From assembly GCA_902792555.1 (NCBI GenBank), contig CADAZW010000021.1, positions 1 through 59,442 on the forward strand: 59,442 nt of DNA, given 5' to 3'. Under the pieces are notes generated by a model that ran no database searches, had not been told where the DNA came from, and was given only the letters and a program-made list of their open reading frames with translations. The position numbers and the translations under genes are program-made. This document shows, piece after piece, positions 1 through 59,442 of this stretch (positions are counted from its first letter, which is position 1; each line of letters starts with the position of its first letter). Source of the DNA: an uncultured Bacteroidales bacterium (GTDB lineage: Bacteria > Bacteroidota > Bacteroidia > Bacteroidales > Bacteroidaceae).

Positions 1-387
1 TTTTGCGTGATCATTGCCTAAGTTTAATCTAATCCCGTTCAAAAGAGTTTTAATCCCGTGGAAAAATAAACTAATCCCGTGAAGAAAGATTTTAATCCCG
101 TGGAACTGGCGTTTTCCACGGGATTAGATTTCGTTTCAAGGCTTTTAGATTTCGTTTCAAGGCTTTTAGTTTTGATTTCCACGGGACCAAATTACCCTGC
201 ATATTAAATCGTCTGTTTTTCAACTCTCTAACCGAAACAATGCAGGAATGTATGCAAAAAACATTTTATTTTTTATAGGCAATGACACAGATGTTGGCAC
301 AGAGAGAGCATGACTATTTCGCAGAGACCGTAATCTGTGCCAACTGCTATATTGTTGCCTTAATTTTTCAATTTTATTCATAGATCA
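1..387. repeat. 21-bp-period array A and gene-free left edge
   Basis: TAATCCCGT starts at 30, 51, 72 and 93, exactly 21 bp apart. The reverse complement ACGGGATTA follows at 118, with weaker units in register at 139 and 160 and ACGGGA again at 181. The two central units share the same 21-bp text (ATTTCG, CAAGGC, TTTTAG). The rest of the spacer has an 11-bp inverted repeat at 293-303/334-344, just upstream of the first gene. No gene is visible before 388. Confidence 0.85.
293..344. promoter_or_regulatory. 11-bp perfect inverted repeat upstream of the coiled-coil gene
   Basis: GTTGGCACAGA (293-303) and TCTGTGCCAAC (334-344) are perfectly complementary around a 30-nt spacer. The second arm ends 43 bp before the ATG at 388. 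It could be an operator or an mRNA hairpin; the sequence does not decide which. Confidence 0.5.
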
Positions 388-1257
388 ATGGAAGAACAGA
401 GAGATTACATTGCTGAAGCAAAGCGAATTGCAGAAGAAATTAAAGCCACAGAAGAACATATTATGGAGTTATACCGTGAGGAGAAATCCCAGGAGAAGCA
501 CGTGGAAGATTTGAAGGTGCAATACAAGGAAGTCTTCATCAAGGCTAACCTTGACCGTCTCGCTGCTTTTAAGGAAGAGTGCAAAAAACGTTGTGGCAAA
601 GCGAACGAGCAAGTGCAACTGCTGGAAAACGAGAAACATGTGTTACGCCTCCAGCTTAAGAAAGAGATAGACGGTCGCACCTTCAATGACAAGGTGCAGG
701 AGATTTCAAAGAAGTGCAAGAAGATCCGTAAGCTGTACGATACATACTACAACAATTCCATTGCTGATATGGTGGGTATTACCGGTTATGACAGCGACAT
801 TATCCGCGATTTCATCTTCGGCTCCTGGAAAGACAATGCTGAATCAAAGAAAGAGGTGACTATCGAAAATGCGTTTAACCATAGACTGGAGATTCTTGCC
901 GACCCGGCTGACTTCTCTCAGAAGATAACACATTTCAGCGCTGGCGGCCTCGGCGCCTGTGTTTATAATAAGGATGTGACAGTAGCAGAACTTGTACGCT
1001 GCTGGGAATATGATGAGTTCAAGTTCGTTTGTCCCGAATCAGGAGAAACTGCCTTCATCTACCAGTTTGCAGGTCATGTTGGTTCTGGCAGGTATTGGGA
1101 GCTGACCGCCTACTGCCCCGGGAATGGCAAACATTTGCATTATGGAAGCAAGGATGCAAATCCCGTCAGTGTCGGTTGGTCGACACTGAAAGGTATAGCA
1201 GACCCTGTAAGTAGGCAGATACAGAACATCAAGAAAAAAAACGAGTCAGGCAAATAA
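388..1257 (+). CDS. Coiled-coil protein of unknown function
   Basis: This 289-aa protein is not one I recognise. Roughly residues 5-125 are rich in Glu, Lys, Gln and Arg with heptad-like spacing and should form a long coiled coil. The C-terminal part (about 200-270) is globular, with a Cys/His/Trp-containing stretch (FVCPESGE, ELTAYCPGNGKHLHYG) that could bind metal. There is no signal peptide or membrane segment, so it is probably cytoplasmic. It is monocistronic, preceded by an 11-bp inverted repeat that could be an operator, and followed by a hairpin terminator shared with the convergent 157-aa gene. The ATG at 388 is the only sensible start. No function can be assigned. Confidence 0.7.
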   Translation: MEEQRDYIAEAKRIAEEIKATEEHIMELYREEKSQEKHVEDLKVQYKEVFIKANLDRLAAFKEECKKRCGKANEQVQLLENEKHVLRLQLKKEIDGRTFNDKVQEISKKCKKIRKLYDTYYNNSIADMVGITGYDSDIIRDFIFGSWKDNAESKKEVTIENAFNHRLEILADPADFSQKITHFSAGGLGACVYNKDVTVAELVRCWEYDEFKFVCPESGETAFIYQFAGHVGSGRYWELTAYCPGNGKHLHYGSKDANPVSVGWSTLKGIADPVSRQIQNIKKKNESGK

Positions 1258-1418
1258 CGAATAACAGAAAGGCAATAGCATAGAAGTTGACCCAACTTTT
1301 TAATAATTCCTTGGAATCCTCGTGATTTCGAGGAACTAATTTGGGAATGACCAAGCAAAAGACCCGGTGTATCTCTGCCTGAGGTATTTTGATTAGTCTT
1401 AATATATTATAAACATAC

Positions 1419-1450
1419 AAAAAGCGGCCATAATGGGTCGCTTTAATTTT
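1419..1450. terminator. Bidirectional hairpin terminator
   Basis: An AAAGCGgCC arm pairs with GGgtCGCTTT around a short AT loop, with A-rich and T-rich flanks. It separates two convergent genes (coiled-coil protein on +, 157-aa protein on -). Confidence 0.55.
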
Positions 1451-1916
1451 GACTATGATATAGATGTTGCCCCAAATTTTCCCCCAAATAATGTTTTAAA
1501 CATCTACCCACACACTCATTAATAAGTTGTTGCAATCTGTAATAAGTTAAACTTTCAGAGAAAGTATTGTAGCATTTAATAGCAGTGATAAAGACATCCC
1601 CACCAATTGAAACGATATAATCTACATTCCATTGGGTATTGCCACGATTACCTCTTCTCCTTTTGATAATTCTCGTAAGTTGTGAACGATTATTCACAAA
1701 TCTTTCAATTTCTTGCCTTTGCAATACACTTTTGAATTTTATTGTCCCTGACGAGCCTGATTTCATCAAGATTGGGTTGCAATGTTGATTTATTTGGCAT
1801 TCAACTTCCCATCTTCGTGTTTCTGCTTCATCAATGTTATAATGACAAGTCCTCATCAAGAACTCCACGTATTCATCTAATTTTAATGTTACGCTACTAC
1901 TTACATATATTGTCAT
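1443..1916 (-). CDS. Hypothetical protein, second gene of an overlapping pair
   Basis: A 157-aa protein of unknown family. It is mixed alpha/beta in look, with a basic central patch (RIIKRRRGNRGN at about 83-94) that could contact nucleic acid, and no signal peptide. Its ATG overlaps the stop of the upstream 57-aa gene (ATGA), so the two are translationally coupled. The pair is much more AT-rich than the metabolic genes of the window, which suggests acquisition. A small acidic first gene followed by a larger basic second gene is the layout of toxin-antitoxin modules, but I see no diagnostic toxin motif, so this is only a hypothesis. Confidence 0.6.
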   Translation of the reverse strand: MTIYVSSSVTLKLDEYVEFLMRTCHYNIDEAETRRWEVECQINQHCNPILMKSGSSGTIKFKSVLQRQEIERFVNNRSQLTRIIKRRRGNRGNTQWNVDYIVSIGGDVFITAIKCYNTFSESLTYYRLQQLINECVGRCLKHYLGENLGQHLYHSQN

Positions 1917-2086
1917 CTTTTATAGTTCCGTATTTTTTCACTCATCTTATTCATAAATTCCTCAAAAGGAATTGCATTAAGACGAGATACAAGTTCTTCC
2001 GTACTCATACCACCTCTTGCCTTAAATTCTTCTGTAATCAAATCAACTTCCCGCTGTTCTAATTCTGTTAATACAACTTTATCCAT
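1913..2086 (-). CDS. Small acidic protein (57 aa), first gene of an overlapping pair
   Basis: This short frame reads MDKVVLTELEQREVD at its start and ends NKMSEKIRNYKR. It is rich in Glu and mostly helical in appearance. The stop TGA (1913-1915) overlaps the ATG of the downstream 157-aa gene in an ATGA junction, the strongest sign that it is translated. Size, acidity and position resemble an antitoxin or small adaptor, but no DNA-binding motif is obvious. Family unknown. Confidence 0.55.
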   Translation of the reverse strand: MDKVVLTELEQREVDLITEEFKARGGMSTEELVSRLNAIPFEEFMNKMSEKIRNYKR

Positions 2087-2246
2087 AAACTATTTTCGAT
2101 TAAGAGTTCTTATTAATAAACACATTTTCACCACAAAATACAACAGACGTCTGACATTATTACTCTTTAGCTATGGCTATGACCAGGCGAATGGACCGGC
2201 TACTCACGGCCTAGAGGGGGCAAGCTAACGAATAGAGGAGGGGCGC

Positions 2247-2762
2247 CTAGAGTATCAGTTCATAGATGCTGATTGAGAGACTGCGCAATGAGGCCTTTAG
2301 CTCCCCCAAGGGAGTTGAAGGCTTTTTCCATTCTTCGAAACGATAAGCCGAGAGCTTGATGTCCAGGCCATACTCCCTCTTTAACCTCCGGCATACCTTC
2401 CTGAAATAATACCCATGCTGGAACAAGCTCGTTTGACGATGCATTATCTCATCGACGTAAAGATGCACCATCTCATGAATGATGATATTGTCGAGTTCCT
2501 CTTCAACCCACTCTTCTTTGTGTACTATCAGGGGCTTTTTGACAATATAAATAACAGGGGGATATTTTCTCGTACCGCTTAGATAAAGGCCTAGGCCGAA
2601 CGTTTCATCTGCAGCCCTCATGTCACATGGCGGCAGGATGCCGTCAAAATATTTCTCATTGAAATACCCGAACTTGCTCTGGAGATAACTGCTTGTAATC
2701 CTTCTCATTTCAGTAATTATATTGGGGTTGCGCCCATAAACATTGTTGGCTTTTCGTGTCAA
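2247..2762 (-). CDS. SprT-like zinc metalloprotease domain protein (paralogue 1)
   Basis: This 171-aa protein has a SprT-like zincin fold. The active-site helix contains H96-E97-M-V-H100 and the third ligand is probably H116 in FQHGYYFRKVC, followed by the RLKREYGL segment common to the four paralogues here. The N-terminal FNEKYFDGILPPC matches the family's entry motif. SprT/Spartan proteins act on DNA-protein crosslinks in other organisms; whether these small bacterial versions do is not known. It lies 20 bp downstream of paralogue 2 on the same strand and is probably cotranscribed. The next two paralogues are on the other strand. Confidence 0.8.
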   Translation of the reverse strand: MTRKANNVYGRNPNIITEMRRITSSYLQSKFGYFNEKYFDGILPPCDMRAADETFGLGLYLSGTRKYPPVIYIVKKPLIVHKEEWVEEELDNIIIHEMVHLYVDEIMHRQTSLFQHGYYFRKVCRRLKREYGLDIKLSAYRFEEWKKPSTPLGELKASLRSLSISIYELIL

Positions 2763-2782
2763 ACCGCCCCCGGCTTAAAGGC

Positions 2783-3205
2783 TCAATAGAATATCTGCGT
2801 GAAGAACCAAGAGATTCTAGGCGCGTTCTTTGTTTTCCTGAATCCACGGCAATCTACTTTCTCAGAGATATTCAGACCGTGCTCCCTGTTGAACTTGCCT
2901 GACATCTCCTTAAAGGCATCGCCATGCGTCAGCCCGTTGTCTATGTGCTTGTGGGCAAGGAAGTAATGGATCATCTCGTGAATGATCACATTCTTCAAGG
3001 CTTCCTCCTCCCAATCGTAATATACGGAGATGTCCAGCCTCTGGCCTCTCAGCCGGCGTCTGCCGACAATCTTATTGCAACTGAAATAGCCACAGGTGGT
3101 ATAGGATTTCAACAGGCCGAACCTGGGCAGGGGCAGTTCGCTATTGAAATACTCCTCGTTGTATTCCCTAAATTTCTGTTCTATTATCTGCTCTGTTACT
3201 TCCAT
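2783..3205 (-). CDS. SprT-like zinc metalloprotease domain protein (paralogue 2)
   Basis: A 140-aa SprT-like zincin with H76-E77-M-I-H80 and a third His at 94 (GLTHGDAFKE), then KFNREHGL. The protein begins directly with the family motif (EQKFREYNEEYFNSELP), so the ATG at 3205 is a good start. A TACCTTTG -7 box lies only about 8 bp upstream, so the transcript may begin at or next to the start codon. It is the first gene of a leftward pair with paralogue 1. The C-terminus is basic and lacks the Cys residues of long SprT proteins. Confidence 0.8.
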   Translation of the reverse strand: MEVTEQIIEQKFREYNEEYFNSELPLPRFGLLKSYTTCGYFSCNKIVGRRRLRGQRLDISVYYDWEEEALKNVIIHEMIHYFLAHKHIDNGLTHGDAFKEMSGKFNREHGLNISEKVDCRGFRKTKNAPRISWFFTQIFY

Positions 3206-3210
3206 AGCTG

Positions 3211-3447
3211 TGCAAAGGTACAGCTACAGTATTACGCGATGAAATCTGTTATACGTTTTTCTGTGACAACTTCTATAACATTGCCGCTCCTTATGTTGTT
3301 AATATTGAAGATGAAAATGAAATGAAGGTGTCTGATGATATCATGGTCAATAACAATGAAACTACCACCCCTTCAAATAGTGGTACTTATATGGGGACTG
3401 TTACTTCGCAAGACAGCAGAACACCTTCAGCATTCTCTAATTCTTGA
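3211..3447 (+). pseudogene. Possible 5'-truncated gene remnant
   Basis: An open plus-strand frame runs from just after a TAG to the TGA at 3445-3447 and reads like real protein: CKGTATVLRDEICYTFFC, then NFYNIAAPYVVNIED, then a Thr/Ser/Asn-rich tail ending SRTPSAFSNS. No start codon precedes the well-folded part, and the first ATG (3322) would give only 41 residues. It overlaps the promoter region of SprT paralogue 2. I read it as the 3' end of a gene whose front was lost. Family unknown. Confidence 0.35.
3213..3220 (-). promoter_or_regulatory. -7 box for the SprT paralogue 2/1 pair
   Basis: CAAAGGTA on the plus strand reads TACCTTTG, a full match to TAnnTTTG. Its distance to the ATG at 3205 implies a leaderless or nearly leaderless transcript. 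Confidence 0.5.
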
Positions 3448-3629
3448 CAGAAGAGGCAAGAGGCGAGAGCCACCTCCGGACTTGGCTAAATCTCAAATCT
3501 CAAAAATCAACTCCTCTTGACTTGTGCGGCCAGGCAGATTACATTGAGCTGTTGCCGGTGACATGATATATATCGCTTCCAACAGAAAATTTTACATATA
3601 ACAGATTTCACGGGCTCAAATAGGCATGG

Positions 3630-3637
3630 TAATTTTG
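3630..3637 (+). promoter_or_regulatory. -7 box for SprT paralogue 3
   Basis: TAATTTTG matches TAnnTTTG. It overlaps the first in-frame ATG (3626) and so argues for the downstream ATG at 3659 as the true start. Confidence 0.5.
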
Positions 3638-3658
3638 CATTGCTATTCAGAAACTGGT

Positions 3659-4156
3659 ATGAAAGACAAGGATATGAACAAATCAGAGGACTGCAGGATC
3701 ATCCGTAGGGTCAAGTCATCACTGCTCCGGAAATGGTTCTGCGAATACAACGAGCAGCTGTTCGGCTCGACGCTATCGACGTGTAACATATACGTCAGGC
3801 GGTCGTCCGACGGGCTGGGCATGTTTCAGAACTCGAGAGGCAGCCACCCAGCAACTATCTACATCAATGCCATACCGGCGCGTGCAAGCCTGGAGTATTG
3901 GACCGAGGACATGCTCAGGGAGGTTCTGCTCCACGAAATGGTGCACTACTATGTGGAGGAGGTGATCGGCAGGCGCATACTGCTGTTCTGCCACGGGTAT
4001 AAGTTCCGCAAGGTATGCTATAGGCTGAGGAAGAGGTATGGCGTGCGGGTCTTTGTGTCGGGTTACAGATACAAGCCTGTTCCGTCATCGCTCGGCGGAA
4101 AGGTGCTGTGGGGCCTGGGATGGCTGAGGGAACAGGCCTACTGCCTGATAGTGTAG
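3659..4156 (+). CDS. SprT-like zinc metalloprotease domain protein (paralogue 3)
   Basis: A 165-aa SprT-like protein counted from the ATG at 3659, chosen because the promoter box lies between the upstream ATG (3626) and this one. H92-E93-M-V-H96 is the zincin motif and H112 (FCHGYKFRKVCYRLRKRYG) the probable third ligand. It is closest in layout to paralogue 1, sharing HGY.FRKVC.RL.. and the C-terminal PSSLG/PSTPLG element. It is markedly more GC-rich than paralogue 4 beside it, so the copies did not arise from one recent tandem duplication. No signal peptide. Confidence 0.8.
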   Translation: MKDKDMNKSEDCRIIRRVKSSLLRKWFCEYNEQLFGSTLSTCNIYVRRSSDGLGMFQNSRGSHPATIYINAIPARASLEYWTEDMLREVLLHEMVHYYVEEVIGRRILLFCHGYKFRKVCYRLRKRYGVRVFVSGYRYKPVPSSLGGKVLWGLGWLREQAYCLIV

Positions 4157-4171
4157 GTCAATAACCGTTGG

Positions 4172-4277
4172 TAATTGATAATTGATAATTGACAATTGAT
4201 AATTGATAATTAGCCAAGTCCGAAGAAACCACTAACCCCGTTAGGAGTCGCGAACCGAAGCAGCTGGTGGCTGCTTA
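4172..4277. repeat. TAATTGA heptamer run and a GC-hairpin element
   Basis: About six copies of a TAATTGA/CAATTGA heptamer (4172-4212) are followed by AGTCCG and a GC-rich stretch with GTCGCGAACC and an AGCAGC/GGCTGCT hairpin. Similar text recurs in other spacers of the window. Confidence 0.6.
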
Positions 4278-4316
4278 AACATATTTGCTTTTTTCAGGTC
4301 ATAGTCATATATATAT

Positions 4317-4324
4317 TATATTTG
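4317..4324 (+). promoter_or_regulatory. -7 box for SprT paralogue 4
   Basis: TATATTTG fits TAnnTTTG and lies about 50 bp before the TTG start at 4375. Confidence 0.45.
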
Positions 4325-4374
4325 CGCAGAACAGAATATTTATTACAATCACTAAAAAGGGAAGAAAATTAACA

Positions 4375-4818
4375 TTGAATGTAGATGGTACGGAACTCAC
4401 GAAAGCAGATTTAAAAGAAAGGTTTGACAAATACAATAAGATGTATTTTGATGGCAAGTTGGGTAAATGTGGGTTATATTGGATGTCTCCCAAACAAAAT
4501 AACTACGGGAAGTACGTAGACCAACCATCACCAAATGGTATAATCAGCAAAATTGGTGTTGCACGAAACACAATATGGACTGAAGAGAATCTTAGAAAGT
4601 TATTAGTCTACGAAATGATTCATATGTATATCAGGACAATAGAAGGGAAAAAGTTAGACGGCGTTATTGGTCACGGCAGGCGTTTCAGGGCACATTGCAA
4701 ACGCCTCAGAAAAGAATATGGATTGAACATACGAATTCACGGTGATTTTGGATATATAAACAAAAAACTCTACCCTAAATTATGGGATAGAGTCTTAACT
4801 TGGTTAATTAATTGGTAA
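4375..4818 (+). CDS. SprT-like protein with altered active site (paralogue 4)
   Basis: A 147-aa relative of the three neighbouring SprT-like proteins: FDKYNKMYFDGKLG near the front, HGRRFRAHCKRLRKEYGL near the back. The zincin motif is changed. Where the paralogues have HEM(V/I)H, this one has Y79-E80-M-I-H83, so the first zinc ligand is lost while the Glu, the second His and the later H100 remain. No ATG exists before the conserved core. The TTG at 4375, behind an A-rich stretch and downstream of a TAnnTTTG box, is the best start. It is AT-rich, unlike paralogue 3. It may be a catalytically dead, still-folded protein, for example a binding or regulatory subunit; decay is the alternative, but the frame is intact. 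Confidence 0.7.
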   Translation: MNVDGTELTKADLKERFDKYNKMYFDGKLGKCGLYWMSPKQNNYGKYVDQPSPNGIISKIGVARNTIWTEENLRKLLVYEMIHMYIRTIEGKKLDGVIGHGRRFRAHCKRLRKEYGLNIRIHGDFGYINKKLYPKLWDRVLTWLINW

Positions 4819-4952
4819 AACAATCTTCCATTAATAGGCATTGCCACCGCGTCTTAATATTTGTCCTCTGCGATTCGCTGCCATACCTGTCATAGGGTAG
4901 ACTTATGACTGATCGCGGAGCGCGAAAACAATAAGCAACCTAGATATTACTA

Positions 4953-5480
4953 TTAACTTGGAAGATTCCTGGGGTGGGCATCGGCTGCCAAGACTTTGCC
5001 GGAGGAAGTGTCCTTCAGGAGGACACCGACCTGCGGGAATGAGGCACGGAGCTCCAGCGCCAGCTTCATGAGTGTCTCAAGATCCACTCCTGCAACGGCA
5101 ACGGAGAGGGAGTCTTCTGCATATCGTCTGCCGCCCCCAGACATATAACGCCCCGCAAGATAATAGCCTATAGTCCAGGCTACGGGCAACGCACTCAGCC
5201 TGCTGCTGACGGCCTCCATCTCTTGGTGCAGACGGCGTGCGAGGCTGTCCTCTGACTGCCCTGCTGCATATATGTCGGTGCTGAGCACTATTATTCCACC
5301 CCCTTTGTCCGATACAACGGGATTGATTCGTTCGCCTGACGAACAGAGGCTTTCCCTGCCGTCTGCTGTCATTGCACTTGCCAAGTACCTGCCCGCCAAA
5401 TACGGTCCTCCGTCAGTACCGTTATAGATTTCATAAAGCGGTTCGCCGCCAAGACAGATTTGCTTGTTTGTGTGTTTCAT
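4953..5480 (-). CDS. Hypothetical protein with two YLAGRY motifs
   Basis: A 175-aa protein I do not recognise. YLAGRY occurs twice (about residues 27-32 and 107-112), suggesting an internal duplication of a roughly 80-residue unit. The start (KHTNKQICLGGEPLYEIYNG) has no signal peptide. The composition is Ala/Gly/Ser/Leu-rich. It stands alone between SprT paralogue 4 and the BspA-like gene. No promoter is clear. Confidence 0.55.
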   Translation of the reverse strand: MKHTNKQICLGGEPLYEIYNGTDGGPYLAGRYLASAMTADGRESLCSSGERINPVVSDKGGGIIVLSTDIYAAGQSEDSLARRLHQEMEAVSSRLSALPVAWTIGYYLAGRYMSGGGRRYAEDSLSVAVAGVDLETLMKLALELRASFPQVGVLLKDTSSGKVLAADAHPRNLPS

Positions 5481-5690
5481 CTTTATTTTCGCGCTTCGCG
5501 CTTTCGCTGCGCGGTTTACCGTTTACTGTTTATTGCGCTTCGCGCTTTGTCGTGATTCAAGAGATTTCACAATTGGACAACTTAATCTTGTTCAGTCATT
5601 AGTCCCCACTAACCGCTAAACCCTAAACCTCAAATCGCTAAATCTCAAATAATAACGGTTTTCGTTATCGTTTTCGTTAACTTGTTTTCC

Positions 5691-6002
5691 TTAACTGTCT
5701 GTCAGTCTGTCACAGCCAAAGAAGGCATATTCTCCTATCTCCTTTACTGAATTGGGGATGGTGATGCCGGTCAGGGCCGTGCAGCCGTCAAAGGTGCAGC
5801 TTTCTATCTCCGTTATCGAATCAGGGAGGGTGACACTGGTCAGGCCCTTGCAGCCAAAGAAGGCATAACTTTCGATGCGAGTCACCGAATTGGGGATAAT
5901 GATGCTTGTCAATTCAGCACAATTAGCGAAGGCTCCTTCCTCAATAACGGTTGTTCCTTCGGGGATGATACCCACTCCGTTCCTTATCTCATATTTTGCC
6001 AT
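5691..6002 (-). CDS. BspA-like leucine-rich-repeat (LRR_5) protein
   Basis: Three to four copies of the 23-residue LRR_5/BspA repeat are visible: IPNSVTRIESYAFFGCKGL, LPDSITEIESCTFDGCTAL and IPNSVKEIGEYAFFGCDRL, after a capping IPEGTTVIEEGAFANC. The family is used for surface adhesion in oral and gut Bacteroidetes, but this 103-aa copy has no signal peptide and is very short, so it may be cytoplasmic or a fragment of a longer array. An earlier ATG at 6059 overlaps a CAAAAGTA (TACTTTTG) -7 box at 6057-6064, so I place the start at the ATG at 6002 (MAKYEIRNGVG). Confidence 0.75.
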   Translation of the reverse strand: MAKYEIRNGVGIIPEGTTVIEEGAFANCAELTSIIIPNSVTRIESYAFFGCKGLTSVTLPDSITEIESCTFDGCTALTGITIPNSVKEIGEYAFFGCDRLTDS

Positions 6003-6056
6003 AGGCCAACAAGCGATTGCCTCTACATCGCGAGGTTTTATATCGTTTTTCGGGTG

Positions 6057-6064
6057 CAAAAGTA
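6057..6064 (-). promoter_or_regulatory. -7 box for the BspA-like gene
   Basis: TACTTTTG on the minus strand, a full TAnnTTTG match, about 55 bp before the ATG at 6002. Confidence 0.5.
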
Positions 6065-6561
6065 TGACGGGGATACGACATACGCGAATCTGTTATACGT
6101 TTATTTTAACGAAAACAGGTTAACGAAAACCGTTATTATTTGAGATTTGAGGTTTAGGCTAAAGCCAAGTTACTTCACGATTTGACGATTTAACCAAGTC
6201 CGGAGGAAGAACCAATAACCGTTAAACGTTAACCAAGTCCGGAGGTTGAGATAAACAAACACAAATCTGTCGTATTAAACAAATATTTTTTCAAGAATTG
6301 GAGAACAAATTCTTCAATTAATAGTCAGATCCGCGAGATCCGTTAGATCTGTGTTTTTTAACCACGGATTATTCGGATTGAACGGATAAGTATAACGATA
6401 ACAAAAACGAAAAATAATTTACAATTTCACAAGTTACAAATTACAATTTATATACAATTTGGCTATTTACGCCTAAGTTAACGAAAACAAAAACAAAAAC
6501 ACGTTTTCGTTAAATTAGTCGGATTCGTGGTCGGTAATAAAGACGAAAAATGATGAGATGC
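6065..6561. other. Gene-free AT-rich spacer
   Basis: No credible gene. It holds short recurring phrases seen elsewhere in the window: AACGAAAAC runs, two copies of CCAAGTCCGGAGG (about 6184 and 6234), and GAGATTTGAGGTTTAGG followed by GCTAAAGCC. Confidence 0.6.
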
Positions 6562-6743
6562 CTATGCATCTAGGCAACCTCGTATGGCGCTGAGGGCATC
6601 ATCGGGGAGGCGATAGCTGAGAGTGCCGTTGTCGCGGAGCTCCATAAGCAGGCGACCGAGAAGGTTGGGGCCGACGAAGGTGTCGCCCTGACGCTTGACG
6701 CCCCAGGCATCGGCATGGCGTTTGCTGAAGGAGGACTGCTGCT
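6562..6743 (-). pseudogene. Out-of-frame continuation behind the sigma/macro gene
   Basis: Directly after the stop of the sigma/macro fusion, a third minus-strand frame reads like protein (SSFSKRHADAWGVKRQ, then GDTFVGPNLLGRLLMELRD, then LSYRLPDDALSAIRGCLDA) and stops at 6562-6564. The frame opens after a TGA inside the macro domain and offers no ATG, GTG or TTG before this stretch. It could be a C-terminal extension separated by a frameshift, a gene with a non-canonical start, or a remnant. An overlapping ATG frame here is Arg/Cys/Pro-rich and looks spurious. Confidence 0.35.
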
Positions 6744-7838
6744 TTACCAGCCTGAGGGCAGCATGATGTTCTCTGCGCCATGGGCATTGCGGAAGAGGGG
6801 CGCTATGTCCTCATCGTTGAAGCCGGCAATGCCGCACCCTATTCTGGTTACAAGGAATGTGAGTTGCCTGTTTTGCCCGGCGAACCGGATAAACTCATCG
6901 ACATAGGGCTTGATTTTCTCCACACCGCCCTGCATGGTAGGAATGGCATAGCTCTGGCCTTGCAGGCCGACGCCCTGGCCCATCACAGCACCAAACCTGC
7001 GGTATGCGTCATATGCCGCTCCACCGCCATGAATACCGCGCAGATTGCTGCCAAACACGAAGATCTCGTTCGGCGCGAGCTTCCAGATGTATTCGGGCGT
7101 AGAGAGTTGCCTTTCCCGGCTCTTCTCGAAGAGTATCCGTGAAAATCGGACATCGCCTGCAGGTATCGGAGGTTCGAGTGCGAGATAATCTCCTGCAGCG
7201 GGAGCGAGACCGACGCTGTCGGCATCCATTACCTCCGGCATGTCGAAGTCCATGTCAAAGTTTTCCTTGAAATATGGTATGACGTATTTTTCTTTCAAAT
7301 GGTTGTAGCGCTGTGATATTGCCGCCGGGGTCACGCCCATCTGCGCGGCCACGTCCTTTGACTTGAAGCCGTTGACCAGCAGCATTACCAATATGGCTCT
7401 CGACATCCTGTCAAGTCTTGCCGTGTCGCATATATCCAACACCATCTTGTTGAAATTGAGCCTCAGATCCTGGCCCGTGTCGAAGGTCTGGATATACTCG
7501 TCGAAGGTCAGCGACCCGTATTCGCGCTTATACCATTTCAGCGCATCGAGCACGATATAGCGGAATCCGTTTATCATCCATGTGCGCAGCGACACCTTGG
7601 GCGAACGGTCTTCCAGCGGTTTCCAGTCGTGTTCTATCAGATAGATGGCGTATTGGTGGGCAAGCGACATGAAGTCCAGATTCTCTTTGGAACTGAGTGT
7701 ATACTTCTTGTCAAAGATGTTGTATGCCACCCGGCTATACTCGTAGAAATAATGCCGGAACATCCATTGGTCACCCCTGCGGAAACCTTCTATTATTTCT
7801 TGCTCGCTATACATTCCACCGTTTTTTTCTGACTGCAA
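6744..7838 (-). CDS. Sigma-70-like factor fused to a macro-type domain
   Basis: A 364-aa protein with two unrelated halves. Residues ~10-195 resemble an ECF-type sigma factor: an N-terminal helical region (EQEIIEGFRRGDQWMFRHYF) and a region-4 helix-turn-helix (FKSKDVAAQMGVTPAAISQR). Residues ~250-364 look like the macro-domain-like family of phage protein A1S_2505: NEIFVFGSNLRGIHGGGAAY, GQSYAIPTMQGG, and TRIGCGIAGFNDEDIAPLF. Macro folds bind ADP-ribose. The architecture suggests transcription control responsive to ADP-ribose or a derivative, which is inference. A TAATTTTG box lies at 7847-7854. The promoter faces away from the divergent vWA gene. Two starts are possible (residue 1 or M9). Confidence 0.75.
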   Translation of the reverse strand: MQSEKNGGMYSEQEIIEGFRRGDQWMFRHYFYEYSRVAYNIFDKKYTLSSKENLDFMSLAHQYAIYLIEHDWKPLEDRSPKVSLRTWMINGFRYIVLDALKWYKREYGSLTFDEYIQTFDTGQDLRLNFNKMVLDICDTARLDRMSRAILVMLLVNGFKSKDVAAQMGVTPAAISQRYNHLKEKYVIPYFKENFDMDFDMPEVMDADSVGLAPAAGDYLALEPPIPAGDVRFSRILFEKSRERQLSTPEYIWKLAPNEIFVFGSNLRGIHGGGAAYDAYRRFGAVMGQGVGLQGQSYAIPTMQGGVEKIKPYVDEFIRFAGQNRQLTFLVTRIGCGIAGFNDEDIAPLFRNAHGAENIMLPSGW

Positions 7839-7846
7839 TCGGAGTA

Positions 7847-7854
7847 CAAAATTA
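7847..7854 (-). promoter_or_regulatory. -7 box for the sigma/macro gene
   Basis: CAAAATTA reads TAATTTTG on the minus strand. It is only about 9 bp from the first ATG, which favours the second in-frame ATG (M9) or a very short leader. Confidence 0.4.
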
Positions 7855-7869
7855 AAAAAAATATCTGGG

Positions 7870-7899
7870 TTGCTTAATTTTTCCTCAGATATATCTTTA
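7870..7899 (+). promoter_or_regulatory. Promoter of the vWA gene
   Basis: TTG (7870-7872), 19 bp, then TATCTTTA (7892-7899), one base off TAnnTTTG; about 56 bp before the ATG at 7956. Confidence 0.45.
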
Positions 7900-7955
7900 A
7901 AGAGGTAAAGAGTGTTGCAAACTTTTATCTATCATCATCTAAATCGAAGCAAAAA

Positions 7956-8579
7956 ATGAAAAAGGTATTCAATTTGATTATCGTTGACGAGAGTGGTTCG
8001 ATGTCTGTTATCCGCAAGCAGGCATTTGCCGGAATGAATGAGACGCTATCTACCGTCAGGAGCATGCAGGACCAGTATCCTGACACGGAGCAGCGGGTGA
8101 CCCTGGTAACCTTCGACAGTGAGCATATGAAGTGGCACTACGACAATGCCGAAGCCAAGCAGACCGAGAATCTGAAGTGGGGAGCCTATAATCCCTGCGC
8201 TGCGACCCCGCTGTATGACACCATCGGCAAATCGGTGTCGAAGCTCAACGCCATGGTTGACGAAGGCGACAACGTGCTGGTGACCATCATCACTGACGGC
8301 GAGGAAAACTGTTCACAGGAATGGTCGCTGCAGATGGTCAACAAGCTTATCGGGAAACTGAAGGAGCATGGTTGGACCTTCACCCTCATCGGCACCGACA
8401 ACCTCGATGTTGAGAGCATGGCCCACTCCATGTGCATTGACGAGCACTTGAAGTTTTGCGAAGATGCCGCCGGCACGGATGAGATGTTCTTGAAGGAGCG
8501 CAAGGCGCGTGTCCGCTTCAACTGCTGTGTTGCTGGAAACATAGCCATGAAGAAAGGAAGCTTCTTCAGCGAAGAGTAA
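7956..8579 (+). CDS. von Willebrand factor A domain protein
   Basis: A 207-aa cytoplasmic vWA-only protein. The MIDAS metal site is complete: D11-E-S13-G-S15 at the start (IIVDESGSMSVIRKQAF), a Thr in CAATPLYDTI, and the later VTIITDGEEN. Family members bind partners through a divalent metal and often sit beside AAA+ ATPases or in phage and stress operons. No such ATPase is next to this one. It is transcribed alone, diverging from the sigma/macro gene, and ends in a strong bidirectional terminator. Confidence 0.85.
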   Translation: MKKVFNLIIVDESGSMSVIRKQAFAGMNETLSTVRSMQDQYPDTEQRVTLVTFDSEHMKWHYDNAEAKQTENLKWGAYNPCAATPLYDTIGKSVSKLNAMVDEGDNVLVTIITDGEENCSQEWSLQMVNKLIGKLKEHGWTFTLIGTDNLDVESMAHSMCIDEHLKFCEDAAGTDEMFLKERKARVRFNCCVAGNIAMKKGSFFSEE

Positions 8580-8601
8580 GCCCTGCCTTGTCAACCCGCA
8601 T

Positions 8602-8633
8602 TGAAAGCCGCACCAAGCATGCGGCTTTCATTG
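8602..8633. terminator. Bidirectional terminator between vWA and HD genes
   Basis: TGAAAGCCGCA (8602-8612) pairs perfectly with TGCGGCTTTCA (8620-8630) around a 7-nt loop and is followed by T-rich sequence. It serves the convergent genes and overlaps the stop of the HD gene. Confidence 0.8.
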
Positions 8634-9128
8634 TTGGGTGGCATGCACTTTATACCATTCCTTATAGTCAGGGTTGGCAACGAGCCTTGCACCCTGATGG
8701 GTGGCCATACGCTTTGGCAACGGCATGACATGGATACGCAGGAGATCCATCCTGTCCGCATCGAAGCAGATGTTTATTGTGGCATCGTCAGTCTTGTGGC
8801 ATACGGTATGCAGTTCACATGCTTTCTTGAGCTTAGCTATCTGCTCATCGCTGAATCCTGACAGCAATGTGTCGCGGATGGTGTCAATGAGCTTTGAAGC
8901 CCTCTTGCCGTGGTCAATGTCTTCGTTGTTGTCCAGCCTTTCGGAGTCATGGAGATAGGCAAAGGCTTTGATAACATCCATATCTGCTCCGTCCTGATAA
9001 AGAATCTGACCGAATTTGCATACTCTGTCCCAATGGTCTATGCCATGGGTACGTCCCATATACTCAGGCCACCTCTGGATGGCAAAGCGTCTCAGTTCGT
9101 CAAGGTTAAAGGATTCTGCTTCTTTCAT
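8628..9128 (-). CDS. HD-domain phosphohydrolase
   Basis: A 166-aa HD-superfamily protein. The metal site is visible as H32 (HGIDHWDRV), H60-D61 (AYLHDSERL) and a later Asp (CFDADRMDLLRI). Members hydrolyse phosphate esters of nucleotides, often as 5'-nucleotidases or dNTPases, but this sequence does not show the substrate. It is the last gene of a leftward group with a metallophosphoesterase 91 bp upstream. Its stop lies inside the shared terminator. Confidence 0.85.
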   Translation of the reverse strand: MKEAESFNLDELRRFAIQRWPEYMGRTHGIDHWDRVCKFGQILYQDGADMDVIKAFAYLHDSERLDNNEDIDHGKRASKLIDTIRDTLLSGFSDEQIAKLKKACELHTVCHKTDDATINICFDADRMDLLRIHVMPLPKRMATHQGARLVANPDYKEWYKVHATQQ

Positions 9129-9219
9129 TGATACTTATACTCATTTTAGTTTTATCACATCGCTCCATCTGGTGGTAGGGTTATTGCAATTTTACCACCC
9201 GGATTATCATTCCAAATAG

Positions 9220-9786
9220 TCAGAGCATAAACAGACGTGGTTTCCTGACCAGTCTGTTCATGTCATCAAGCAGCGCTGCATTGGAAAAGATGATGCCGTC
9301 CTGTTTTAATATGCCATATCCGTCATGGGCATGACCAAAAAGGTGATAACGTGGCTTTACCTCCATAATGCGATTGCGCAATGGAGCATTACCCCAATGG
9401 GTACCCGCGGAATTATCAAGTATCATCACGGGTGGTTCGTGGGTAATAACCACATCTGTATTGCCAGGAATAAGGCCCTCCTGATGATTGTAAGCAAGGC
9501 CATAGAACTGAACTCCATCTATTTCTACACCGCAGTCCTGAAGAAAGTGAACATTTTCAGGCAAGTCCTCGATACCTTCTGCATCCCATAGACATAGATC
9601 ATGGTTTCCTGTAACGAAAATCTTATGGTTATAAGACAGTTCTATGAACCAGTTCAGGAAATCGAGCACCTCACCCTCCGTGCCATTATGGCTAATATCA
9701 CCACTATGAATGATAATATCAGCCTCTGGCATATCCTTTATCCTATGATGTAAGCCGTGGGTATCAGAGATGTGTAGTATTTTCAT
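9220..9786 (-). CDS. Calcineurin-like metallophosphoesterase
   Basis: A 188-aa metallophosphoesterase with all core motifs in order: SDTHG (D8, H10), IHSGDISHNG, TGNHD, ITHEPP and GHAHDGYG. The two-metal centre hydrolyses phosphomono- or phosphodiesters; it is similar in size to the MPPED2/YfcE class. It is soluble. It lies 37 bp downstream of the beta-CASP hydrolase and upstream of the HD gene, so three phosphoester hydrolases follow one another. Confidence 0.88.
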   Translation of the reverse strand: MKILHISDTHGLHHRIKDMPEADIIIHSGDISHNGTEGEVLDFLNWFIELSYNHKIFVTGNHDLCLWDAEGIEDLPENVHFLQDCGVEIDGVQFYGLAYNHQEGLIPGNTDVVITHEPPVMILDNSAGTHWGNAPLRNRIMEVKPRYHLFGHAHDGYGILKQDGIIFSNAALLDDMNRLVRKPRLFML

Positions 9787-9823
9787 TCGTGTGAAACAAC
9801 TTTTGTGTCACCATCTGCCGTCT

Positions 9824-11080
9824 TTACACAGAAGGCACCAGCGACATGGAATCACCGTCGTTCAAAACAATAATGGACCATTCGTCACTGAAGAACTTGG
9901 CAAAACCTTCAGGGTTATCCGTATGGATAGGGACAATTCCCCTAGGATGCAACAATCGGAAAATCTCACGCAGGTCTGTCATATCAATATGCCCACTAGT
10001 GTGCATATAATCAAAATCCACATCCAGCGATTTAGCCAGATTTTCGTTATATGCATCTGAACCTTCCTTGACATAGCCGTTCCACATAGAAAGGACCTTC
10101 TTTTTCTCCCCCGGTATTTGATCTATCAATTTATCAAAGCGTGGGCTAGGGCGAGCAATTAGTACATATCCATATCTGCCAAGAGCATCCTTGAAACTGT
10201 CTGAAACAAAGACGCTGTTCCTGTCAGACAAGTCACGCATCAGGGGCTTGGGCCCATGTTTCCCATATTGAAACAATTTCGATTTAGTCCATATCGAACC
10301 GCTATTAACGACAGTATCCATCACTTTCTTCTGATATCCGTCCACATAGAAGGCACGATGAGCCCTTTGGGCTGCCTGATAGAGGGAGAACAATCTGTCA
10401 ATGTTGGTCGATGACAGATAGACAACACATCCTTTATTGTCTCTGAACAATGTTTCAAAATCCTTTTGAAGCCTGTACTCTTTCATACTTGCGGCCTTGG
10501 GGCGTGAGACATTTGTACCTTCACAAACGACATAATCTACCTCGCCCACATATCTCTTTAGCATCTCAGAAGTCTTACCACTTCTGAAACCATGTAAGCG
10601 GAAATCGCCAGTGTGATAGACTGAGACTCCATCTGCGACAATCTTGAAAGCGTAAGCATCGAAAGCAGAATGGTCAACAGTTACAGGCACTATGGTAAAT
10701 GGACCGAACTTAAATACTTCGTGCTCCTTAAATGTGTTGACATCATCAAGGCGTTCAAGCATCACCTTATGAGCATCAATTCTATATTTTAGATGATCGG
10801 ATAATACTCTTTGAATGTCTCGTCCCACCTTACCCATATAGATAGGCAGTTCTTTTGGCAACTTAATAATACTGCCTATATGATCGCCATGATAGTGCGT
10901 GATGAGTAATGCACTCTTGGATAGGTCGCCATGAGTCAAACCCTCGACTTGCAAATCCCCAGTCTTTGGACCACCAGGTAGTTCTTCGCCATAATCGACG
11001 AACAAACGCCAGCCATCACATTCGTATTCTGTGACGCAACCACCTATCTGGTGAGTGCCGCGATGGATTTTAATGTTCAT
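9824..11080 (-). CDS. MBL-fold hydrolase, beta-CASP / RNase J-like
   Basis: A 418-aa metallo-beta-lactamase-fold protein. The signature THYHGDHIGS gives H62, H64, D66 and H67; VDHSAFDAYAF, YHTGDFRLHG and the late HTSGHIDMTDL and VPIHTDN complete motifs typical of beta-CASP nucleases such as RNase J. It is shorter than RNase J (about 550 aa) and lacks its C-terminal domain, so this is an accessory, probably RNA- or DNA-cleaving, member. Its ATG lies 11 bp inside the end of the upstream PD-(D/E)XK-like gene, which implies coupled translation. Confidence 0.82.
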   Translation of the reverse strand: MNIKIHRGTHQIGGCVTEYECDGWRLFVDYGEELPGGPKTGDLQVEGLTHGDLSKSALLITHYHGDHIGSIIKLPKELPIYMGKVGRDIQRVLSDHLKYRIDAHKVMLERLDDVNTFKEHEVFKFGPFTIVPVTVDHSAFDAYAFKIVADGVSVYHTGDFRLHGFRSGKTSEMLKRYVGEVDYVVCEGTNVSRPKAASMKEYRLQKDFETLFRDNKGCVVYLSSTNIDRLFSLYQAAQRAHRAFYVDGYQKKVMDTVVNSGSIWTKSKLFQYGKHGPKPLMRDLSDRNSVFVSDSFKDALGRYGYVLIARPSPRFDKLIDQIPGEKKKVLSMWNGYVKEGSDAYNENLAKSLDVDFDYMHTSGHIDMTDLREIFRLLHPRGIVPIHTDNPEGFAKFFSDEWSIIVLNDGDSMSLVPSV

Positions 11081-12152
11081 AAAATTGTATCTTATTGCTA
11101 GATCCTAATTTGTATTTTGTCTTTCCGAATTCAACATTTACTGAATATATTTCTCTTGGATATTCATTTAAAATATGGATAATTTCCTTGTTATCAATTA
11201 AAGGATGATACACGTTTGCCAACATATTGGCTCTTATTTTAGTATAATTCTTAATATTGTCATAGAAGCAATCTTCATTCTTGTTGGGAGTATAATCAGG
11301 CCTAGCAATAAAACCGGTTATCATATCTCGCATTATGCACGAATACATAAAGAGTTCAGATATGACACCTACTTTTATGTTCTTACTCTTTTTGTTTTTA
11401 GGAATATATTTAAGTTCTATAATTGTCAGGGTCTCGCTTTTTGCGCCCCACAAATCTATTGCAGACAAACCACTTGTAAAAAACTTCTTTTTATTTTTCT
11501 TAACTCCAACAGGAAATTGCCTATCTATAAAATCTAAATCGTACTCCTTTATAATATAGCTAGAGAGATTTGACGAAAGTAAATACTCAACAGATGTCTC
11601 GCTTAAGTTATCAAAATCTCCCTTGGGCTCAGGAATCTTGGAAAAGTTATTATTTTGTAAGCTATGTAGCTCTCTTTTGAACTTCTCTACTTCATCGATG
11701 TTACTCTTTGAAACAGAGAACCACGGGTATTGTTCAGAAAACCTTAGAACACGATATAGAAAGCGACGATAATGACACCATTTATTGTCATTTTTCTCAA
11801 TACCATGCGGTATATCCCATTTAAGTTCAACGGATTCGATAATACTTGGCAGCCATGCTTTGAGACATATTGCCCATCCTTCAAACGCAGCATTGTCAGT
11901 CTGCATATTTTTACATGTCGCATTTAAGATAATCTCTTCTCCATCGCATATTCCCTTTTGCTCCTCTATATTGAGAAGTAATTTCTTATCTTTTTGAATT
12001 TTGAAGGAAATATATTTGGGTAAGATAATTCTTCTTAATCTTCCAGATTCTGCTTGGACGTGTTTACGAAGAGGTTCTATAAATGTTTTCTTTTCATATT
12101 TTGATTGAGTTTCTGACTTCTTGTATTCCTTAATTTTTGTTTTTTGTGCCAT
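11070..12152 (-). CDS. PD-(D/E)XK nuclease-like protein of unknown family
   Basis: A 360-aa protein, strongly AT-rich and Lys/Ile/Asn-rich compared with its neighbours, suggesting recent transfer. No family is recognised by name, but D233 in GLSAIDLWGAKSE and E246-L-K248 in TLTIIELKYIPK form the Asp...Glu-X-Lys arrangement of PD-(D/E)XK nucleases, as in restriction and repair enzymes. The N-terminal half is basic and may bind nucleic acid. The 11-bp overlap with the beta-CASP gene ties the two together as a likely two-nuclease unit. A substrate cannot be inferred. Confidence 0.6.
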   Translation of the reverse strand: MAQKTKIKEYKKSETQSKYEKKTFIEPLRKHVQAESGRLRRIILPKYISFKIQKDKKLLLNIEEQKGICDGEEIILNATCKNMQTDNAAFEGWAICLKAWLPSIIESVELKWDIPHGIEKNDNKWCHYRRFLYRVLRFSEQYPWFSVSKSNIDEVEKFKRELHSLQNNNFSKIPEPKGDFDNLSETSVEYLLSSNLSSYIIKEYDLDFIDRQFPVGVKKNKKKFFTSGLSAIDLWGAKSETLTIIELKYIPKNKKSKNIKVGVISELFMYSCIMRDMITGFIARPDYTPNKNEDCFYDNIKNYTKIRANMLANVYHPLIDNKEIIHILNEYPREIYSVNVEFGKTKYKLGSSNKIQFYEH

Positions 12153-12234
12153 ATTTTGAAATTTTAAAGTTTTACATTCTTGTTATTCTCCATCACATCC
12201 AGGTTGGAGTGATCTCCCATATTCTTCAGTCTCG

Positions 12235-12489
12235 TTATTCTTCTTCATCCAGATCGACATCGGTTGGCAGATTGTAGTCCTCTAGCAGGTTCCACCCCCA
12301 GCCACAGTCGGAACACGTAATGTATCCATCTTCGTCGCCCATCGTGTTGCTTGAACCACAATTTGTGCAACAAGGTGTTCTATAGAGAGCCTCTTCGATT
12401 ACCTCTCTAATCTGCTCTCGAACAGATGCATCGTCGTCGAAAGTGTTCGGTTTCGGAGATTTATTCTTTTTCTTCATATCTGTATCCAA
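12235..12489 (-). CDS. Small zinc-ribbon protein
   Basis: An 84-aa protein with CCTNCGSSNTMGDEDG and ITCSDCGW, two CxxC knuckles about 18 residues apart that form a zinc ribbon, followed by an acidic tail. Such ribbons occur in adaptors binding nucleic acid or RNA polymerase. It is first in the leftward group and has its own promoter. A second possible start (K6) is close behind. Confidence 0.7.
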   Translation of the reverse strand: MDTDMKKKNKSPKPNTFDDDASVREQIREVIEEALYRTPCCTNCGSSNTMGDEDGYITCSDCGWGWNLLEDYNLPTDVDLDEEE

Positions 12490-12561
12490 GTCTTATTCTG
12501 CTTTTCCCATTGCTGCTCTTTGTCAGGCTCTCCGCTATCGTCGGTTTATCAATTCACTCTA

Positions 12562-12591
12562 CAAAGGTAGTTATTTTTGACAACACCCAAA
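12562..12591 (-). promoter_or_regulatory. Promoter of the zinc-ribbon/nuclease group
   Basis: CAAAGGTA (12562-12569) is TACCTTTG on the minus strand; CAAA (12588-12591) is the -33 TTTG with 18 bp between them. Confidence 0.55.
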
Positions 12592-12616
12592 GAAAAAACC
12601 TGAAAATATTAGGAAA

Positions 12617-12703
12617 TGCCGGCAGGAGTCTGAGAGCAAAGCGGCAATGCCGGCAGGCATCGCGAAAAGATCTTTTGCAGTCGGCAAAGCCGAAGTGAAA
12701 CTT
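12617..12703. repeat. Dispersed GC-hairpin element
   Basis: Contains GCCGGCAGGAG, AAAGCGGCAATGCCGGCAGG, CATCGCGA and GTCGGCAAAGCCGAAG. It is one of at least nine intergenic copies of a family built from short GC stems. Confidence 0.6.
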
Positions 12704-12745
12704 GCATGAGCATTTGAACCATTAAGAAACGTTAACTGAAAAAAT

Positions 12746-12776
12746 TTTGTCAATTCAAAGGTTTTGCCTAACTTCG
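12746..12776 (+). promoter_or_regulatory. Possible promoter of the NADAR gene
   Basis: TTTG (12746-12749), 19 bp, then TAACTTCG (12769-12776), one base off TAnnTTTG. Confidence 0.35.
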
Positions 12777-12910
12777 CGCCGATTTTCAGATGGGGAAGCG
12801 CCCCAGGCAAGGAAATCGGCGCCGGCGAGCCGGTGTTTGTGATTTATGCATTAAGAGACGGCCAAGAGCCGCCCCAACCGAGCTTTTCATAATTGGCCAC
12901 GGTGGGAAGA
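12776..12910 (+). promoter_or_regulatory. Inverted-repeat-rich leader of the NADAR gene
   Basis: GCGCCGATTT (12776-12785) pairs perfectly with AAATCGGCGC (12813-12822), enclosing GGGG/CCCC (12792-12795/12801-12804). CCGGC-GA-GCCGG follows at 12822-12833, and GGC/GCC pairs lie further on. The gene starts at 12966. It could be a structured 5' UTR or a set of operator sites. It matches no riboswitch I can name. Confidence 0.45.
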
Positions 12911-12965
12911 CAATGCGAATTAGTGAATATAAAACATTATTAATCAACTAATTAAAAACAAATTT

Positions 12966-13715
12966 ATGAAGAAACAGAATTATTTCGTTGCTTTTCATGA
13001 CGTGGTGGCATACGACGCTTCCGCGCTTAACTGCTTTGCCTTTCGTCACGGTTATGACGTGAAGGGCGGACTGTCGCTGGCATTGGGCAATATGGTTGCG
13101 GGCTTCCCCTTCAGCGTGGAAGGCGTGAGGTTTCTCAACAGTGAGTGTGCTTACATAGCAGGCATCTTCTCCAGCGGCTCTGACGCTCATCTCGAGCTGC
13201 AGCGCAAGCTGGTGGAGTGTGACAATGGCTTCATGGCAAAGAAGGATATCAGGCAACACAACAAGGCTTTGCAACGCGCTGACTGGGAGGAGTTTAACGT
13301 GGAGTGGATGTTGTTTGTGGTATGGCAGAAGTGCATGGGTAACGCCGACTTTCGCAAGGTGTTGCTCGCATTGCCTCACGACGCAGTGATCATAGAGGAC
13401 AGCACCTTTCAGGCAAGCCGGACTGCCACGGTGTGGGGTACTCGCAACGCTGAGCTCAAGACTCGACTCAACGCTCTGAAAAAGAGTTTGTTGTCAAAGG
13501 GAATGACCAAGGCGGCCGTCAAGAGGGAACAGGACAGGAGGCGACTGGGCGAGTGGTCGAGGGTCGGCGTCTTCGAGGGAATGAACATCATGGGGAAGAT
13601 TCTAATGATTTGCCGTGAGGCTCTGGTGAATGGCTGTGAGCCTGTCATCGACTATGCCCTGCTACGGAGCAAGCACATCAACTTGCTGGGCAAAGAGCTG
13701 ACTTTCAGTCGGTAG
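12966..13715 (+). CDS. NADAR (YbiA-like) family protein
   Basis: A 249-aa protein with the NADAR arrangement: an early Phe/aromatic patch, E60 in VEGVRFLNSECAYIAG (the position of the catalytic Glu of YbiA), LQRKL, then EWMLFVVWQKCMGNADFRKV, SRTATVWGTRN and a C-terminal GMNIMGKILMICREAL. NADAR proteins cleave N-glycosidic bonds of ribose derivatives; characterised members act in riboflavin-precursor clean-up or remove ADP-ribose from guanine in DNA. It is longer than the usual 150-190 aa because of a charged insertion (about 160-200). Monocistronic, with a long leader and a clear terminator. Confidence 0.75.
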   Translation: MKKQNYFVAFHDVVAYDASALNCFAFRHGYDVKGGLSLALGNMVAGFPFSVEGVRFLNSECAYIAGIFSSGSDAHLELQRKLVECDNGFMAKKDIRQHNKALQRADWEEFNVEWMLFVVWQKCMGNADFRKVLLALPHDAVIIEDSTFQASRTATVWGTRNAELKTRLNALKKSLLSKGMTKAAVKREQDRRRLGEWSRVGVFEGMNIMGKILMICREALVNGCEPVIDYALLRSKHINLLGKELTFSR

Positions 13716-13733
13716 CACAAGGCCACATAGGGG

Positions 13734-13764
13734 TGGGCGAATCTCTCTGATTCGCCCATTTCTT
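13734..13764 (+). terminator. Terminator of the NADAR gene
   Basis: TGGGCGAAT (13734-13742) and ATTCGCCCA (13750-13758) form a 9-bp stem with a 7-nt loop, followed by TTTCTTT. Confidence 0.8.
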
Positions 13765-13841
13765 TGTGTATTCCAACGGCACATGGGGGCTGACAGTATA
13801 CGCTTACGATTTCTTTTCATCTGTCCTCGTAAGGAGGAATT

Positions 13842-13916
13842 CTTGGAGCCTGCGCAGAAAATCTAAGAGTCTGCGCGTGAAATCTTGGAGCCTGCGCGTG
13901 AAATCTATCTCAGTGG
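13842..13916. repeat. 21-bp-period array B
   Basis: CTGCGC occurs at 13850, 13871 and 13892, each 21 bp apart, inside units of the type AATCTTGGAGC-CTGCGCGTGA. Only one orientation is seen, unlike arrays A, C and D. Confidence 0.75.
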
Positions 13917-13941
13917 GGAAGAGCGCGGGATGCGGTCCATA

Positions 13942-14132
13942 CGGCGCGACTGCTGACAAAGTTCTCGCGAAGTTACTCAAATATAAAAATCTTTTCGTAA
14001 CTGTGACGCTGCGCTCTCGAACTTCCTGATGTCAGACCGCGCCTAAAGAGCGACTTGCTCTTTCCTGACGGCGCGACCACTGACAAAGTTCTCGCGAAGT
14101 TACTCAAATATAAAAATCTTTTCGTAACTTTG
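13942..14132. repeat. Duplicated 64-bp promoter segment before fumarase
   Basis: A 64-bp segment is present at 13942-14005 and again at 14069-14132. The copies differ at only a few bases. The second ends in TAACTTTG (14125-14132), a consensus -7 box; the first ends in TAACTGTG, which breaks it. The DNA between them contains GC-hairpin text shared with other spacers. Confidence 0.75.
14125..14132 (+). promoter_or_regulatory. -7 box of the fumarase gene
   Basis: TAACTTTG, a full match, about 67 bp before the ATG at 14200. No clear -33 element is seen. Confidence 0.55.
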
Positions 14133-14199
14133 TAGGCGGAAAAAGTTGCTGCGTTAGCACAGACTTTAACCTTGACGTAATGAATAAACCTTATATATA

Positions 14200-15840
14200 A
14201 TGGCTACAACACCTGAATTCCGCTATGCGCCCATGTTTCAGCTGGGCAAAGATGAGACTGAGTACTACCTGCTGAGCAAAGACCATGTGTCAGTAGGCGA
14301 TTTTGAGGGCAAGCCCATCCTTAAGATTGAGCCTGAGGCTCTCACGATGCTGGCCAATGCCGCTTTCCGCGACGTGAGCTTCCTGCTGCGCCGCAGCCAC
14401 AATGAGCAGGTGGCCAAGATACTGAGCGATCCTGAGGCCTCCGACAACGACAAGTATGTCGCCCTCACCTTCCTCCGCAATGCCGAGGTTTCTGCCAAGG
14501 GCAAGCTGCCCCTGTGCCAGGACACCGGCACCGCCATCATCCACGGCGAGAAAGGCCAGCAAGTGTGGACCGGATTCTGCGATGAGGAGGCACTGAGCAA
14601 GGGCGTCTATAAGACCTACACCGAGGAGAACCTGCGCTACTCGCAGAATGCTCCGCTGGACATGTATAAGGAAGTCAACACGCGCTGCAACCTGCCGGCG
14701 CAGATAGACATCGAGGCCACCGAGGGCATGGAGTATCGCTTCCTCTGCGTAACCAAGGGAGGCGGCTCTGCCAACAAGACCTACCTCTACCAGGAGACCA
14801 AGGCCAGGATTCAGAACCCCGGCACGCTGGTGCCCTTCCTGGTGGAGAAAATGAAGAGCCTCGGCACGGCAGCTTGCCCGCCCTATCACATCGCCTTCGT
14901 CATCGGCGGCACATCGGCTGAGAAGAACCTGCTCACCGTCAAGCTCGCCTCCACCCACTACTATGACAGCCTGCCCACCACCGGCGACGAGACCGGCCGC
15001 GCCTTCCGCGACGTGGAGCTGGAGGAGCAGCTGCTCAAGGAGGCCTGGAACATTGGCCTCGGAGCACAGTTCGGCGGCAAGTATATGGCCCACGACATCC
15101 GCGTGGTGCGCCTGCCGCGCCACGGAGCCTCCTGCCCCATCGGCCTCGGCGTGAGCTGCTCTGCCGACCGCAACATCAAGGCCAAGATCAACAAGGACGG
15201 TATCTGGATTGAGAAGATGGACGACAAGCCCTACGAGCTCATTCCCGCCGAGCTGCGCCAGGCCGGCGAGGGCGACGCCGTCAAGATTGACCTCAACCAG
15301 CCCATGACCGACGTGTGCAAGATACTGACCAACTACCCCATCGGCACACGCCTCTCCCTCAACGGCACCATCATAGTGGGCCGCGACATTGCCCACGCCA
15401 AGATTAAGGCTCGCCTCGACGCAGGTGAGGGCATACCGCAGTATATCAAGGACCATCCCATCTACTACGCCGGTCCCGCCAAGACGCCGGCTGGCATGGC
15501 CTGCGGCTCCATGGGCCCCACCACAGCCAACAGAATGGACCCCTATGTCTATGAATTCCAAGACCATGGCGGCTCGCTCATCATGTTGGCCAAGGGCAAT
15601 CGCTCCGATGAGGTAACCCGCGCCTGCAAAGACCACGGAGGCTTCTACCTGGGCTCCATAGGAGGCCCCGCAGCCATCCTGGCACAGAACAATATCAAGT
15701 CCATTGAATGCGTGGAATATCCCGAGCTCGGCATGGAGGCCATCTGGAAGATTGAGGTGGAGGACTTCCCCGCCTTCATCCTTGTGGATGACAAGGGCAA
15801 TGACTTCTTCAAGCAGCTGAAGCCCAACTGCTTCAAGTAG
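14200..15840 (+). CDS. fumA: Class I fumarate hydratase (Fe-S)
   Basis: This 546-aa single-chain class I fumarase interconverts fumarate and malate in the TCA cycle or the reductive succinate branch. The N-terminal alpha-type part contains [14 protein letters not shown] and [12 protein letters not shown], and Cys residues suited to the 4Fe-4S cluster are present ([20 protein letters not shown]). The C-terminal beta-type part has [20 protein letters not shown]. Length fits the family. A six-codon open frame (14180-14200, MNKPYI) ends in TAATG, overlapping the fumarase ATG by one base, so re-initiation is possible. A strong shared terminator follows. Confidence 0.95.
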
Positions 15841-15863
15841 AATTGAAAAATAGGAAAATGAAA

Positions 15864-15907
15864 GGATGGAAGCTGGCTGCCATAACGCGGCAAGCCAGCT
15901 TCCATCC
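15864..15907. terminator. Bidirectional terminator, fumarase/deoD
   Basis: GGATGGAAGCTGGCT (15864-15878) is the exact complement of AGCCAGCTTCCATCC (15893-15907). The 15-bp stem lies between convergent genes. Confidence 0.85.
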
Positions 15908-15927
15908 TTCTGTTATCTGTTCTTTCC

Positions 15928-16644
15928 TCAGAACCTGATGGCCGACTCCAGGGCCAGCTCAATCATTACGGTTAGCGACGTCTCGCGCTCGGCAGAGGAG
16001 ATCTCCGTCTTGGTGCAGAAGGAGTCGGATATTGTCAGCAGGCAGGCTGCCCTGCGCCCCAGGACATTGGCGTTATGGAAGAGGGCAAACGACTCCATCT
16101 CCACGCAGTCGGCCTTGGTGCGGTCCCTGAGCTGGAGAAACGACTCCATGCGCGGGTCGACATAGAACACATCGGTAGAGTGAACGGCTGCCAGCTTGAG
16201 GGGCACGTTGCGCTCCACTGCCGTCTGCGTGATAATCTCGTTGAGTTCGGGGCTGGGCATGATGACCTTGTCGATGCATCCGTTCATCATGCGGGCATAG
16301 GTGGAGTCGCTGTACGACTGATTGACCAGCACCACATCCATCACGTTGAGGCTCTCGCGATAGCTGCCCGCGGAGCCGATGCGAACGATATTCTCCACGC
16401 CATACACATCGTAGAGCTCATAGGAATAGATGCCTATGCTGGGCATGCCCATACCGCTGCCCATCACCGAGATGGGGCGTCCCTTATAGGTGCCGGTGTA
16501 GCCGTACATATTGCGCACGGCGGTCACCATAGTGGCTTCCTGCAGATATTTCTCTGCCACAAACTTGGCCCTGAGCGGATCGCCGGCCATTAGCACTGTC
16601 TTTGCAAAAGCGCCCTGCGGCGCAGAAATGTGAGGAGTTGGCAT
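15928..16644 (-). CDS. deoD: Purine-nucleoside phosphorylase, DeoD type
   Basis: A 238-aa hexameric-type phosphorylase that splits purine (deoxy)nucleosides with phosphate in salvage. Phosphate- and ribose-site motifs are seen: GDPLRAKFVAE, MGSGMGMPSIGIYSYEL, RIGSAGSY, the MESFAL metal/ribose segment and the catalytic-Asp loop TISDSF. Length is typical. It is divergent from yitT and shares a 158-bp promoter region with it. Confidence 0.95.
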   Translation of the reverse strand: MPTPHISAPQGAFAKTVLMAGDPLRAKFVAEKYLQEATMVTAVRNMYGYTGTYKGRPISVMGSGMGMPSIGIYSYELYDVYGVENIVRIGSAGSYRESLNVMDVVLVNQSYSDSTYARMMNGCIDKVIMPSPELNEIITQTAVERNVPLKLAAVHSTDVFYVDPRMESFLQLRDRTKADCVEMESFALFHNANVLGRRAACLLTISDSFCTKTEISSAERETSLTVMIELALESAIRF

Positions 16645-16694
16645 TACGTAAAGTTAAAAAGTTGAAAGGTTAAAAAGTTAAAGTATTATTGATG

Positions 16695-16702
16695 CAAAGA
16701 TA
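16695..16702 (-). promoter_or_regulatory. -7 box of deoD
   Basis: CAAAGATA reads TATCTTTG on the minus strand, about 50 bp before the ATG at 16644. Confidence 0.5.
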
Positions 16703-16755
16703 AGCATTTCTACCCACTTTTGGGCCAACAGTCATATATTTTATTAAAAAAGTAT

Positions 16756-16763
16756 TATCTTTG
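16756..16763 (+). promoter_or_regulatory. -7 box of the yitT-type gene
   Basis: TATCTTTG, a full match, 40 bp before the ATG at 16803. It also shows that the upstream TTG at 16761 cannot be the start. Confidence 0.55.
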
Positions 16764-16802
16764 CAGCGTAACTGGCAACTGACCGACGACAAGACAACAA
16801 TC

Positions 16803-17777
16803 ATGAAAATATCCGATTTCACCAATATCAAAGACTGGATTACCATCCTCGTGGGCTGCACCATACTGGCTGCGGGCTTCGTGTTCTTCATCAACCCCTA
16901 CAATCTGGTGCCGGGCGGCGTGTACGGCCTCAGCATCGTGGTCCATAACTTCCTACCCCAGCTGCAGGTTGGTACTATTAGCTACATCTTCGAGGTGCCG
17001 CTCGAGATACTGATGTTTGTGCTACTGGGCAGCAAGATGAGCGTGCGCACCGTGGTGGCAGCCCTCATCACGCCGCTGATAATGAACGGTCTCAGCGTGC
17101 TGGTCTATCCCGATGCAGCATCGCTGGAGGCCCTTGACCCCACCAAGATACTGGGTGGGCGCCTTGACCTCAGCAATCACCTCATACTCACCACCACCAT
17201 CGGCGCTGCCGTGGTGGGCCTGGGCCAGGGCCTCGTAGCCCGCACCCAGTCGACGGGCGGAGGCACCGACATCGTGGCAATGATTATGCAGAAGTATCTG
17301 CGCATACGCTTCTCGCGCGCCCTGCTCATCGTTGACGGCATCGTGGTGCTCATCGGCCTGCTGGTAATAGGCCTCGGGCTGGGACGCGGCGGAGAGGTCT
17401 CGTCCGACAAATGCTACCTGATGCTCTACTCCCTGATAGCCATCTACGTCTGCACACGGGTAATGGCCCTTGTGCTCGGCGGCATGAAGAATGAGAAGAT
17501 TATCTTCGTCATCGGCAACCACCGCATGGACACCCTGCGCGACTATATCCTCAACGACCTGGAGCGCGGTGCCACCGCCATAAAGAGCAACGGCCTCTAC
17601 AGCGGAGAGGAGAAGGACATGCTAATGCTCGTGGTGACGGAGAGGGAGGTAATGCGCTTCAAGCAGATTATCAAGCAGTTTGAGCCCGACGCCTTCATCG
17701 TAATCACCGATGCCTACAGTATCTACGGCGAGGGATTCCGCCCGCTGCCCAACCCATCGGAGATTGTGCCGGAGTAA
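16803..17777 (+). CDS. YitT family membrane protein (DUF161/DUF2179)
   Basis: A 324-aa inner-membrane protein. Five or six hydrophobic segments in residues ~12-225 (WITILVGCTILAAGFVFFIN, the VPGGVYGLSIV loop) form the YitT membrane domain with the STGGGTDIVAMI signature. The last ~100 residues (MDTLRDYILNDLERGATAIKS, LMLVVTEREVMRFKQII) form a cytoplasmic DUF2179 ferredoxin-like domain. The substrate is unknown in general. The ATG at 16803 directly precedes the conserved start. Confidence 0.9.
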   Translation: MKISDFTNIKDWITILVGCTILAAGFVFFINPYNLVPGGVYGLSIVVHNFLPQLQVGTISYIFEVPLEILMFVLLGSKMSVRTVVAALITPLIMNGLSVLVYPDAASLEALDPTKILGGRLDLSNHLILTTTIGAAVVGLGQGLVARTQSTGGGTDIVAMIMQKYLRIRFSRALLIVDGIVVLIGLLVIGLGLGRGGEVSSDKCYLMLYSLIAIYVCTRVMALVLGGMKNEKIIFVIGNHRMDTLRDYILNDLERGATAIKSNGLYSGEEKDMLMLVVTEREVMRFKQIIKQFEPDAFIVITDAYSIYGEGFRPLPNPSEIVPE

Positions 17778-17834
17778 GGGGATTTACAATTGGACAATGT
17801 ACAAATTACAATCAAAAAAATAAGAATAAGCATT

Positions 17835-17909
17835 ATGAAGAAGTTCCTTACCACCGCACTGCTCCTGATGGCAGGAGCCTTCAAGAAAGGCAAGCTCTAC
17901 AAAAACTAA
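17835..17909 (+). pseudogene. Signal-peptide-only fragment before the sulfatase
   Basis: A 24-codon frame, MKKFLTTALLLMAGAF then KKGKLYKN and stop, is a clean Bacteroidetes signal peptide followed at once by a short basic tail. It looks like a secreted-protein gene whose middle was deleted, or a leader peptide for the sulfatase 16 bp downstream. Confidence 0.4.
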
Positions 17910-17925
17910 CACCCCCTATATCTGC

Positions 17926-19581
17926 ATGAGAAACCTAAGCATACTCGGCAGCGGAGTGCTGCTCGCAGCCAACGGAGTGATGGCCCAGGACCGTCCGCTC
18001 AACATTGTATATATAATGACCGACGACCACTCCTACCAGACCATCTCCGCCTACGGCTCCACCGTCAACCACACGCCCAACATCGACCGTCTGGCAGAGC
18101 GCGGGGTGAGGTTCACCAACAGCTTCGTGGCCAACTCGCTCTCCGGGCCGAGCCGCGCATGCATGCTCACCGGCAAGCACAGCCACGCCAACGGCTTCAC
18201 CGACAACACCAAGCGCTTCGACGGCTCGCAGCAAACCTTCCCCAAGCTGCTCCGGCAGGCAGGCTACCAGACTGCAATGATAGGCAAGTGGCACCTCGTG
18301 AGCCTCCCCACCGGCTTCGACTATTGGGACATCCTCACCGGGCAGGGCGACTACTACAACCCCACCTTCATACGCAGCACCGACGGCGATACCAACCATG
18401 CCGAGCACCTGCAGCGCCACGGCTACTCCACCACCATCACTACCGACCTGGCCCTCGACTGGCTCAGCAGTCAGCGCGACCCGCAGCGCCCGTTCTGCCT
18501 CTTCATCCATCATAAGGCCCCCCACCGCACATGGATGCCCGACCTGCAGGACCTGGAGCTCTACAGCGACTCCACCTACGAGCTGCCCTCCAACTTCTAC
18601 GACGACTACTCCGGCCGTCGCGCCGCACAGGAGCAGCGCATGACCATCGCCAGGGACATGGACGTGGTCTATGACCTCAAGATGGCAGACCGCGACAGCA
18701 CCATCCACTCCTTCGACCCCACCCTCGAGCAGTGGGGCCGCGCCATGTACACCCAGCGCATGGACTCCGCACAGCAAGCCGCGTGGGACCGCCACTACCA
18801 ACCCCTCATCGCCAAGTTCCGCGAGCGCTTCGGCCAAAAGATAGCCGACGGCACCATGTCACGGGCCGACAGCCTGGAGCTCAACCGATGGAAATACCAG
18901 CAGTACATGCGCGACTACCTGCGAGTCATCCACTCCGTCGACCGCAACGTAGGCCGGGTGCTCGACTATCTGAAAGACAACGGCCTGCTGGACAACACCC
19001 TCGTGGTCTATACCTCCGACCAGGGCTTCTACATGGGCGAGCACGGATGGTTTGACAAGCGCTTCATGTATGAGGAGTCCTTCCGCACGCCCCTCATCAT
19101 GTCGCTGCCCGCAGCCTACGGCGGCAGGCAGGGCATAACGTCAGATGCCATGGTGCAGAACATCGACTATGCCCCCACCTTCCTGGAGGCAGCAGGCGTT
19201 GCAGTGCCAGCCGACATACAGGGCGAATCGATGCTCTCCGAACTGAAGAAAATGAAAGCGCCCAACAAGGGCAGCTCGCGCGACAGGATGAACGAGACAA
19301 CCAAGACCAAGACTCGCGCCCTCTATTATCACTACTACGAATATCCCGACGAGCACCGCGTCAACCGCCACTTCGGCATTCGTACCAAGCGCTACAGCCT
19401 CATGCGATTCTACGGCGACGTCAACCAGTGGGAACTCTACGACCTTAAGCGCGATCCGCAGAACATGCACAACATCTACGGAAAACTCGGCACGCTCCAA
19501 CTCACCAAGAGACTGAAGAAAAAGCTCCTGCGCCTACAGGAACGATACGACGACCCCATCCGCCACACCGTCACCGACTAA
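17926..19581 (+). CDS. Secreted S-type sulfatase
   Basis: A 551-aa arylsulfatase-family enzyme with an N-terminal signal peptide (cleavage likely after VMA, residue 20). Metal ligands D33-D34 (MTDDHS) and the modified-residue motif S73-G-P-S-R77 are present. A Ser rather than Cys at the modified position means maturation by an anaerobic radical-SAM sulfatase-maturing enzyme, which is not in this window. The late SDQGFYMGEHGWFDKRF resembles glycan sulfatases of the GlcNAc-6-sulfatase group, so host mucin or glycosaminoglycan is a plausible substrate (inference). Located in periplasm or on the surface. Convergent with a lipoprotein gene across array C. Confidence 0.9.
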   Translation: MRNLSILGSGVLLAANGVMAQDRPLNIVYIMTDDHSYQTISAYGSTVNHTPNIDRLAERGVRFTNSFVANSLSGPSRACMLTGKHSHANGFTDNTKRFDGSQQTFPKLLRQAGYQTAMIGKWHLVSLPTGFDYWDILTGQGDYYNPTFIRSTDGDTNHAEHLQRHGYSTTITTDLALDWLSSQRDPQRPFCLFIHHKAPHRTWMPDLQDLELYSDSTYELPSNFYDDYSGRRAAQEQRMTIARDMDVVYDLKMADRDSTIHSFDPTLEQWGRAMYTQRMDSAQQAAWDRHYQPLIAKFRERFGQKIADGTMSRADSLELNRWKYQQYMRDYLRVIHSVDRNVGRVLDYLKDNGLLDNTLVVYTSDQGFYMGEHGWFDKRFMYEESFRTPLIMSLPAAYGGRQGITSDAMVQNIDYAPTFLEAAGVAVPADIQGESMLSELKKMKAPNKGSSRDRMNETTKTKTRALYYHYYEYPDEHRVNRHFGIRTKRYSLMRFYGDVNQWELYDLKRDPQNMHNIYGKLGTLQLTKRLKKKLLRLQERYDDPIRHTVTD

Positions 19582-19604
19582 CGGTAAGGACCGCCGGCAG
19601 AAAT

Positions 19605-19800
19605 AATAAGCGCGAAGAAAAAATCTAATCGCGCCAAACCGAAATCTAATCGCGCCAAACCGAAATCTAATCGCGCCGAAGTCAAAACTAATCGCGCCGA
19701 AGCAGAACACTTCAGCGCGATTAAAAAATTTCTTTACGCAATAAGAACAATTTTCTGCGCAATAAGAAAAATTTTCTGCGGATTCGCGAGACGCGGAATA
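19605..19800. repeat. 21-bp-period array C
   Basis: TAATCGCGCC starts at 19626, 19647, 19668 and 19689, all 21 bp apart; the first two units are identical over 21 bp. The inverted form GCGCGATTA follows at 19715, then in-register variants at 19736 (ACGCAATAA), 19757 (GCGCAATAA) and 19778 (GCGGATTCG). Forward and inverted blocks have four units each. It sits between convergent genes. Confidence 0.9.
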
Positions 19801-19838
19801 AGTTCTCTGTGTCCCGCCAGTGTTACTCCAGTGCCTTT

Positions 19839-20423
19839 CTAGTCAGCCACCTCTTCCTCGTCGGCAAAGGTGTCGTTGGCCGTTGTGTTCTTCTGCACCG
19901 AGAGGCTGCCGTCGAGGCCGAGGACGACCGTGAAGAGTGCCTGCTCGTCGCTGTGGGGCACGCTGACAGAGGCCTCAAGGGTAAGAGACTGGGGTGCAGC
20001 TGACACAAGGCTGATATTGTCGAGTATGGCATTGGCGCGGAGATTGTCGTCGAGGGCGTCGGCAAAGTCAGCCTTGCTGAACTGGCGGCTCACGAGGGTG
20101 TCAGCCTCGGTGAAGGCAATGACGGAGGCGCGATTGTCGCAATAGGTGCCGAAATTGTCGTTGGGCACGCGGGGCAGAGCCTCATCGGGCCACACGAAGA
20201 GGGCCACCTTATAGCCCGCCTTGGTGTCGGCTACGCTCTCGGCGGGGCGCAGCTTCATAAGGCCATTCTCCTTAAACTCGCCCGACTCCACCAATTCACT
20301 GAGCTCCTCGTCAATGTCCTGTGCGTCGTTCTCTGACTTGCTGCCGCCGCAGGAGGCCAGACCCATGATCATTAAGCAGCAACCGATAGCCGCCAGGCAT
20401 AGATAATTAACTGTTCGTTTCAT
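19839..20423 (-). CDS. Putative lipoprotein, possibly DUF4738
   Basis: A 194-aa protein with a lipoprotein signal: basic start MKRTVNYLC, hydrophobic stretch, then the lipobox LASC at about residues 22-25 followed by GGSKSEN. An acidic linker follows, then a compact domain with LTLEASVSVPHSDEQALFTVVL. Layout and size resemble the Bacteroidales DUF4738 lipoproteins, but I cannot confirm the family. It would be anchored in the inner or outer membrane. It is 12 bp downstream of ribD. Confidence 0.7.
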   Translation of the reverse strand: MKRTVNYLCLAAIGCCLMIMGLASCGGSKSENDAQDIDEELSELVESGEFKENGLMKLRPAESVADTKAGYKVALFVWPDEALPRVPNDNFGTYCDNRASVIAFTEADTLVSRQFSKADFADALDDNLRANAILDNISLVSAAPQSLTLEASVSVPHSDEQALFTVVLGLDGSLSVQKNTTANDTFADEEEVAD

Positions 20424-20435
20424 ACTCTTTTGTTT

Positions 20436-21512
20436 TTATGATTTCCTGTTATAATAATGCAGTATTCTGTGGGTGCCTATCATTTCCTCCGCATCCGGCT
20501 GCATGGTGAGCCTAGGGGCGAAGACTGTCTTTATTTGAAATTTGAAATTTGAAATTTGAAATTTATCTCCTAACTCCTCACTCCCAACTCCTAACTCCTC
20601 ACTCCCAACTCCTAACTCCTCACTCCTAACTCCTAACTCCTCACTCCTAACTCCTAACTCCTCACTCCCAACTCCTAACTCCTCACTCCTAACTCCTAAC
20701 TCCTGATGTATCTCATCCCAGAGGCCGAGGTCAAGGAACTGGCGATGGGTGGCTGCTCCGCCCTCCACCAGGAGCGACTGCACGCCCTCACCGTAGAGAC
20801 GGCTGAGAAGTTGGGGGATGGTCTCGGCATGGCTATCGTAGACTATGCGCCTGGGGTTGGGCCCTGAGTAGTGGCGCGTGGTGAGCGAGGGGCTGTCGTT
20901 CACGTTGGTGCGCCACCCCACCAGGATGGCGCTGTTGGTAGCCCGCAGGTGATGGGAATGGCGCAGCGTGGCAGGGTTGGAGATGAGGAGAGGCCCTCCT
21001 CCCAGTTCCCCCATCACCCCGTCGGAGGTCTGCGCCCACTTGAGGGTGACGTAGGGACGACAGTAGGTGTGGTAGGTAAAGAACTTGCGGTTGAGCCAGC
21101 GGCACTCCTGCTCCAGCACTCCCACGGTGACATCGATGCTTGCATCGCGCAGCATCTGGATGCCGCGGCCCTGCACCTTGGCAAAGGGGTCGACGCATCC
21201 CACCACCACACGCCTCACCCCCTTGCGCACTATAAGCTCGGCGCAGGGCGGTGTCTTGCCATAATGAGCGCAAGGCTCCAGGCTGACGTACAGTGTGCTC
21301 TGAGGCAGCAAGCTCTCATCGGCCCTACTGACGGAGGCAAAGGCGTTGACCTCGGCATGGGCTTCGCCGCAGCGGGCATGGTAGCCCTCGCCGATGATAC
21401 GGCCGTCACAAACGATGACGGCGCCCACCATCGGGTTGGGCGGTGCACCTATCTCGCCATTGAGGGCAAGCTGCAGGCAGCGGGACATGTATGTTATTTT
21501 ACTATTTGACAA
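20436..21512 (-). CDS. ribD: RibD, bifunctional deaminase/reductase
   Basis: A 358-aa riboflavin-pathway enzyme that deaminates and then reduces the pyrimidine intermediate. The deaminase zinc site is H52-A-E54 with C81 and C90 (EPCAHYGKTPPC); the reductase part has WAQTSDGVMGE and LLVEGGAATHRQFLD. Between about residues 270 and 326 the frame runs through intergenic-type repeats: eight EELGV(R/G)S-like heptapeptides from AACTCCT heptamers, then KFQISNFKFQIK from GAAATTT heptamers. The family C-terminus then resumes (TVFAPRLTMQPDAEEM). The insertion lies late in the reductase domain and keeps the frame because 21 bp is three heptamers. Confidence 0.92.
   Translation of the reverse strand: MSNSKITYMSRCLQLALNGEIGAPPNPMVGAVIVCDGRIIGEGYHARCGEAHAEVNAFASVSRADESLLPQSTLYVSLEPCAHYGKTPPCAELIVRKGVRRVVVGCVDPFAKVQGRGIQMLRDASIDVTVGVLEQECRWLNRKFFTYHTYCRPYVTLKWAQTSDGVMGELGGGPLLISNPATLRHSHHLRATNSAILVGWRTNVNDSPSLTTRHYSGPNPRRIVYDSHAETIPQLLSRLYGEGVQSLLVEGGAATHRQFLDLGLWDEIHQELGVRSEELGVGSEELGVRSEELGVRSEELGVGSEELGVGSEELGDKFQISNFKFQIKTVFAPRLTMQPDAEEMIGTHRILHYYNRKS
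20535..20704. repeat. Heptamer tandem repeats inside ribD
   Basis: Four GAAATTT copies (about 20535-20563) sit next to some nineteen copies of AACTCCT/CACTCCT/AACTCCC (about 20568-20704). Both units also occur in non-coding spacers of this window. Confidence 0.9.
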
Positions 21513-21572
21513 CCCTTGTTATTTGACGATTTCACGATTTCACAATTTCACAATTTCGCCCTTGACTCACGA

Positions 21573-22175
21573 CTAGTCGAACAGATCCAACTGCACGGGC
21601 GGCAACAGGTTGTAGCTCATGCGGTGGTAGGGCGATGGGCCGTAGGCGCGGATGGCATCGCGGTGAGCCTTGGTGGGATAGCCCTTGTTTTGCTTCCATT
21701 GGTATTGGGGAAACTCCTCGTCGAGAGCATCCATATAGTCGTCGCGGTAGGTCTTGGCCAGGATGGAGGCCGCAGCAATGGAGAGAAACTTGCCATCGCC
21801 CTTCACCACCGTCTGATAGGGCACGTCGTGATAAGGCTTGAATTTGTTGCCGTCCACGATGATTGACTGCGGGCGCACCTTCAGTTGGTCGAGGGCGCGG
21901 TGCATGGCCAGGATGGAGGCGTTGAGGATGTTGATGCGGTCTATCTCCTCGGCAGTCACAACGCCCACTGCCCAGCAGAGAGCATCGCGCTCAATGATCT
22001 GGCGCAACTCGTGGCGGCGATGGTCGGTAAGCTGCTTGGAGTCGTTGATGGCCTCATTCTGATAGTCGGGCGGAAAGATGACAGCCGCAGCATAGACGCT
22101 GCCTGCCAGGCATCCGCGGCCAGCCTCGTCGCAGCCAGCCTCCGGCACATCGGGAATGAGATAGGACTTTAGCAT
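21573..22175 (-). CDS. rnhB: Ribonuclease HII
   Basis: A 200-aa type 2 RNase H that removes ribonucleotides from DNA and RNA-DNA hybrids. Active-site motifs: D16-E17-A-G-R-G near the start, SIIVDGNKF in the middle and SILAKTYRDDYM for the last acidic residues. The length is normal. It lies between sufS and ribD with short spacers of low-complexity sequence. Confidence 0.96.
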   Translation of the reverse strand: MLKSYLIPDVPEAGCDEAGRGCLAGSVYAAAVIFPPDYQNEAINDSKQLTDHRRHELRQIIERDALCWAVGVVTAEEIDRINILNASILAMHRALDQLKVRPQSIIVDGNKFKPYHDVPYQTVVKGDGKFLSIAAASILAKTYRDDYMDALDEEFPQYQWKQNKGYPTKAHRDAIRAYGPSPYHRMSYNLLPPVQLDLFD

Positions 22176-22235
22176 TTACAATTTAACAATGTACAATGTA
22201 CAATTTATTTATAATTTGGCAAGGTACTGTTTATT

Positions 22236-23453
22236 TCACTTTAGCAGCATCTTGCTCACTCGCCGTATGCCGTCGGCCAGGGCATCCACCTCGGCCTCGG
22301 TATTGCAGAAGGAGAAGGAGGCTCTCACCATACCCTCCACCCCATAGTGAGTCATGACGGGCTGGGCGCAGTGGTGGCCAGTGCGCACGGCTATGCCGAG
22401 GCGGTCGAGCAGAGTACCCATATCGAGATGGTGGATGTCGCCCACCAGGAAGGAGACCACGGCATCCTTCTGCACCGACCGGCCGAAGATGCGCAGGCCG
22501 GGTATTCGGCTAAGCTGCTCAGTGGCATAGGCTGTGAGCTGGCGCTCGTAAGCATGTATGGCCTCAAGGCCGATGCCCTCCACGAAGTCCAGGGCCACGG
22601 CCAATGCGTGGGCTGCAACGTAGTTGGGGGTGCCGGCCTCAAACTTATAGGGTATTCCCTCAAAGGTGGTCTTGTCAAAGCTGACAGTGCTGATCATCTC
22701 GCCGCCTCCCTGATAGGGCGGCATCTGCTCCAGCAGACTGCGGCGGCCATAGAGCACGCCGATGCCGGTGGGGCCATATATCTTGTGGCCGCTGAACGCC
22801 AGGAAGTCGCAGTCCAGCTCCTGCACGTCCACCCCGAAATGGGGCACGCTCTGAGCAGCATCGACCATCACGGGCACCCCATGACTGTGGGCAAGGCTTA
22901 TCATCTCCCTGACAGAATTGACGGTGCCGAGCACATTGCTGACGTGGGTGATGCTCACCATCCGCGTGCGGTCGCTGAACAGTGAGGCGTATGCCTGGAG
23001 GTCAAGCTCGCCGTCGTCGCTGAAGGGAATGACGCGCAGCCTCACGCCACGGCGCTCCTGCAGCAGCTGCCACGGCACGATGTTGGAGTGATGCTCCATC
23101 TCAGAGATTATCACCTCATCGCCCTCATGAAGGAGTTCGCCGTAGGAGGCGGCCACCAGATTGACGGCCTCGGTGGTGCCGCGAGTGAAGATTATCTCCT
23201 GCTCCGACGGCGCATTGATGAAGCGGCTCACCCTCTGGCGGGCCTGCTCCAGCAGGTCGGTGGCCTGCTGCGAAAGGTAGTGAACGCCGCGGTGCACATT
23301 GGCATTGGCCGTATAGTACTGCTCACGCTCCGCCTCCACCACGCAGCGCGGTTTCTGGGTGGTGGCGGCATTGTCGAGATATACCAACGGGCGACCATAG
23401 ACCTGGGTGGTCAGTATGGGAAACTGGGAACGTATATTGTTGATGTCAAGCAT
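22236..23453 (-). CDS. sufS: Cysteine desulfurase SufS
   Basis: A 405-aa PLP enzyme that takes sulfur from cysteine for Fe-S cluster assembly. The PLP lysine is in FSGHKIYGPTGIG and the sulfur-carrying Cys in RTGHHCAQP (about residue 358). MVDAAQS and THVSNVLG are family motifs. It is the last gene of sufBCDS, 12 bp after sufD. No SufE or SufU gene is next to it. Confidence 0.96.
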   Translation of the reverse strand: MLDINNIRSQFPILTTQVYGRPLVYLDNAATTQKPRCVVEAEREQYYTANANVHRGVHYLSQQATDLLEQARQRVSRFINAPSEQEIIFTRGTTEAVNLVAASYGELLHEGDEVIISEMEHHSNIVPWQLLQERRGVRLRVIPFSDDGELDLQAYASLFSDRTRMVSITHVSNVLGTVNSVREMISLAHSHGVPVMVDAAQSVPHFGVDVQELDCDFLAFSGHKIYGPTGIGVLYGRRSLLEQMPPYQGGGEMISTVSFDKTTFEGIPYKFEAGTPNYVAAHALAVALDFVEGIGLEAIHAYERQLTAYATEQLSRIPGLRIFGRSVQKDAVVSFLVGDIHHLDMGTLLDRLGIAVRTGHHCAQPVMTHYGVEGMVRASFSFCNTEAEVDALADGIRRVSKMLLK

Positions 23454-23465
23454 TGTCGATAGAAG

Positions 23466-24749
23466 TTAAATCTTTCTCACTCCGCACATGCCGCAATCGC
23501 CGCACGCACTGGTGCCGTGGCGGAAGCGCTCCTCCACCATACGCATCAGTCGCTGGCGCAGCGGCTGCAAGCCAATTCGCAGCACCACATCCCAGGCAAA
23601 GGCCTGCTGCAGGAGCAGCCGTCCCTCCTCGGGACCTACGCCGCGCTGCGCCATATAGAAGAGCGCCGCATCGTCCAGCTGGCCCACCGTGGAGCCGTGG
23701 TTGCACTTCACGTCGTCGGCATATATCTCCAGCATCGGCTGGGTGTACATATGAGCCTGGGGCGAGACGCACAGGTTGGCATTGGTCTGCTGCGAGTCGG
23801 TCTGCTGAGCGCCTTGGCATACCAGCACCTTGCCGGCAAAGGCCTCTGTGCTGGAGCCGTCAAGCACATACTTATACAGCATATCGCTATGGCAGCCGGG
23901 GGCACGGTGGGTGACCAGCAGATTGTTGTCAACATGCTGGATGCCGTCGGCTACCACCAGTCCCGACATGGCCACATCGGCACCCTCACCCTCAAGCGAC
24001 ACATTGACCGTGCGGCGCGAAATGCCGCCGCTCAGTGTGACGGCGGCATACTCCAGATGGCTGGTGCCCTGCTGGATGAAGTTGGCAGTGCTGAGCAGGC
24101 TGGCGCTCTCGGCGGCATCCTCCACATTATAATACTGCAGACGGCTGCCCTCGCCGAGGAAGGCCTCCACCACCTCGGTGGCCAGGTGAGGCTGGGCGGT
24201 GGAAGAATGATTGCAGCTGAGGATGGAGGCCTCTGCCCCTTCCTCCATGATGATGAGCTGCCGGCGATTGGCCATCATGGGCACACTGCCCACGGCCAGG
24301 TTGACCACCTGGATGAGGTCTGCCGCCCTATGGCCCTTGCCCACCCAAATCACCAGACCGTCCTGCACGAGCATGGTGTTGAGCGCAGCAAGACTGTCGC
24401 CCTCCACCTTGTTGTAATAGGCGCTGAACATATCAGGGCGCCTCCGGGCAAACTCAGTCATCGGCCCTACGAAGAGAAGGTCCTCCTCCAACGGAGCCTC
24501 CACCATATCGCCTGCCACATAGTGGAGGGTGCTGCCCAGGCCGGGCACCTTGCAGCGATAGAGGCTGCGGGGGTCGAAACGCAGAGGCAGCCGGCTAAGG
24601 TTGAGGCCGAAGTCGGGCTCCAGCATGGCGCCCACATCGGTGTACTTATACCTCTCCACCTTGCGGGTAGGCAGACCCCTGGCCTCCAGCAGCGCCAGGG
24701 CATCAGCCCGGTGGCGGTCTATCAGCGGATGGCTGCCCCCCTGGAGCAA
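23466..24749 (-). CDS. sufD: SufD, Fe-S cluster scaffold subunit
   Basis: A 427-aa SufD from the TTG at 24749. It partners SufB and SufC in the SufBC2D scaffold. The C-terminal KCNHGSTVGQLDDAALFYMAQRG-type segment (split here by position, about 345-367) is conserved. Oddity: the frame stays open for about 25 codons upstream and reads like the family's N-terminus (TTDSLQQYIDLYRQNKALL), yet contains no ATG, GTG or TTG before the TTG. Just upstream lies a repeat-like GTAACGAAAACGGTAAAC stretch. The original start may have been replaced by spacer sequence, or a rare start such as ATT or ATC is used. Confidence 0.9.
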   Translation of the reverse strand: MLQGGSHPLIDRHRADALALLEARGLPTRKVERYKYTDVGAMLEPDFGLNLSRLPLRFDPRSLYRCKVPGLGSTLHYVAGDMVEAPLEEDLLFVGPMTEFARRRPDMFSAYYNKVEGDSLAALNTMLVQDGLVIWVGKGHRAADLIQVVNLAVGSVPMMANRRQLIIMEEGAEASILSCNHSSTAQPHLATEVVEAFLGEGSRLQYYNVEDAAESASLLSTANFIQQGTSHLEYAAVTLSGGISRRTVNVSLEGEGADVAMSGLVVADGIQHVDNNLLVTHRAPGCHSDMLYKYVLDGSSTEAFAGKVLVCQGAQQTDSQQTNANLCVSPQAHMYTQPMLEIYADDVKCNHGSTVGQLDDAALFYMAQRGVGPEEGRLLLQQAFAWDVVLRIGLQPLRQRLMRMVEERFRHGTSACGDCGMCGVRKI

Positions 24750-24850
24750 CGCCTTGTTCTGCCGGTATAGGTCAATATATTGCTGTAGTGAATCCGTAGT
24801 GATACTGTTTACCGTTTTCGTTACGATCCCCTTTAGTGGGCTTGGGACCC

Positions 24851-24883
24851 TCCTCCCCTTGAGGGGGAGTTAGAGGGGGCTCT
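24851..24883. repeat. 33-bp repeat after sufC (copy 1)
   Basis: The sequence from TCCTCCCCTTGAGGGGGAG to GGGGGCTCT is identical to 42152-42184. It folds as CTCCCC-TTGA-GGGGAG and lies just past the stop of the leftward sufC gene. Confidence 0.85.
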
Positions 24884-24891
24884 GTTTTCGT

Positions 24892-25635
24892 TTATTCTTC
24901 TTTCAGCCAGTCGAAGCCCTGCTCCTCTATGCGGTAGGCGAGGTCGGGGCCTCCGGTGCGGACTATGCGACCATCCATCATCACGTGGACTATGTCGGGC
25001 TTGATATAGTCGAGCATTCGCTGATAGTGGGTGATGCATATGGCGCTGGTATTCTCGGTGCGCAGTCGGTTGAAGCCTTCTGCCACTATGCGCAGAGCAT
25101 CAACGTCGAGGCCGGAGTCAGTCTCGTCGAGGATGGTCAGCAGGGGCTCCAGCATGGCCATCTGGAATATCTCGTTGCGTTTCTTCTCGCCTCCGCTGAA
25201 GCCCTCGTTCACTCCGCGCCGTGTGAGGCTGGCATCCAGTCCCACCATCTCGCGCTTCTCCTTGACGAGCTTAAGGAAGTCGCCGCCGCTGATGGGCGGC
25301 TGACCGAGGTATTTGCGCTTGGCGTTGAGTGCGGCCCGCATAAAGTTGTTCATGCTCACGCCGGGAATCTCCACCGGCTGCTGGAAGGACATGAACAGTC
25401 CCTCGTGGCTCCGGTCCTCGGCAGGCATCTGTAGCAGGTCCTTGCCACGGAAAGTGACGGAGCCCTGGGTGACGGTGTACTGCGGGTTACCCACCAAGAC
25501 ATTGCTCAGTGTGCTCTTGCCGCTGCCGTTGGGGCCCATCAGGGCATGCACCTCGCCCGGCTTGATGCTAAGGTCTATGCCCTTGAGGATTTCCTTGCCC
25601 TCCACGGAGGCATGCAGATTCTTTATTTCAAGCAT
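24892..25635 (-). CDS. sufC: SufC, Fe-S assembly ABC-type ATPase
   Basis: A 247-aa ABC ATPase. Walker A GPNGSGKS, signature FSGGEKKRNEIFQM and Walker B LLTILDETDSGLD are intact. It is the soluble ATPase driving cluster assembly on the SufBD scaffold, not a transporter. Flanked by sufB and sufD. The spacer to sufB (25636-25776) holds a heptamer-like ACTATCA run and a GC-hairpin element. Confidence 0.96.
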   Translation of the reverse strand: MLEIKNLHASVEGKEILKGIDLSIKPGEVHALMGPNGSGKSTLSNVLVGNPQYTVTQGSVTFRGKDLLQMPAEDRSHEGLFMSFQQPVEIPGVSMNNFMRAALNAKRKYLGQPPISGGDFLKLVKEKREMVGLDASLTRRGVNEGFSGGEKKRNEIFQMAMLEPLLTILDETDSGLDVDALRIVAEGFNRLRTENTSAICITHYQRMLDYIKPDIVHVMMDGRIVRTGGPDLAYRIEEQGFDWLKEE

Positions 25636-25676
25636 TTTATGTTAGCTAAACTTTCAACTATCAATTATCAACTATC

Positions 25677-25763
25677 AATGCCGAAGGCATCGCGAGCGGC
25701 TTGTCGGCTGTCAGCGAAGCTGGTGCCGACTTCAAAGAGCCGCGAGAGCGAAGCGGCAACTAT
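25677..25763. repeat. Dispersed GC-hairpin element
   Basis: GCCGAAGGCATCGCGA, then a GTCGGC...GCCGAC stem with TCAGCGAAGCTG inside, then GAGAGCGAAGCGGCAAC. It is one of the fullest copies of the family. Confidence 0.65.
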
Positions 25764-25776
25764 CAACTATCAGCTC

Positions 25777-27228
25777 TCACCCTACGCTGCCCTCCAGCGA
25801 GACGCTGAGCAGCTTCTGCGCCTCGACGGCAAACTCCATGGGAAGCTTGTTGAGCACCTCCTTGGCGTAGCCGTTGACTATGAGTGCCACGGCCTCCTCG
25901 GGGGGGATGCCCCGCTGATTGCAGTAGAGCAGCTGGTCCTCGGATATCTTGGAGGTGGTAGCCTCATGCTCCACCACCGAGCTGTCATTGTTTACGTCAA
26001 TGTAGGGGAAGGTGTGTGCGCCGCAGGTGTCGCCCAGCAGCAGCGAGTCGCAACTGGAGTAGTTGCGCGAGCCCTCGGCATTGGGGGCCACTCTCACCAG
26101 GCCTCGGTAGCTATTCTGGCTGCGGCCGGCGGAGATGCCCTTGCTGACGATGGTGCTGCGGGTGTTGCGGCCCAGGTGTACCATCTTGGTGCCGGTGTCA
26201 GCCTGCTGGTGGTTGTTGGTTACGGCCACTGAGTAGAACTCTGCTGTCGAACCGTCGCCCTTGAGTACGCAGCTGGGGTATTTCCATGTGATGGCGGAGC
26301 CTGTCTCCACCTGAGTCCATGACAGCTTGCTGCGGTCGCCCTTGAGCAGTCCGCGCTTGGTCACCAGGTTATACACTCCTCCCCTGCCCTCACGGTCGCC
26401 GGGGTACCAGTTCTGCACTGTGGAGTACTTCACCTCGGCATCCTGGCATACCACTATCTCCACTATGGCGGCATGCAGCTGGTTTTCATCGCGCATGGGG
26501 GCTGTGCATCCCTCGAGATAGGATACGTAGCCGCCGTCGTCGCAAACTATCAGCGTGCGCTCAAACTGGCCGGTGTTGATGGCGTTGATGCGGAAATAGG
26601 TGGAGAGCTCCATGGGGCATCGCACCCCCTTGGGTATATATACGAAGGAGCCGTCGCTGAAGACGGCGCTGTTGAGTGCGGCAAAGAAGTTGTCGCGATA
26701 GGGCACCACGCTGCCCAGGTACTGGCGTACCAGGTCGGGGTGGTCCTTGACGGCCTCTGAGATGGAGCAGAAGATGATGCCCTTCTCGGCCAGTTTCTCC
26801 TTGAATGTTGTCTTGACGCTTACGGAGTCCATCACGGCATCCACCGCCACCCCGCTGAGGGCGAGGCGCTCATTGAGGGGTATGCCGAGCTTGTCGAAGG
26901 TCTTCTGCAGTTCGGGGTCTATCTCCTGCGGCCCATCCTTGCGCTTGCGTCCACGGGGGTCGGCATAGTAGGAGATAGCCTGATAGTCGATGGGTGGCAG
27001 GTCAACGTGTCCCCACTTGGGCTGCTCCATGGTCAGCCAGTGGCGGTATGCCTTGAGGCGGAAGTCCAGCAGCCACTGCGGCTCGCCTTTCTTCTGCGAG
27101 ATAAGGCGCACCACGTCCTCGCTAAGGCCCCGAGGGATAATCTCTGTCTCGATGTCGGTGGTGAAGCCATACTCATAGTCGCGGTTGGCTATGTCGCGCA
27201 CCAATGCATTATCTTGACTCTGCGGCAT
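25777..27228 (-). CDS. sufB: SufB, Fe-S cluster scaffold subunit
   Basis: A 483-aa SufB. The C-terminal beta-helix core is clear: [20 protein letters not shown] and the [19 protein letters not shown] segment near the end, containing the Cys that accepts persulfide. The N-terminus ([20 protein letters not shown]) is the standard start. Its ATG overlaps the cvpA stop by one base (TAATG), so the suf genes continue the translation-factor operon. Confidence 0.97.
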
Positions 27229-27779
27229 TATTTTGCGGGCTTGGCTTTATGGTTGGGATTGCTGACGTAGACGGTATCGTCATCCAGCTTTCCGCTGTCG
27301 ATGGCAATGTTGCGGTGTTCATAGATGGCCTGGCCCACCACGGTGATGTAGGGGTAGAGCAGCGACTCCTGCTTCTTCTCCTCAGAGAGGATGCCCACAT
27401 AGGCCATGGCGCTGAACACCACGCTGATGAGCAGGAAATACTTGGCGGCTCCCACCACCATGCCTAGCAGCGAATTGAGCGGACCGGCATGCAGGGCCTT
27501 GATGCCCTTGGTGAGGGCATTGGCCACGAAGCCGAAGATTATCGGCACCACCACCCATATCAGTATGAACGCCAGCACGCAGGCTGCAAACGATGCCTTG
27601 CTGCCAGAGCCCAGGGCAGGGGCGAAATGCTCGCCCACCACTCCATAGAACATCGCAGCCAGCACCAGTCCCACCACGAAGCCGCAAGCAGAGAAAATCT
27701 CCTTGATCAGTCCGCTGCGCCATCCACGCCATGCGCCCCACAGCAGGATGATGACAATTATTATATCTACGCTGGACAT
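27228..27779 (-). CDS. CvpA family membrane protein
   Basis: A 183-aa inner-membrane protein with four hydrophobic helices ([76 protein letters not shown]). The GxxRGxxxGLIKEIF motif is typical of CvpA-type colicin V production proteins, whose exact role is unsettled. Between infB and sufB, with a one-base overlap to sufB. Confidence 0.9.
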
Positions 27780-27787
27780 CGTTTTTT

Positions 27788-27856
27788 GGGTTAACGGTTA
27801 GCGGTTAGGGGTTAGAGGTTAAGGGTTAAGGGTTAGCGGTTAGCGGTTAGCGGTTA
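27788..27856. repeat. GGTTAGC heptamer run
   Basis: About nine GGTTAGC/GGTTAGG/GGTTAAG units in tandem between infB and cvpA. Confidence 0.8.
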
Positions 27857-27930
27857 AGCTAAGACCCTTGGCTCTTGACTCTAGACAGAGCGCGAAGCGC
27901 GATAACTCCTTACTCCTTTTCTCCTTATTC

Positions 27931-30690
27931 CTACAGTTTCTGCCTTACCTCTATCTCCTGGAAGGTCTCGATGATGTCGCCTTCGCGGATATCGTTGCAG
28001 TTAGTCAGTGAGATACCGCACTCAAAGTTGGTGCTCACCTCCTTGACGTCGTCCTTAAATCGCTTGAGGGCGTTTATCTCGCCGGTGAAGATCACTATGC
28101 CGTCGCGGATGAGGCGTGCCTTGTTGGTGCGCGACACCTTGCCGTCCACCACGTAGGCTCCCGCCACGAGGCCCACCTTGCTGATGCGGTAAACCTGGCG
28201 CACCTCAACCTGGGCGGTTATCTCTTCCTTCACGATAGGCTTCAGCAGGCCTTCCATGGCCTCCTTCACCTCCTCGATGGCGTCGTAGATCACTGAGTAG
28301 AGGCGTATGTCAACGCCCTCCTTGTCGGCCTCGGCGCGTGCGCCCTTGCTGGGCCTTACCTGGAATCCGATGATGATGGCGTTGGACGCTGCGGCCAGCA
28401 CGATATCGTTCTCTGATATCTGGCCCACAGCCTTATGGATGACGTTCACCTGAATCTTCTCGGTGGAGAGGTTGATGAGCGAGTCGGAGAGGGCCTCTAC
28501 GGAGCCGTCCACATCACCCTTGACGATGATGTTGAGTTCCTCCACTCCGCCCATGGCGATGCGTGCGCCAATCTCCTCCAATCCGATGCGGTGCTGGGTG
28601 CGGATGCCCTGCTCACGCTGCAGCTGCAGACGCTTGTTGGCTATCTCGCGCACCTCCTGCTCGCTGTCCATCACGTGGAAGGTGTCGCCTGCCTGCGGCG
28701 CACCGTTCAGACCCAGCAGCGTGGCAGCCCTCGAGGGGCCTACGCTCTTGATCTTGCGGCCGCGCTCGTCGGTGAGGTCCTTCACACGGCCGTAGCATGT
28801 GCCGGCAATCACGTGATCGCCGATGTTCAGCGTGCCGTTGCTCACCAGGATGGTGGCCACATAGCCGCGTCCCCTGTCGAGCGACGACTCGATAACGGTG
28901 CCGGTAGCCTTGCGGTTGGGGTTGGCCTTCAGCTCCAGCATGTCGGCCTCCAGCAGCACCTTCTCCAGCAGGTCGTTGACGCCGATGCCCTTCTTGGCGG
29001 AGATGTCCTGGCTCTGGTACTTGCCTCCCCAGTCCTCCACCAGCAGGTTCATGTTGGCCAGCGAGCCCTTCACCTTCTCGGGGTCGGCGCCGGGCTTGTC
29101 TATCTTGTTGATGGCAAACACCATGGGCACTCCTGCGGCCTGTGCATGGCTGATGGCCTCCTTGGTCTGGGGCATCACGTCGTCGTCGGCGGCAATGATG
29201 ATGATGGCTATATCCGTGGCCTGTGCACCGCGGGCACGCATGGCGGTAAACGCCTCGTGGCCCGGCGTGTCGAGGAAGGTGATGTGGCGCCCGTTCTCCA
29301 GCGTCACGTTGTAGGCGCCGATATGCTGGGTGATGCCACCGGCCTCGCCGGCAATCACGTTACTCTTGCGTATCCAGTCAAGCAGCGATGTCTTGCCGTG
29401 GTCCACGTGGCCCATCACGGTAACGATGGGGTCTCTGGGCTGCAGGTCCTCGGCCTGGTCCTCCTCCTCATGCACGGCCTCCGACACAGAGGCGCTGACA
29501 TACTCGGTCTTGAAGCCGAACTCCTCAGCCACCATGTTGATGGTCTCGGCGTCCATGCGCTGGTTGATGCTTATCATCATGCCTATGCTCATGCAGGTGC
29601 TGATCACCTTGGTCACCGGCACGTTCATCATGCTTGCCAGCTCGTTGGCGGTCACAAACTCCGTCAGCTTGAGCACCTTGCTCTCGCTGGCCTCCTCGCT
29701 GGCCTGCAGCTCCATCTGCTCGCGTATCTGGTCGCGCTTCTCGCGGCGATACTTGGCACCGCTGGCAAAGGCCTTCTTGCTCTGCAGGCGGGCAAGGGTC
29801 TTCTTTACCTCCTTTGCCACATCCTCGTCAGAGATATTGTTCTTGTTCAGCAGTGGAGCGCTGCCCTTGCCCCGCTTGTTGCGGCCGCCCTGCTTGGCGC
29901 CGCGGTCGGCGGCACCCTGTTCATGGCGCCCGTCGGCGGTCACCTTCTTGGCCTCGGCGTTCACGTCAACCTTGTTGGGCTGGATGCGGTTGCGCTTCTT
30001 CTTCACCGAGGAGGCGGCATGCTGCTGGCGCAGCTTCTCGTCGCGCTCCTTCTTGCGCTCCTCCTTGCTCTTCTTCTTGGGGCGCATATTCTCGTTGATG
30101 GTCGACAGGTCGATGCTGCCCAGCACCTTGGGCCCCTCAATCGTCTGAGTCTCCACCTGGCGGAAGATCTCCGGCTCACGCCTGCCCTCGTCCTCTGCCA
30201 TCGGGCTGTCCTCCTCCGGCATCGGGCTGTCGTCTGCCGGCATCGGGGCATCGATCACCTCGGGCTCCTCAGCGGGCTGGGGCTGCGGCGTCTCCTCTGC
30301 CGGCTTAGGCTCGGCAGGCGCCTCCTCCACCTTCGGCTTGGCAGCCTTCTGCACCTTAGGCTTGTTCAGACTGTCGAGGTCCACATGGCCCACGGTCTTG
30401 AAGGCCGGGCGCTGGTCGTCGGGCAGCGTGGTCTTTATCTCCTCCACTACAGGGGCAGGCTTAGGCTGAGCCACCTTGCGCTCGGCACTGCGCTTAGAGC
30501 TGAGAGACTCCGCCAGGCTCTTCTGAGTTTTGTCCGTACCATAGGCTTCCCTGATGGCATTATACTGCTCATCATCAATCTTGGTATTCAGGTCAGGCTC
30601 AATTTTGAATCCCTTCTTGCTCAGGCACTCAACGGCAGTCTGCAGCCCGATATTAAACTCCTTTAATACTTTATTTAATCTTACGCTCAT
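27931..30690 (-). CDS. infB: Translation initiation factor IF-2
   Basis: A 919-aa IF-2. The N-terminal ~300 residues are a Lys/Glu/Pro/Ala-rich linker with two [15 protein letters not shown]-like repeats. The GTPase domain begins with [20 protein letters not shown] and has [11 protein letters not shown] and [10 protein letters not shown]. The four C-terminal domains follow to [13 protein letters not shown]. It delivers initiator tRNA to the ribosome. The ATG at 30690 ([16 protein letters not shown]) is the family start. Leftward operon with nusA and rimP. Confidence 0.97.
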
Positions 30691-30808
30691 TATTCAAGAC
30701 TTGGCTAACTTGTTTTCGTTTTTCTTCGTTTTCGTTTTACTCGTGAGATTCGTGTTATTCGTGAGATTCGTGTTCGCTTATATCCACTTCCGGATTGGCA
30801 AAAATCTC

Positions 30809-30840
30809 AAATTTCAAATTTCAAATTTCAAATTTCAAAT
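30809..30840. repeat. ATTTCAA heptamer run
   Basis: About four tandem ATTTCAA units, the reverse complement of the GAAATTT heptamer found in ribD and the FAD oxidoreductase, in the nusA-infB spacer. Confidence 0.8.
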
Positions 30841-30843
30841 ACC

Positions 30844-32127
30844 CTAAGTGTTCTCGTCATCGTGTTCAAACTCGGCGTTCAGCACCTTGAGCACCTCGTC
30901 AACGGTGTCAAACTCAAGGTCGGCTTCCTCGGCGAGCACCTCGCGGGGCACTGCCAGCACCTGACGGGCAGTCTGGTAGCCGGCATGCTTCAGAGCCTCC
31001 ACTACCCAAACGTCAATCTCGTCGGTAAACTCGTCCAGATAGACATCGCTGGCAGTATTCGTCTCCTGCTCACCCTCCGTGTCGCGGAACACCTCGATAT
31101 CGTAGTCGGTGATCATGCAGGCCAGCTTGATGTTGAGGCCGCCCTTGCCGATGGCCAGCGACACCTCCTTGGGGTTCAGATAGACGTTGGCCTTCTTCTC
31201 TTCCGTATCCAGCTCAATCCTGTTGATGGTGGCGGGAGCCAGCGCACGCTGGATGAAGAGCTTAGCATTAGCCGTATAGTTGATAACGTCCAGGTTCTCG
31301 TTGCGCAGCTCGCGCACGATGCCGTGCACACGGCTGCCCTTCACGCCGACCACGGCACCCACGGGAGTGATGCGGTCGTCGTAGCTCTCCACGGCAATCT
31401 TGGCCCTCTCGCCGGCAATGCGTGCAATCTTCCTGATGGCAATCAGGCCGTCATTAATCTCAGGCACCTCGGCCTCCAGCAGACGCTGCAGAAACTCGGG
31501 AGCAGTGCGGCTGAGGTAGATCTTGGGGTTGTTGTTGGCGTTGTCAACCTTATAGACCACCGCCCTCACGATGTCGCCCTTGCGGAAGAAGTCGCCGGGA
31601 ATCTGCTGCGACTTGGGCATGATGAGCTCGTTGCCCTCGTCGTCCACCAGCATGATCTCGTTCTTCCATATCTGATAGACCTCGCCGTTCACAATCTCGC
31701 CCACCCTGTCCTTATACTTATTGTACAGGGCGTCGTGCTCCAGCTCCAGGATGCGGCTGGCGAGCGTCTGGCGCAGGTTGAGGATGGCGCGTCGGCCGAA
31801 CTTCGAGAAGTCGATGCGCTCGCTCACCTCCTCGCCGATCTCATAGTCGTCGGCAATCTTCTGCGCCTCGCTCAGCGCAATCTCCTTGTTGTCGTCAGTC
31901 ACCTCTCCGTCGGCCACCACGATGCGGTTATGGTAAATCTCGCAGTCGCCCTTGTTGGGGTTGACAATCACGTCGTAGTTCTCATCGGAACCATACATCT
32001 TGGCGATCACGCTGCGGAAGCTCTCCTCCAGCACGCTCACCATAGTAGCATAATCGATGTTCTTGGTCTCCTTGAATTCCGCAAACGTTTCGATCAGGCT
32101 AATCGTCTCTTCGTTTTTCTTTGCCAT
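30844..32127 (-). CDS. nusA: Transcription factor NusA
   Basis: A 427-aa NusA that binds RNA polymerase and controls pausing, termination and antitermination. Domains in order: N-terminal polymerase-binding domain (to ~120), S1 domain (VGEIVNGEVYQIWKNEIML), KH1 and KH2 (VGAVVGVKGSRVHGIV, VSLAIGKGGLNIKLA), then a short acidic C-terminal extension. It lacks the long repeats of the gammaproteobacterial protein, as usual outside that group. Confidence 0.96.
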   Translation of the reverse strand: MAKKNEETISLIETFAEFKETKNIDYATMVSVLEESFRSVIAKMYGSDENYDVIVNPNKGDCEIYHNRIVVADGEVTDDNKEIALSEAQKIADDYEIGEEVSERIDFSKFGRRAILNLRQTLASRILELEHDALYNKYKDRVGEIVNGEVYQIWKNEIMLVDDEGNELIMPKSQQIPGDFFRKGDIVRAVVYKVDNANNNPKIYLSRTAPEFLQRLLEAEVPEINDGLIAIRKIARIAGERAKIAVESYDDRITPVGAVVGVKGSRVHGIVRELRNENLDVINYTANAKLFIQRALAPATINRIELDTEEKKANVYLNPKEVSLAIGKGGLNIKLACMITDYDIEVFRDTEGEQETNTASDVYLDEFTDEIDVWVVEALKHAGYQTARQVLAVPREVLAEEADLEFDTVDEVLKVLNAEFEHDDENT

Positions 32128-32518
32128 TGTATATATTGTTTTTTATCGTTTTCGCATTTCGCGCTCCGCGCTCAGGAGTGAGGGGATAGGAGTTAGGAGT
32201 TAGGAGTTAGGAGTGAGGAGTGAGGAGTTAGGAATGCCGCAGGCATCGCGAGAAATTGCTTTTGAGCAATGCTCTCTTTGAGCGAGCAGCTCGCCAGTGG
32301 TCGCGCCATCGGCGCGGGCTGGCAGAAAAAGAGCTGCGAGAGCGAAGCGGCAATTAGGAATTAGGAGTTAGTCCTCGCTAACCGCTAACCGCTCAACGCT
32401 AACCGCTAATTCTCAAACCTTTATCTTTTCTCTGTTAGTTGTTATCTGGCTTTAGCCTAAACCTCAAACCTTTATCTTTTCTCTGTTAGTTGTTATCTGG
32501 CTTTAGCCTCCAATATAA
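32128..32518. repeat. Repeat-packed spacer between rimP and nusA
   Basis: No gene. It contains an AGGAGTT heptamer run (about 32184-32232), a full GC-hairpin element (32232-32357, with GCATCGCGA, GTCGCGCCATCGGCGCGGGC and GAGAGCGAAGCGGCAA), AACCGCT runs (32375-32410) and a tandem duplication with a 51-bp period (about 32413-32509) carrying TTATCTTTTCTCTGTTAGTT and GGCTTTAGCC. Such a long insertion in a normally compact operon is odd. Confidence 0.8.
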
Positions 32519-32983
32519 CTAGAATTTTATCACTGCCTTCACCTCTTTGGCTTCGCCGTAGGCGAGCCTGACGTCCTCGTCGACCATCTTAGGCCTCTTG
32601 GCGCCCTCCAGCTTGACCTTCTTCTTCACCACGGCGGTGAAGCCGTCGTCGTCGGCATCCTTCAGCACGCCCTTGAGCTTAGAGCCGTCGGAGAGGAGTA
32701 TCTCCACCTCGTTGCCGATATTGTTGACATACTGCTGCCTCACCTTAAAGGGCTGGCCGATGCCGGCGCTGCCCACCTCCAGCTCGTAATCCTCCACGTC
32801 GCGGTCGAGGTTAGCCTCGATGAACTTGCTCAGCTCCACGCAGTCGTCAATCCATACGCCCTCCTTGTGGTCGATCTCCACCACAATGCGGTCGTCGTCA
32901 CTAATCGTCAGGTCAGTAAGGAAGTAATCCTTGTCATTCAGCCATTTCTCTACAAGGCCTTGTACTGTTTGTTTGTCAATCAT
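32519..32983 (-). CDS. rimP: Ribosome maturation factor RimP
   Basis: A 154-aa RimP that helps 30S assembly. The conserved YELEVGSAGIGQPF (the family's EVSSPG-like motif) and the C-terminal SH3-like part (LKGVLKDADDDGFTAVV) are present. First gene of the rimP-nusA-infB-cvpA-suf operon. Its upstream spacer contains repeats and array D. Confidence 0.95.
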   Translation of the reverse strand: MIDKQTVQGLVEKWLNDKDYFLTDLTISDDDRIVVEIDHKEGVWIDDCVELSKFIEANLDRDVEDYELEVGSAGIGQPFKVRQQYVNNIGNEVEILLSDGSKLKGVLKDADDDGFTAVVKKKVKLEGAKRPKMVDEDVRLAYGEAKEVKAVIKF

Positions 32984-33030
32984 GGAAATTATATTATAAG
33001 ACTAGAACTAGAGTCGAAAAGAGTGAGAAG

Positions 33031-33205
33031 TTAGTCGCAAAGTCGCAAAGTCGCAAAGCCTCCGCTCAACGCTAACCCCGTTAGGGGTCGCGAACCGTAG
33101 CAGCATAGTCGCGCCGTCTCGAAAAAGCAAGGATGCTTTTTAGGCGCGGGTGCGAAAAGCGAAGGTGAAACGAAGTGGCAACCGCTCAACGCTAACCGCT
33201 AACCG
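33031..33205. repeat. TCGCAAAG run and GC-hairpin element upstream of rimP
   Basis: Three 8-bp GTCGCAAA units (33032-33057), AACCGCT-like runs, and a GC-hairpin element (33073-33182) with GTCGCGAACCGTAGCAGC, an AGCAAGGATGCTTTTT stem and GAAACGAAGTGGCAAC. Confidence 0.65.
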
Positions 33206-33480
33206 CTCAACGCTAACTTTGCCCTTTAATCAAAAGTGAGAAGCCCGACTTGAGGACCTCTCACTTCCAATAGTGCGGTGCAAAAATACATTATTTATAT
33301 ATAACAACCAAGAAAATACGCATCTTTTTTGCTTTTCTCGCCCGTGTGCGCCCCATTTTGCCATTTCCAGGCGCGTGAGGAGGCCCACAGAAGACAGCCG
33401 GCAACAAGTTGACAATGCCAGCGCCCAACAGAAGATGACCAGGAAATATTGTCTTTTTTTTAGTGACTAAAAAATTACTG

Positions 33481-33622
33481 TAAAAGCGAAAATAAATTTT
33501 CTAATCGCGCGAACAATTTTTCTTATCGCGCAGAAGTTGTCAGTTTCGGCGCGATTAGATTTGACTTCGGCGCGCTCAGAATATACTTCGGTGCGATGAG
33601 TTTTTTATTCTTGCGATTAAAA
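33481..33622. repeat. 21-bp-period array D
   Basis: Forward units start at 33481 (TAAAAGCGA), 33502 (TAATCGCGC) and 33523 (TTATCGCGC); inverted units at 33549 (GCGCGATTA), 33570 (GCGCGCTCA), 33591 (GTGCGATGA) and about 33611 (TTGCGATTA). Spacing is 21 bp within each block (20 for the last). The array ends about 30 bp before the first CRISPR repeat. Confidence 0.88.
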
Positions 33623-33640
33623 AACACATGCAAAGAAAAT
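33616..33640. repeat. CRISPR-flanking direct repeat, left copy
   Basis: ATTAAAAAACAC-ATGCAAAGAAAA here and ATTAAAAAAC-GTGCAAAGAAAA at about 34211-34232 flank the array on both sides, differing by a 2-bp indel and one base. Confidence 0.6.
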
Positions 33641-33652
33641 TGAGCGAAATCC

Positions 33653-34159
33653 GTTGTGAATTGCTCTCAAATTAGTATCTTTGCACTACCAAATACAACG
33701 CTGGCACCCTCGAACAGGCTCATGCGCAGGTTGTGAATTGCTCTCAAATTAGTATCTTTGCACTACCAAATACAACTTCGTCCTCTTGCAGCCCCCAGAG
33801 CAGCCAGTTGTGAATTGCTCTCAAATTAGTATCTTTGCACTACCAAATACAACGCTTAACCCCGACCGCACCGAAAGGCAGGTGTTGTGAATTGCTCTCA
33901 AATTAGTATCTTTGCACTACCAAATACAACAGACTACATCGTAGGTAACGCTGAGCCGCCGTTGTGAATTGCTCTCAAATTAGTATCTTTGCACTACCAA
34001 ATACAACAGTGTGTAGCTGTTCCTCAGAATGTCATAGTTGTGAATTGCTCTCAAATTAGTATCTTTGCACTACCAAATACAACAGATTAAAACAGCGAAA
34101 AAGTCGCTTATGGTTGTGAATTGCTCTCAAATTAGTATCTTTGCACTACCAAATACAAC
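33653..34159 (+). CRISPR. Type II-C CRISPR array, 7 repeats and 6 spacers
   Basis: Seven identical 47-bp repeats start at 33653, 33730, 33807, 33884, 33961, 34037 and 34113. Spacers are 30, 30, 30, 30, 29 and 29 bp. The repeat begins GTTGTGAATTGCTCTCAAAT, continues TAGTATCTTTGCACTACC and ends AAATACAAC. The first ~24 nt pair with the tracrRNA, which fixes crRNA transcription as left to right. Repeat positions 24-31 (TATCTTTG) with TTG at 2-4 and 19 bp between form a Bacteroidetes promoter, so each crRNA may be started separately. No degenerate terminal repeat is seen. Confidence 0.97.
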
Positions 34160-34210
34160 AAACTATCAGCAAAATGTTGTGGAACAAATATTTGCAGTGC
34201 AAATTAGAAA

Positions 34211-34233
34211 TTAAAAAACGTGCAAAGAAAAAG
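34211..34233. repeat. CRISPR-flanking direct repeat, right copy
   Basis: See the left copy at 33616-33640; this one lies between the last repeat and the cas-operon terminator. Confidence 0.55.
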
Positions 34234-34263
34234 ACCTCTGCTATTCAGGCAGGGGTCTTTTAG
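34229..34263. terminator. Bidirectional terminator, cas2 / CRISPR array
   Basis: AAAAGACCTCTGC pairs with GGCAGGGGTCTTTT around a 5-6 nt loop, with an A-run on one side and a T-run on the other. It ends both the leftward cas operon and the rightward array transcript. Confidence 0.75.
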
Positions 34264-34268
34264 TAATT

Positions 34269-35544
<1,276 letters not shown>

Positions 35545-35548
<4 letters not shown>

Positions 35549-38500
35549 AGGAGGATTTCACCTGTTATTGAAATCTTTACCTTATGAGGATTAAGAATAC
35601 TTAACGCTCCAATGCTCTTAATATTATAGAAACGTTTATCTTCTTTGTTCATTTGCGTTACATCAAATTGAGCTTCAACATGTCGCCTAAATCTATAATT
35701 TGAAGAAGACAAATTCTGCACGAAATACAAGTGCTCACCCAACAACGCATAGTTTTTTTCTGCCATTACACGCTGATATTCATCCTCTTCCATTCCAAGG
35801 ATGAAGGCGTCGCCAATCTGCATGCTCATTATGAATTGACTGTTATCGTCAGGCAGATGTGTCAGCAGGTCTTCTGGCAATTTGTCATTGTTTGCAACTT
35901 GTTGCCAAATATCAGAAGGATTATCTATGATTGCGGGCAATCCATACATGCGCCTTTGCACTGCATGCCAATTTGTGCAGATATGTTCTTTGATAGTCCC
36001 ATCAGGTGTTTTGTATAGTGCGACATGATGATTGCCACCAGGCTCCACAAAGGCGATAGGAGCGCCATTGGCATTGTAACGCAAAGGAATGGCCTTGGTG
36101 GAACGGGTGTATTTTCTGACGGTCTTGATGGGTATTGTTTTTGCATCGTCAAGATAGATGGGATCTTGGTCAAGATTGCGAAGATTGTCAAGTGCCTTCT
36201 TTATATTGCTACGATAATCAGTCCCTTGCTCAAATCCACGATTTAGGCGTTCCAGAATGCGTTTCCTGATACCACCATCAACTATCTTGTCAAGAACGTC
36301 CTTAATGCCATCGGTAACCTTAATCATGGACAGTCCCGTCTTTTTGTCAGTCACTGTGGTTTCCTTGTATGTCTCTTTGCCATTGAACAGACACCCCATT
36401 CCTCCAAGGATGCCGTACTTGCGGACTATCTCCGGCTGCAGAACGCCATTTTTATCATACCGCGAAATCCGACCATACACGAATTCATCATGGAGGGCAG
36501 TGCGTGGCACTACCAATCCTTGTTGACGCAATATCTTGCTGCCACCTTTGTACTCGTATCTCTTGCCCGGCGTAGTAATGTGCTTGCCGCTGCGCTGAGA
36601 GACAAGAATGCCGCTAATTGCGTCTTTGGCTTGTCCATAAGAAAGATGTGGCTGAATGGCAACCCATTTCTCCAACAAGCTTTTCTTCTCCTTGAATTTC
36701 TCTTTGGAAGCCTCCACGTCTTTTTGCATGAATTCGCGCGAAGCATTAAGATTGTTAATGCGCTGTATTATGCTTTGGGTGGTGAGGGCTATTGCCAAGG
36801 CGTCAACAGCATGGTGGCGATTGTCCATTCGCTTTGACCATCCCTTTATTCGTTCTTGTTGGGTTTCTTTGCCATCTGCCCCGACAACCGTAATAAATTC
36901 TGTGTTGCCGGATTTGGCAAATCGGCTGAAGTTGAGGTCATGCAGTATGTTGTCGTATCCCCACTGATGGCGCACAAAGTCAGTGACGCTACCACTTGTT
37001 GCATAAACATTATGGCATACCTGACGCAACAATTCCATTGCACTTCTGGCGATGTTCTGACTTAACCTTAATTGGCGGTCAATAAAACTTTCCCACAGGT
37101 TCTTGTCTTCCTCTGTTTCTTTGCCTTTAGCCTTGCGCTCAAGATAGTCTTTGTAGGAGGCAAGAAGATTGTTATATTTTGTCTTGCTAATCTTATCTTT
37201 CTCAAGCAACTCCGCAATATGCTCAACATATTGTTTTTCCTTGCCTATGTCGCGCATATAATCAAGCGCAGTGCGATTGCCTTTTTCTTTATTACATTTG
37301 CGGCAAGCGCATGACTGGTTGGAGAAGCTATCGTCAAAAAGCAGAGATTTGGGGATAATGTGCTCACGCTCTGAATCTACACCGCCAAGGAATTCTGCAA
37401 GTTTAATCTTTGTGCCACAATAGATGCAGAAGCCATCTGTTTCCTCCCACATCTTATATTTCATTATTCTATTCTTAGTAGGAATAAGTCCATATTCGTT
37501 TTGAATGATACTTGCGATTTCGTCGTTTCTCCTCTTATTCCTATTCATGCGAATATTTGCCATCTCACGTTCATCTTTGCTTCGCTTCAGTTCTCTTGCC
37601 AACTCTACACGAATCTCGTCGATGGGACCATCTTTAAGCAAAGTGTTGACGATGTTGATCATCTGGTTCAAAATCTTTTCAACCACGGGCTGGCGTAACT
37701 CATTCTTTTGAATCTGAGGTATGTGATCTTGTAGCGGTCTTGACGCTTCCTCCTCTTTTGTAATACTGTTAGAATGATTGTAGCCAGCCATCTGGCATGC
37801 TTCACTATATTGATATCCTTCCATCAGATAAGGAAGAATCTTCTTTATGGCTCTTGTGGATTTTTTCGCATAACCAGAGGTCTTGAAAGAAATCTTACAC
37901 AAAGCATCCATCACATCATCGTCATCAATGCCGAGTTTGGCAAGAGTCTTTCTCAAAGCCTTTTCGTCATCGATGGAATAAATAGCATGCCACAACTGGT
38001 AGAGGGGCTGACTCTCAACATTGTTTTTAACAACAATGCCGCCCATTACTTCACCAGTCGTAGTGTCTGCCATTTCCTCAAAATCTATCTTAAGCTGCAA
38101 CAGGCTTTCTATCTTTTCTTTTGAGAGATGACCTGACGAGAATGCCTCGGCAAGCTTTATTCTGGTTATATCGCCTTGCAATGGCTTTAACTGCTCCTTC
38201 TTAATAAACCATTCCTTGCTCTTGCCTATTCCAAGAATTTTCTGAATAGCAGTTAACTTTATGTCCTTATTGTGCTCCAGATGCTCCACTATGGCAGAGC
38301 GCTGCTCGTGTGTGATATAGAGTTCCTCATTTCTCTTGCCACGTACAGTAAAGTTGTTGACTGCTTCCCAAATCTTGTCCAGCTGAGCGAGAGGCGAAGA
38401 TATGGGGGCAACCTTGGGGGCATAGAAATCTTTTTCTTTTACATCATGCAACTGCTCTTCAAGGCTACATCTGCTTATTAGATGTTTGCATGACCTTAAT

Positions 38501-39213
38501 GGGCGTTGATAGTATATAAACTGAAACAAATCCTTTACATTGTTATCCGTCAGAATGTCTGGATAAAATTGCTTTTGGGTACTAAGGATTCTCTTACACT
38601 CTTCTTCGTAGGCAGCACGAGGGTATACATTATCCTTGATTCGAAAAGAATAACTCTTACCACCCTCTTGAATATGTTCAGACTCTTTCAGCTTTTGGGC
38701 GAAGTATTGGCCGATGATTGTCAGGTTCTTGGACTGCAAATCCTTATAACGCTTGTTTACCGTTGCAACATAATCCGTTTGTTTGCTATCCTGTTCGTTG
38801 TCCTTGCTATGCTTATACCCTCGTTTTTGATTGAGATGATATAGAACTCTGCCTAATTCTGGCAAGGAAACCTTTTCCGTTGCAGCCTTAGCCCTTAGTT
38901 CCCACAACTGTAGAGGATCTAATTTGAATAGAGTTTCGTCCGGGAGCATTTTCAGAGCCCGCAATCCATTGGTCAATTGCTCACGGCGCAACTTATATCT
39001 GTTGTTGCATTTGCGGGCTGTACGCTTGATAGTGCGGTCTTTGTTGGTTGGTATAGCAGCACCCTTACTAAAATTATTTTCTTCGTCATTGGATAAAGGA
39101 ACAGTTCTGCTACCTATCTTATTAACATTGATAGGAATATTTTGTTCGTCTTTTTCCACAAGTGCCCACCCAACGGAGCCAACACCTAAATCAAGTCCAA
39201 GTACTCTTTTCAT
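35545..39213 (-). CDS. cas9: Cas9 nuclease, type II-C
   Basis: A 1222-aa Cas9. RuvC-I: VLGLDLGVGSVGW with D8. RuvC-II: IDEIRVELARELKRSKDE. HNH at about 590-650: two CxxC pairs (CIYC, CRKC) around EREHIIPKSLLFDD and CNKEKGN. RuvC-III: RHHAVDALAIAL at about 803-812. The C-terminal ~400 residues hold the PAM-interacting region. All nuclease residues are present, so it should be active. It is relatively AT-rich. A TAACTTTG promoter lies about 40 bp upstream, back-to-back with the tracrRNA promoter. Confidence 0.97.
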
Positions 39214-39251
39214 TTTGTAAATTAAGGAATGTGTTTATGTTATTTTGTGGC

Positions 39252-39259
39252 CAAAGTTA
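39252..39259 (-). promoter_or_regulatory. -7 box of the cas9-cas1-cas2 operon
   Basis: CAAAGTTA reads TAACTTTG on the minus strand; the leader to the ATG at 39213 would be about 30 nt. The -33 element is weak. Confidence 0.6.
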
Positions 39260-39276
39260 CATTTTTTTGCGGAAAA

Positions 39277-39308
39277 CTTGGTGCTTTAATATAAAAATAC
39301 TACTTTTG
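39277..39308 (+). promoter_or_regulatory. tracrRNA promoter
   Basis: CTTG (39277-39280), 20 bp, TACTTTTG (39301-39308). A start about 6 nt later falls at the first base of the anti-repeat. Confidence 0.7.
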
Positions 39309-39311
39309 CGG

Positions 39312-39398
39312 AACTAATTTGAAGCAATTCACAATAAGGATTATTCCGTTGTGAAAACATCTAAAGGGGGGCTACCGCAAGGTAGCCTCGCTTTTTTT
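39312..39398 (+). ncRNA. tracrRNA for the II-C system
   Basis: ACTAATTTGA-AGCAATTCACAA (39313-39334) is complementary to repeat positions 2-24 except for one small bulge. It is followed by a linker with GTTGTGAA and then the hairpin GGCTACC-GCAA-GGTAGCC (39370-39387) with a tetraloop, ending in TCGCTTTTTTT. The RNA would be about 85 nt. It diverges from cas9 and lies at the far end of the operon from the array. Confidence 0.9.
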
Positions 39399-39432
39399 CC
39401 CTTTAAGAAAGAGGGGGATGGGGGCTATGGCA

Positions 39433-41010
39433 TCACACGTCACTGCCTGCCTGTGCCACGGCATCGGCACACCGCTCACCGTCGATGGCTGCGCTGACGA
39501 TGCCGCCGGCATAGCCTGCTCCCTCACCGCAGGGGTAGAGGCCCCTGACACGGACATGACAGAGGGTGGTGCCGTCGCGCAGTATGCGCACGGGCGACGA
39601 GGTGCGCGTCTCGATGGCTATGACGGTGGCCTCGCCGGTGAGGAACCCATGATGATGACGACCCCACAGAAGGAAAGCCTCACGCAGACGCTCGGTGAGG
39701 AACGGTGGCATCCAGAAATGCAACGGCGACGCTATCAAGCCGGCAGCGTAGGAGGTGGAGGGCAGATCGGCACTCAACCGCTTGTTGACGAAGTCGGTCA
39801 TACGCTGCGCAGGGGCGGTCTGACGACGGTTGGCCTGCAGCCAGCACTGACGCTCTAATTCCTCCTGCAAGGTGAGCATGGCGAATGGAGTTGAAATTTG
39901 AAATTTGAAATTTGAAATTTGGGGGAGGTCGTCGGTGCGGACTTCGACGACGATGCCGGAGTTGCTCCAGCGGGAGTTGCGGGCGGAGGGGCTCATGCCG
40001 TTGACGACGACCTGCCCGGGGCCGGAGGCGGCGGGGATGACGAAGCCCCCGGGGCACATGCAGAAGCTATAGACGCCCCTGCCGCCGCTCTGCGCGGTGA
40101 GACGGTACTCGGCCGCAGGCAGCCAGGGGCCCCTACCCTCACGGCTGTGATACATGATGCGGTCTATCATATCGCTGGGGTGCTCGAGCCTGACGCCGAT
40201 GGCGAGGCTCTTGGCCTCCAGCTCCACGCCCTCGCGATGGAGCATGCGGTAGACATCGCGGGCACTATGGCCGGTGGCGAGGATGACGGGGCCGAGGACT
40301 TCCTCGCCGGCAGCGGTGACCACGCCGACGGCCTCGTCGCCACGCAGCAGCAGACGGTCGACACGGGTCTGGAAACGCACCTCGCCGCCGTGCTCACGGA
40401 TGCGGTTGCGCATATTCTCGATGACACGCGGCAGACGGTCGGTGCCGATATGGGGATGGGCGGCGGAGAGGATGTCGGTGCTGGCGCCATGCTGGCAGAA
40501 GATGGCGAGGATGCGGCCTACGTCGCCGCGCTTGGTGGAGCGGGTGTAGAGCTTGGCGTCGGAGGAGGCGCCGGATACGCCCTCGCCGAAGGCGTAGTTG
40601 CTCTCAGGGTTGACGAGGCTCTGGCACGAGATGAGGGCGATATCCTTCTTGCGCTCATGGACATCCTTGCCCCGCTCGAGGACGATGGGGCGCAGGCCTC
40701 TCTCTATGAGGCGCAGGGCAGCGAAGAGGCCGGCAGGACCGGCTCCGACGACGACGACCTGCGGCCTGCCCTCGACATTGGGATAGGCTATCTCCTGATA
40801 GGGCAGCGCCGGGGCGGGCTCATCGACATAGATGAGCAGGGAGAGGTTGACCATGACCTGCCGCTGACGGGCATCGATGCTGCTGCGCGTCACCCTGACG
40901 CCCTCGATGCGGCGCTCGGCGATGCCCAGCTCGTCGGCCACGCGCCGGCGCAGCAGCGCGTCGGTGGCTGCCACCTGAGGGGATACACGGAGATTGAGTT
41001 GCTTGAACAC
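39433..41010 (-). CDS. FAD-dependent oxidoreductase (COG2509-like)
   Basis: A 525-aa flavoprotein. The N-terminal ~90 residues are the family's small front domain. The FAD-binding motif is VVVVGAGPAGLFAALRLIERG with a following LERGKDVHERKKD, and the C-terminal YPCGEGAGYAGGIVSAAIDG closes the FAD site. The substrate is unknown for this family. At about residues 364-374 (LPQISNFKFQIST) the frame passes through four GAAATTT heptamers, the same unit as in nearby spacers. The protein is otherwise complete. Confidence 0.88.
   Translation of the reverse strand: MFKQLNLRVSPQVAATDALLRRRVADELGIAERRIEGVRVTRSSIDARQRQVMVNLSLLIYVDEPAPALPYQEIAYPNVEGRPQVVVVGAGPAGLFAALRLIERGLRPIVLERGKDVHERKKDIALISCQSLVNPESNYAFGEGVSGASSDAKLYTRSTKRGDVGRILAIFCQHGASTDILSAAHPHIGTDRLPRVIENMRNRIREHGGEVRFQTRVDRLLLRGDEAVGVVTAAGEEVLGPVILATGHSARDVYRMLHREGVELEAKSLAIGVRLEHPSDMIDRIMYHSREGRGPWLPAAEYRLTAQSGGRGVYSFCMCPGGFVIPAASGPGQVVVNGMSPSARNSRWSNSGIVVEVRTDDLPQISNFKFQISTPFAMLTLQEELERQCWLQANRRQTAPAQRMTDFVNKRLSADLPSTSYAAGLIASPLHFWMPPFLTERLREAFLLWGRHHHGFLTGEATVIAIETRTSSPVRILRDGTTLCHVRVRGLYPCGEGAGYAGGIVSAAIDGERCADAVAQAGSDV
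39890..39918. repeat. GAAATTT heptamers inside the FAD oxidoreductase gene
   Basis: Four tandem GAAATTT units in frame within the coding region. Confidence 0.85.
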
Positions 41011-41476
41011 CTTGAGTTATTTGAAATTTGAAATTTGAAATTTGAAATTTTTTATCCAAGTCCGGAGGTGGACACTGAAAGAAATTACCAGAAATTATTC
41101 AGAAATTTATTTGTATAATTCGTAGTTTAATAATCTGCGAAATCTGCTTTTATCTGCGCAATCTGCGTGTCGCGAAGCGACAATTAGAAATTAGGAATTT
41201 TTTATCCAAGTCCGGAGGTGGACACTGAATGCCAAAGGCATCGCGAAGGCTCTGTCAGTGGTCGGCGAAGCCGGGCTGACAAATAAGAGCCTGAGAGCGA
41301 AGTGGCACAGAAATTATCAGAAATATATCAGAAATTTATGCCCAACGACTTACTAAATTGTGGAATAGTAAATTGTCCAATTGTCAAATTAAAAAGGCTC
41401 TTGACTCTTGACTCTTGGCTCTTGACTGAGCGCGAAGCGCGATAATCGCTAACCGCTAAACGCTAACCGCTAACCG
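41011..41476. repeat. Repeat-packed spacer
   Basis: No gene. GAAATTT heptamers (41022-41050), two copies of TCCAAGTCCGGAGGTGGACA (about 41054 and 41206), a GC-hairpin element (41228-41306 with CTGTCAGTGGTCGGCGAAGC and GAGAGCGAAGTGGCAC), a TCTTGAC heptamer run (41397-41429), GAGCGCGAAGCGCGATAA and AACCGCT runs (41446-41481). Confidence 0.8.
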
Positions 41477-42074
41477 CTAAACTATTATTCCGTCCTTGAG
41501 GTGGATGGTGCGGTCGGTGATGGCGGCGAGCTGCTCGTCGTGGGTGACGATGATGAAGGTCTGTCCCATCTTGTCGCGCAGGTCGAAGAAGAGCTGGTGG
41601 AGCTCGGCCTTGTTCTGGCTGTCGAGGCTGCCTGACGGCTCGTCGGCGAGGATGATGCTGGGGTTGTTGACCAGGGCGCGGGGCGCGGTCGGAGAGGCCC
41701 ATGAAGGTGAGCAGCTCGTCGGCCCTGCGGCCTGCCTCGCGCCTGCCGGTGCCTGCTATCAGGGCGGGAATCATCACGTTCTCCCTCGCCGTGAACTCGG
41801 GCAGCAGCTGGTGGAACTGGAAGACGAAGCCTATCTGGGTGTTCCTCACCTTGGCCAGCTCCCTGGCCTTGAGGTTGGTGACGTTGCGGCCGTCAATAAG
41901 CACCTCGCCGGAGGAGGGCCTGTCGAGCAGCCCCATTATCTGCAGCAGCGTCGTCTTGCCCGCGCCGCTGGGACCTACGATGCTGACGACCTCGCCTTTC
42001 TCTATGGTCAGGCTGATGCCCTTGAGCACCTCCAGGTCGCCGAAGCTTTTTGTGATGTCTGTGATGGAAATCAT
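41477..42074 (-). pseudogene. LolD-like ABC ATPase broken by a deletion
   Basis: The N-terminal part is a normal lipoprotein-export-type ATPase: Walker [17 protein letters not shown]-loop [20 protein letters not shown], then FMGLSDRA. At about 41690 the sequence jumps to [20 protein letters not shown] in another frame, which runs through [13 protein letters not shown] to a TAG at 41477. The roughly 18 residues that should hold the LSGGEQQR signature and RVAVA are missing, and the frame shifts. A short GCGCC repeat at the junction suggests a slippage deletion. Without the signature it cannot work as an ATPase. An assembly error is the alternative. Confidence 0.85.
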
Positions 42075-42151
42075 TATGGGGTTAGGAGTTAGGAGTTAGG
42101 AGATCCCCTCTTATCCCCCTAAAGGGGGAGGATTTATCCCTTGCACCAGAG

Positions 42152-42184
42152 TCCTCCCCTTGAGGGGGAGTTAGAGGGGGCTCT
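42152..42184. repeat. 33-bp repeat after the antiporter gene (copy 2)
   Basis: Identical to 24851-24883; it abuts the stop codon of the leftward antiporter gene. A related GGGGGAG stretch precedes it. Confidence 0.85.
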
Positions 42185-44223
42185 TACTTTATTCCGGTGG
42201 AGAATGCCATGTTGCGGTTCTCGACGCCGTACTGGTCGGGGTAGATGATCATTATGCTGACGTTCTTATAGTCGGCGGCGACCATTGCGGGCAGCTTGCT
42301 CATCTGGGGATGGTATGACGGCGAGCCGCTGCGCCCTGCCACGAAGACGGCCATGTGGTCCTCGCTGATGTCTGACCGGAGCTGCTGCAGGCTGTCGTAG
42401 TCGCGGAAGGGGTGGAAGAATGCCTTGACGGTGCCGTAGTGCTTGCGCTGGCGCTCCTGGATGAGCGCCCATGCCTCGTCGCTGCAGTGGAAGGCTATCT
42501 GGCAGTCGAGCTGGCGCGACAGCCTGAGCACATGGTTGAGCCAGCGTATGAAGCCGGTCTCCTTCTCCGCCTTGGGGGGCACCGCCACATGGATGCGCCT
42601 CAGCGTGTTGAGCGGCCGGGTGATATGCATGATGATTATCTGCCTTGGGATCGCCACGAGCATCTCCGACGTCATGCTGCCGAAGCTGTCGGCTGCCTTG
42701 CCGTCGCTGAGGTGATAGCCCATGATGATCTCGGAGGTCTCGAAGTCCTTCATCAGATGGGAGAGGCCCGTGATGGGGTTGACGCTGGACCTTACCACCT
42801 TCTTGAGGCTCACTCCGGCGGAGGCGGCTATGGCTGCGGCGTCGTTGACGAGCAGGCGGGCCTGCTGCAGCTCCCGCTCATTGCCCACGGCATCGACCAC
42901 CAGCCTCACTCCCACCAGGGGCGTCGTGCTGCGGTGGGGGCGCATGAGGATGGAGGCGTTGACGAGGTCGGGCATCGACTCAGGCCTCGACATGGCCACC
43001 AGCATCTTGTCCTCCACGCCCTCCTGCTCCTCGGCGCTGACCTCCCGCAGGCTGATGCGGCGCGAGGCGGCGGTGGTGACGAAGGCGCTAAAGATACAGC
43101 TGAACAGTATGAGCATGACCACGGCATTGAGGAGCACGGTGCCCACCAGCTCACTGCCGTCGGGCAGCAGCAGACGGCGCCCCACCATGACGATGGCGAG
43201 GGCTCCGGCGGCATGGGCCGAGGTGAGGCCGCACATCATCAGGCGGCTGTCGGCATCGATGCGGAAGAGCCTGGCGGCGACGAAGGCGCTCAGGCACTTG
43301 GACAGCAGGGCGACGCTGACAACCACGGCGGTCACCGTGAGCGCATCCATGCTCTCCACCATCAGCCTGACGTCTATCAGCATGCCCACGCCGATGAGGA
43401 AATAGGGTATGAACAGGGCGTTGCCCATGAAGTCGATATGGCGCATCAGCGGCGCTGACTCGGGGATGTAGCGGTTCATCACCAGGCCGCAGAGGAAGGC
43501 GCCCAGCACTCCCTCAAGCCCCAGGGCGTCGCAAACGGCTGCACACAGCAGCATGGCGCACATGACATAGATATACTGCAGCACATCGTCAGACAGCTTC
43601 CTGAAGGCCAGCCTCGTCAGCCTGGGCAGTCCCCACAGGGCTGCCAGGGTTACCAGGGCGCACTTGCCACCGATGAGCAGCCATGTCAACGCACCGCCAC
43701 CGCCATGCCATGAGCTGCTCAGGGCTGCCAGGATGAGCAGCGAGAGAAGCAGCGAGACCATGGTGGCTGCCACCGACAGCGTGACGCCGCCATGGCGTGC
43801 CAGACCATAGCGCCTGGCAATGCTGAAGGCTACCATCGTGTGGCTGGACAGTATGCATGCCACCACCACCGAGGCTGCGCCACTCATGCCCAGACACCAA
43901 CGGGCCGCAGCATAGCCCATCAGGCACGGCAAGCCGAAGCTGAGCAGACCGAACGACGCCATCTCCAGGCGCTTCTTCTTCAGCGCACTGATGTCCATCG
44001 ACAGGCCCGCCATGAACATTATATAGTACAGTCCCACCAACCCCAGCGTCTCGAAGCTGCCGTCGCGCTCCAGCACATTGAACCCGTAGGGCCCCACAGC
44101 CATGCCCGCCAGCACCATGCCTACCAATGGCGGCACCTTGATGCGCTCCATCAGCAGCGGCACTACCAAGATAAGGCATAGCACGCAGAGCATTATCCAT
44201 TTGGGGTCGGTCAGGGGAAACAT
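42184..44223 (-). CDS. Kef/CPA2-type cation:proton antiporter with C-terminal UspA-like domain
   Basis: A 679-aa protein. Residues ~1-390 have about 12 membrane helices with CPA2 features (VPPLVGMVLAGMAVGPYGFN, LGLVGLYYIMFMAGLSMDI, LEGVLGAFLCGLVMNRYIPE, ALFIPYFLIGVGMLID). Residues ~410-679 are two cytoplasmic universal-stress-like halves (LVGVRLVVDAVGNE; IHVAVPPKAEKETGFIRWL). It probably exchanges K+ or Na+ for H+. It is monocistronic and divergent from asd. Confidence 0.92.
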   Translation of the reverse strand: MFPLTDPKWIMLCVLCLILVVPLLMERIKVPPLVGMVLAGMAVGPYGFNVLERDGSFETLGLVGLYYIMFMAGLSMDISALKKKRLEMASFGLLSFGLPCLMGYAAARWCLGMSGAASVVVACILSSHTMVAFSIARRYGLARHGGVTLSVAATMVSLLLSLLILAALSSSWHGGGGALTWLLIGGKCALVTLAALWGLPRLTRLAFRKLSDDVLQYIYVMCAMLLCAAVCDALGLEGVLGAFLCGLVMNRYIPESAPLMRHIDFMGNALFIPYFLIGVGMLIDVRLMVESMDALTVTAVVVSVALLSKCLSAFVAARLFRIDADSRLMMCGLTSAHAAGALAIVMVGRRLLLPDGSELVGTVLLNAVVMLILFSCIFSAFVTTAASRRISLREVSAEEQEGVEDKMLVAMSRPESMPDLVNASILMRPHRSTTPLVGVRLVVDAVGNERELQQARLLVNDAAAIAASAGVSLKKVVRSSVNPITGLSHLMKDFETSEIIMGYHLSDGKAADSFGSMTSEMLVAIPRQIIIMHITRPLNTLRRIHVAVPPKAEKETGFIRWLNHVLRLSRQLDCQIAFHCSDEAWALIQERQRKHYGTVKAFFHPFRDYDSLQQLRSDISEDHMAVFVAGRSGSPSYHPQMSKLPAMVAADYKNVSIMIIYPDQYGVENRNMAFSTGIK

Positions 44224-44392
44224 GGGGGAATTTACAATTTCACAAGTTAACGAAAACGAAAACGAAAAAATAATTTACAATTTTACTATTTACAAATTAC
44301 AATTTTACCGTTTATAATTTACATTTTGTGTTTGCGCTGCAAAATTAGCAAAAAAACTCCTAACTCCTGACTCTAAACTACCAACTTTTCAC

Positions 44393-44400
44393 TAACTTTG
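44393..44400 (+). promoter_or_regulatory. -7 box of asd
   Basis: TAACTTTG, a full match, about 70 bp before the ATG at 44471. Confidence 0.5.
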
Positions 44401-44470
44401 CCGCCAATAATCAAATAGCATACAAATTGTTAATTCCCCGATAAAAATCAGTACATTGTAAATTACCAAT

Positions 44471-45475
44471 ATGAATGTGGCAATAGTTGGCGCCAGCGGC
44501 GCCGTAGGGCAGGAGTTCCTGCGAATTTTGGCGGAGCGCAGTTTTCCGATAGACAACCTCAGGCTGTTCGGCTCCAAGCGGAGCGCAGGCCGCACATATA
44601 CCTTCAAGGGCAAGGAATACACCGTGGAGGAGTTGCGCCACGGCGATGACTTCAAAGATATCGACTTTGCCTTCACCTCGGCGGGAGCCGGAGTGTCGAA
44701 GGAGTTCCGTGAGGACATCACACGCTACGGTGCAGTGATGATCGACAACTCCAGCGCCTTCCGCATGGACGACCAGGTGCCGCTGGTGGTGCCGGAGTGT
44801 AACCCCGAGGATGCGCTGGAGCGTCCCCTCGGAGTGATTGCCAACCCCAACTGCACCACCATCATCATGGTCGTAGCCCTCAAGGCGATAGAGAACGTCA
44901 CCCACATACGCCGCATCCATGTCTCCACCTACCAGGCAGCCTCCGGCGCCGGGGCAGCAGCCATGGACGAGCTGTATGAGCAGTACCGCCAGGTGCTAAG
45001 GGGCGAGGAGCCCACAGTGGAGAAATTCCAGTATCAGCTGGCATTCAACATGATACCGCAGGTTGACGTCTTCCTCGACAATGACTATACCAAGGAGGAG
45101 ATGAAGATGTTCAACGAGACGCGCAAAATCATGCACAGCGATGTAATGACCAGTGCCACCTGTGTGAGAGTGCCGTCGCTCAGGAGCCACTCAGAGGCTG
45201 TGTGGATAGAGACCGAGCGCCCCGTGAGCCCCGAGGAGGCACGACGCCTCTTTGAGCAGCAGCCGGGCCTCAGGGTGTGCGACAATCCCGCCGACAAGCA
45301 GTACCCCATGCCGCTGTTCCTGGCAGGAGAGGACGATGTGTGGGTGGGACGCATACGCAGCGACCTCGCCAACCCCAACGGACTCACCTTCTGGCTCGTT
45401 GGCGACCAGATACGCAAGGGCGCCGCCCTCAATGCAGTGCAGATAGCAGAATACCTGATAAACAATAACCAATAA
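44471..45475 (+). CDS. asd: Aspartate-semialdehyde dehydrogenase
   Basis: A 334-aa enzyme making aspartate semialdehyde for Lys, Met, Thr and diaminopimelate synthesis. The NADP motif [15 protein letters not shown] is at the start, the catalytic Cys is in [10 protein letters not shown] (about residue 129), and the substrate His/Arg region in [12 protein letters not shown]. Length is standard. It is followed by about 120 bp of AACCGTT/AACCAAT heptamers. Confidence 0.96.
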
Positions 45476-45661
45476 CCGTTAACCAATAACCGTTAACCAA
45501 TAACCGTTAACCGTTAACCAATAACCGTTAACCGTTAACCAATAAACAATAACCAATAACCGTTAACCGTTAACCAATAACCAATAACCGTTAACGGCCG
45601 TGAGTCTTAATCAATCGGGACCTCGCAATAAACCTCAAACCTCAAACCTCAAACCCCAAAC
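45471..45661. repeat. AACCGTT/AACCAAT and AAACCTC heptamer arrays
   Basis: About seventeen heptamers of AACCGTT and AACCAAT/AACAATA in mixed order (45471-45596), then AAACCTC x4 (45632-45661). This is the longest non-coding heptamer array in the window. Confidence 0.9.
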
Positions 45662-45667
45662 AGCACC

Positions 45668-47155
45668 GTGTCCAAGGAAAAGACAGCATACGTATGCACA
45701 GAGTGCGGCTACGACTCAGCCAAGTGGCTGGGCCGTTGCCCTAACTGCGGCGCATGGGACACCTTCAAGGAGGTACGGCTGGGCAAGGCACCCGTGGCAG
45801 CCCGCCAGTCTGCCGTAGGCTCCGCCGGCTCACGACAGGTGAGGCGCCTCAGCGAGATAGAGCATGGCAGCGAGCAGCGCATCGACACCCTCGACGGTGA
45901 GCTCAACCGAGTGCTGGGCGGCGGACTCGTCAAGGGCTCCCTCGTCCTGCTGGGCGGTGAGCCCGGCATAGGCAAGTCCACCCTACTGCTGCAGACCGTG
46001 CTGCGCATGACCGGCCTCCGCGTACTCTACGTAAGCGGCGAGGAGAGCGAGCAGCAAATCAAGATGAGGGCAGACCGCCTCCTCACTAATAACTCAAAAC
46101 TCCTAACTCCTAACTCCTCACTCCTAACTCCTAACTCCACACTCCTCACTCCCAACTCCTCACTCCTAACTCCTAACTCCACACTCCTAACTCCTAACTC
46201 CTCACTAACAATTCCTGACTCCCTGTTCATACTCTGCGAGACCTCGCTGGAGCGGATATACGAGCAGGCCGAGGCCATCAGTCCCGACCTGATAGTGATA
46301 GACTCCATACAGGCCATCTCCTCCGACCAGGGCGAGGCATTCCCAGGCTCGGTGACGCAAGTCAGGGACAGCGCCGTCAGCCTGCTACGATATGTCAAGG
46401 AGACCGGCAGGAGCGTCATCCTCGTGGGCCATATCACCAAGGAGGGCTCACTGGCAGGCCCCAAGGTGCTCGAGCATATCGTTGACACCGTCCTCCACTT
46501 CGAGGGCGACCGCCACTATATGTACCGCGTGCTCCGCGGCCTGAAGAACCGCTTCGGCTCCACCTCCGAGCTGGGCATCTACGAGATGCAGAGCGGCGGC
46601 CTCGTGGCAGTCAGCAACCCCTCCGAGATGCTCCTCAACCGCGTCAACGAGGGACTGAGCGGAGTGGCGGTGGCAGCCACCATGGAGGGCGCGCGACCAC
46701 TCATGATAGAGACACAGGCACTCGTCAGCTCCGCAGCCTACGGCAATGCCCAGCGCTCAGCCACCGGCTTCGACATACGGCGCCTCAACATGCTGCTGGC
46801 GGTGCTTGAGAAGCGCGCCGGCTTCAAGCTGGCACAGAAGGACGTATTCCTCAACATAGCCGGAGGCATCAAGGTCAGCGACCCCGCCATCGACCTCAGC
46901 GTCATCGTCAGCGTACTCTCCAGCACCTACGACCAGCCCGTCAGCCCCGGCACATGCATGGCCGGCGAGGTAGGCCTCAGCGGCGAGCTGCGCTCCGTAA
47001 CACGAATAGGGCAGCGAGTGAGCGAGGCACAGCGCCTCGGCTTCCGCCGAATAATAATACCCCAGTCCAACATGAAGGGACTATCCCCCGCCCCTGCCGG
47101 CATAGAGGTGATAGCCGCCGCCAAGGTGCAAGACGCACTGAAGGAAATGTTCTGA
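45668..47155 (+). CDS. radA: DNA repair protein RadA with heptapeptide insertion
   Basis: A 495-aa RadA, a DnaB-like helicase aiding recombination. It has the C4 zinc finger (CTECGYDSAKWLGRCPNCG), Walker A GGEPGIGKSTLLLQ, the KNRFGSTSELG motif, and the Lon-like C-terminal domain. Start is the GTG at 45668. Residues ~140-181 are (LLTPNSS/LLTPNST) heptapeptides encoded by AACTCCT-type heptamers and absent from the family; they explain the ~40 aa excess over the usual ~455. They lie between the GEESEQQI segment and SLFILCETSLE, so a surface loop is likely. The frame is intact on both sides. Confidence 0.94.
   Translation: MSKEKTAYVCTECGYDSAKWLGRCPNCGAWDTFKEVRLGKAPVAARQSAVGSAGSRQVRRLSEIEHGSEQRIDTLDGELNRVLGGGLVKGSLVLLGGEPGIGKSTLLLQTVLRMTGLRVLYVSGEESEQQIKMRADRLLTNNSKLLTPNSSLLTPNSTLLTPNSSLLTPNSTLLTPNSSLTIPDSLFILCETSLERIYEQAEAISPDLIVIDSIQAISSDQGEAFPGSVTQVRDSAVSLLRYVKETGRSVILVGHITKEGSLAGPKVLEHIVDTVLHFEGDRHYMYRVLRGLKNRFGSTSELGIYEMQSGGLVAVSNPSEMLLNRVNEGLSGVAVAATMEGARPLMIETQALVSSAAYGNAQRSATGFDIRRLNMLLAVLEKRAGFKLAQKDVFLNIAGGIKVSDPAIDLSVIVSVLSSTYDQPVSPGTCMAGEVGLSGELRSVTRIGQRVSEAQRLGFRRIIIPQSNMKGLSPAPAGIEVIAAAKVQDALKEMF
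46088..46207. repeat. AACTCCT heptamers inside radA
   Basis: About seventeen tandem units of AACTCCT, CACTCCT and CACACTC in frame within the coding region. Confidence 0.9.
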
Positions 47156-47159
47156 ATAA

Positions 47160-47352
47160 TTGAGAATTGATAATTGATAGTTGATAGTTGATAATTGATA
47201 GTTGATAGTTGATAATTGACAGTTGATAATTGATAGTTGACTGAGCGCGAAGCGCCGACTCTGCGACTAACTGAAAATTCCTAATTCCTAATTTCTCATT
47301 CCTAATTTCTCACGGCTTTGCGACTCTGCGGCTTTGCGACTTTGCGACTAAC
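47160..47352. repeat. GATAATT/GATAGTT heptamer array and related runs
   Basis: About ten heptamers (47163-47238), then GAGCGCGAAGCGCC, AATTCCT runs and GGCTTTGCGACT units before the CvfB-like gene. Confidence 0.8.
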
Positions 47353-47377
47353 TAAAAACTCCTCACTCCACAGGACT

Positions 47378-48214
47378 ATGAACGTAAAACTCGGCGACTA
47401 CAACACCCTGACCATCACCCGCTTCACCGACAGCGGAGCATACCTCGACGGCGACGGACTGGAGATACTGATGCCCAGGCGATATACCACCCCCGACATG
47501 CACCCCGGCGACGAGGTGAGAGTGTTTGTATACCTTGACCAGGAAAACCGCCCCGTAGCCACCACGGAGAAACCGCTGGCGAAAGTGGGACAGTTTGCAT
47601 GCCTCACAGTGGCATGGCGCAATAAGTACGGCGCATTCCTCGACTGGGGACTGATGAAGGACCTCTTCGTTCCATACAGCGAGCAGCGCACCAAGATGCA
47701 GCAGGGAGAGAAATACATAGTATATATCTACATCGACGAGCAGAGCGGACGCATCGTGGGCACAGCCAAGCTGGGCAGACATATCAGCGAGGACTGCAGC
47801 ACACTGCAACCCCACGATGAGGTGGAGGTGCTGGTGTACAAGCAGACAGAGATAGGATACAAAGCCATCATTCTGGGGCCTAACTGCGAGGGACTGCTAT
47901 ACCACAACGAGGTCTTCCAACCACTCAGCTACGGCGACAAACTCAAAGCCTACGTGAAGAAGGTGCGCCCCGACGGAAGGGTGGACCTCGTGCTGCAGAC
48001 CAGCGGCAGACAACACACAGAGGACTTCGCCGTAACGCTACTGCGCAGCCTGCAGGAGAAACCCAATCACTTTATCGCCCTCAACGACAATTCTGACCCC
48101 GAGGACATCTACGACTATTTCGGAGTAAGCAAGAAGACATTCAAGCGGGCCGTAGGCGCACTATACAAAGAGCACATCATCACCATCACCGACGACGGCC
48201 TGCGGCTGCTATAA
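47378..48214 (+). CDS. S1 RNA-binding protein, CvfB-like
   Basis: A 278-aa protein with S1-type beta-barrels in tandem (DYNTLTITRFTDSGAYLDGD; VAWRNKYGAFLDWGLMKDL; YGDKLKAYVKKVRPDGRVDL) and a C-terminal winged helix (YDYFGVSKKTFKRAVGALYK), the CvfB/YitL layout. It probably binds RNA or acts in post-transcriptional control. A longer frame begins at 47318, but that part lies in repeat sequence; the ATG at 47378 opens the conserved protein. Confidence 0.88.
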   Translation: MNVKLGDYNTLTITRFTDSGAYLDGDGLEILMPRRYTTPDMHPGDEVRVFVYLDQENRPVATTEKPLAKVGQFACLTVAWRNKYGAFLDWGLMKDLFVPYSEQRTKMQQGEKYIVYIYIDEQSGRIVGTAKLGRHISEDCSTLQPHDEVEVLVYKQTEIGYKAIILGPNCEGLLYHNEVFQPLSYGDKLKAYVKKVRPDGRVDLVLQTSGRQHTEDFAVTLLRSLQEKPNHFIALNDNSDPEDIYDYFGVSKKTFKRAVGALYKEHIITITDDGLRLL

Positions 48215-48274
48215 GGCCAACCAACCGACAAGGCACCCTAAAGACCCTAACCCAAAGCCCCCGGCAGACACCAA

Positions 48275-49075
48275 ATGAAAAAAATCATCTACGCCATAGC
48301 CATAGCCCTGCTCACCGCATGCGACATGGTGGAATATCACCCCTACGACGTCAGCATTGACGGGCCGACAAGGCTTACCCACACCAACTGCGCCCTGATA
48401 GAGCAGCAGTGCGCCGGCAAGGACACACTGCGCTTCGCACACCTCAGCGACACCCAGCGATTCTACGACGAGACCGAGAAAATCGTCAGGGACATCAACC
48501 GCCGCGACAGCATCGACTTCGTCATACATACCGGCGACATGACAGACTTCGGCCTGCCGAAGGAATATGTGTGGCAGCGCAGAATACTCAACACCCTCAA
48601 AATGCCGTACATCACCGCCATCGGCAACCATGACTGCCTGGGCTCCGGAGAAGCCGCTTACCACAAGATGTTTGGCGACGACAACTTCAGCCTCAACGCC
48701 TCGTTCCTGCACATCGTCAGCCTCAACACCAATGCCTACGAGTACGACTACTCAAAAAACATACCCGATTTCGCATTCATGAAGAAGGATGTGGCATCGC
48801 TGCCCGACAGCATAACATCCACCATCATTGCCATGCATGTAGCCCCGGGCATGTTTCTCTTCAACGACAACGTGGCCGACTATTTTAACCAGCAGTGCCT
48901 GCTATACCGCGACCTGCGTTTCTGCGTCTGCGGCCATGACCACGTGTTTGAGGTGATGCATCCCTTCGGCGAGGACGGCACCACCTATATACAATGCGAC
49001 GACGCCAAGTCCTGCAGCTACATTATCTATACCGTCACACGCAATTCCTACTCCTATGAAGTTGTGCAGCTCTAA
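48275..49075 (+). CDS. Exported metallophosphoesterase, probable lipoprotein
   Basis: A 266-aa calcineurin-like phosphoesterase. The first 17 residues (MKKIIYAIAIALLTACD) form a lipoprotein signal with the Cys at 16. Metal motifs are HLSDTQRF, IHTGDMTDFG, AIGNHD, AMHVAPG and CGHDH. The usual SDxH is SDTQ, so one ligand is Gln, as in some exported members. The substrate is unknown. Its end overlaps the next gene by 20 bp. Confidence 0.85.
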   Translation: MKKIIYAIAIALLTACDMVEYHPYDVSIDGPTRLTHTNCALIEQQCAGKDTLRFAHLSDTQRFYDETEKIVRDINRRDSIDFVIHTGDMTDFGLPKEYVWQRRILNTLKMPYITAIGNHDCLGSGEAAYHKMFGDDNFSLNASFLHIVSLNTNAYEYDYSKNIPDFAFMKKDVASLPDSITSTIIAMHVAPGMFLFNDNVADYFNQQCLLYRDLRFCVCGHDHVFEVMHPFGEDGTTYIQCDDAKSCSYIIYTVTRNSYSYEVVQL

Positions 49076-49751
49076 GATAATCACTGCCCTTATAGCAGCA
49101 GCCTCACTCTGCCTGCCTTCGTCTGCCGAGCAGGCCGAGCAAGCCGACAAAGTCAGGACCAAGCCCCCCAAAGGCTCGCCTGAATACTATGAATACCGCA
49201 TGGAACGGTACAACCAATTCTGGCGCAGCCTTATTCCCAATCAGGCCCGCGTGCAGTATGCAGGCTCTGTCGGCGCTGCAAACATAGGCCTCGGATGGCA
49301 CTACGGCGGCCGCGACAAGCGATTGTGGGAAACAGATTTCATGTTCGGCTTTGTGCCTAAGAGCAGCGCGCCAGAAGCACACCTCACCTTTACCATCAGG
49401 CAGAGCTATATCCCCTTCCGCCTTCGCATGACAGACTGGCTGGCATACGAGCCACTGTCCACCGGACTGATATTCAACACTATCTTCGGCGAGCAGTTCT
49501 GGGTTAACGAACCCTCACGCTACCCCAACAAATACTACGGCTTCTCCTCTGCCGTTCGCTTCCATGCCTTCCTTGGCCAGCGACTGCGTTACGAGATTCC
49601 GCAGCGCAAACGAAAGTTCGTGAAAGCAATATCCTTCTGCTACGAGCTCTCCGCCTCCGACCTCTACCTCGTATCCTACATCCCAAACAAGAATATCTCC
49701 CTCCGCGACATCCTCTCCCTATCTGTCGGAGTGAAAGTCGATGCCTTTTAG
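49056..49751 (+). CDS. Exported protein, probable outer-membrane-associated
   Basis: A 231-aa protein with a signal peptide (cleavage likely after PSSA, about residue 24). The mature part alternates aromatic and polar residues (YAGSVGAANIGLGWHYGG, FMFGFVP, YGFSSAVRFHAFLGQRLRYE) and ends in Phe, as beta-barrel proteins do. No family is recognised. The 20-bp overlap with the phosphoesterase gene suggests joint expression. Confidence 0.7.
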   Translation: MKLCSSKIITALIAAASLCLPSSAEQAEQADKVRTKPPKGSPEYYEYRMERYNQFWRSLIPNQARVQYAGSVGAANIGLGWHYGGRDKRLWETDFMFGFVPKSSAPEAHLTFTIRQSYIPFRLRMTDWLAYEPLSTGLIFNTIFGEQFWVNEPSRYPNKYYGFSSAVRFHAFLGQRLRYEIPQRKRKFVKAISFCYELSASDLYLVSYIPNKNISLRDILSLSVGVKVDAF

Positions 49752-49780
49752 ATGGCATCCCTGCATATATCCAAACGATG

Positions 49781-49812
49781 TCAGAGGCTCAACCTAACGG
49801 CTGAGCCTCTGA
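49781..49812 (+). terminator. Terminator after the exported-protein pair
   Basis: TCAGAGGCTCA (49781-49791) pairs with TGAGCCTCTGA (49802-49812) around a 10-nt loop. Confidence 0.75.
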
Positions 49813-49817
49813 TTTGC

Positions 49818-50048
49818 TGTGTGACCCGCTTGGGGTTGCCGCTTCGCTCTCGCAGTTCTTAATGTCAGACCGCGCAAGCGCGACCACTGACCAACAGCTC
49901 GCGACCCGCTTGGAGTTGCCGCTTCGCTCTCGCTGTTCTTTATGTCAGACCGCGCAAGTGCGACCACCGACCAACAGCTCGCGACCACAAGAGTATCACA
50001 AAAAAAGAAGGCTATCAATGCCCTCTTTTGTGTGACCCGCTTGGGGTT
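49818..50048. repeat. Partial tRNA-Lys duplication and 80-bp tandem repeat
   Basis: TGTGTGACCCGCTTGGGGTT occurs at 49818-49837 and again at 50029-50048, where it is the 3' end of tRNA-Lys. Between them an 80-bp unit is tandemly duplicated (49821-49900, 49901-49980; a handful of mismatches) and carries GC-hairpin-family text (TTGCCGCTTCGCTCTCGC, GACCGCGCAAGCGCGACC). Confidence 0.85.
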
Positions 50049-50105
50049 CGAACCCAAGACCCCATCCTTAAAAGGGATGTGCTCTACCAGCTGAGCTAGC
50101 GAGTC
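50033..50105 (-). tRNA. tRNA-Lys (TTT)
   Basis: The minus strand begins GACTCGC and closes with GCGGGTC (seven acceptor pairs, one G-T), has D-arm GCTCAGCTGGTAGAGC, anticodon arm CATCC-CTTTTAA-GGATG with TTT, and T-arm CTTGGGTTCGAACCCCAAG. The discriminator is A; no CCA is encoded. 73 nt. Confidence 0.97.
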
Positions 50106-50156
50106 TACCTGTAGCAATTTATCGATGCAGAAGACCCCGCATCTCAATTGCGAGTG

Positions 50157-50188
50157 CAAAAGTAGGTGTTTTTTCGTACACTGCCAAA
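50157..50188 (-). promoter_or_regulatory. Promoter of tRNA-Lys
   Basis: Minus strand: TTTG (50188-50185), 20 bp, TACTTTTG (50164-50157); full consensus, about 52 bp before the tRNA. Confidence 0.7.
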
Positions 50189-50234
50189 AGATTAAGGCGT
50201 TTTTTTACCTCTGCGCACTAATAGCATACTCAAC

Positions 50235-50268
50235 TTTGCCACAGGATGGAAAAGTTTTTGTACTTTTG
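50235..50268 (+). promoter_or_regulatory. Promoter of the BadF-type kinase gene
   Basis: TTTG (50235-50238), 22 bp, TACTTTTG (50261-50268). The implied leader of about 190 nt contains a GC-hairpin element (50328-50447). Confidence 0.55.
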
Positions 50269-50467
50269 CCGGGAAAGAAGAGCTGCCTTCTCCGAAGCAC
50301 CCCTTATTCCCCATAAGACAAAGACTCCGAAGGCATCACGCTGCTTGCCAGCGATTGCGCCAACGCCACAGGCCGGCATAAAAAAAGCAACAAGGGCAAA
50401 GCGACAATGCCGAAGCAGTGGCGTCGCTAAGCGGCAGCTCTTCAACTCTCACAGAAACATTCCCACC

Positions 50468-51328
50468 ATGATACTCATTACCGACAGCGGAAGCACTAAG
50501 GCCGACTGGGCGCTTATAGACCACGGGTGCTGCGTGAGCAGAATACAGACCTGCGGATTTAATCCCTATATGCAGACAACAGACGACATGGCCTGCAAGC
50601 TCAAGGACTCGGCACTGCAAAAAATTACTGACAGGGGAATAAACCATCTGTGGTTCTATGGGGCAGGGTGTACGCCCGGCGACAAGAGCGACAGCGTAGC
50701 CACGGCCCTGAAGGCTGTATTCGGCACAGAGTGCAAGATTGAAGTCCTCTCCGACATGGTGGGAGCAGCCCGCGCCCTATGCCAGCACAGCGAGGGGATA
50801 GCATGCATACTCGGCACAGGCAGCAACTCATGCCTCTACAACGGCCGCGAGATTGTGGCTAACGTGCCGCCGCTGGGATTCATTCTCGGCGATGAGGGAA
50901 GCGGTGCCTATCTGGGCAAACTGCTGGTGGGCAACGTGCTGAAAGGACAAATGGCACAAGAAGTTGCCAGCCGCTTCTTTGAGGAAGTAGGCATGGACTC
51001 TGCCGACATAATCAACCGCGTCTACCGCCAGCCCTTTCCTAACCGATGGCTCGCCTCACTGGCGCCGTTCATACACCGCAACCTCGACCATAAAGACATA
51101 AGAAACATGGTCGGCAGCGCATTCACAGCCTTTTTCCAACGCAATGTGACCAACTACAATCGCCCCGACCTGCCGGTAAACTGCGTGGGCTCCATCGCCC
51201 ACTACTACAGGGAAATAATAGTAGAGGCCGCCACCAGCCTGGGCTTAACCATAGGCACAATAATGCAAAGCCCCATAGAGGGACTGATAGAATACCACAA
51301 GGACGCCAGTGGCGAGACAGGAAACTGA
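50468..51328 (+). CDS. BadF/BadG-type kinase, probably N-acetylglucosamine kinase
   Basis: A 286-aa ASKHA-fold protein. Phosphate-1 loop ITDSGSTKADWALI, phosphate-2 CILGTGSNSCLYNG and the adjoining GDEGSGAYLGK are clear. Family members phosphorylate GlcNAc-type sugars in amino-sugar recycling. The frame is open far upstream, but that part is promoter and repeat; the ATG at 50468 begins the family core. Confidence 0.88.
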   Translation: MILITDSGSTKADWALIDHGCCVSRIQTCGFNPYMQTTDDMACKLKDSALQKITDRGINHLWFYGAGCTPGDKSDSVATALKAVFGTECKIEVLSDMVGAARALCQHSEGIACILGTGSNSCLYNGREIVANVPPLGFILGDEGSGAYLGKLLVGNVLKGQMAQEVASRFFEEVGMDSADIINRVYRQPFPNRWLASLAPFIHRNLDHKDIRNMVGSAFTAFFQRNVTNYNRPDLPVNCVGSIAHYYREIIVEAATSLGLTIGTIMQSPIEGLIEYHKDASGETGN

Positions 51329-51410
51329 ATGACAGAGGGCTGAAAGGCAAATCTCAGTCTTTACAGGCATCTGTTTATACAATTACAATACGGAATCTGA
51401 GCGATAAGAT

Positions 51411-52490
51411 ATGGATACTATTATTAATACCAATATTATATATACACGCGAAGCAACAGATCTCCTGAAGACGCTGATTGCCATTCCCTCGTTAAGCCGC
51501 AATGAGGGAGATGCTGCCGATGCCTTGGCCAAATTCCTGACCGCCAATGGCATAGCCCATGAGCGGATTGGCAACAATATTGTATGCAAAGCCCCAGAAT
51601 TTCATGCCGACCGCCCCACCCTGCTGCTCAATGCCCACATTGATACCGTACGCCCTGCCGATGGCTGGACACGGTCCCCATTTGAGCCTGCACTAGAGGG
51701 TGATCGCCTGTATGGCCTAGGCAGCAACGACTGCGGCGGCGGACTAGTAAGCCTATTGCAGGCTTTCCGCATCCTCACCAAGAAAGAGCAACCCTACAAC
51801 CTCGTATATGCCGTGTCGGCAGAGGAGGAAGTGTCGGGAGCAAACGGATTCTCTCTCATGCTGCCTCGTCTGCCCAAGGTTGAAGTGGCCATAGTGGGCG
51901 AACCGACAGGTATGCAGCCTGCCGTGGCAGAGAAGGGGCTGATGGTAGTTGACGTGGCAGTAAGCGGACAAGCCGGCCATGCTGCACGCAACGAAGGCAT
52001 CAACGCAATATATAAGGCTATAGACCAGATACAATGGCTGCGCAACTACCACTTCCCCAAGGTGTCTCCCACCCTGGGCGAGGTAAAGATGACCACCACA
52101 ATAATAAACGCCGGCACACTCCACAACTGTGTGCCTGACCGCTGCAACTATACCATCGATATTCGCACCACCGACTGCTATACCAACCAGGAAGTACTCG
52201 ATTTCCTCACCGCTCAGCTTGACGCAGAGGTAAAGGCCCGCTCAACGCGACTTGGCTCCTCACACATCAGCGAGAAGCACCCTCTCATCAAACGCTGCAA
52301 AGAGCTTGGCCTAAGTCCTTTCGGCTCTCCCACACTCAGCGACCAGGCTCTTATGCCATGGCCCTCACTGAAACTTGGACCTGGCGAGTCTGCCCGATCT
52401 CACAGCGCTGACGAATTCATAACCGTCACCGAGATAAACGACGCCATCAACACCTATGTAACACTGCTTGACGGCCTGCAAATAAAATAG
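51411..52490 (+). CDS. M20 deacylase, ArgE-like
   Basis: A 359-aa zinc metallopeptidase-fold hydrolase. Motifs: LNAHIDTVRP (first His and Asp), GSNDCGGG (bridging Asp), SAEEEVSG (catalytic Glu-Glu) and LGPGESARSHSADEFI (last His). It fits N-acetylornithine or N-succinylcitrulline deacylase of arginine synthesis in Bacteroidetes, but other arg genes are absent nearby, so the substrate is not fixed. Confidence 0.88.
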   Translation: MDTIINTNIIYTREATDLLKTLIAIPSLSRNEGDAADALAKFLTANGIAHERIGNNIVCKAPEFHADRPTLLLNAHIDTVRPADGWTRSPFEPALEGDRLYGLGSNDCGGGLVSLLQAFRILTKKEQPYNLVYAVSAEEEVSGANGFSLMLPRLPKVEVAIVGEPTGMQPAVAEKGLMVVDVAVSGQAGHAARNEGINAIYKAIDQIQWLRNYHFPKVSPTLGEVKMTTTIINAGTLHNCVPDRCNYTIDIRTTDCYTNQEVLDFLTAQLDAEVKARSTRLGSSHISEKHPLIKRCKELGLSPFGSPTLSDQALMPWPSLKLGPGESARSHSADEFITVTEINDAINTYVTLLDGLQIK

Positions 52491-52502
52491 CAATGATATA
52501 GA

Positions 52503-52571
52503 ATGTTGGCACTGGCAATTGTGGTTCCGGTCGTGGTGTGGATCATCCGCATAATATCTGTGAGCCGTTAG
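52503..52571 (+). CDS. Possible small membrane peptide (22 aa)
   Basis: A short frame just after the M20 gene encodes MLALAIVVPVVVWIIRIISV and then SR. It would span the membrane once. No convincing ribosome site is visible; conservation would decide whether it is real. Confidence 0.25.
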   Translation: MLALAIVVPVVVWIIRIISVSR

Positions 52572-52737
52572 TTATATAATTTTAGTTTCACACGCCCGCA
52601 TTTTCTTTGGTTGCTCTCATACCCCCACCTAACGGGGCAGGGCACCCTTTACTAACAGCAACAACGGCAACACTGGAAAAAGCATAATCAACGAACATAC
52701 AGAAAAAGACAGATAAAGAAACGCAACCTCCTCCGAC

Positions 52738-53256
52738 TCACTTAGAGGACTGAAAACTCTCATAGGTGCCATCATCAAAAAAGACTCGAATCTCTTTTAT
52801 CTTGCGAGTTTTGAAGTCAAAATCTTTCGCAGTCATTAAGGGCATAGCTTGCGTGGTTTGCGGAGTGCTAACAAAGTCATGCGCTCCACCTATGGGAGGT
52901 CTCTGAGAAGAGGACATCCTGGGCGCACCGAAAGGCAGCACATCATCACTCGACTGTTCAGGTTGGTTAAACAAGCTGGCCTCACCTCCGTCATGTTGAC
53001 TCCTGTCATCAATGGTGGGGTGGGAGGAGGATGATTCCTCTGAACTCTCTACATACATGTCACCTTCTCCAAACATGAGCCAATAGAGATTGATCTCTGG
53101 AAACGCCTTATGAATTCCAAGGACATAATTGTTGGTCGGTTGGGTGCGACCAGAATAAACACTCGATAAAGATCCCGGAGCCACACCTATCGCTTTTGCA
53201 AAATCTTGCTGTGACATTTTGGTCGTTGACTGGATAGTTTTGATACGTTCTTTCAT
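52738..53256 (-). CDS. XRE-family HTH transcription regulator
   Basis: A 172-aa protein. Residues ~1-60 form a Cro/CI-type helix-turn-helix (STTKMSQQDFAKAIGVAPGS, LSSVYSGRTQPTNNYVLGIH). A Ser/Gln/Asp-rich linker follows, and the end (KIKEIRVFFDDGTYESFQSS) is a short beta-type tail. Phage-repressor-like layout without a peptidase domain. An 8-bp palindrome between promoter and ATG suggests self-repression. Confidence 0.85.
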   Translation of the reverse strand: MKERIKTIQSTTKMSQQDFAKAIGVAPGSLSSVYSGRTQPTNNYVLGIHKAFPEINLYWLMFGEGDMYVESSEESSSSHPTIDDRSQHDGGEASLFNQPEQSSDDVLPFGAPRMSSSQRPPIGGAHDFVSTPQTTQAMPLMTAKDFDFKTRKIKEIRVFFDDGTYESFQSSK

Positions 53257-53276
53257 AGTTCAATTTTTAAGAGGCT

Positions 53277-53298
53277 CCCAAAAACGTCTATTTTTGGG
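53277..53298. promoter_or_regulatory. Palindromic operator candidate of the XRE gene
   Basis: CCCAAAAA (53277-53284), 6-bp spacer, TTTTTGGG (53291-53298), lying between the -7 box and the start codon of the regulator. Confidence 0.55.
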
Positions 53299-53314
53299 TG
53301 AATTTTTCAGTTTG

Positions 53315-53345
53315 CAAAGTTAAAACAAAGATTTGAAACTGCAAA
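53315..53345 (-). promoter_or_regulatory. Promoter of the XRE gene
   Basis: Minus strand: TTTG (53345-53342), 19 bp, TAACTTTG (53322-53315); full consensus. Confidence 0.65.
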
Positions 53346-53980
53346 GCCATTTTGATTTTGATTTTGATTTGTCACTGATTCTGTTTTGCAAATTTGAATT
53401 TGGATTTTAGATTGCGTTTTATACTCTAAACCTCATTTTGATATCTAAATAGGCGCCACAGGCTAAAAATAGCACACGCAGCTTTGGTTTATTTTGATTT
53501 CGTAACTTATTGGCGTATATGCAGCTACAATAGGAAGAAATTGCTCGCATGGGACTATTATTGCGAAATATCCACGCACCAGGGGAAAATGCTTGCTGCG
53601 CAGGTTAAACATGTATTCTAAAAGCGCTGATTTATAGCTTTATACGTATAATTGAAGTTTGTTTTAGCATTCGGCTTTGGATTTCAAAAGCGGGATATTT
53701 GCGTTTGGAAATGTGCTGATTTTGGTTTTTGAGTTAGTACCTGGGTGGCGACAGCGTCGTCCTCTTGTGTTTTGGTTTTGGTATTTGTTTTCGGTTTGCA
53801 AATCCGAATTCAAAATTGAGAATTGTTAAAAATTGTATTTCGAAATTTCCGCAATCGCAAAAGACGAAATTTTCGGATTTTTGCAGCGAACCCAGACAAT
53901 CTGCGAGGGCGAAAAATCTGAGCAAATCTCAGGCGATGGAAAAGGGACTTTTTCCCTCTCCCCCACTACGAAAAACGGCA
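53346..53980. other. Gene-free AT-rich spacer
   Basis: About 630 bp without a convincing gene. It has GATTTT runs and many TTTG-rich phrases on both strands. Two short frames here lack coding character. Confidence 0.5.
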
Positions 53981-54024
53981 AAAAAACGTGTCAGGATTTT
54001 CTATGATTCTAGAAAATCCTGACG
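53981..54024 (-). terminator. Terminator of holA
   Basis: GTCAGGATTTTCTA (53991-54004) and TAGAAAATCCTGAC (54011-54024) form a perfect 14-bp stem with a 6-nt loop; on the minus strand it is followed by ACG and a run of T. Confidence 0.8.
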
Positions 54025-54063
54025 CTATTTTTGCTCAAAATTGGCAAAATAGAGAGAGCTTGA

Positions 54064-55077
54064 TCAATGCAAAATAAAAAAAACTAACTGTTTTAGAAGG
54101 TCACCATTGGCAACTTTTGAACCTCCAAAGCCCTTAGATTTTTCATCCGTGTCTCTTATGACTGACAAAATAGAGAGAACCTTTGCGGCGGAATAATTTC
54201 TCATGGCCGGAAAGATATTGCGCTCCACCTGCCAAGGCTGTATACCCAAATATTGTGCCACGGAATTCTTATCTTTACCTGGAGAATAGTATGCGATCAT
54301 CAGCTGGGAGAACAGACGGAAGAGTGAAGGCAGCACAGCCTGGATAGGATTTTGCTTTGGATTATCGTCAAAATATTTCGCAATCTGAAAAGCCTTGAAA
54401 GAATCCCTGGCGATGAGCGCATTCTGGAATTCATAGATATTAAAGTCCTTGCTTATGCCAATATGCTGCTCCACCAGTTCGGGAGTGATCACTTTCACTT
54501 CTGGCGTGAGCGAATTGACCAGCTTGGTCATCTCGCCATAAAGACGAGTAAGGTCACTACCTATAGAATCGGCGATAAGGCTCACCGATTTCACGTCAGC
54601 AGTATAACCCTTCTGGCGGAAGAACGTTGCGATAATTCCGCTGAGCTGCGACTCCCTCACCTTTTGAGATTCAAAAACCACGCCAATGGAAGCAGTACGA
54701 CTCACAAATTTCTTGCGACGGTCAAAGTTGCCATTCTTGTTCACAAGCACCAAAACCGTAGTAGGTTGGGGGTTCTGCAGGTAGACTGACAGCTCCTCAA
54801 TATCCTTGAGTTCGTTGGCATTCTTCACCACCACCACCATCCTTGAGCCCATAGGAAAGCTGCGGGCCGTATTGATAACAGCGTTTGCCGTGGTGTCGGC
54901 ACCATAGAACGTAGTGAGACAGAAGTCACGCTCCTCCATGGGTAGGGCATTGCTGACGATAGCGTCGAGGAGCCTATCGATGAAATAAGGCTCTTCGCCC
55001 ATCAGCAAATACACGGGCTTGAAGTTGCGTGCATTTATATCCTTCAGAATATCCTCAAAGGTTATTTCTTTTGCCAT
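54064..55077 (-). CDS. holA: DNA polymerase III delta subunit
   Basis: A 337-aa clamp-loader delta subunit. The front (FKPVYLLMGEEPYFIDRLLDAI) is the classic HolA opening in which the Walker A is degenerate. The middle has RMVVVVKNANEL and the C-terminal helical collar includes QPWQVERNIFPAM. Opens the sliding clamp with the gamma complex. Divergent from the HsdR_N-like gene. Confidence 0.93.
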   Translation of the reverse strand: MAKEITFEDILKDINARNFKPVYLLMGEEPYFIDRLLDAIVSNALPMEERDFCLTTFYGADTTANAVINTARSFPMGSRMVVVVKNANELKDIEELSVYLQNPQPTTVLVLVNKNGNFDRRKKFVSRTASIGVVFESQKVRESQLSGIIATFFRQKGYTADVKSVSLIADSIGSDLTRLYGEMTKLVNSLTPEVKVITPELVEQHIGISKDFNIYEFQNALIARDSFKAFQIAKYFDDNPKQNPIQAVLPSLFRLFSQLMIAYYSPGKDKNSVAQYLGIQPWQVERNIFPAMRNYSAAKVLSILSVIRDTDEKSKGFGGSKVANGDLLKQLVFFILH

Positions 55078-55128
55078 TTATTGCGCGATTTTCGTCTTTT
55101 TATACTATCTTCGCAGTAAAATCAACTG

Positions 55129-55136
55129 CAAAAATA
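55129..55136 (-). promoter_or_regulatory. -7 box of holA
   Basis: CAAAAATA reads TATTTTTG on the minus strand, 52 bp before the ATG at 55077. Confidence 0.45.
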
Positions 55137-55140
55137 AGAA

Positions 55141-55599
55141 ATGTTTTCTTTAAGCCTGCCATCCATAGAGGCAAATATCAAAAAAGAGGGAGAAAAGTCC
55201 CTTATTTTCGACAATTTGCGCAAGCGTTATGTCACACTAACGCCTGAGGAATGGGTGCGTCAGCATTTTGTAGAATACCTTATCAACCACAAGCACTATC
55301 CCGCCGCCCTGATGGCCAACGAAATAAGCATCAGCCTCAACGGCATGACCCGTCGCTGCGACACCGTAGTCTACAATCGCCAGCTGGAGCCCCTTGCCAT
55401 CGTGGAGTACAAAGCCCCCACCGTTGGCATCAGCCGTAAGACCTTTGAGCAGGTCATGGCATATAATAATGTATTGCGCGTACCTTATATAATAATAAGC
55501 AACGGCCTCCGCCACTATTGCTGCCACCTCGACTACACGCAGATGAAAGCCGAGTTTCTGCAGGATATTCCGGAGTACGCCGAGTTGCACTTTGCTTAA
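55141..55599 (+). CDS. HsdR N-terminal-like PD-(D/E)XK protein
   Basis: A 152-aa single-domain protein of the type found at the N-terminus of type I restriction subunits. The nuclease core is visible as D74 in MTRRCDTVVYNR and E89-Y-K91 in PLAIVEYKAP, with a Gln-like follow-up in KTFEQVMAYNNV. It stands without methylase or specificity subunits, a common free-standing form in Bacteroidales next to holA; function unknown. Confidence 0.85.
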   Translation: MFSLSLPSIEANIKKEGEKSLIFDNLRKRYVTLTPEEWVRQHFVEYLINHKHYPAALMANEISISLNGMTRRCDTVVYNRQLEPLAIVEYKAPTVGISRKTFEQVMAYNNVLRVPYIIISNGLRHYCCHLDYTQMKAEFLQDIPEYAELHFA

Positions 55600-55637
55600 T
55601 AAGCAGCCTACATTACACTCGAAACGATTTTTTTTCG

Positions 55638-55645
55638 TAAATTTG
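55638..55645 (+). promoter_or_regulatory. -7 box of pta-ackA
   Basis: TAAATTTG, a full match. The leader to the pta ATG would be about 215 nt and is GC-rich with CCCCTTGGGCGTACCCC-type pairing. Confidence 0.5.
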
Positions 55646-55868
55646 CCGCTCGGAACCGCTGGTTCATTATCAGTCACCTTTCCTCGCCACGGCACAGGGC
55701 AAGCCCCAACCCCTTGGGCGTACCCCAAAAGGAAAATACCCTCTCCCAACTCCGGGAACTTGAGAATAATCGGAGAAGACATCCTCCCGGCTTAGCAATC
55801 CAAGCAGGCCACGGCACCAAAGACCGAAATACTGGCAGTTAACAATAATATATTTACTAATACACACC

Positions 55869-56882
55869 ATGGATATCATTTCAACTCTCATTGAGCGAGC
55901 CAAGCGCGACAGGCAGCGCATCATACTGCCTGAAGGCACCGAGGAGCGCACACTCCGCGCCGCCGACCGCGCCATTGCCAACCGTCTGGCAGACATCGTG
56001 CTACTGGGCGAGGAAGACGAGATTATGGCCCAGGCCCACAAGCTGGGGCTGGAGAACATCGACACCGACTGTATCATCAATCCGCGCAAGTCACTCGACC
56101 TCGAACTCTTTGCCGAGCATCTGGCCGAGCTGCGCAAGCGCAAGGGCATGACCCTCGACGAGGCCCGCGAGAAGGTGAAAGACCCGCTCTACTACGGATG
56201 CATGATGATCAAGCTTGGCAAAGCCGACGGCCAGCTGGCTGGAGCCCGCAACTCCACAGGCAATGTGCTCAGACCCGCTCTGCAGATTATCAAGACTGCT
56301 CCCGGCATCAGCTGTGTAAGCGGTGCTATGCTGTTGCTTACCAAGACTCCCGAATACGGTGAAGACGGCATCCTGGTGATGGGCGACGTAGCCGTCACCC
56401 CTGTACCCGACGCTCATCAGCTGGCAGAGATTGCCGTCTGCACAGCCCGCACAGCCAAGGCCGTAGCCGCCTTTGAGGATCCCCGCGTGGCCATGCTCAG
56501 CTTCTCCAGCTACGGATCCGCCAAGCATGAAGTGGTGGACAAAGTAATTGAGGCCACCGCCATAGCACGCCAGATGGCTCCCGACCTCCACATCGACGGC
56601 GAGCTGCAGGCCGACTGCGCCATCGTGCCCACCGTTGCCAAGCTAAAGGCCCCGGGCTCCCACGTAGCTGGCAAGGCCAACGTGCTCATCGTGCCCAGCC
56701 TGGAGGTCGGCAACATAGCCTACAAACTGGTGCAGCGCCTGGGCAAGGCAGAGGCCATCGGCCCCGTATTGCAGGGCATTGCGCGCCCCGTCAACGACCT
56801 CTCGCGCGGCTGCAACGTAGATGATATCTACAAGATGATAGCCATCACCGCCAACCAGGCCATAGCAGCAAAGCAACTGTAA
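55869..56882 (+). CDS. pta: Phosphate acetyltransferase
   Basis: A 337-aa Pta of the short type (no N-terminal DRTGG domain), converting acetyl-CoA and phosphate to acetyl-phosphate. Typical segments: RQRIILPEGTEERTLRAADR, ARNSTGNVLRPALQII, MLSFSSYGSAKHE, and DGELQADCAIVP. It is paired with ackA 70 bp downstream for acetate formation and ATP gain. Confidence 0.95.
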   Translation: MDIISTLIERAKRDRQRIILPEGTEERTLRAADRAIANRLADIVLLGEEDEIMAQAHKLGLENIDTDCIINPRKSLDLELFAEHLAELRKRKGMTLDEAREKVKDPLYYGCMMIKLGKADGQLAGARNSTGNVLRPALQIIKTAPGISCVSGAMLLLTKTPEYGEDGILVMGDVAVTPVPDAHQLAEIAVCTARTAKAVAAFEDPRVAMLSFSSYGSAKHEVVDKVIEATAIARQMAPDLHIDGELQADCAIVPTVAKLKAPGSHVAGKANVLIVPSLEVGNIAYKLVQRLGKAEAIGPVLQGIARPVNDLSRGCNVDDIYKMIAITANQAIAAKQL

Positions 56883-56952
56883 AGACAATACATAATCAAA
56901 GGGGCACCACTCCCCTGCCCCAAACACTACCCTATCCCATATCCCCCAAATC

Positions 56953-58143
56953 ATGAAAATCCTAGTTCTTAACTGCGGAAGCTCATCCATCAAATACAAA
57001 CTCTACAACATGGATGACAAGAGTGTCATCGCCGCCGGAGGCATCGAGAAAGTAGGCCTCAACGACTCGTTCCTGAAAATCAAGCAGCCGGTGGCTGAGA
57101 CCATCACCACCCCCGTACCCACCCACGATGTCGGTGTAGAACTCATCTTCAATATCCTCACTGACCCCGTCAAGGGCGTCATCGGCAACCTCGACGAGAT
57201 CAATGCCGTAGGCCATCGCATTGCCCACGGAGGCAAGTTTACCAAGAGTCTCGAGCTTACCCCCGAGGTGCTGACCGAGTGGAAGAAATATGAGGACCTC
57301 GCTCCGCTGCACAACCCCGCCCACCTCAAAGGCATCAACGCCGTCACCGCTCATCTGCCCAAGGTGAAGCAGGTAGGAGTGTTCGACACATCCTTCCATC
57401 AGACCATGCCTGACTACGCTTACAACTATGCCCTGCCCCATGACATCTGTGAGCAGTATGGCATACGCCGCTACGGATTCCACGGCACCAGCCATCGCTA
57501 TGTGCTGGCCCGCGCCGCCGAGCTCTACGGATTCCGTCCAGAGGAGAAGAACGTGATCACCTGCCACATCGGCAATGGTGCTTCCATCGCCGCCATCAAG
57601 CAGGGCCGCTGCATTGACACCTCCATGGGCCTCACCCCGCTGGAGGGCCTCATCATGGGCACCCGCACCGGCGACCTCGACCCCTCGGCAGTCCTCTTCC
57701 TGCAAGACAAGTTGGGCCTCTCCACCCATGAGGTCAGCAACCTACTCAACAAGCAGTCAGGCATGCTCGGCATCACCGGCCGCTTCTCCGACATGCGCGA
57801 GATACTGGCAGCGGCAGCCCAGGGCGACAGTCAGTGCCAGCTCGCCGTCAACATGTACAACTACCGCATACGCAAGTATGTCTGCGCCTATGCAGGCATC
57901 ATGGGCGGCGTTGACTACATCATCTTCACCGCCGGTGTAGGCGAGAACCAGTATGAGATACGCGGCGGCAGCATGGCTGGCCTCGAGCACATGGGCATCA
58001 TCATCGACCCCGCCCTCAACAAGGCCAACCGCAGCCAGGAAGGCACCATCTCCACCACCGACAGCCGCGTAACAGTATGCGTCATCCCCACCGACGAGGA
58101 GCTGCTTGTGGCTTCCGACACAATGGATATCGTAAAAGCATAG
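56953..58143 (+). CDS. ackA: Acetate kinase
   Basis: A 396-aa kinase transferring phosphate from acetyl-phosphate to ADP. The phosphate-binding LVLNCGSSSIKYKL is at the start, HRIAHGG and RYGFHGTSHRYV in the middle, HIGNGASIAAI for adenosine binding and TAGVGENQYEIRGG near the end. Length is standard; second gene of pta-ackA. Confidence 0.96.
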   Translation: MKILVLNCGSSSIKYKLYNMDDKSVIAAGGIEKVGLNDSFLKIKQPVAETITTPVPTHDVGVELIFNILTDPVKGVIGNLDEINAVGHRIAHGGKFTKSLELTPEVLTEWKKYEDLAPLHNPAHLKGINAVTAHLPKVKQVGVFDTSFHQTMPDYAYNYALPHDICEQYGIRRYGFHGTSHRYVLARAAELYGFRPEEKNVITCHIGNGASIAAIKQGRCIDTSMGLTPLEGLIMGTRTGDLDPSAVLFLQDKLGLSTHEVSNLLNKQSGMLGITGRFSDMREILAAAAQGDSQCQLAVNMYNYRIRKYVCAYAGIMGGVDYIIFTAGVGENQYEIRGGSMAGLEHMGIIIDPALNKANRSQEGTISTTDSRVTVCVIPTDEELLVASDTMDIVKA

Positions 58144-58170
58144 CAGTATAAAATCATAAATCCAGCCAGC

Positions 58171-59103
58171 ATGAAACGAATGAGACCCTTTATCACCGCC
58201 ATGGCAGCCATGCTGCTGTGCGCCTGCGGAGGCAAGGCCGGCAATGCCGCAGGGCAGGACCCTGCTGCCGTGGCAGCACCCAGCGCCGACTATGTCACCA
58301 AGACCGACTACGACTGCGGCAGCGACGAAGATTTCGGCATCTCTGCCGAGATCAGAAGCGGCAAAGTGTTCGTCAGCGTCAATGCTGACAAGTTTACCAA
58401 AACCTATGCCGGCCAGGGCATGGACTATCGTCTGAATGAGTCCACCTACGAGGTGCAGAACCTCGACGCGCCCATCGTCTCACTACACATGAGCGATATC
58501 GGCCAGGACTACAACCCCGTGCTCTGCATGCTGCGTCAGGACGGCCGTGTACAGATACTCGACGTCTTCGATGCCATCAGTCGCCGCGGGTTCTTCCAGG
58601 CCAGCTGGCCGCTGCCGGGACTGAAGGACATCACTGCCTTCAAGAAGCAGAGCTATGAGGAATACCTCGGCATAGCAGCCATCGGCCGCGACGGCACCGA
58701 GACTGAGGTACCCCTCAACGCCATCAGCCAGACCGAGTTTGTCCACAATGAGAGCGACGGCACCAAGGTAATCCTCCATTTCACCTGCGACTGGAAGTTT
58801 GTATGCCAGCATTTCATCACGGGCCCCGACTTCGGAGTAAAGGAGATTAAGGAGTATGTGGGTGAATACACGGCAAAGCCCATCGACGGCAATTTCGACC
58901 GCCAGCAGATCACCTACACCATCCACACCTTCTGCCCCGTGCTGGCAGACAACGCCAAGCCCGTGCCTTTCACCGACAAGGGCACCTTCATCTTTGAATA
59001 CAAGGACAACACCGGCCAGCAGATAGCCGTCACTCCCCAATCGGGAAAAATCCTGCCCTTGCCAAAGGGACAGCCCGTCCGCTTTGACCAAGACGCTCAA
59101 TAG
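58171..59103 (+). CDS. Putative lipoprotein of unknown function
   Basis: A 310-aa protein with a lipoprotein signal (RPFITAMAAMLLCACGGKAG; Cys at about 19). The mature part is compact, with aromatic and acidic residues, no repeats and no recognised family. It follows ackA by 27 bp and is probably cotranscribed. Membrane-anchored, facing the periplasm or outside. Confidence 0.75.
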   Translation: MKRMRPFITAMAAMLLCACGGKAGNAAGQDPAAVAAPSADYVTKTDYDCGSDEDFGISAEIRSGKVFVSVNADKFTKTYAGQGMDYRLNESTYEVQNLDAPIVSLHMSDIGQDYNPVLCMLRQDGRVQILDVFDAISRRGFFQASWPLPGLKDITAFKKQSYEEYLGIAAIGRDGTETEVPLNAISQTEFVHNESDGTKVILHFTCDWKFVCQHFITGPDFGVKEIKEYVGEYTAKPIDGNFDRQQITYTIHTFCPVLADNAKPVPFTDKGTFIFEYKDNTGQQIAVTPQSGKILPLPKGQPVRFDQDAQ

Positions 59104-59442
59104 AATCACAGAAAGAAATTACCGGCTTTCACAGAGATCACAGCCCAGCGGCTAGAGATCACAGCCCAGCGGCTTATTATAATTATCATAACAGGCAACG
59201 ATACAGGGTTTGACCCCAGCAGGTCTGAAGAATACCACTTTTTTTTAGTGATGAGGTTTATGGTATTTGATGAGGTTTGAAAACAATAGGAGCCCGCGTT
59301 TTTGTAGTGTATATTACGCGGACTCCTAAACGTAGCGTTTTCGATTAGCCTACCATGCAGCTGGGGCCCCCTCTGGGGTTAAAATCAGATTGGACTACTG
59401 CGCGAGGGCATTACATGGTAATGCACGAGTGCAGGAACAGAG
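59104..59442. other. Gene-free right edge with inverted repeats
   Basis: Two GAGATCACAGCCCAGCGGCT units 21 bp apart (59134, 59155). AATACCAC and TGGTATT face each other at 59231-59275. TAGGAGCCCGCGT (59288-59300) pairs with ACGCGGACTCCTA (59317-59329) with one mismatch and may end the pta transcript. GCATTAC-ATG-GTAATGC lies at 59408-59424. No gene is visible before the edge. Confidence 0.55.

Follow-up and report, generated by a model that had tools for sequence, protein, structure and literature searches.

The nearest published relative of the repeat array described here, array A, is BrickBuilt of Porphyromonas gingivalis, a 23-nt direct-repeat minisatellite that resides, in 19 copies, within an IS5-type MITE with GAGACC terminal repeats; whole 23-nt units are gained and lost between strains and stem-loops are predicted (PMC4596501). 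Two further systems are instructive for the way in which they work: BvgA dimers bind at 22-bp intervals along the same face of the helix, spreading from a nucleating site (PMC7250471), and Rep binds plasmid iterons, direct repeats of 17-22 bp, with a helical-phase-dependent cooperativity that is abolished by a half-turn shift (PMC4980987). Finally, repeats of the heptamer TAACTGA are abundant intergenic direct repeats that occur in some Bacteroidetes as well (PMC4679880).

Array A lies near the start of the window, by which we mean the whole 59,442-bp stretch of DNA analyzed, from an uncultured Bacteroidales bacterium. It has in common with BrickBuilt the imperfect tandem units of about two helical turns, the residence in an intergenic MITE of a member of the Bacteroidales, and the predicted stem-loops, and both the intergenic position and the gain and loss of whole units recur here; the 23-nt unit does not, the unit here being 21 bp and, in a minority, 22 bp. 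The present arrays also differ from BrickBuilt in having mirrored arms, a fixed centre, other terminal repeats, and 8-bp target duplications, and many more of them lie outside any detected MITE (PMC4596501). Because unit length, mirror arms, centre, and ends all differ, array A is of the same kind as BrickBuilt, but not a member of it. The likeness to BvgA arrays appears to be one of working and not of family, those being promoter sites of one regulator, whereas here hundreds of units lie between genes (PMC7250471). The same holds for iterons, from which the present arrays differ in being chromosomal and dispersed, with mirrored arms and cores that vary between arrays (PMC4980987); an iteron array is unlikely because the arrays are dispersed and intergenic. 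Although 21 is three times 7, the heptamer repeats have a period of 7 and no mirror arms (PMC4679880). No description of mirror-image 21-bp arrays was found in the literature searched, the scope of which left out most subscription journals; the statement of the first-pass annotation that no element with such a layout had been described nonetheless overlooked the BrickBuilt minisatellite MITE, and array A itself is MITE cargo.

Array A and the element around it

In array A, the core TAATCCCGT starts at positions 30, 51, 72, and 93, a step of 21 bp, and the inverted core ACGGGATTA occupies positions 118-126, bearing out the 21-bp row with a mid-point inversion that had been recognized by the first-pass annotation. 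Its further claim, that the inverted block mirrors the forward block, stands insofar as the inverted units are in register, but two of the four carry a different core (AGGCTTTTA at 139 and 160; the unit at 181 reads ACGGGACCA). The self-match of the array (best 120-bp window within positions 1-233) is 0.64 at lag 21 versus 0.33-0.41 at lags 19, 20, 22, and 23.

Table 1. Repeat arrays and associated features of the window
Feature	Position	Strand	Remarks
MITE-like element, right part, holding array A	1..359		left end beyond contig end
Array A, four forward and four inverted in-register units	30..189		seen in sequence
Centre hairpin of array A, predicted 15-pair stem, loop of 8 on plus strand	91..128		terminator-like on both strands
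Right terminal inverted repeat, GGCAACAATATAGCAGTTGGCACAGATTA on minus strand	331..359	-	
Array D, short direct 21-bp array, core GCCTGCGCGTG	13837..13906	+	
Array B, five forward and three inverted units, core TAATCGCGC	19607..19765		between convergent genes
Array C, two forward and three inverted units, core TAATCGCGC	33502..33599		adjoins CRISPR array
7-bp-unit arrays	20533-20704, 27789-27856, 32174-32233, 45458-45589, 46079-46206, 47156-47240		

The design had been said to recur three more times in the window (Table 1). Arrays B and C do consist of two mirrored arms, but array D is a direct array in which no inverted arm was seen. A CRISPR-like array with a 77-bp period, the repeats of which come to within about 50 bp of array C, is followed by Cas1 (34604-35548) and a Cas9-like gene with HNH and RuvC_III (35545-39213), both on the minus strand; this locus spans positions 33653-39213. 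The window also contains numerous 7-bp tandem arrays with varied units (ATTTGAA, CTCCTAA, GGTTAGC, AGGAGTT, ATAACCA, and ATAATTG), the 21-bp period being three times their unit length, as well as a SAM-I/IV riboswitch (12843-12957; Rfam RF01725, 54.5 bits) directly before a gene that matches NADAR weakly. Between positions 1270 and 1460, AGGCAATAGCATAGAAGTTGACCC and GATATAGATGTTGCCCC resemble the MITE terminal repeat, which suggests another related short element.

As judged from its sequence, array A is the cargo of a multicopy, 421-492-bp MITE-like element with terminal inverted repeats, the left end of which is missing because the window starts, at a contig end, inside a copy. Positions 1-400 have 52 BLAST matches in the own draft genome, many of them at contig ends. 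The copies with both flanks (C7, C46, and C2, as well as C55, in which one end is degenerate) span GGTAATGATATAGATGTTGGCACAGATTA to its inverted counterpart, with lengths, obtained by subtraction of end coordinates, of 492 bp for C7, 480 bp for C46, and 421 bp for C2. An 8-bp target duplication is perfect in two of these four flanked copies, C2 (AAAAGTTT) and C46 (AAAATTGT), and no perfect 8-bp duplication was read in the flanks of C7. Terminal-repeat sites with at most two mismatches number 45 in the own draft genome, compared to 0 in the control; the termini read GGYAAYRATATAGMWGTTGGCACAGATTA, and the GAGACC start of the IS5 type was not encountered. The element has the hallmarks of a MITE, being short and multicopy, with terminal inverted repeats and a target duplication and without an internal transposase gene. 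The copies vary in their cargo: C2 has one more 21-bp unit in the right arm, the left arm of C55 is about one unit shorter, and C46 and a copy in the congener G016 carry another set of cores. Other 21-bp arrays, with cores of their own, surround or directly adjoin the copies C46 (L012) and C7 and C55 (L010/L013).

Duplications of 8 bp are a trait of IS1595. They hint at an IS1595 parentage of the element, which the search for the transposase did not support: PF12762 is absent from the own genome (G000) and from G016, both incomplete drafts (80.5% and 86% complete, respectively), and has one match in the congener G002. At a candidate autonomous element, the site L045 18406, the genes listed include no obvious transposase. 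A second MITE, considered at arrays L343, L344, and L035, is probably not the explanation of the shared flanks there, which seem to be repeated gene 3' ends with their downstream DNA. A further short repeat family is represented by an 82-bp stretch upstream of an array (L034 2447-2528), with many matches of at least 90% in G016.

The array family in the genome and in its relatives

We counted periodic regions in a 451,672-bp sample made up of the window and 20 stretches on low-numbered contigs of the own genome, among which C2, C3, and C6 were previously known to contain matches, leaving out regions with strong matches at lags 1-14. There are 29 regions with lag 21 (a few of them coding), compared to 6 at lag 22, 3 at lag 18, 2 each at lags 15 and 16, 1 each at lags 24, 26, and 27, and none at lags 17, 19, 20, 23, 25, 28, or 29; the periodicity of array A is not due to chance. 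The pattern TAATCGCGN{3,33}TAATCGCG matches the own genome 174 times and its reversed control 0 times, and all TAATCGCG pairs among the matches listed are spaced 21 or 22 bp apart, with 11-41 bp permitted. A profile scan of 741,454 bp of own DNA yielded 47 arrays with 305 units, and no chain in the reversed sequence. The first 451,672 bp contain 26 of these arrays, corresponding to about 130 per genome if this sample is typical; the total of 47 does not represent a density because the other 16 stretches were picked from contigs with known core matches.

The spacing of the units is nearly invariant. In the 224 pairs of neighboring units, it is 21 bp in 205, 22 bp in 18, and 19 bp in 1, and never 20 or 23 bp, under a procedure that permits chain steps of 19-23 bp and penalizes steps other than 21. 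Chains found by the sequence profile are biased toward consensus-like units, and the profile is blind to large length changes. Between the same neighbors, a mean of 6.08 of the 21 positions are mismatched, a divergence of 29%. Most of the 22-bp spacings belong to a sub-group with eight placed arrays, of which five occupy divergent gaps, and in one case (L037), an A-type array passes, as judged by eye, in phase into another unit type. The proposal, made from the window, that phased elements of varying core form a family is hence confirmed across the genome, and the period, the failure of which in more arrays had been named as grounds for abandoning the idea, held there and in two congeners.

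The distribution among relatives is more restricted. The exact TAATCGCG core pair was detected in only two of the 18 other congeners, G016 (38 pairs) and G002 (7 pairs), both of which contain further 21-bp arrays with other cores; one G016 array has two arms with cores that appear, by eye, unrelated. G016 yielded 7 lag-21 regions over 100,000 bp and G002 yielded 6 over 65,496 bp, some of them coding or based on 7-bp repeats, whereas the congeners G013 and G017 have none in 117,901 bp, with one weak region in 40 kb more of G013. Among the 301 genomes of the family, 19 of which represent the genus, the core pair is present in seven, namely, G000, G002, G016, and four of the 282 further genomes. 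Of these four, G225 has two pairs spaced 22 bp, G053 has five spaced 23 bp, and G130 and G253 have one each, spaced 11 and 18 bp, respectively. With the reversed control, 6 matches were obtained in 5 of the 301 genomes. Absence from related genomes, which the first-pass annotation would have taken as evidence against the family, was accordingly observed in part: 16 of the 18 congeners lack the core pair, but arrays of other sequence with a period of 21-23 bp and no open frame are found in the family.

The latter arrays come from a sample of 645,901 bp, drawn in 40 stretches from the genomes of 34 other family members, of which six belong to the genus. At lags 15-26, regions free of open frames occur in this sample at 21 (2), 22 (6), and 23 (2) only; longer lags include 42 (2), 44 (1), and 46 (2), possibly multiples, and one each at 27, 36, 53, and 54. 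Three of the ten regions (L378, L380, and L381) are from stretches chosen for the TAATCGCG pair, so that the unselected stretches contribute seven of seven at 21-23, or ten of ten with the selected ones added. By eye, the seven share no common core, and two are from congeners (L376 and L388). Although the sample is small, the non-coding arrays of the family therefore tend to two helical turns, whatever their letters. The open-frame-free lags in G002 and G016 together are spread more widely, with 21 (9), 42 (4), 16 (2), and one each at 18, 19, 20, 32, 33, 36, and 58. Lag-21 regions occur at random loci, too (a set from which L123, which appears to be identical to G016, was removed), mostly with an open frame, and for this reason, the later counts were restricted to stretches without one. 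In core-pair scans of genome and viral contigs, the matches listed are mostly single, with scattered spacing, and from unrelated organisms; among them, L093, L132, and L183 have 21- or 22-bp arrays of their own, for which the pattern itself selects.

Orthologous loci were compared using parts of G016 with 26 arrays and parts of G000 with 53. Both flanks matched at five loci, one of which, the two-unit chain L338 14001-14042, was dropped as likely coding. The array is shared at two of the remaining four; at the other two, G016 has a short array that is different in one case and no array in the other. The first shared array, located beside a putative aspS gene, has arms of unequal length in the two species, with a difference of 21 bp on the left and 23 bp on the right. 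It lies within a patch of about 750 bp (L067 13201-13950 in G016, versus L350 in G000) that is about 97% identical, array included, compared to 83-84% in the 2.5-kb flanks outside the patch and mostly 77-91% in genes, as if the patch had been recently exchanged or were under constraint. The sole length change in the second shared array is exactly 42 bp; this array is 82.6% identical, with 94.2% (139 bp) and 97.5% (160 bp) in the immediate flanks and 88% in a 2.4-kb gene flank. Shared arrays differ between species by about whole units.

Architecture and genomic context of the arrays

The arrays are composed of two arms facing inward at a fixed centre. Among the 47 array groups, 25 are forward-then-inverted, 2 consist of a forward chain followed by two inverted ones, 19 run in one direction only (for instance, L031, with nine units versus none), and a single longer group is mixed, starting with an inverted chain. 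In the 28 adjacent pairs of a forward and an inverted chain, the centre is the same within one base in 25, one whole unit off in 2, and off in 1. An opposed unit is present on the centre side of 71 of the 81 arms versus the outer side of 7 of 81. With each of these 71 centre-side units placed at the highest score found over 70 bases, all of them keep, to within one base, to the same register modulo 21. The identity of the 9-base core to the canonical core declines with rank from the centre, from 0.92 (n = 56) through 0.83, 0.85, and 0.74 to 0.69 at rank 5 (n = 12); identity over whole units follows no such trend with rank (0.65, 0.70, 0.75, 0.69, and 0.65).

All 47 arrays lie outside predicted genes, given a 30-bp tolerance and a simple hexamer gene finder made for this analysis. 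The 43 arrays that could be placed comprise 17 in convergent, 15 in tandem, and 11 in divergent gaps, compared to 15, 119, and 30, respectively, for array-free gaps of at least 120 bp. Counted by arrays, not by gaps, the odds ratio relative to tandem gaps is 9.0 (p 1e-6) for convergent and 2.9 (p 0.02) for divergent placement. Among gaps of 120-1500 bp, arrays are present in 16 of the 27 convergent, 10 of the 40 divergent, and 13 of the 130 tandem ones. The arrays are, then, enriched between convergent genes, but the enrichment alone does not prove a role because array gaps are longer and insertions into operons may be counter-selected.

Explanations of the phased arrays and their meaning

Because the spacing is fixed, the rows can be suggested to represent docking tracks for a putative protein, and we tentatively favor, without considering it probable, the reading that each is a phased protein-docking array nucleated at its centre. 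A cooperative putative protein would occupy one side of the helix, at one unit for every two turns, starting at the centre and spreading outward along both arms; the bound protein would impose the spacing lock while tolerating drift of the cores and, at the boundaries of transcription units, might insulate transcription or supercoiling. Such a cooperative, sequence-tolerant track would presumably need a kept period, a fixed dyad, best-kept cores beside the dyad, and two-turn sites. What is observed includes the period, the mirror polarity, the fixed centre, and a spacing that is locked amid drift, along with whole-unit differences between species, the intergenic position, the enrichment at convergent ends, and the MITE context. 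Also in favor of the track are the better-kept cores near the centre, the second shared array, which is less conserved than its immediate flanks but has changed in length by exactly 42 bp, and the seven of seven unselected family regions at 21-23; BvgA and the Rep-iteron system set precedents for this mode of working (PMC7250471, PMC4980987). Several observations count against the docking track. The whole-unit gradient is missing, and the arms are unequal or one-sided, 19 of the 47 groups running in one direction only; tandem duplication of an ancestral unit preserves a period without selection; among MITE copies, array and backbone diverge equally (0.079 versus 0.079; 91 pairs); the core pair is restricted to 3 of the 19 congeneric genomes; and there is no array-specific drift at the first shared array, since the array and its surroundings are alike at about 97% identity. 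A functional role is less likely for array A than for the stand-alone arrays because array A is carried along by the MITE.

Somewhat unlikely, in our estimate, is that the arrays are functionless minisatellites, in which an ancestral mirror-image pair was duplicated in tandem and spread by recombination between arrays and by MITEs, so that the period is simply the inherited unit length. This would account for the capture by MITEs and is consistent with the differences of about one unit among the MITE copies, with the whole-unit steps that separate the species at the two shared loci (arm differences of 21 bp on the left and 23 bp on the right at the first, and 42 bp at the second), with the fate of the other two comparable loci, where G016 has no array or a different short one, with the apparent in-phase passage of L037 into another unit type, and with the turnover of whole BrickBuilt units between strains (PMC4596501). 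Yet off-period steps are nearly absent at 29% divergence of neighboring units, family arrays with no common core keep a period of 21-23 bp, and neither the graded core conservation nor the convergent enrichment is predicted, although tolerance of insertions at gene 3' ends could yield the latter.

An explanation by bidirectional transcription terminators, each with a GC-rich centre hairpin, a T-rich arm on each strand, and additional units that provide repeated chances, strikes us as unlikely. The 60-mers at the centre do fold, with a mean z of -4.25 on both strands of 25 arrays, and terminator-like sites are predicted at the centre of array A on both strands and in array B on one (positions 1-20000 of the window). 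Overall, 34 of the 47 arrays have such a site on at least one strand and 10 on both, compared to 3 on the plus strand, 3 on the minus strand, and 1 on both after one block shuffle per array, and to 7 of 400 random windows with sites on both strands. In unit orientation, A exceeds T in 70 of the 81 arms, and the preference for convergent over tandem gaps is in the expected direction. Terminator-like sites are also more frequent in gaps with arrays than in those without, both divergent (8 of 10 versus 9 of 30) and tandem (12 of 13 versus 36 of 117), the array gaps being longer as well. However, convergent gaps without arrays have such sites equally often (9 of 11 versus 14 of 16 with arrays), tandem gaps show no bias toward the direction of the upstream gene (6 versus 6 of 13), the presence of arrays in a quarter of the divergent gaps is unexpected for terminators, and the 21-bp lock is left unexplained. 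Nor do the arms favor their own partner in pairing: the native combination has a mean rank of 13.7 of 25, the swapped combinations being on average more stable (mean energy -50.5 versus -41.7 for native), and the complementarity of mirrored 21-bp shells drops with distance from the centre (0.70 innermost, then 0.51, 0.45, and 0.41). For these two reasons, a long RNA or DNA hairpin between the arms was rejected beyond the centre, and the suggestion in the first-pass annotation of a folding element survives for the centre hairpin only.

An origin as REP/REPIN-type elements spread by a RAYT transposase, for which the short, intergenic, many-copy, lineage-specific, and inverted-pair character would speak, was rejected as highly improbable, given that the Y1 transposase (Y1_Tnp; PF01797) has no match in G000 and G016, which are richest in core pairs (drafts 80.5% and 86% complete), and occurs instead in G002, with few core pairs, and in three genomes without any, and that period-locked direct arrays are, to our knowledge, not a REP trait.

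The docking-track reading could be extended to a period-locked, sequence-fluid chromosomal element, a proposal that we consider rather unlikely: dyad-seeded mirror tracks would mark the boundaries of opposed transcription units, the spacing would be read over the letters, cores would drift and be swapped within the genus while the geometry persists, and MITEs would scatter finished tracks. If a bound protein locks the spacing, the arrays would constitute an undescribed class of Bacteroidales chromosomal boundary element, conserved in geometry rather than in sequence, and would provide a direct route to isolating the protein. If they are only a minisatellite, it would still hold that the non-coding arrays of this family tend to two helical turns, that MITEs capture and multiply such arrays, and that the MITE-multiplied copies coincide with contig ends in this draft genome.
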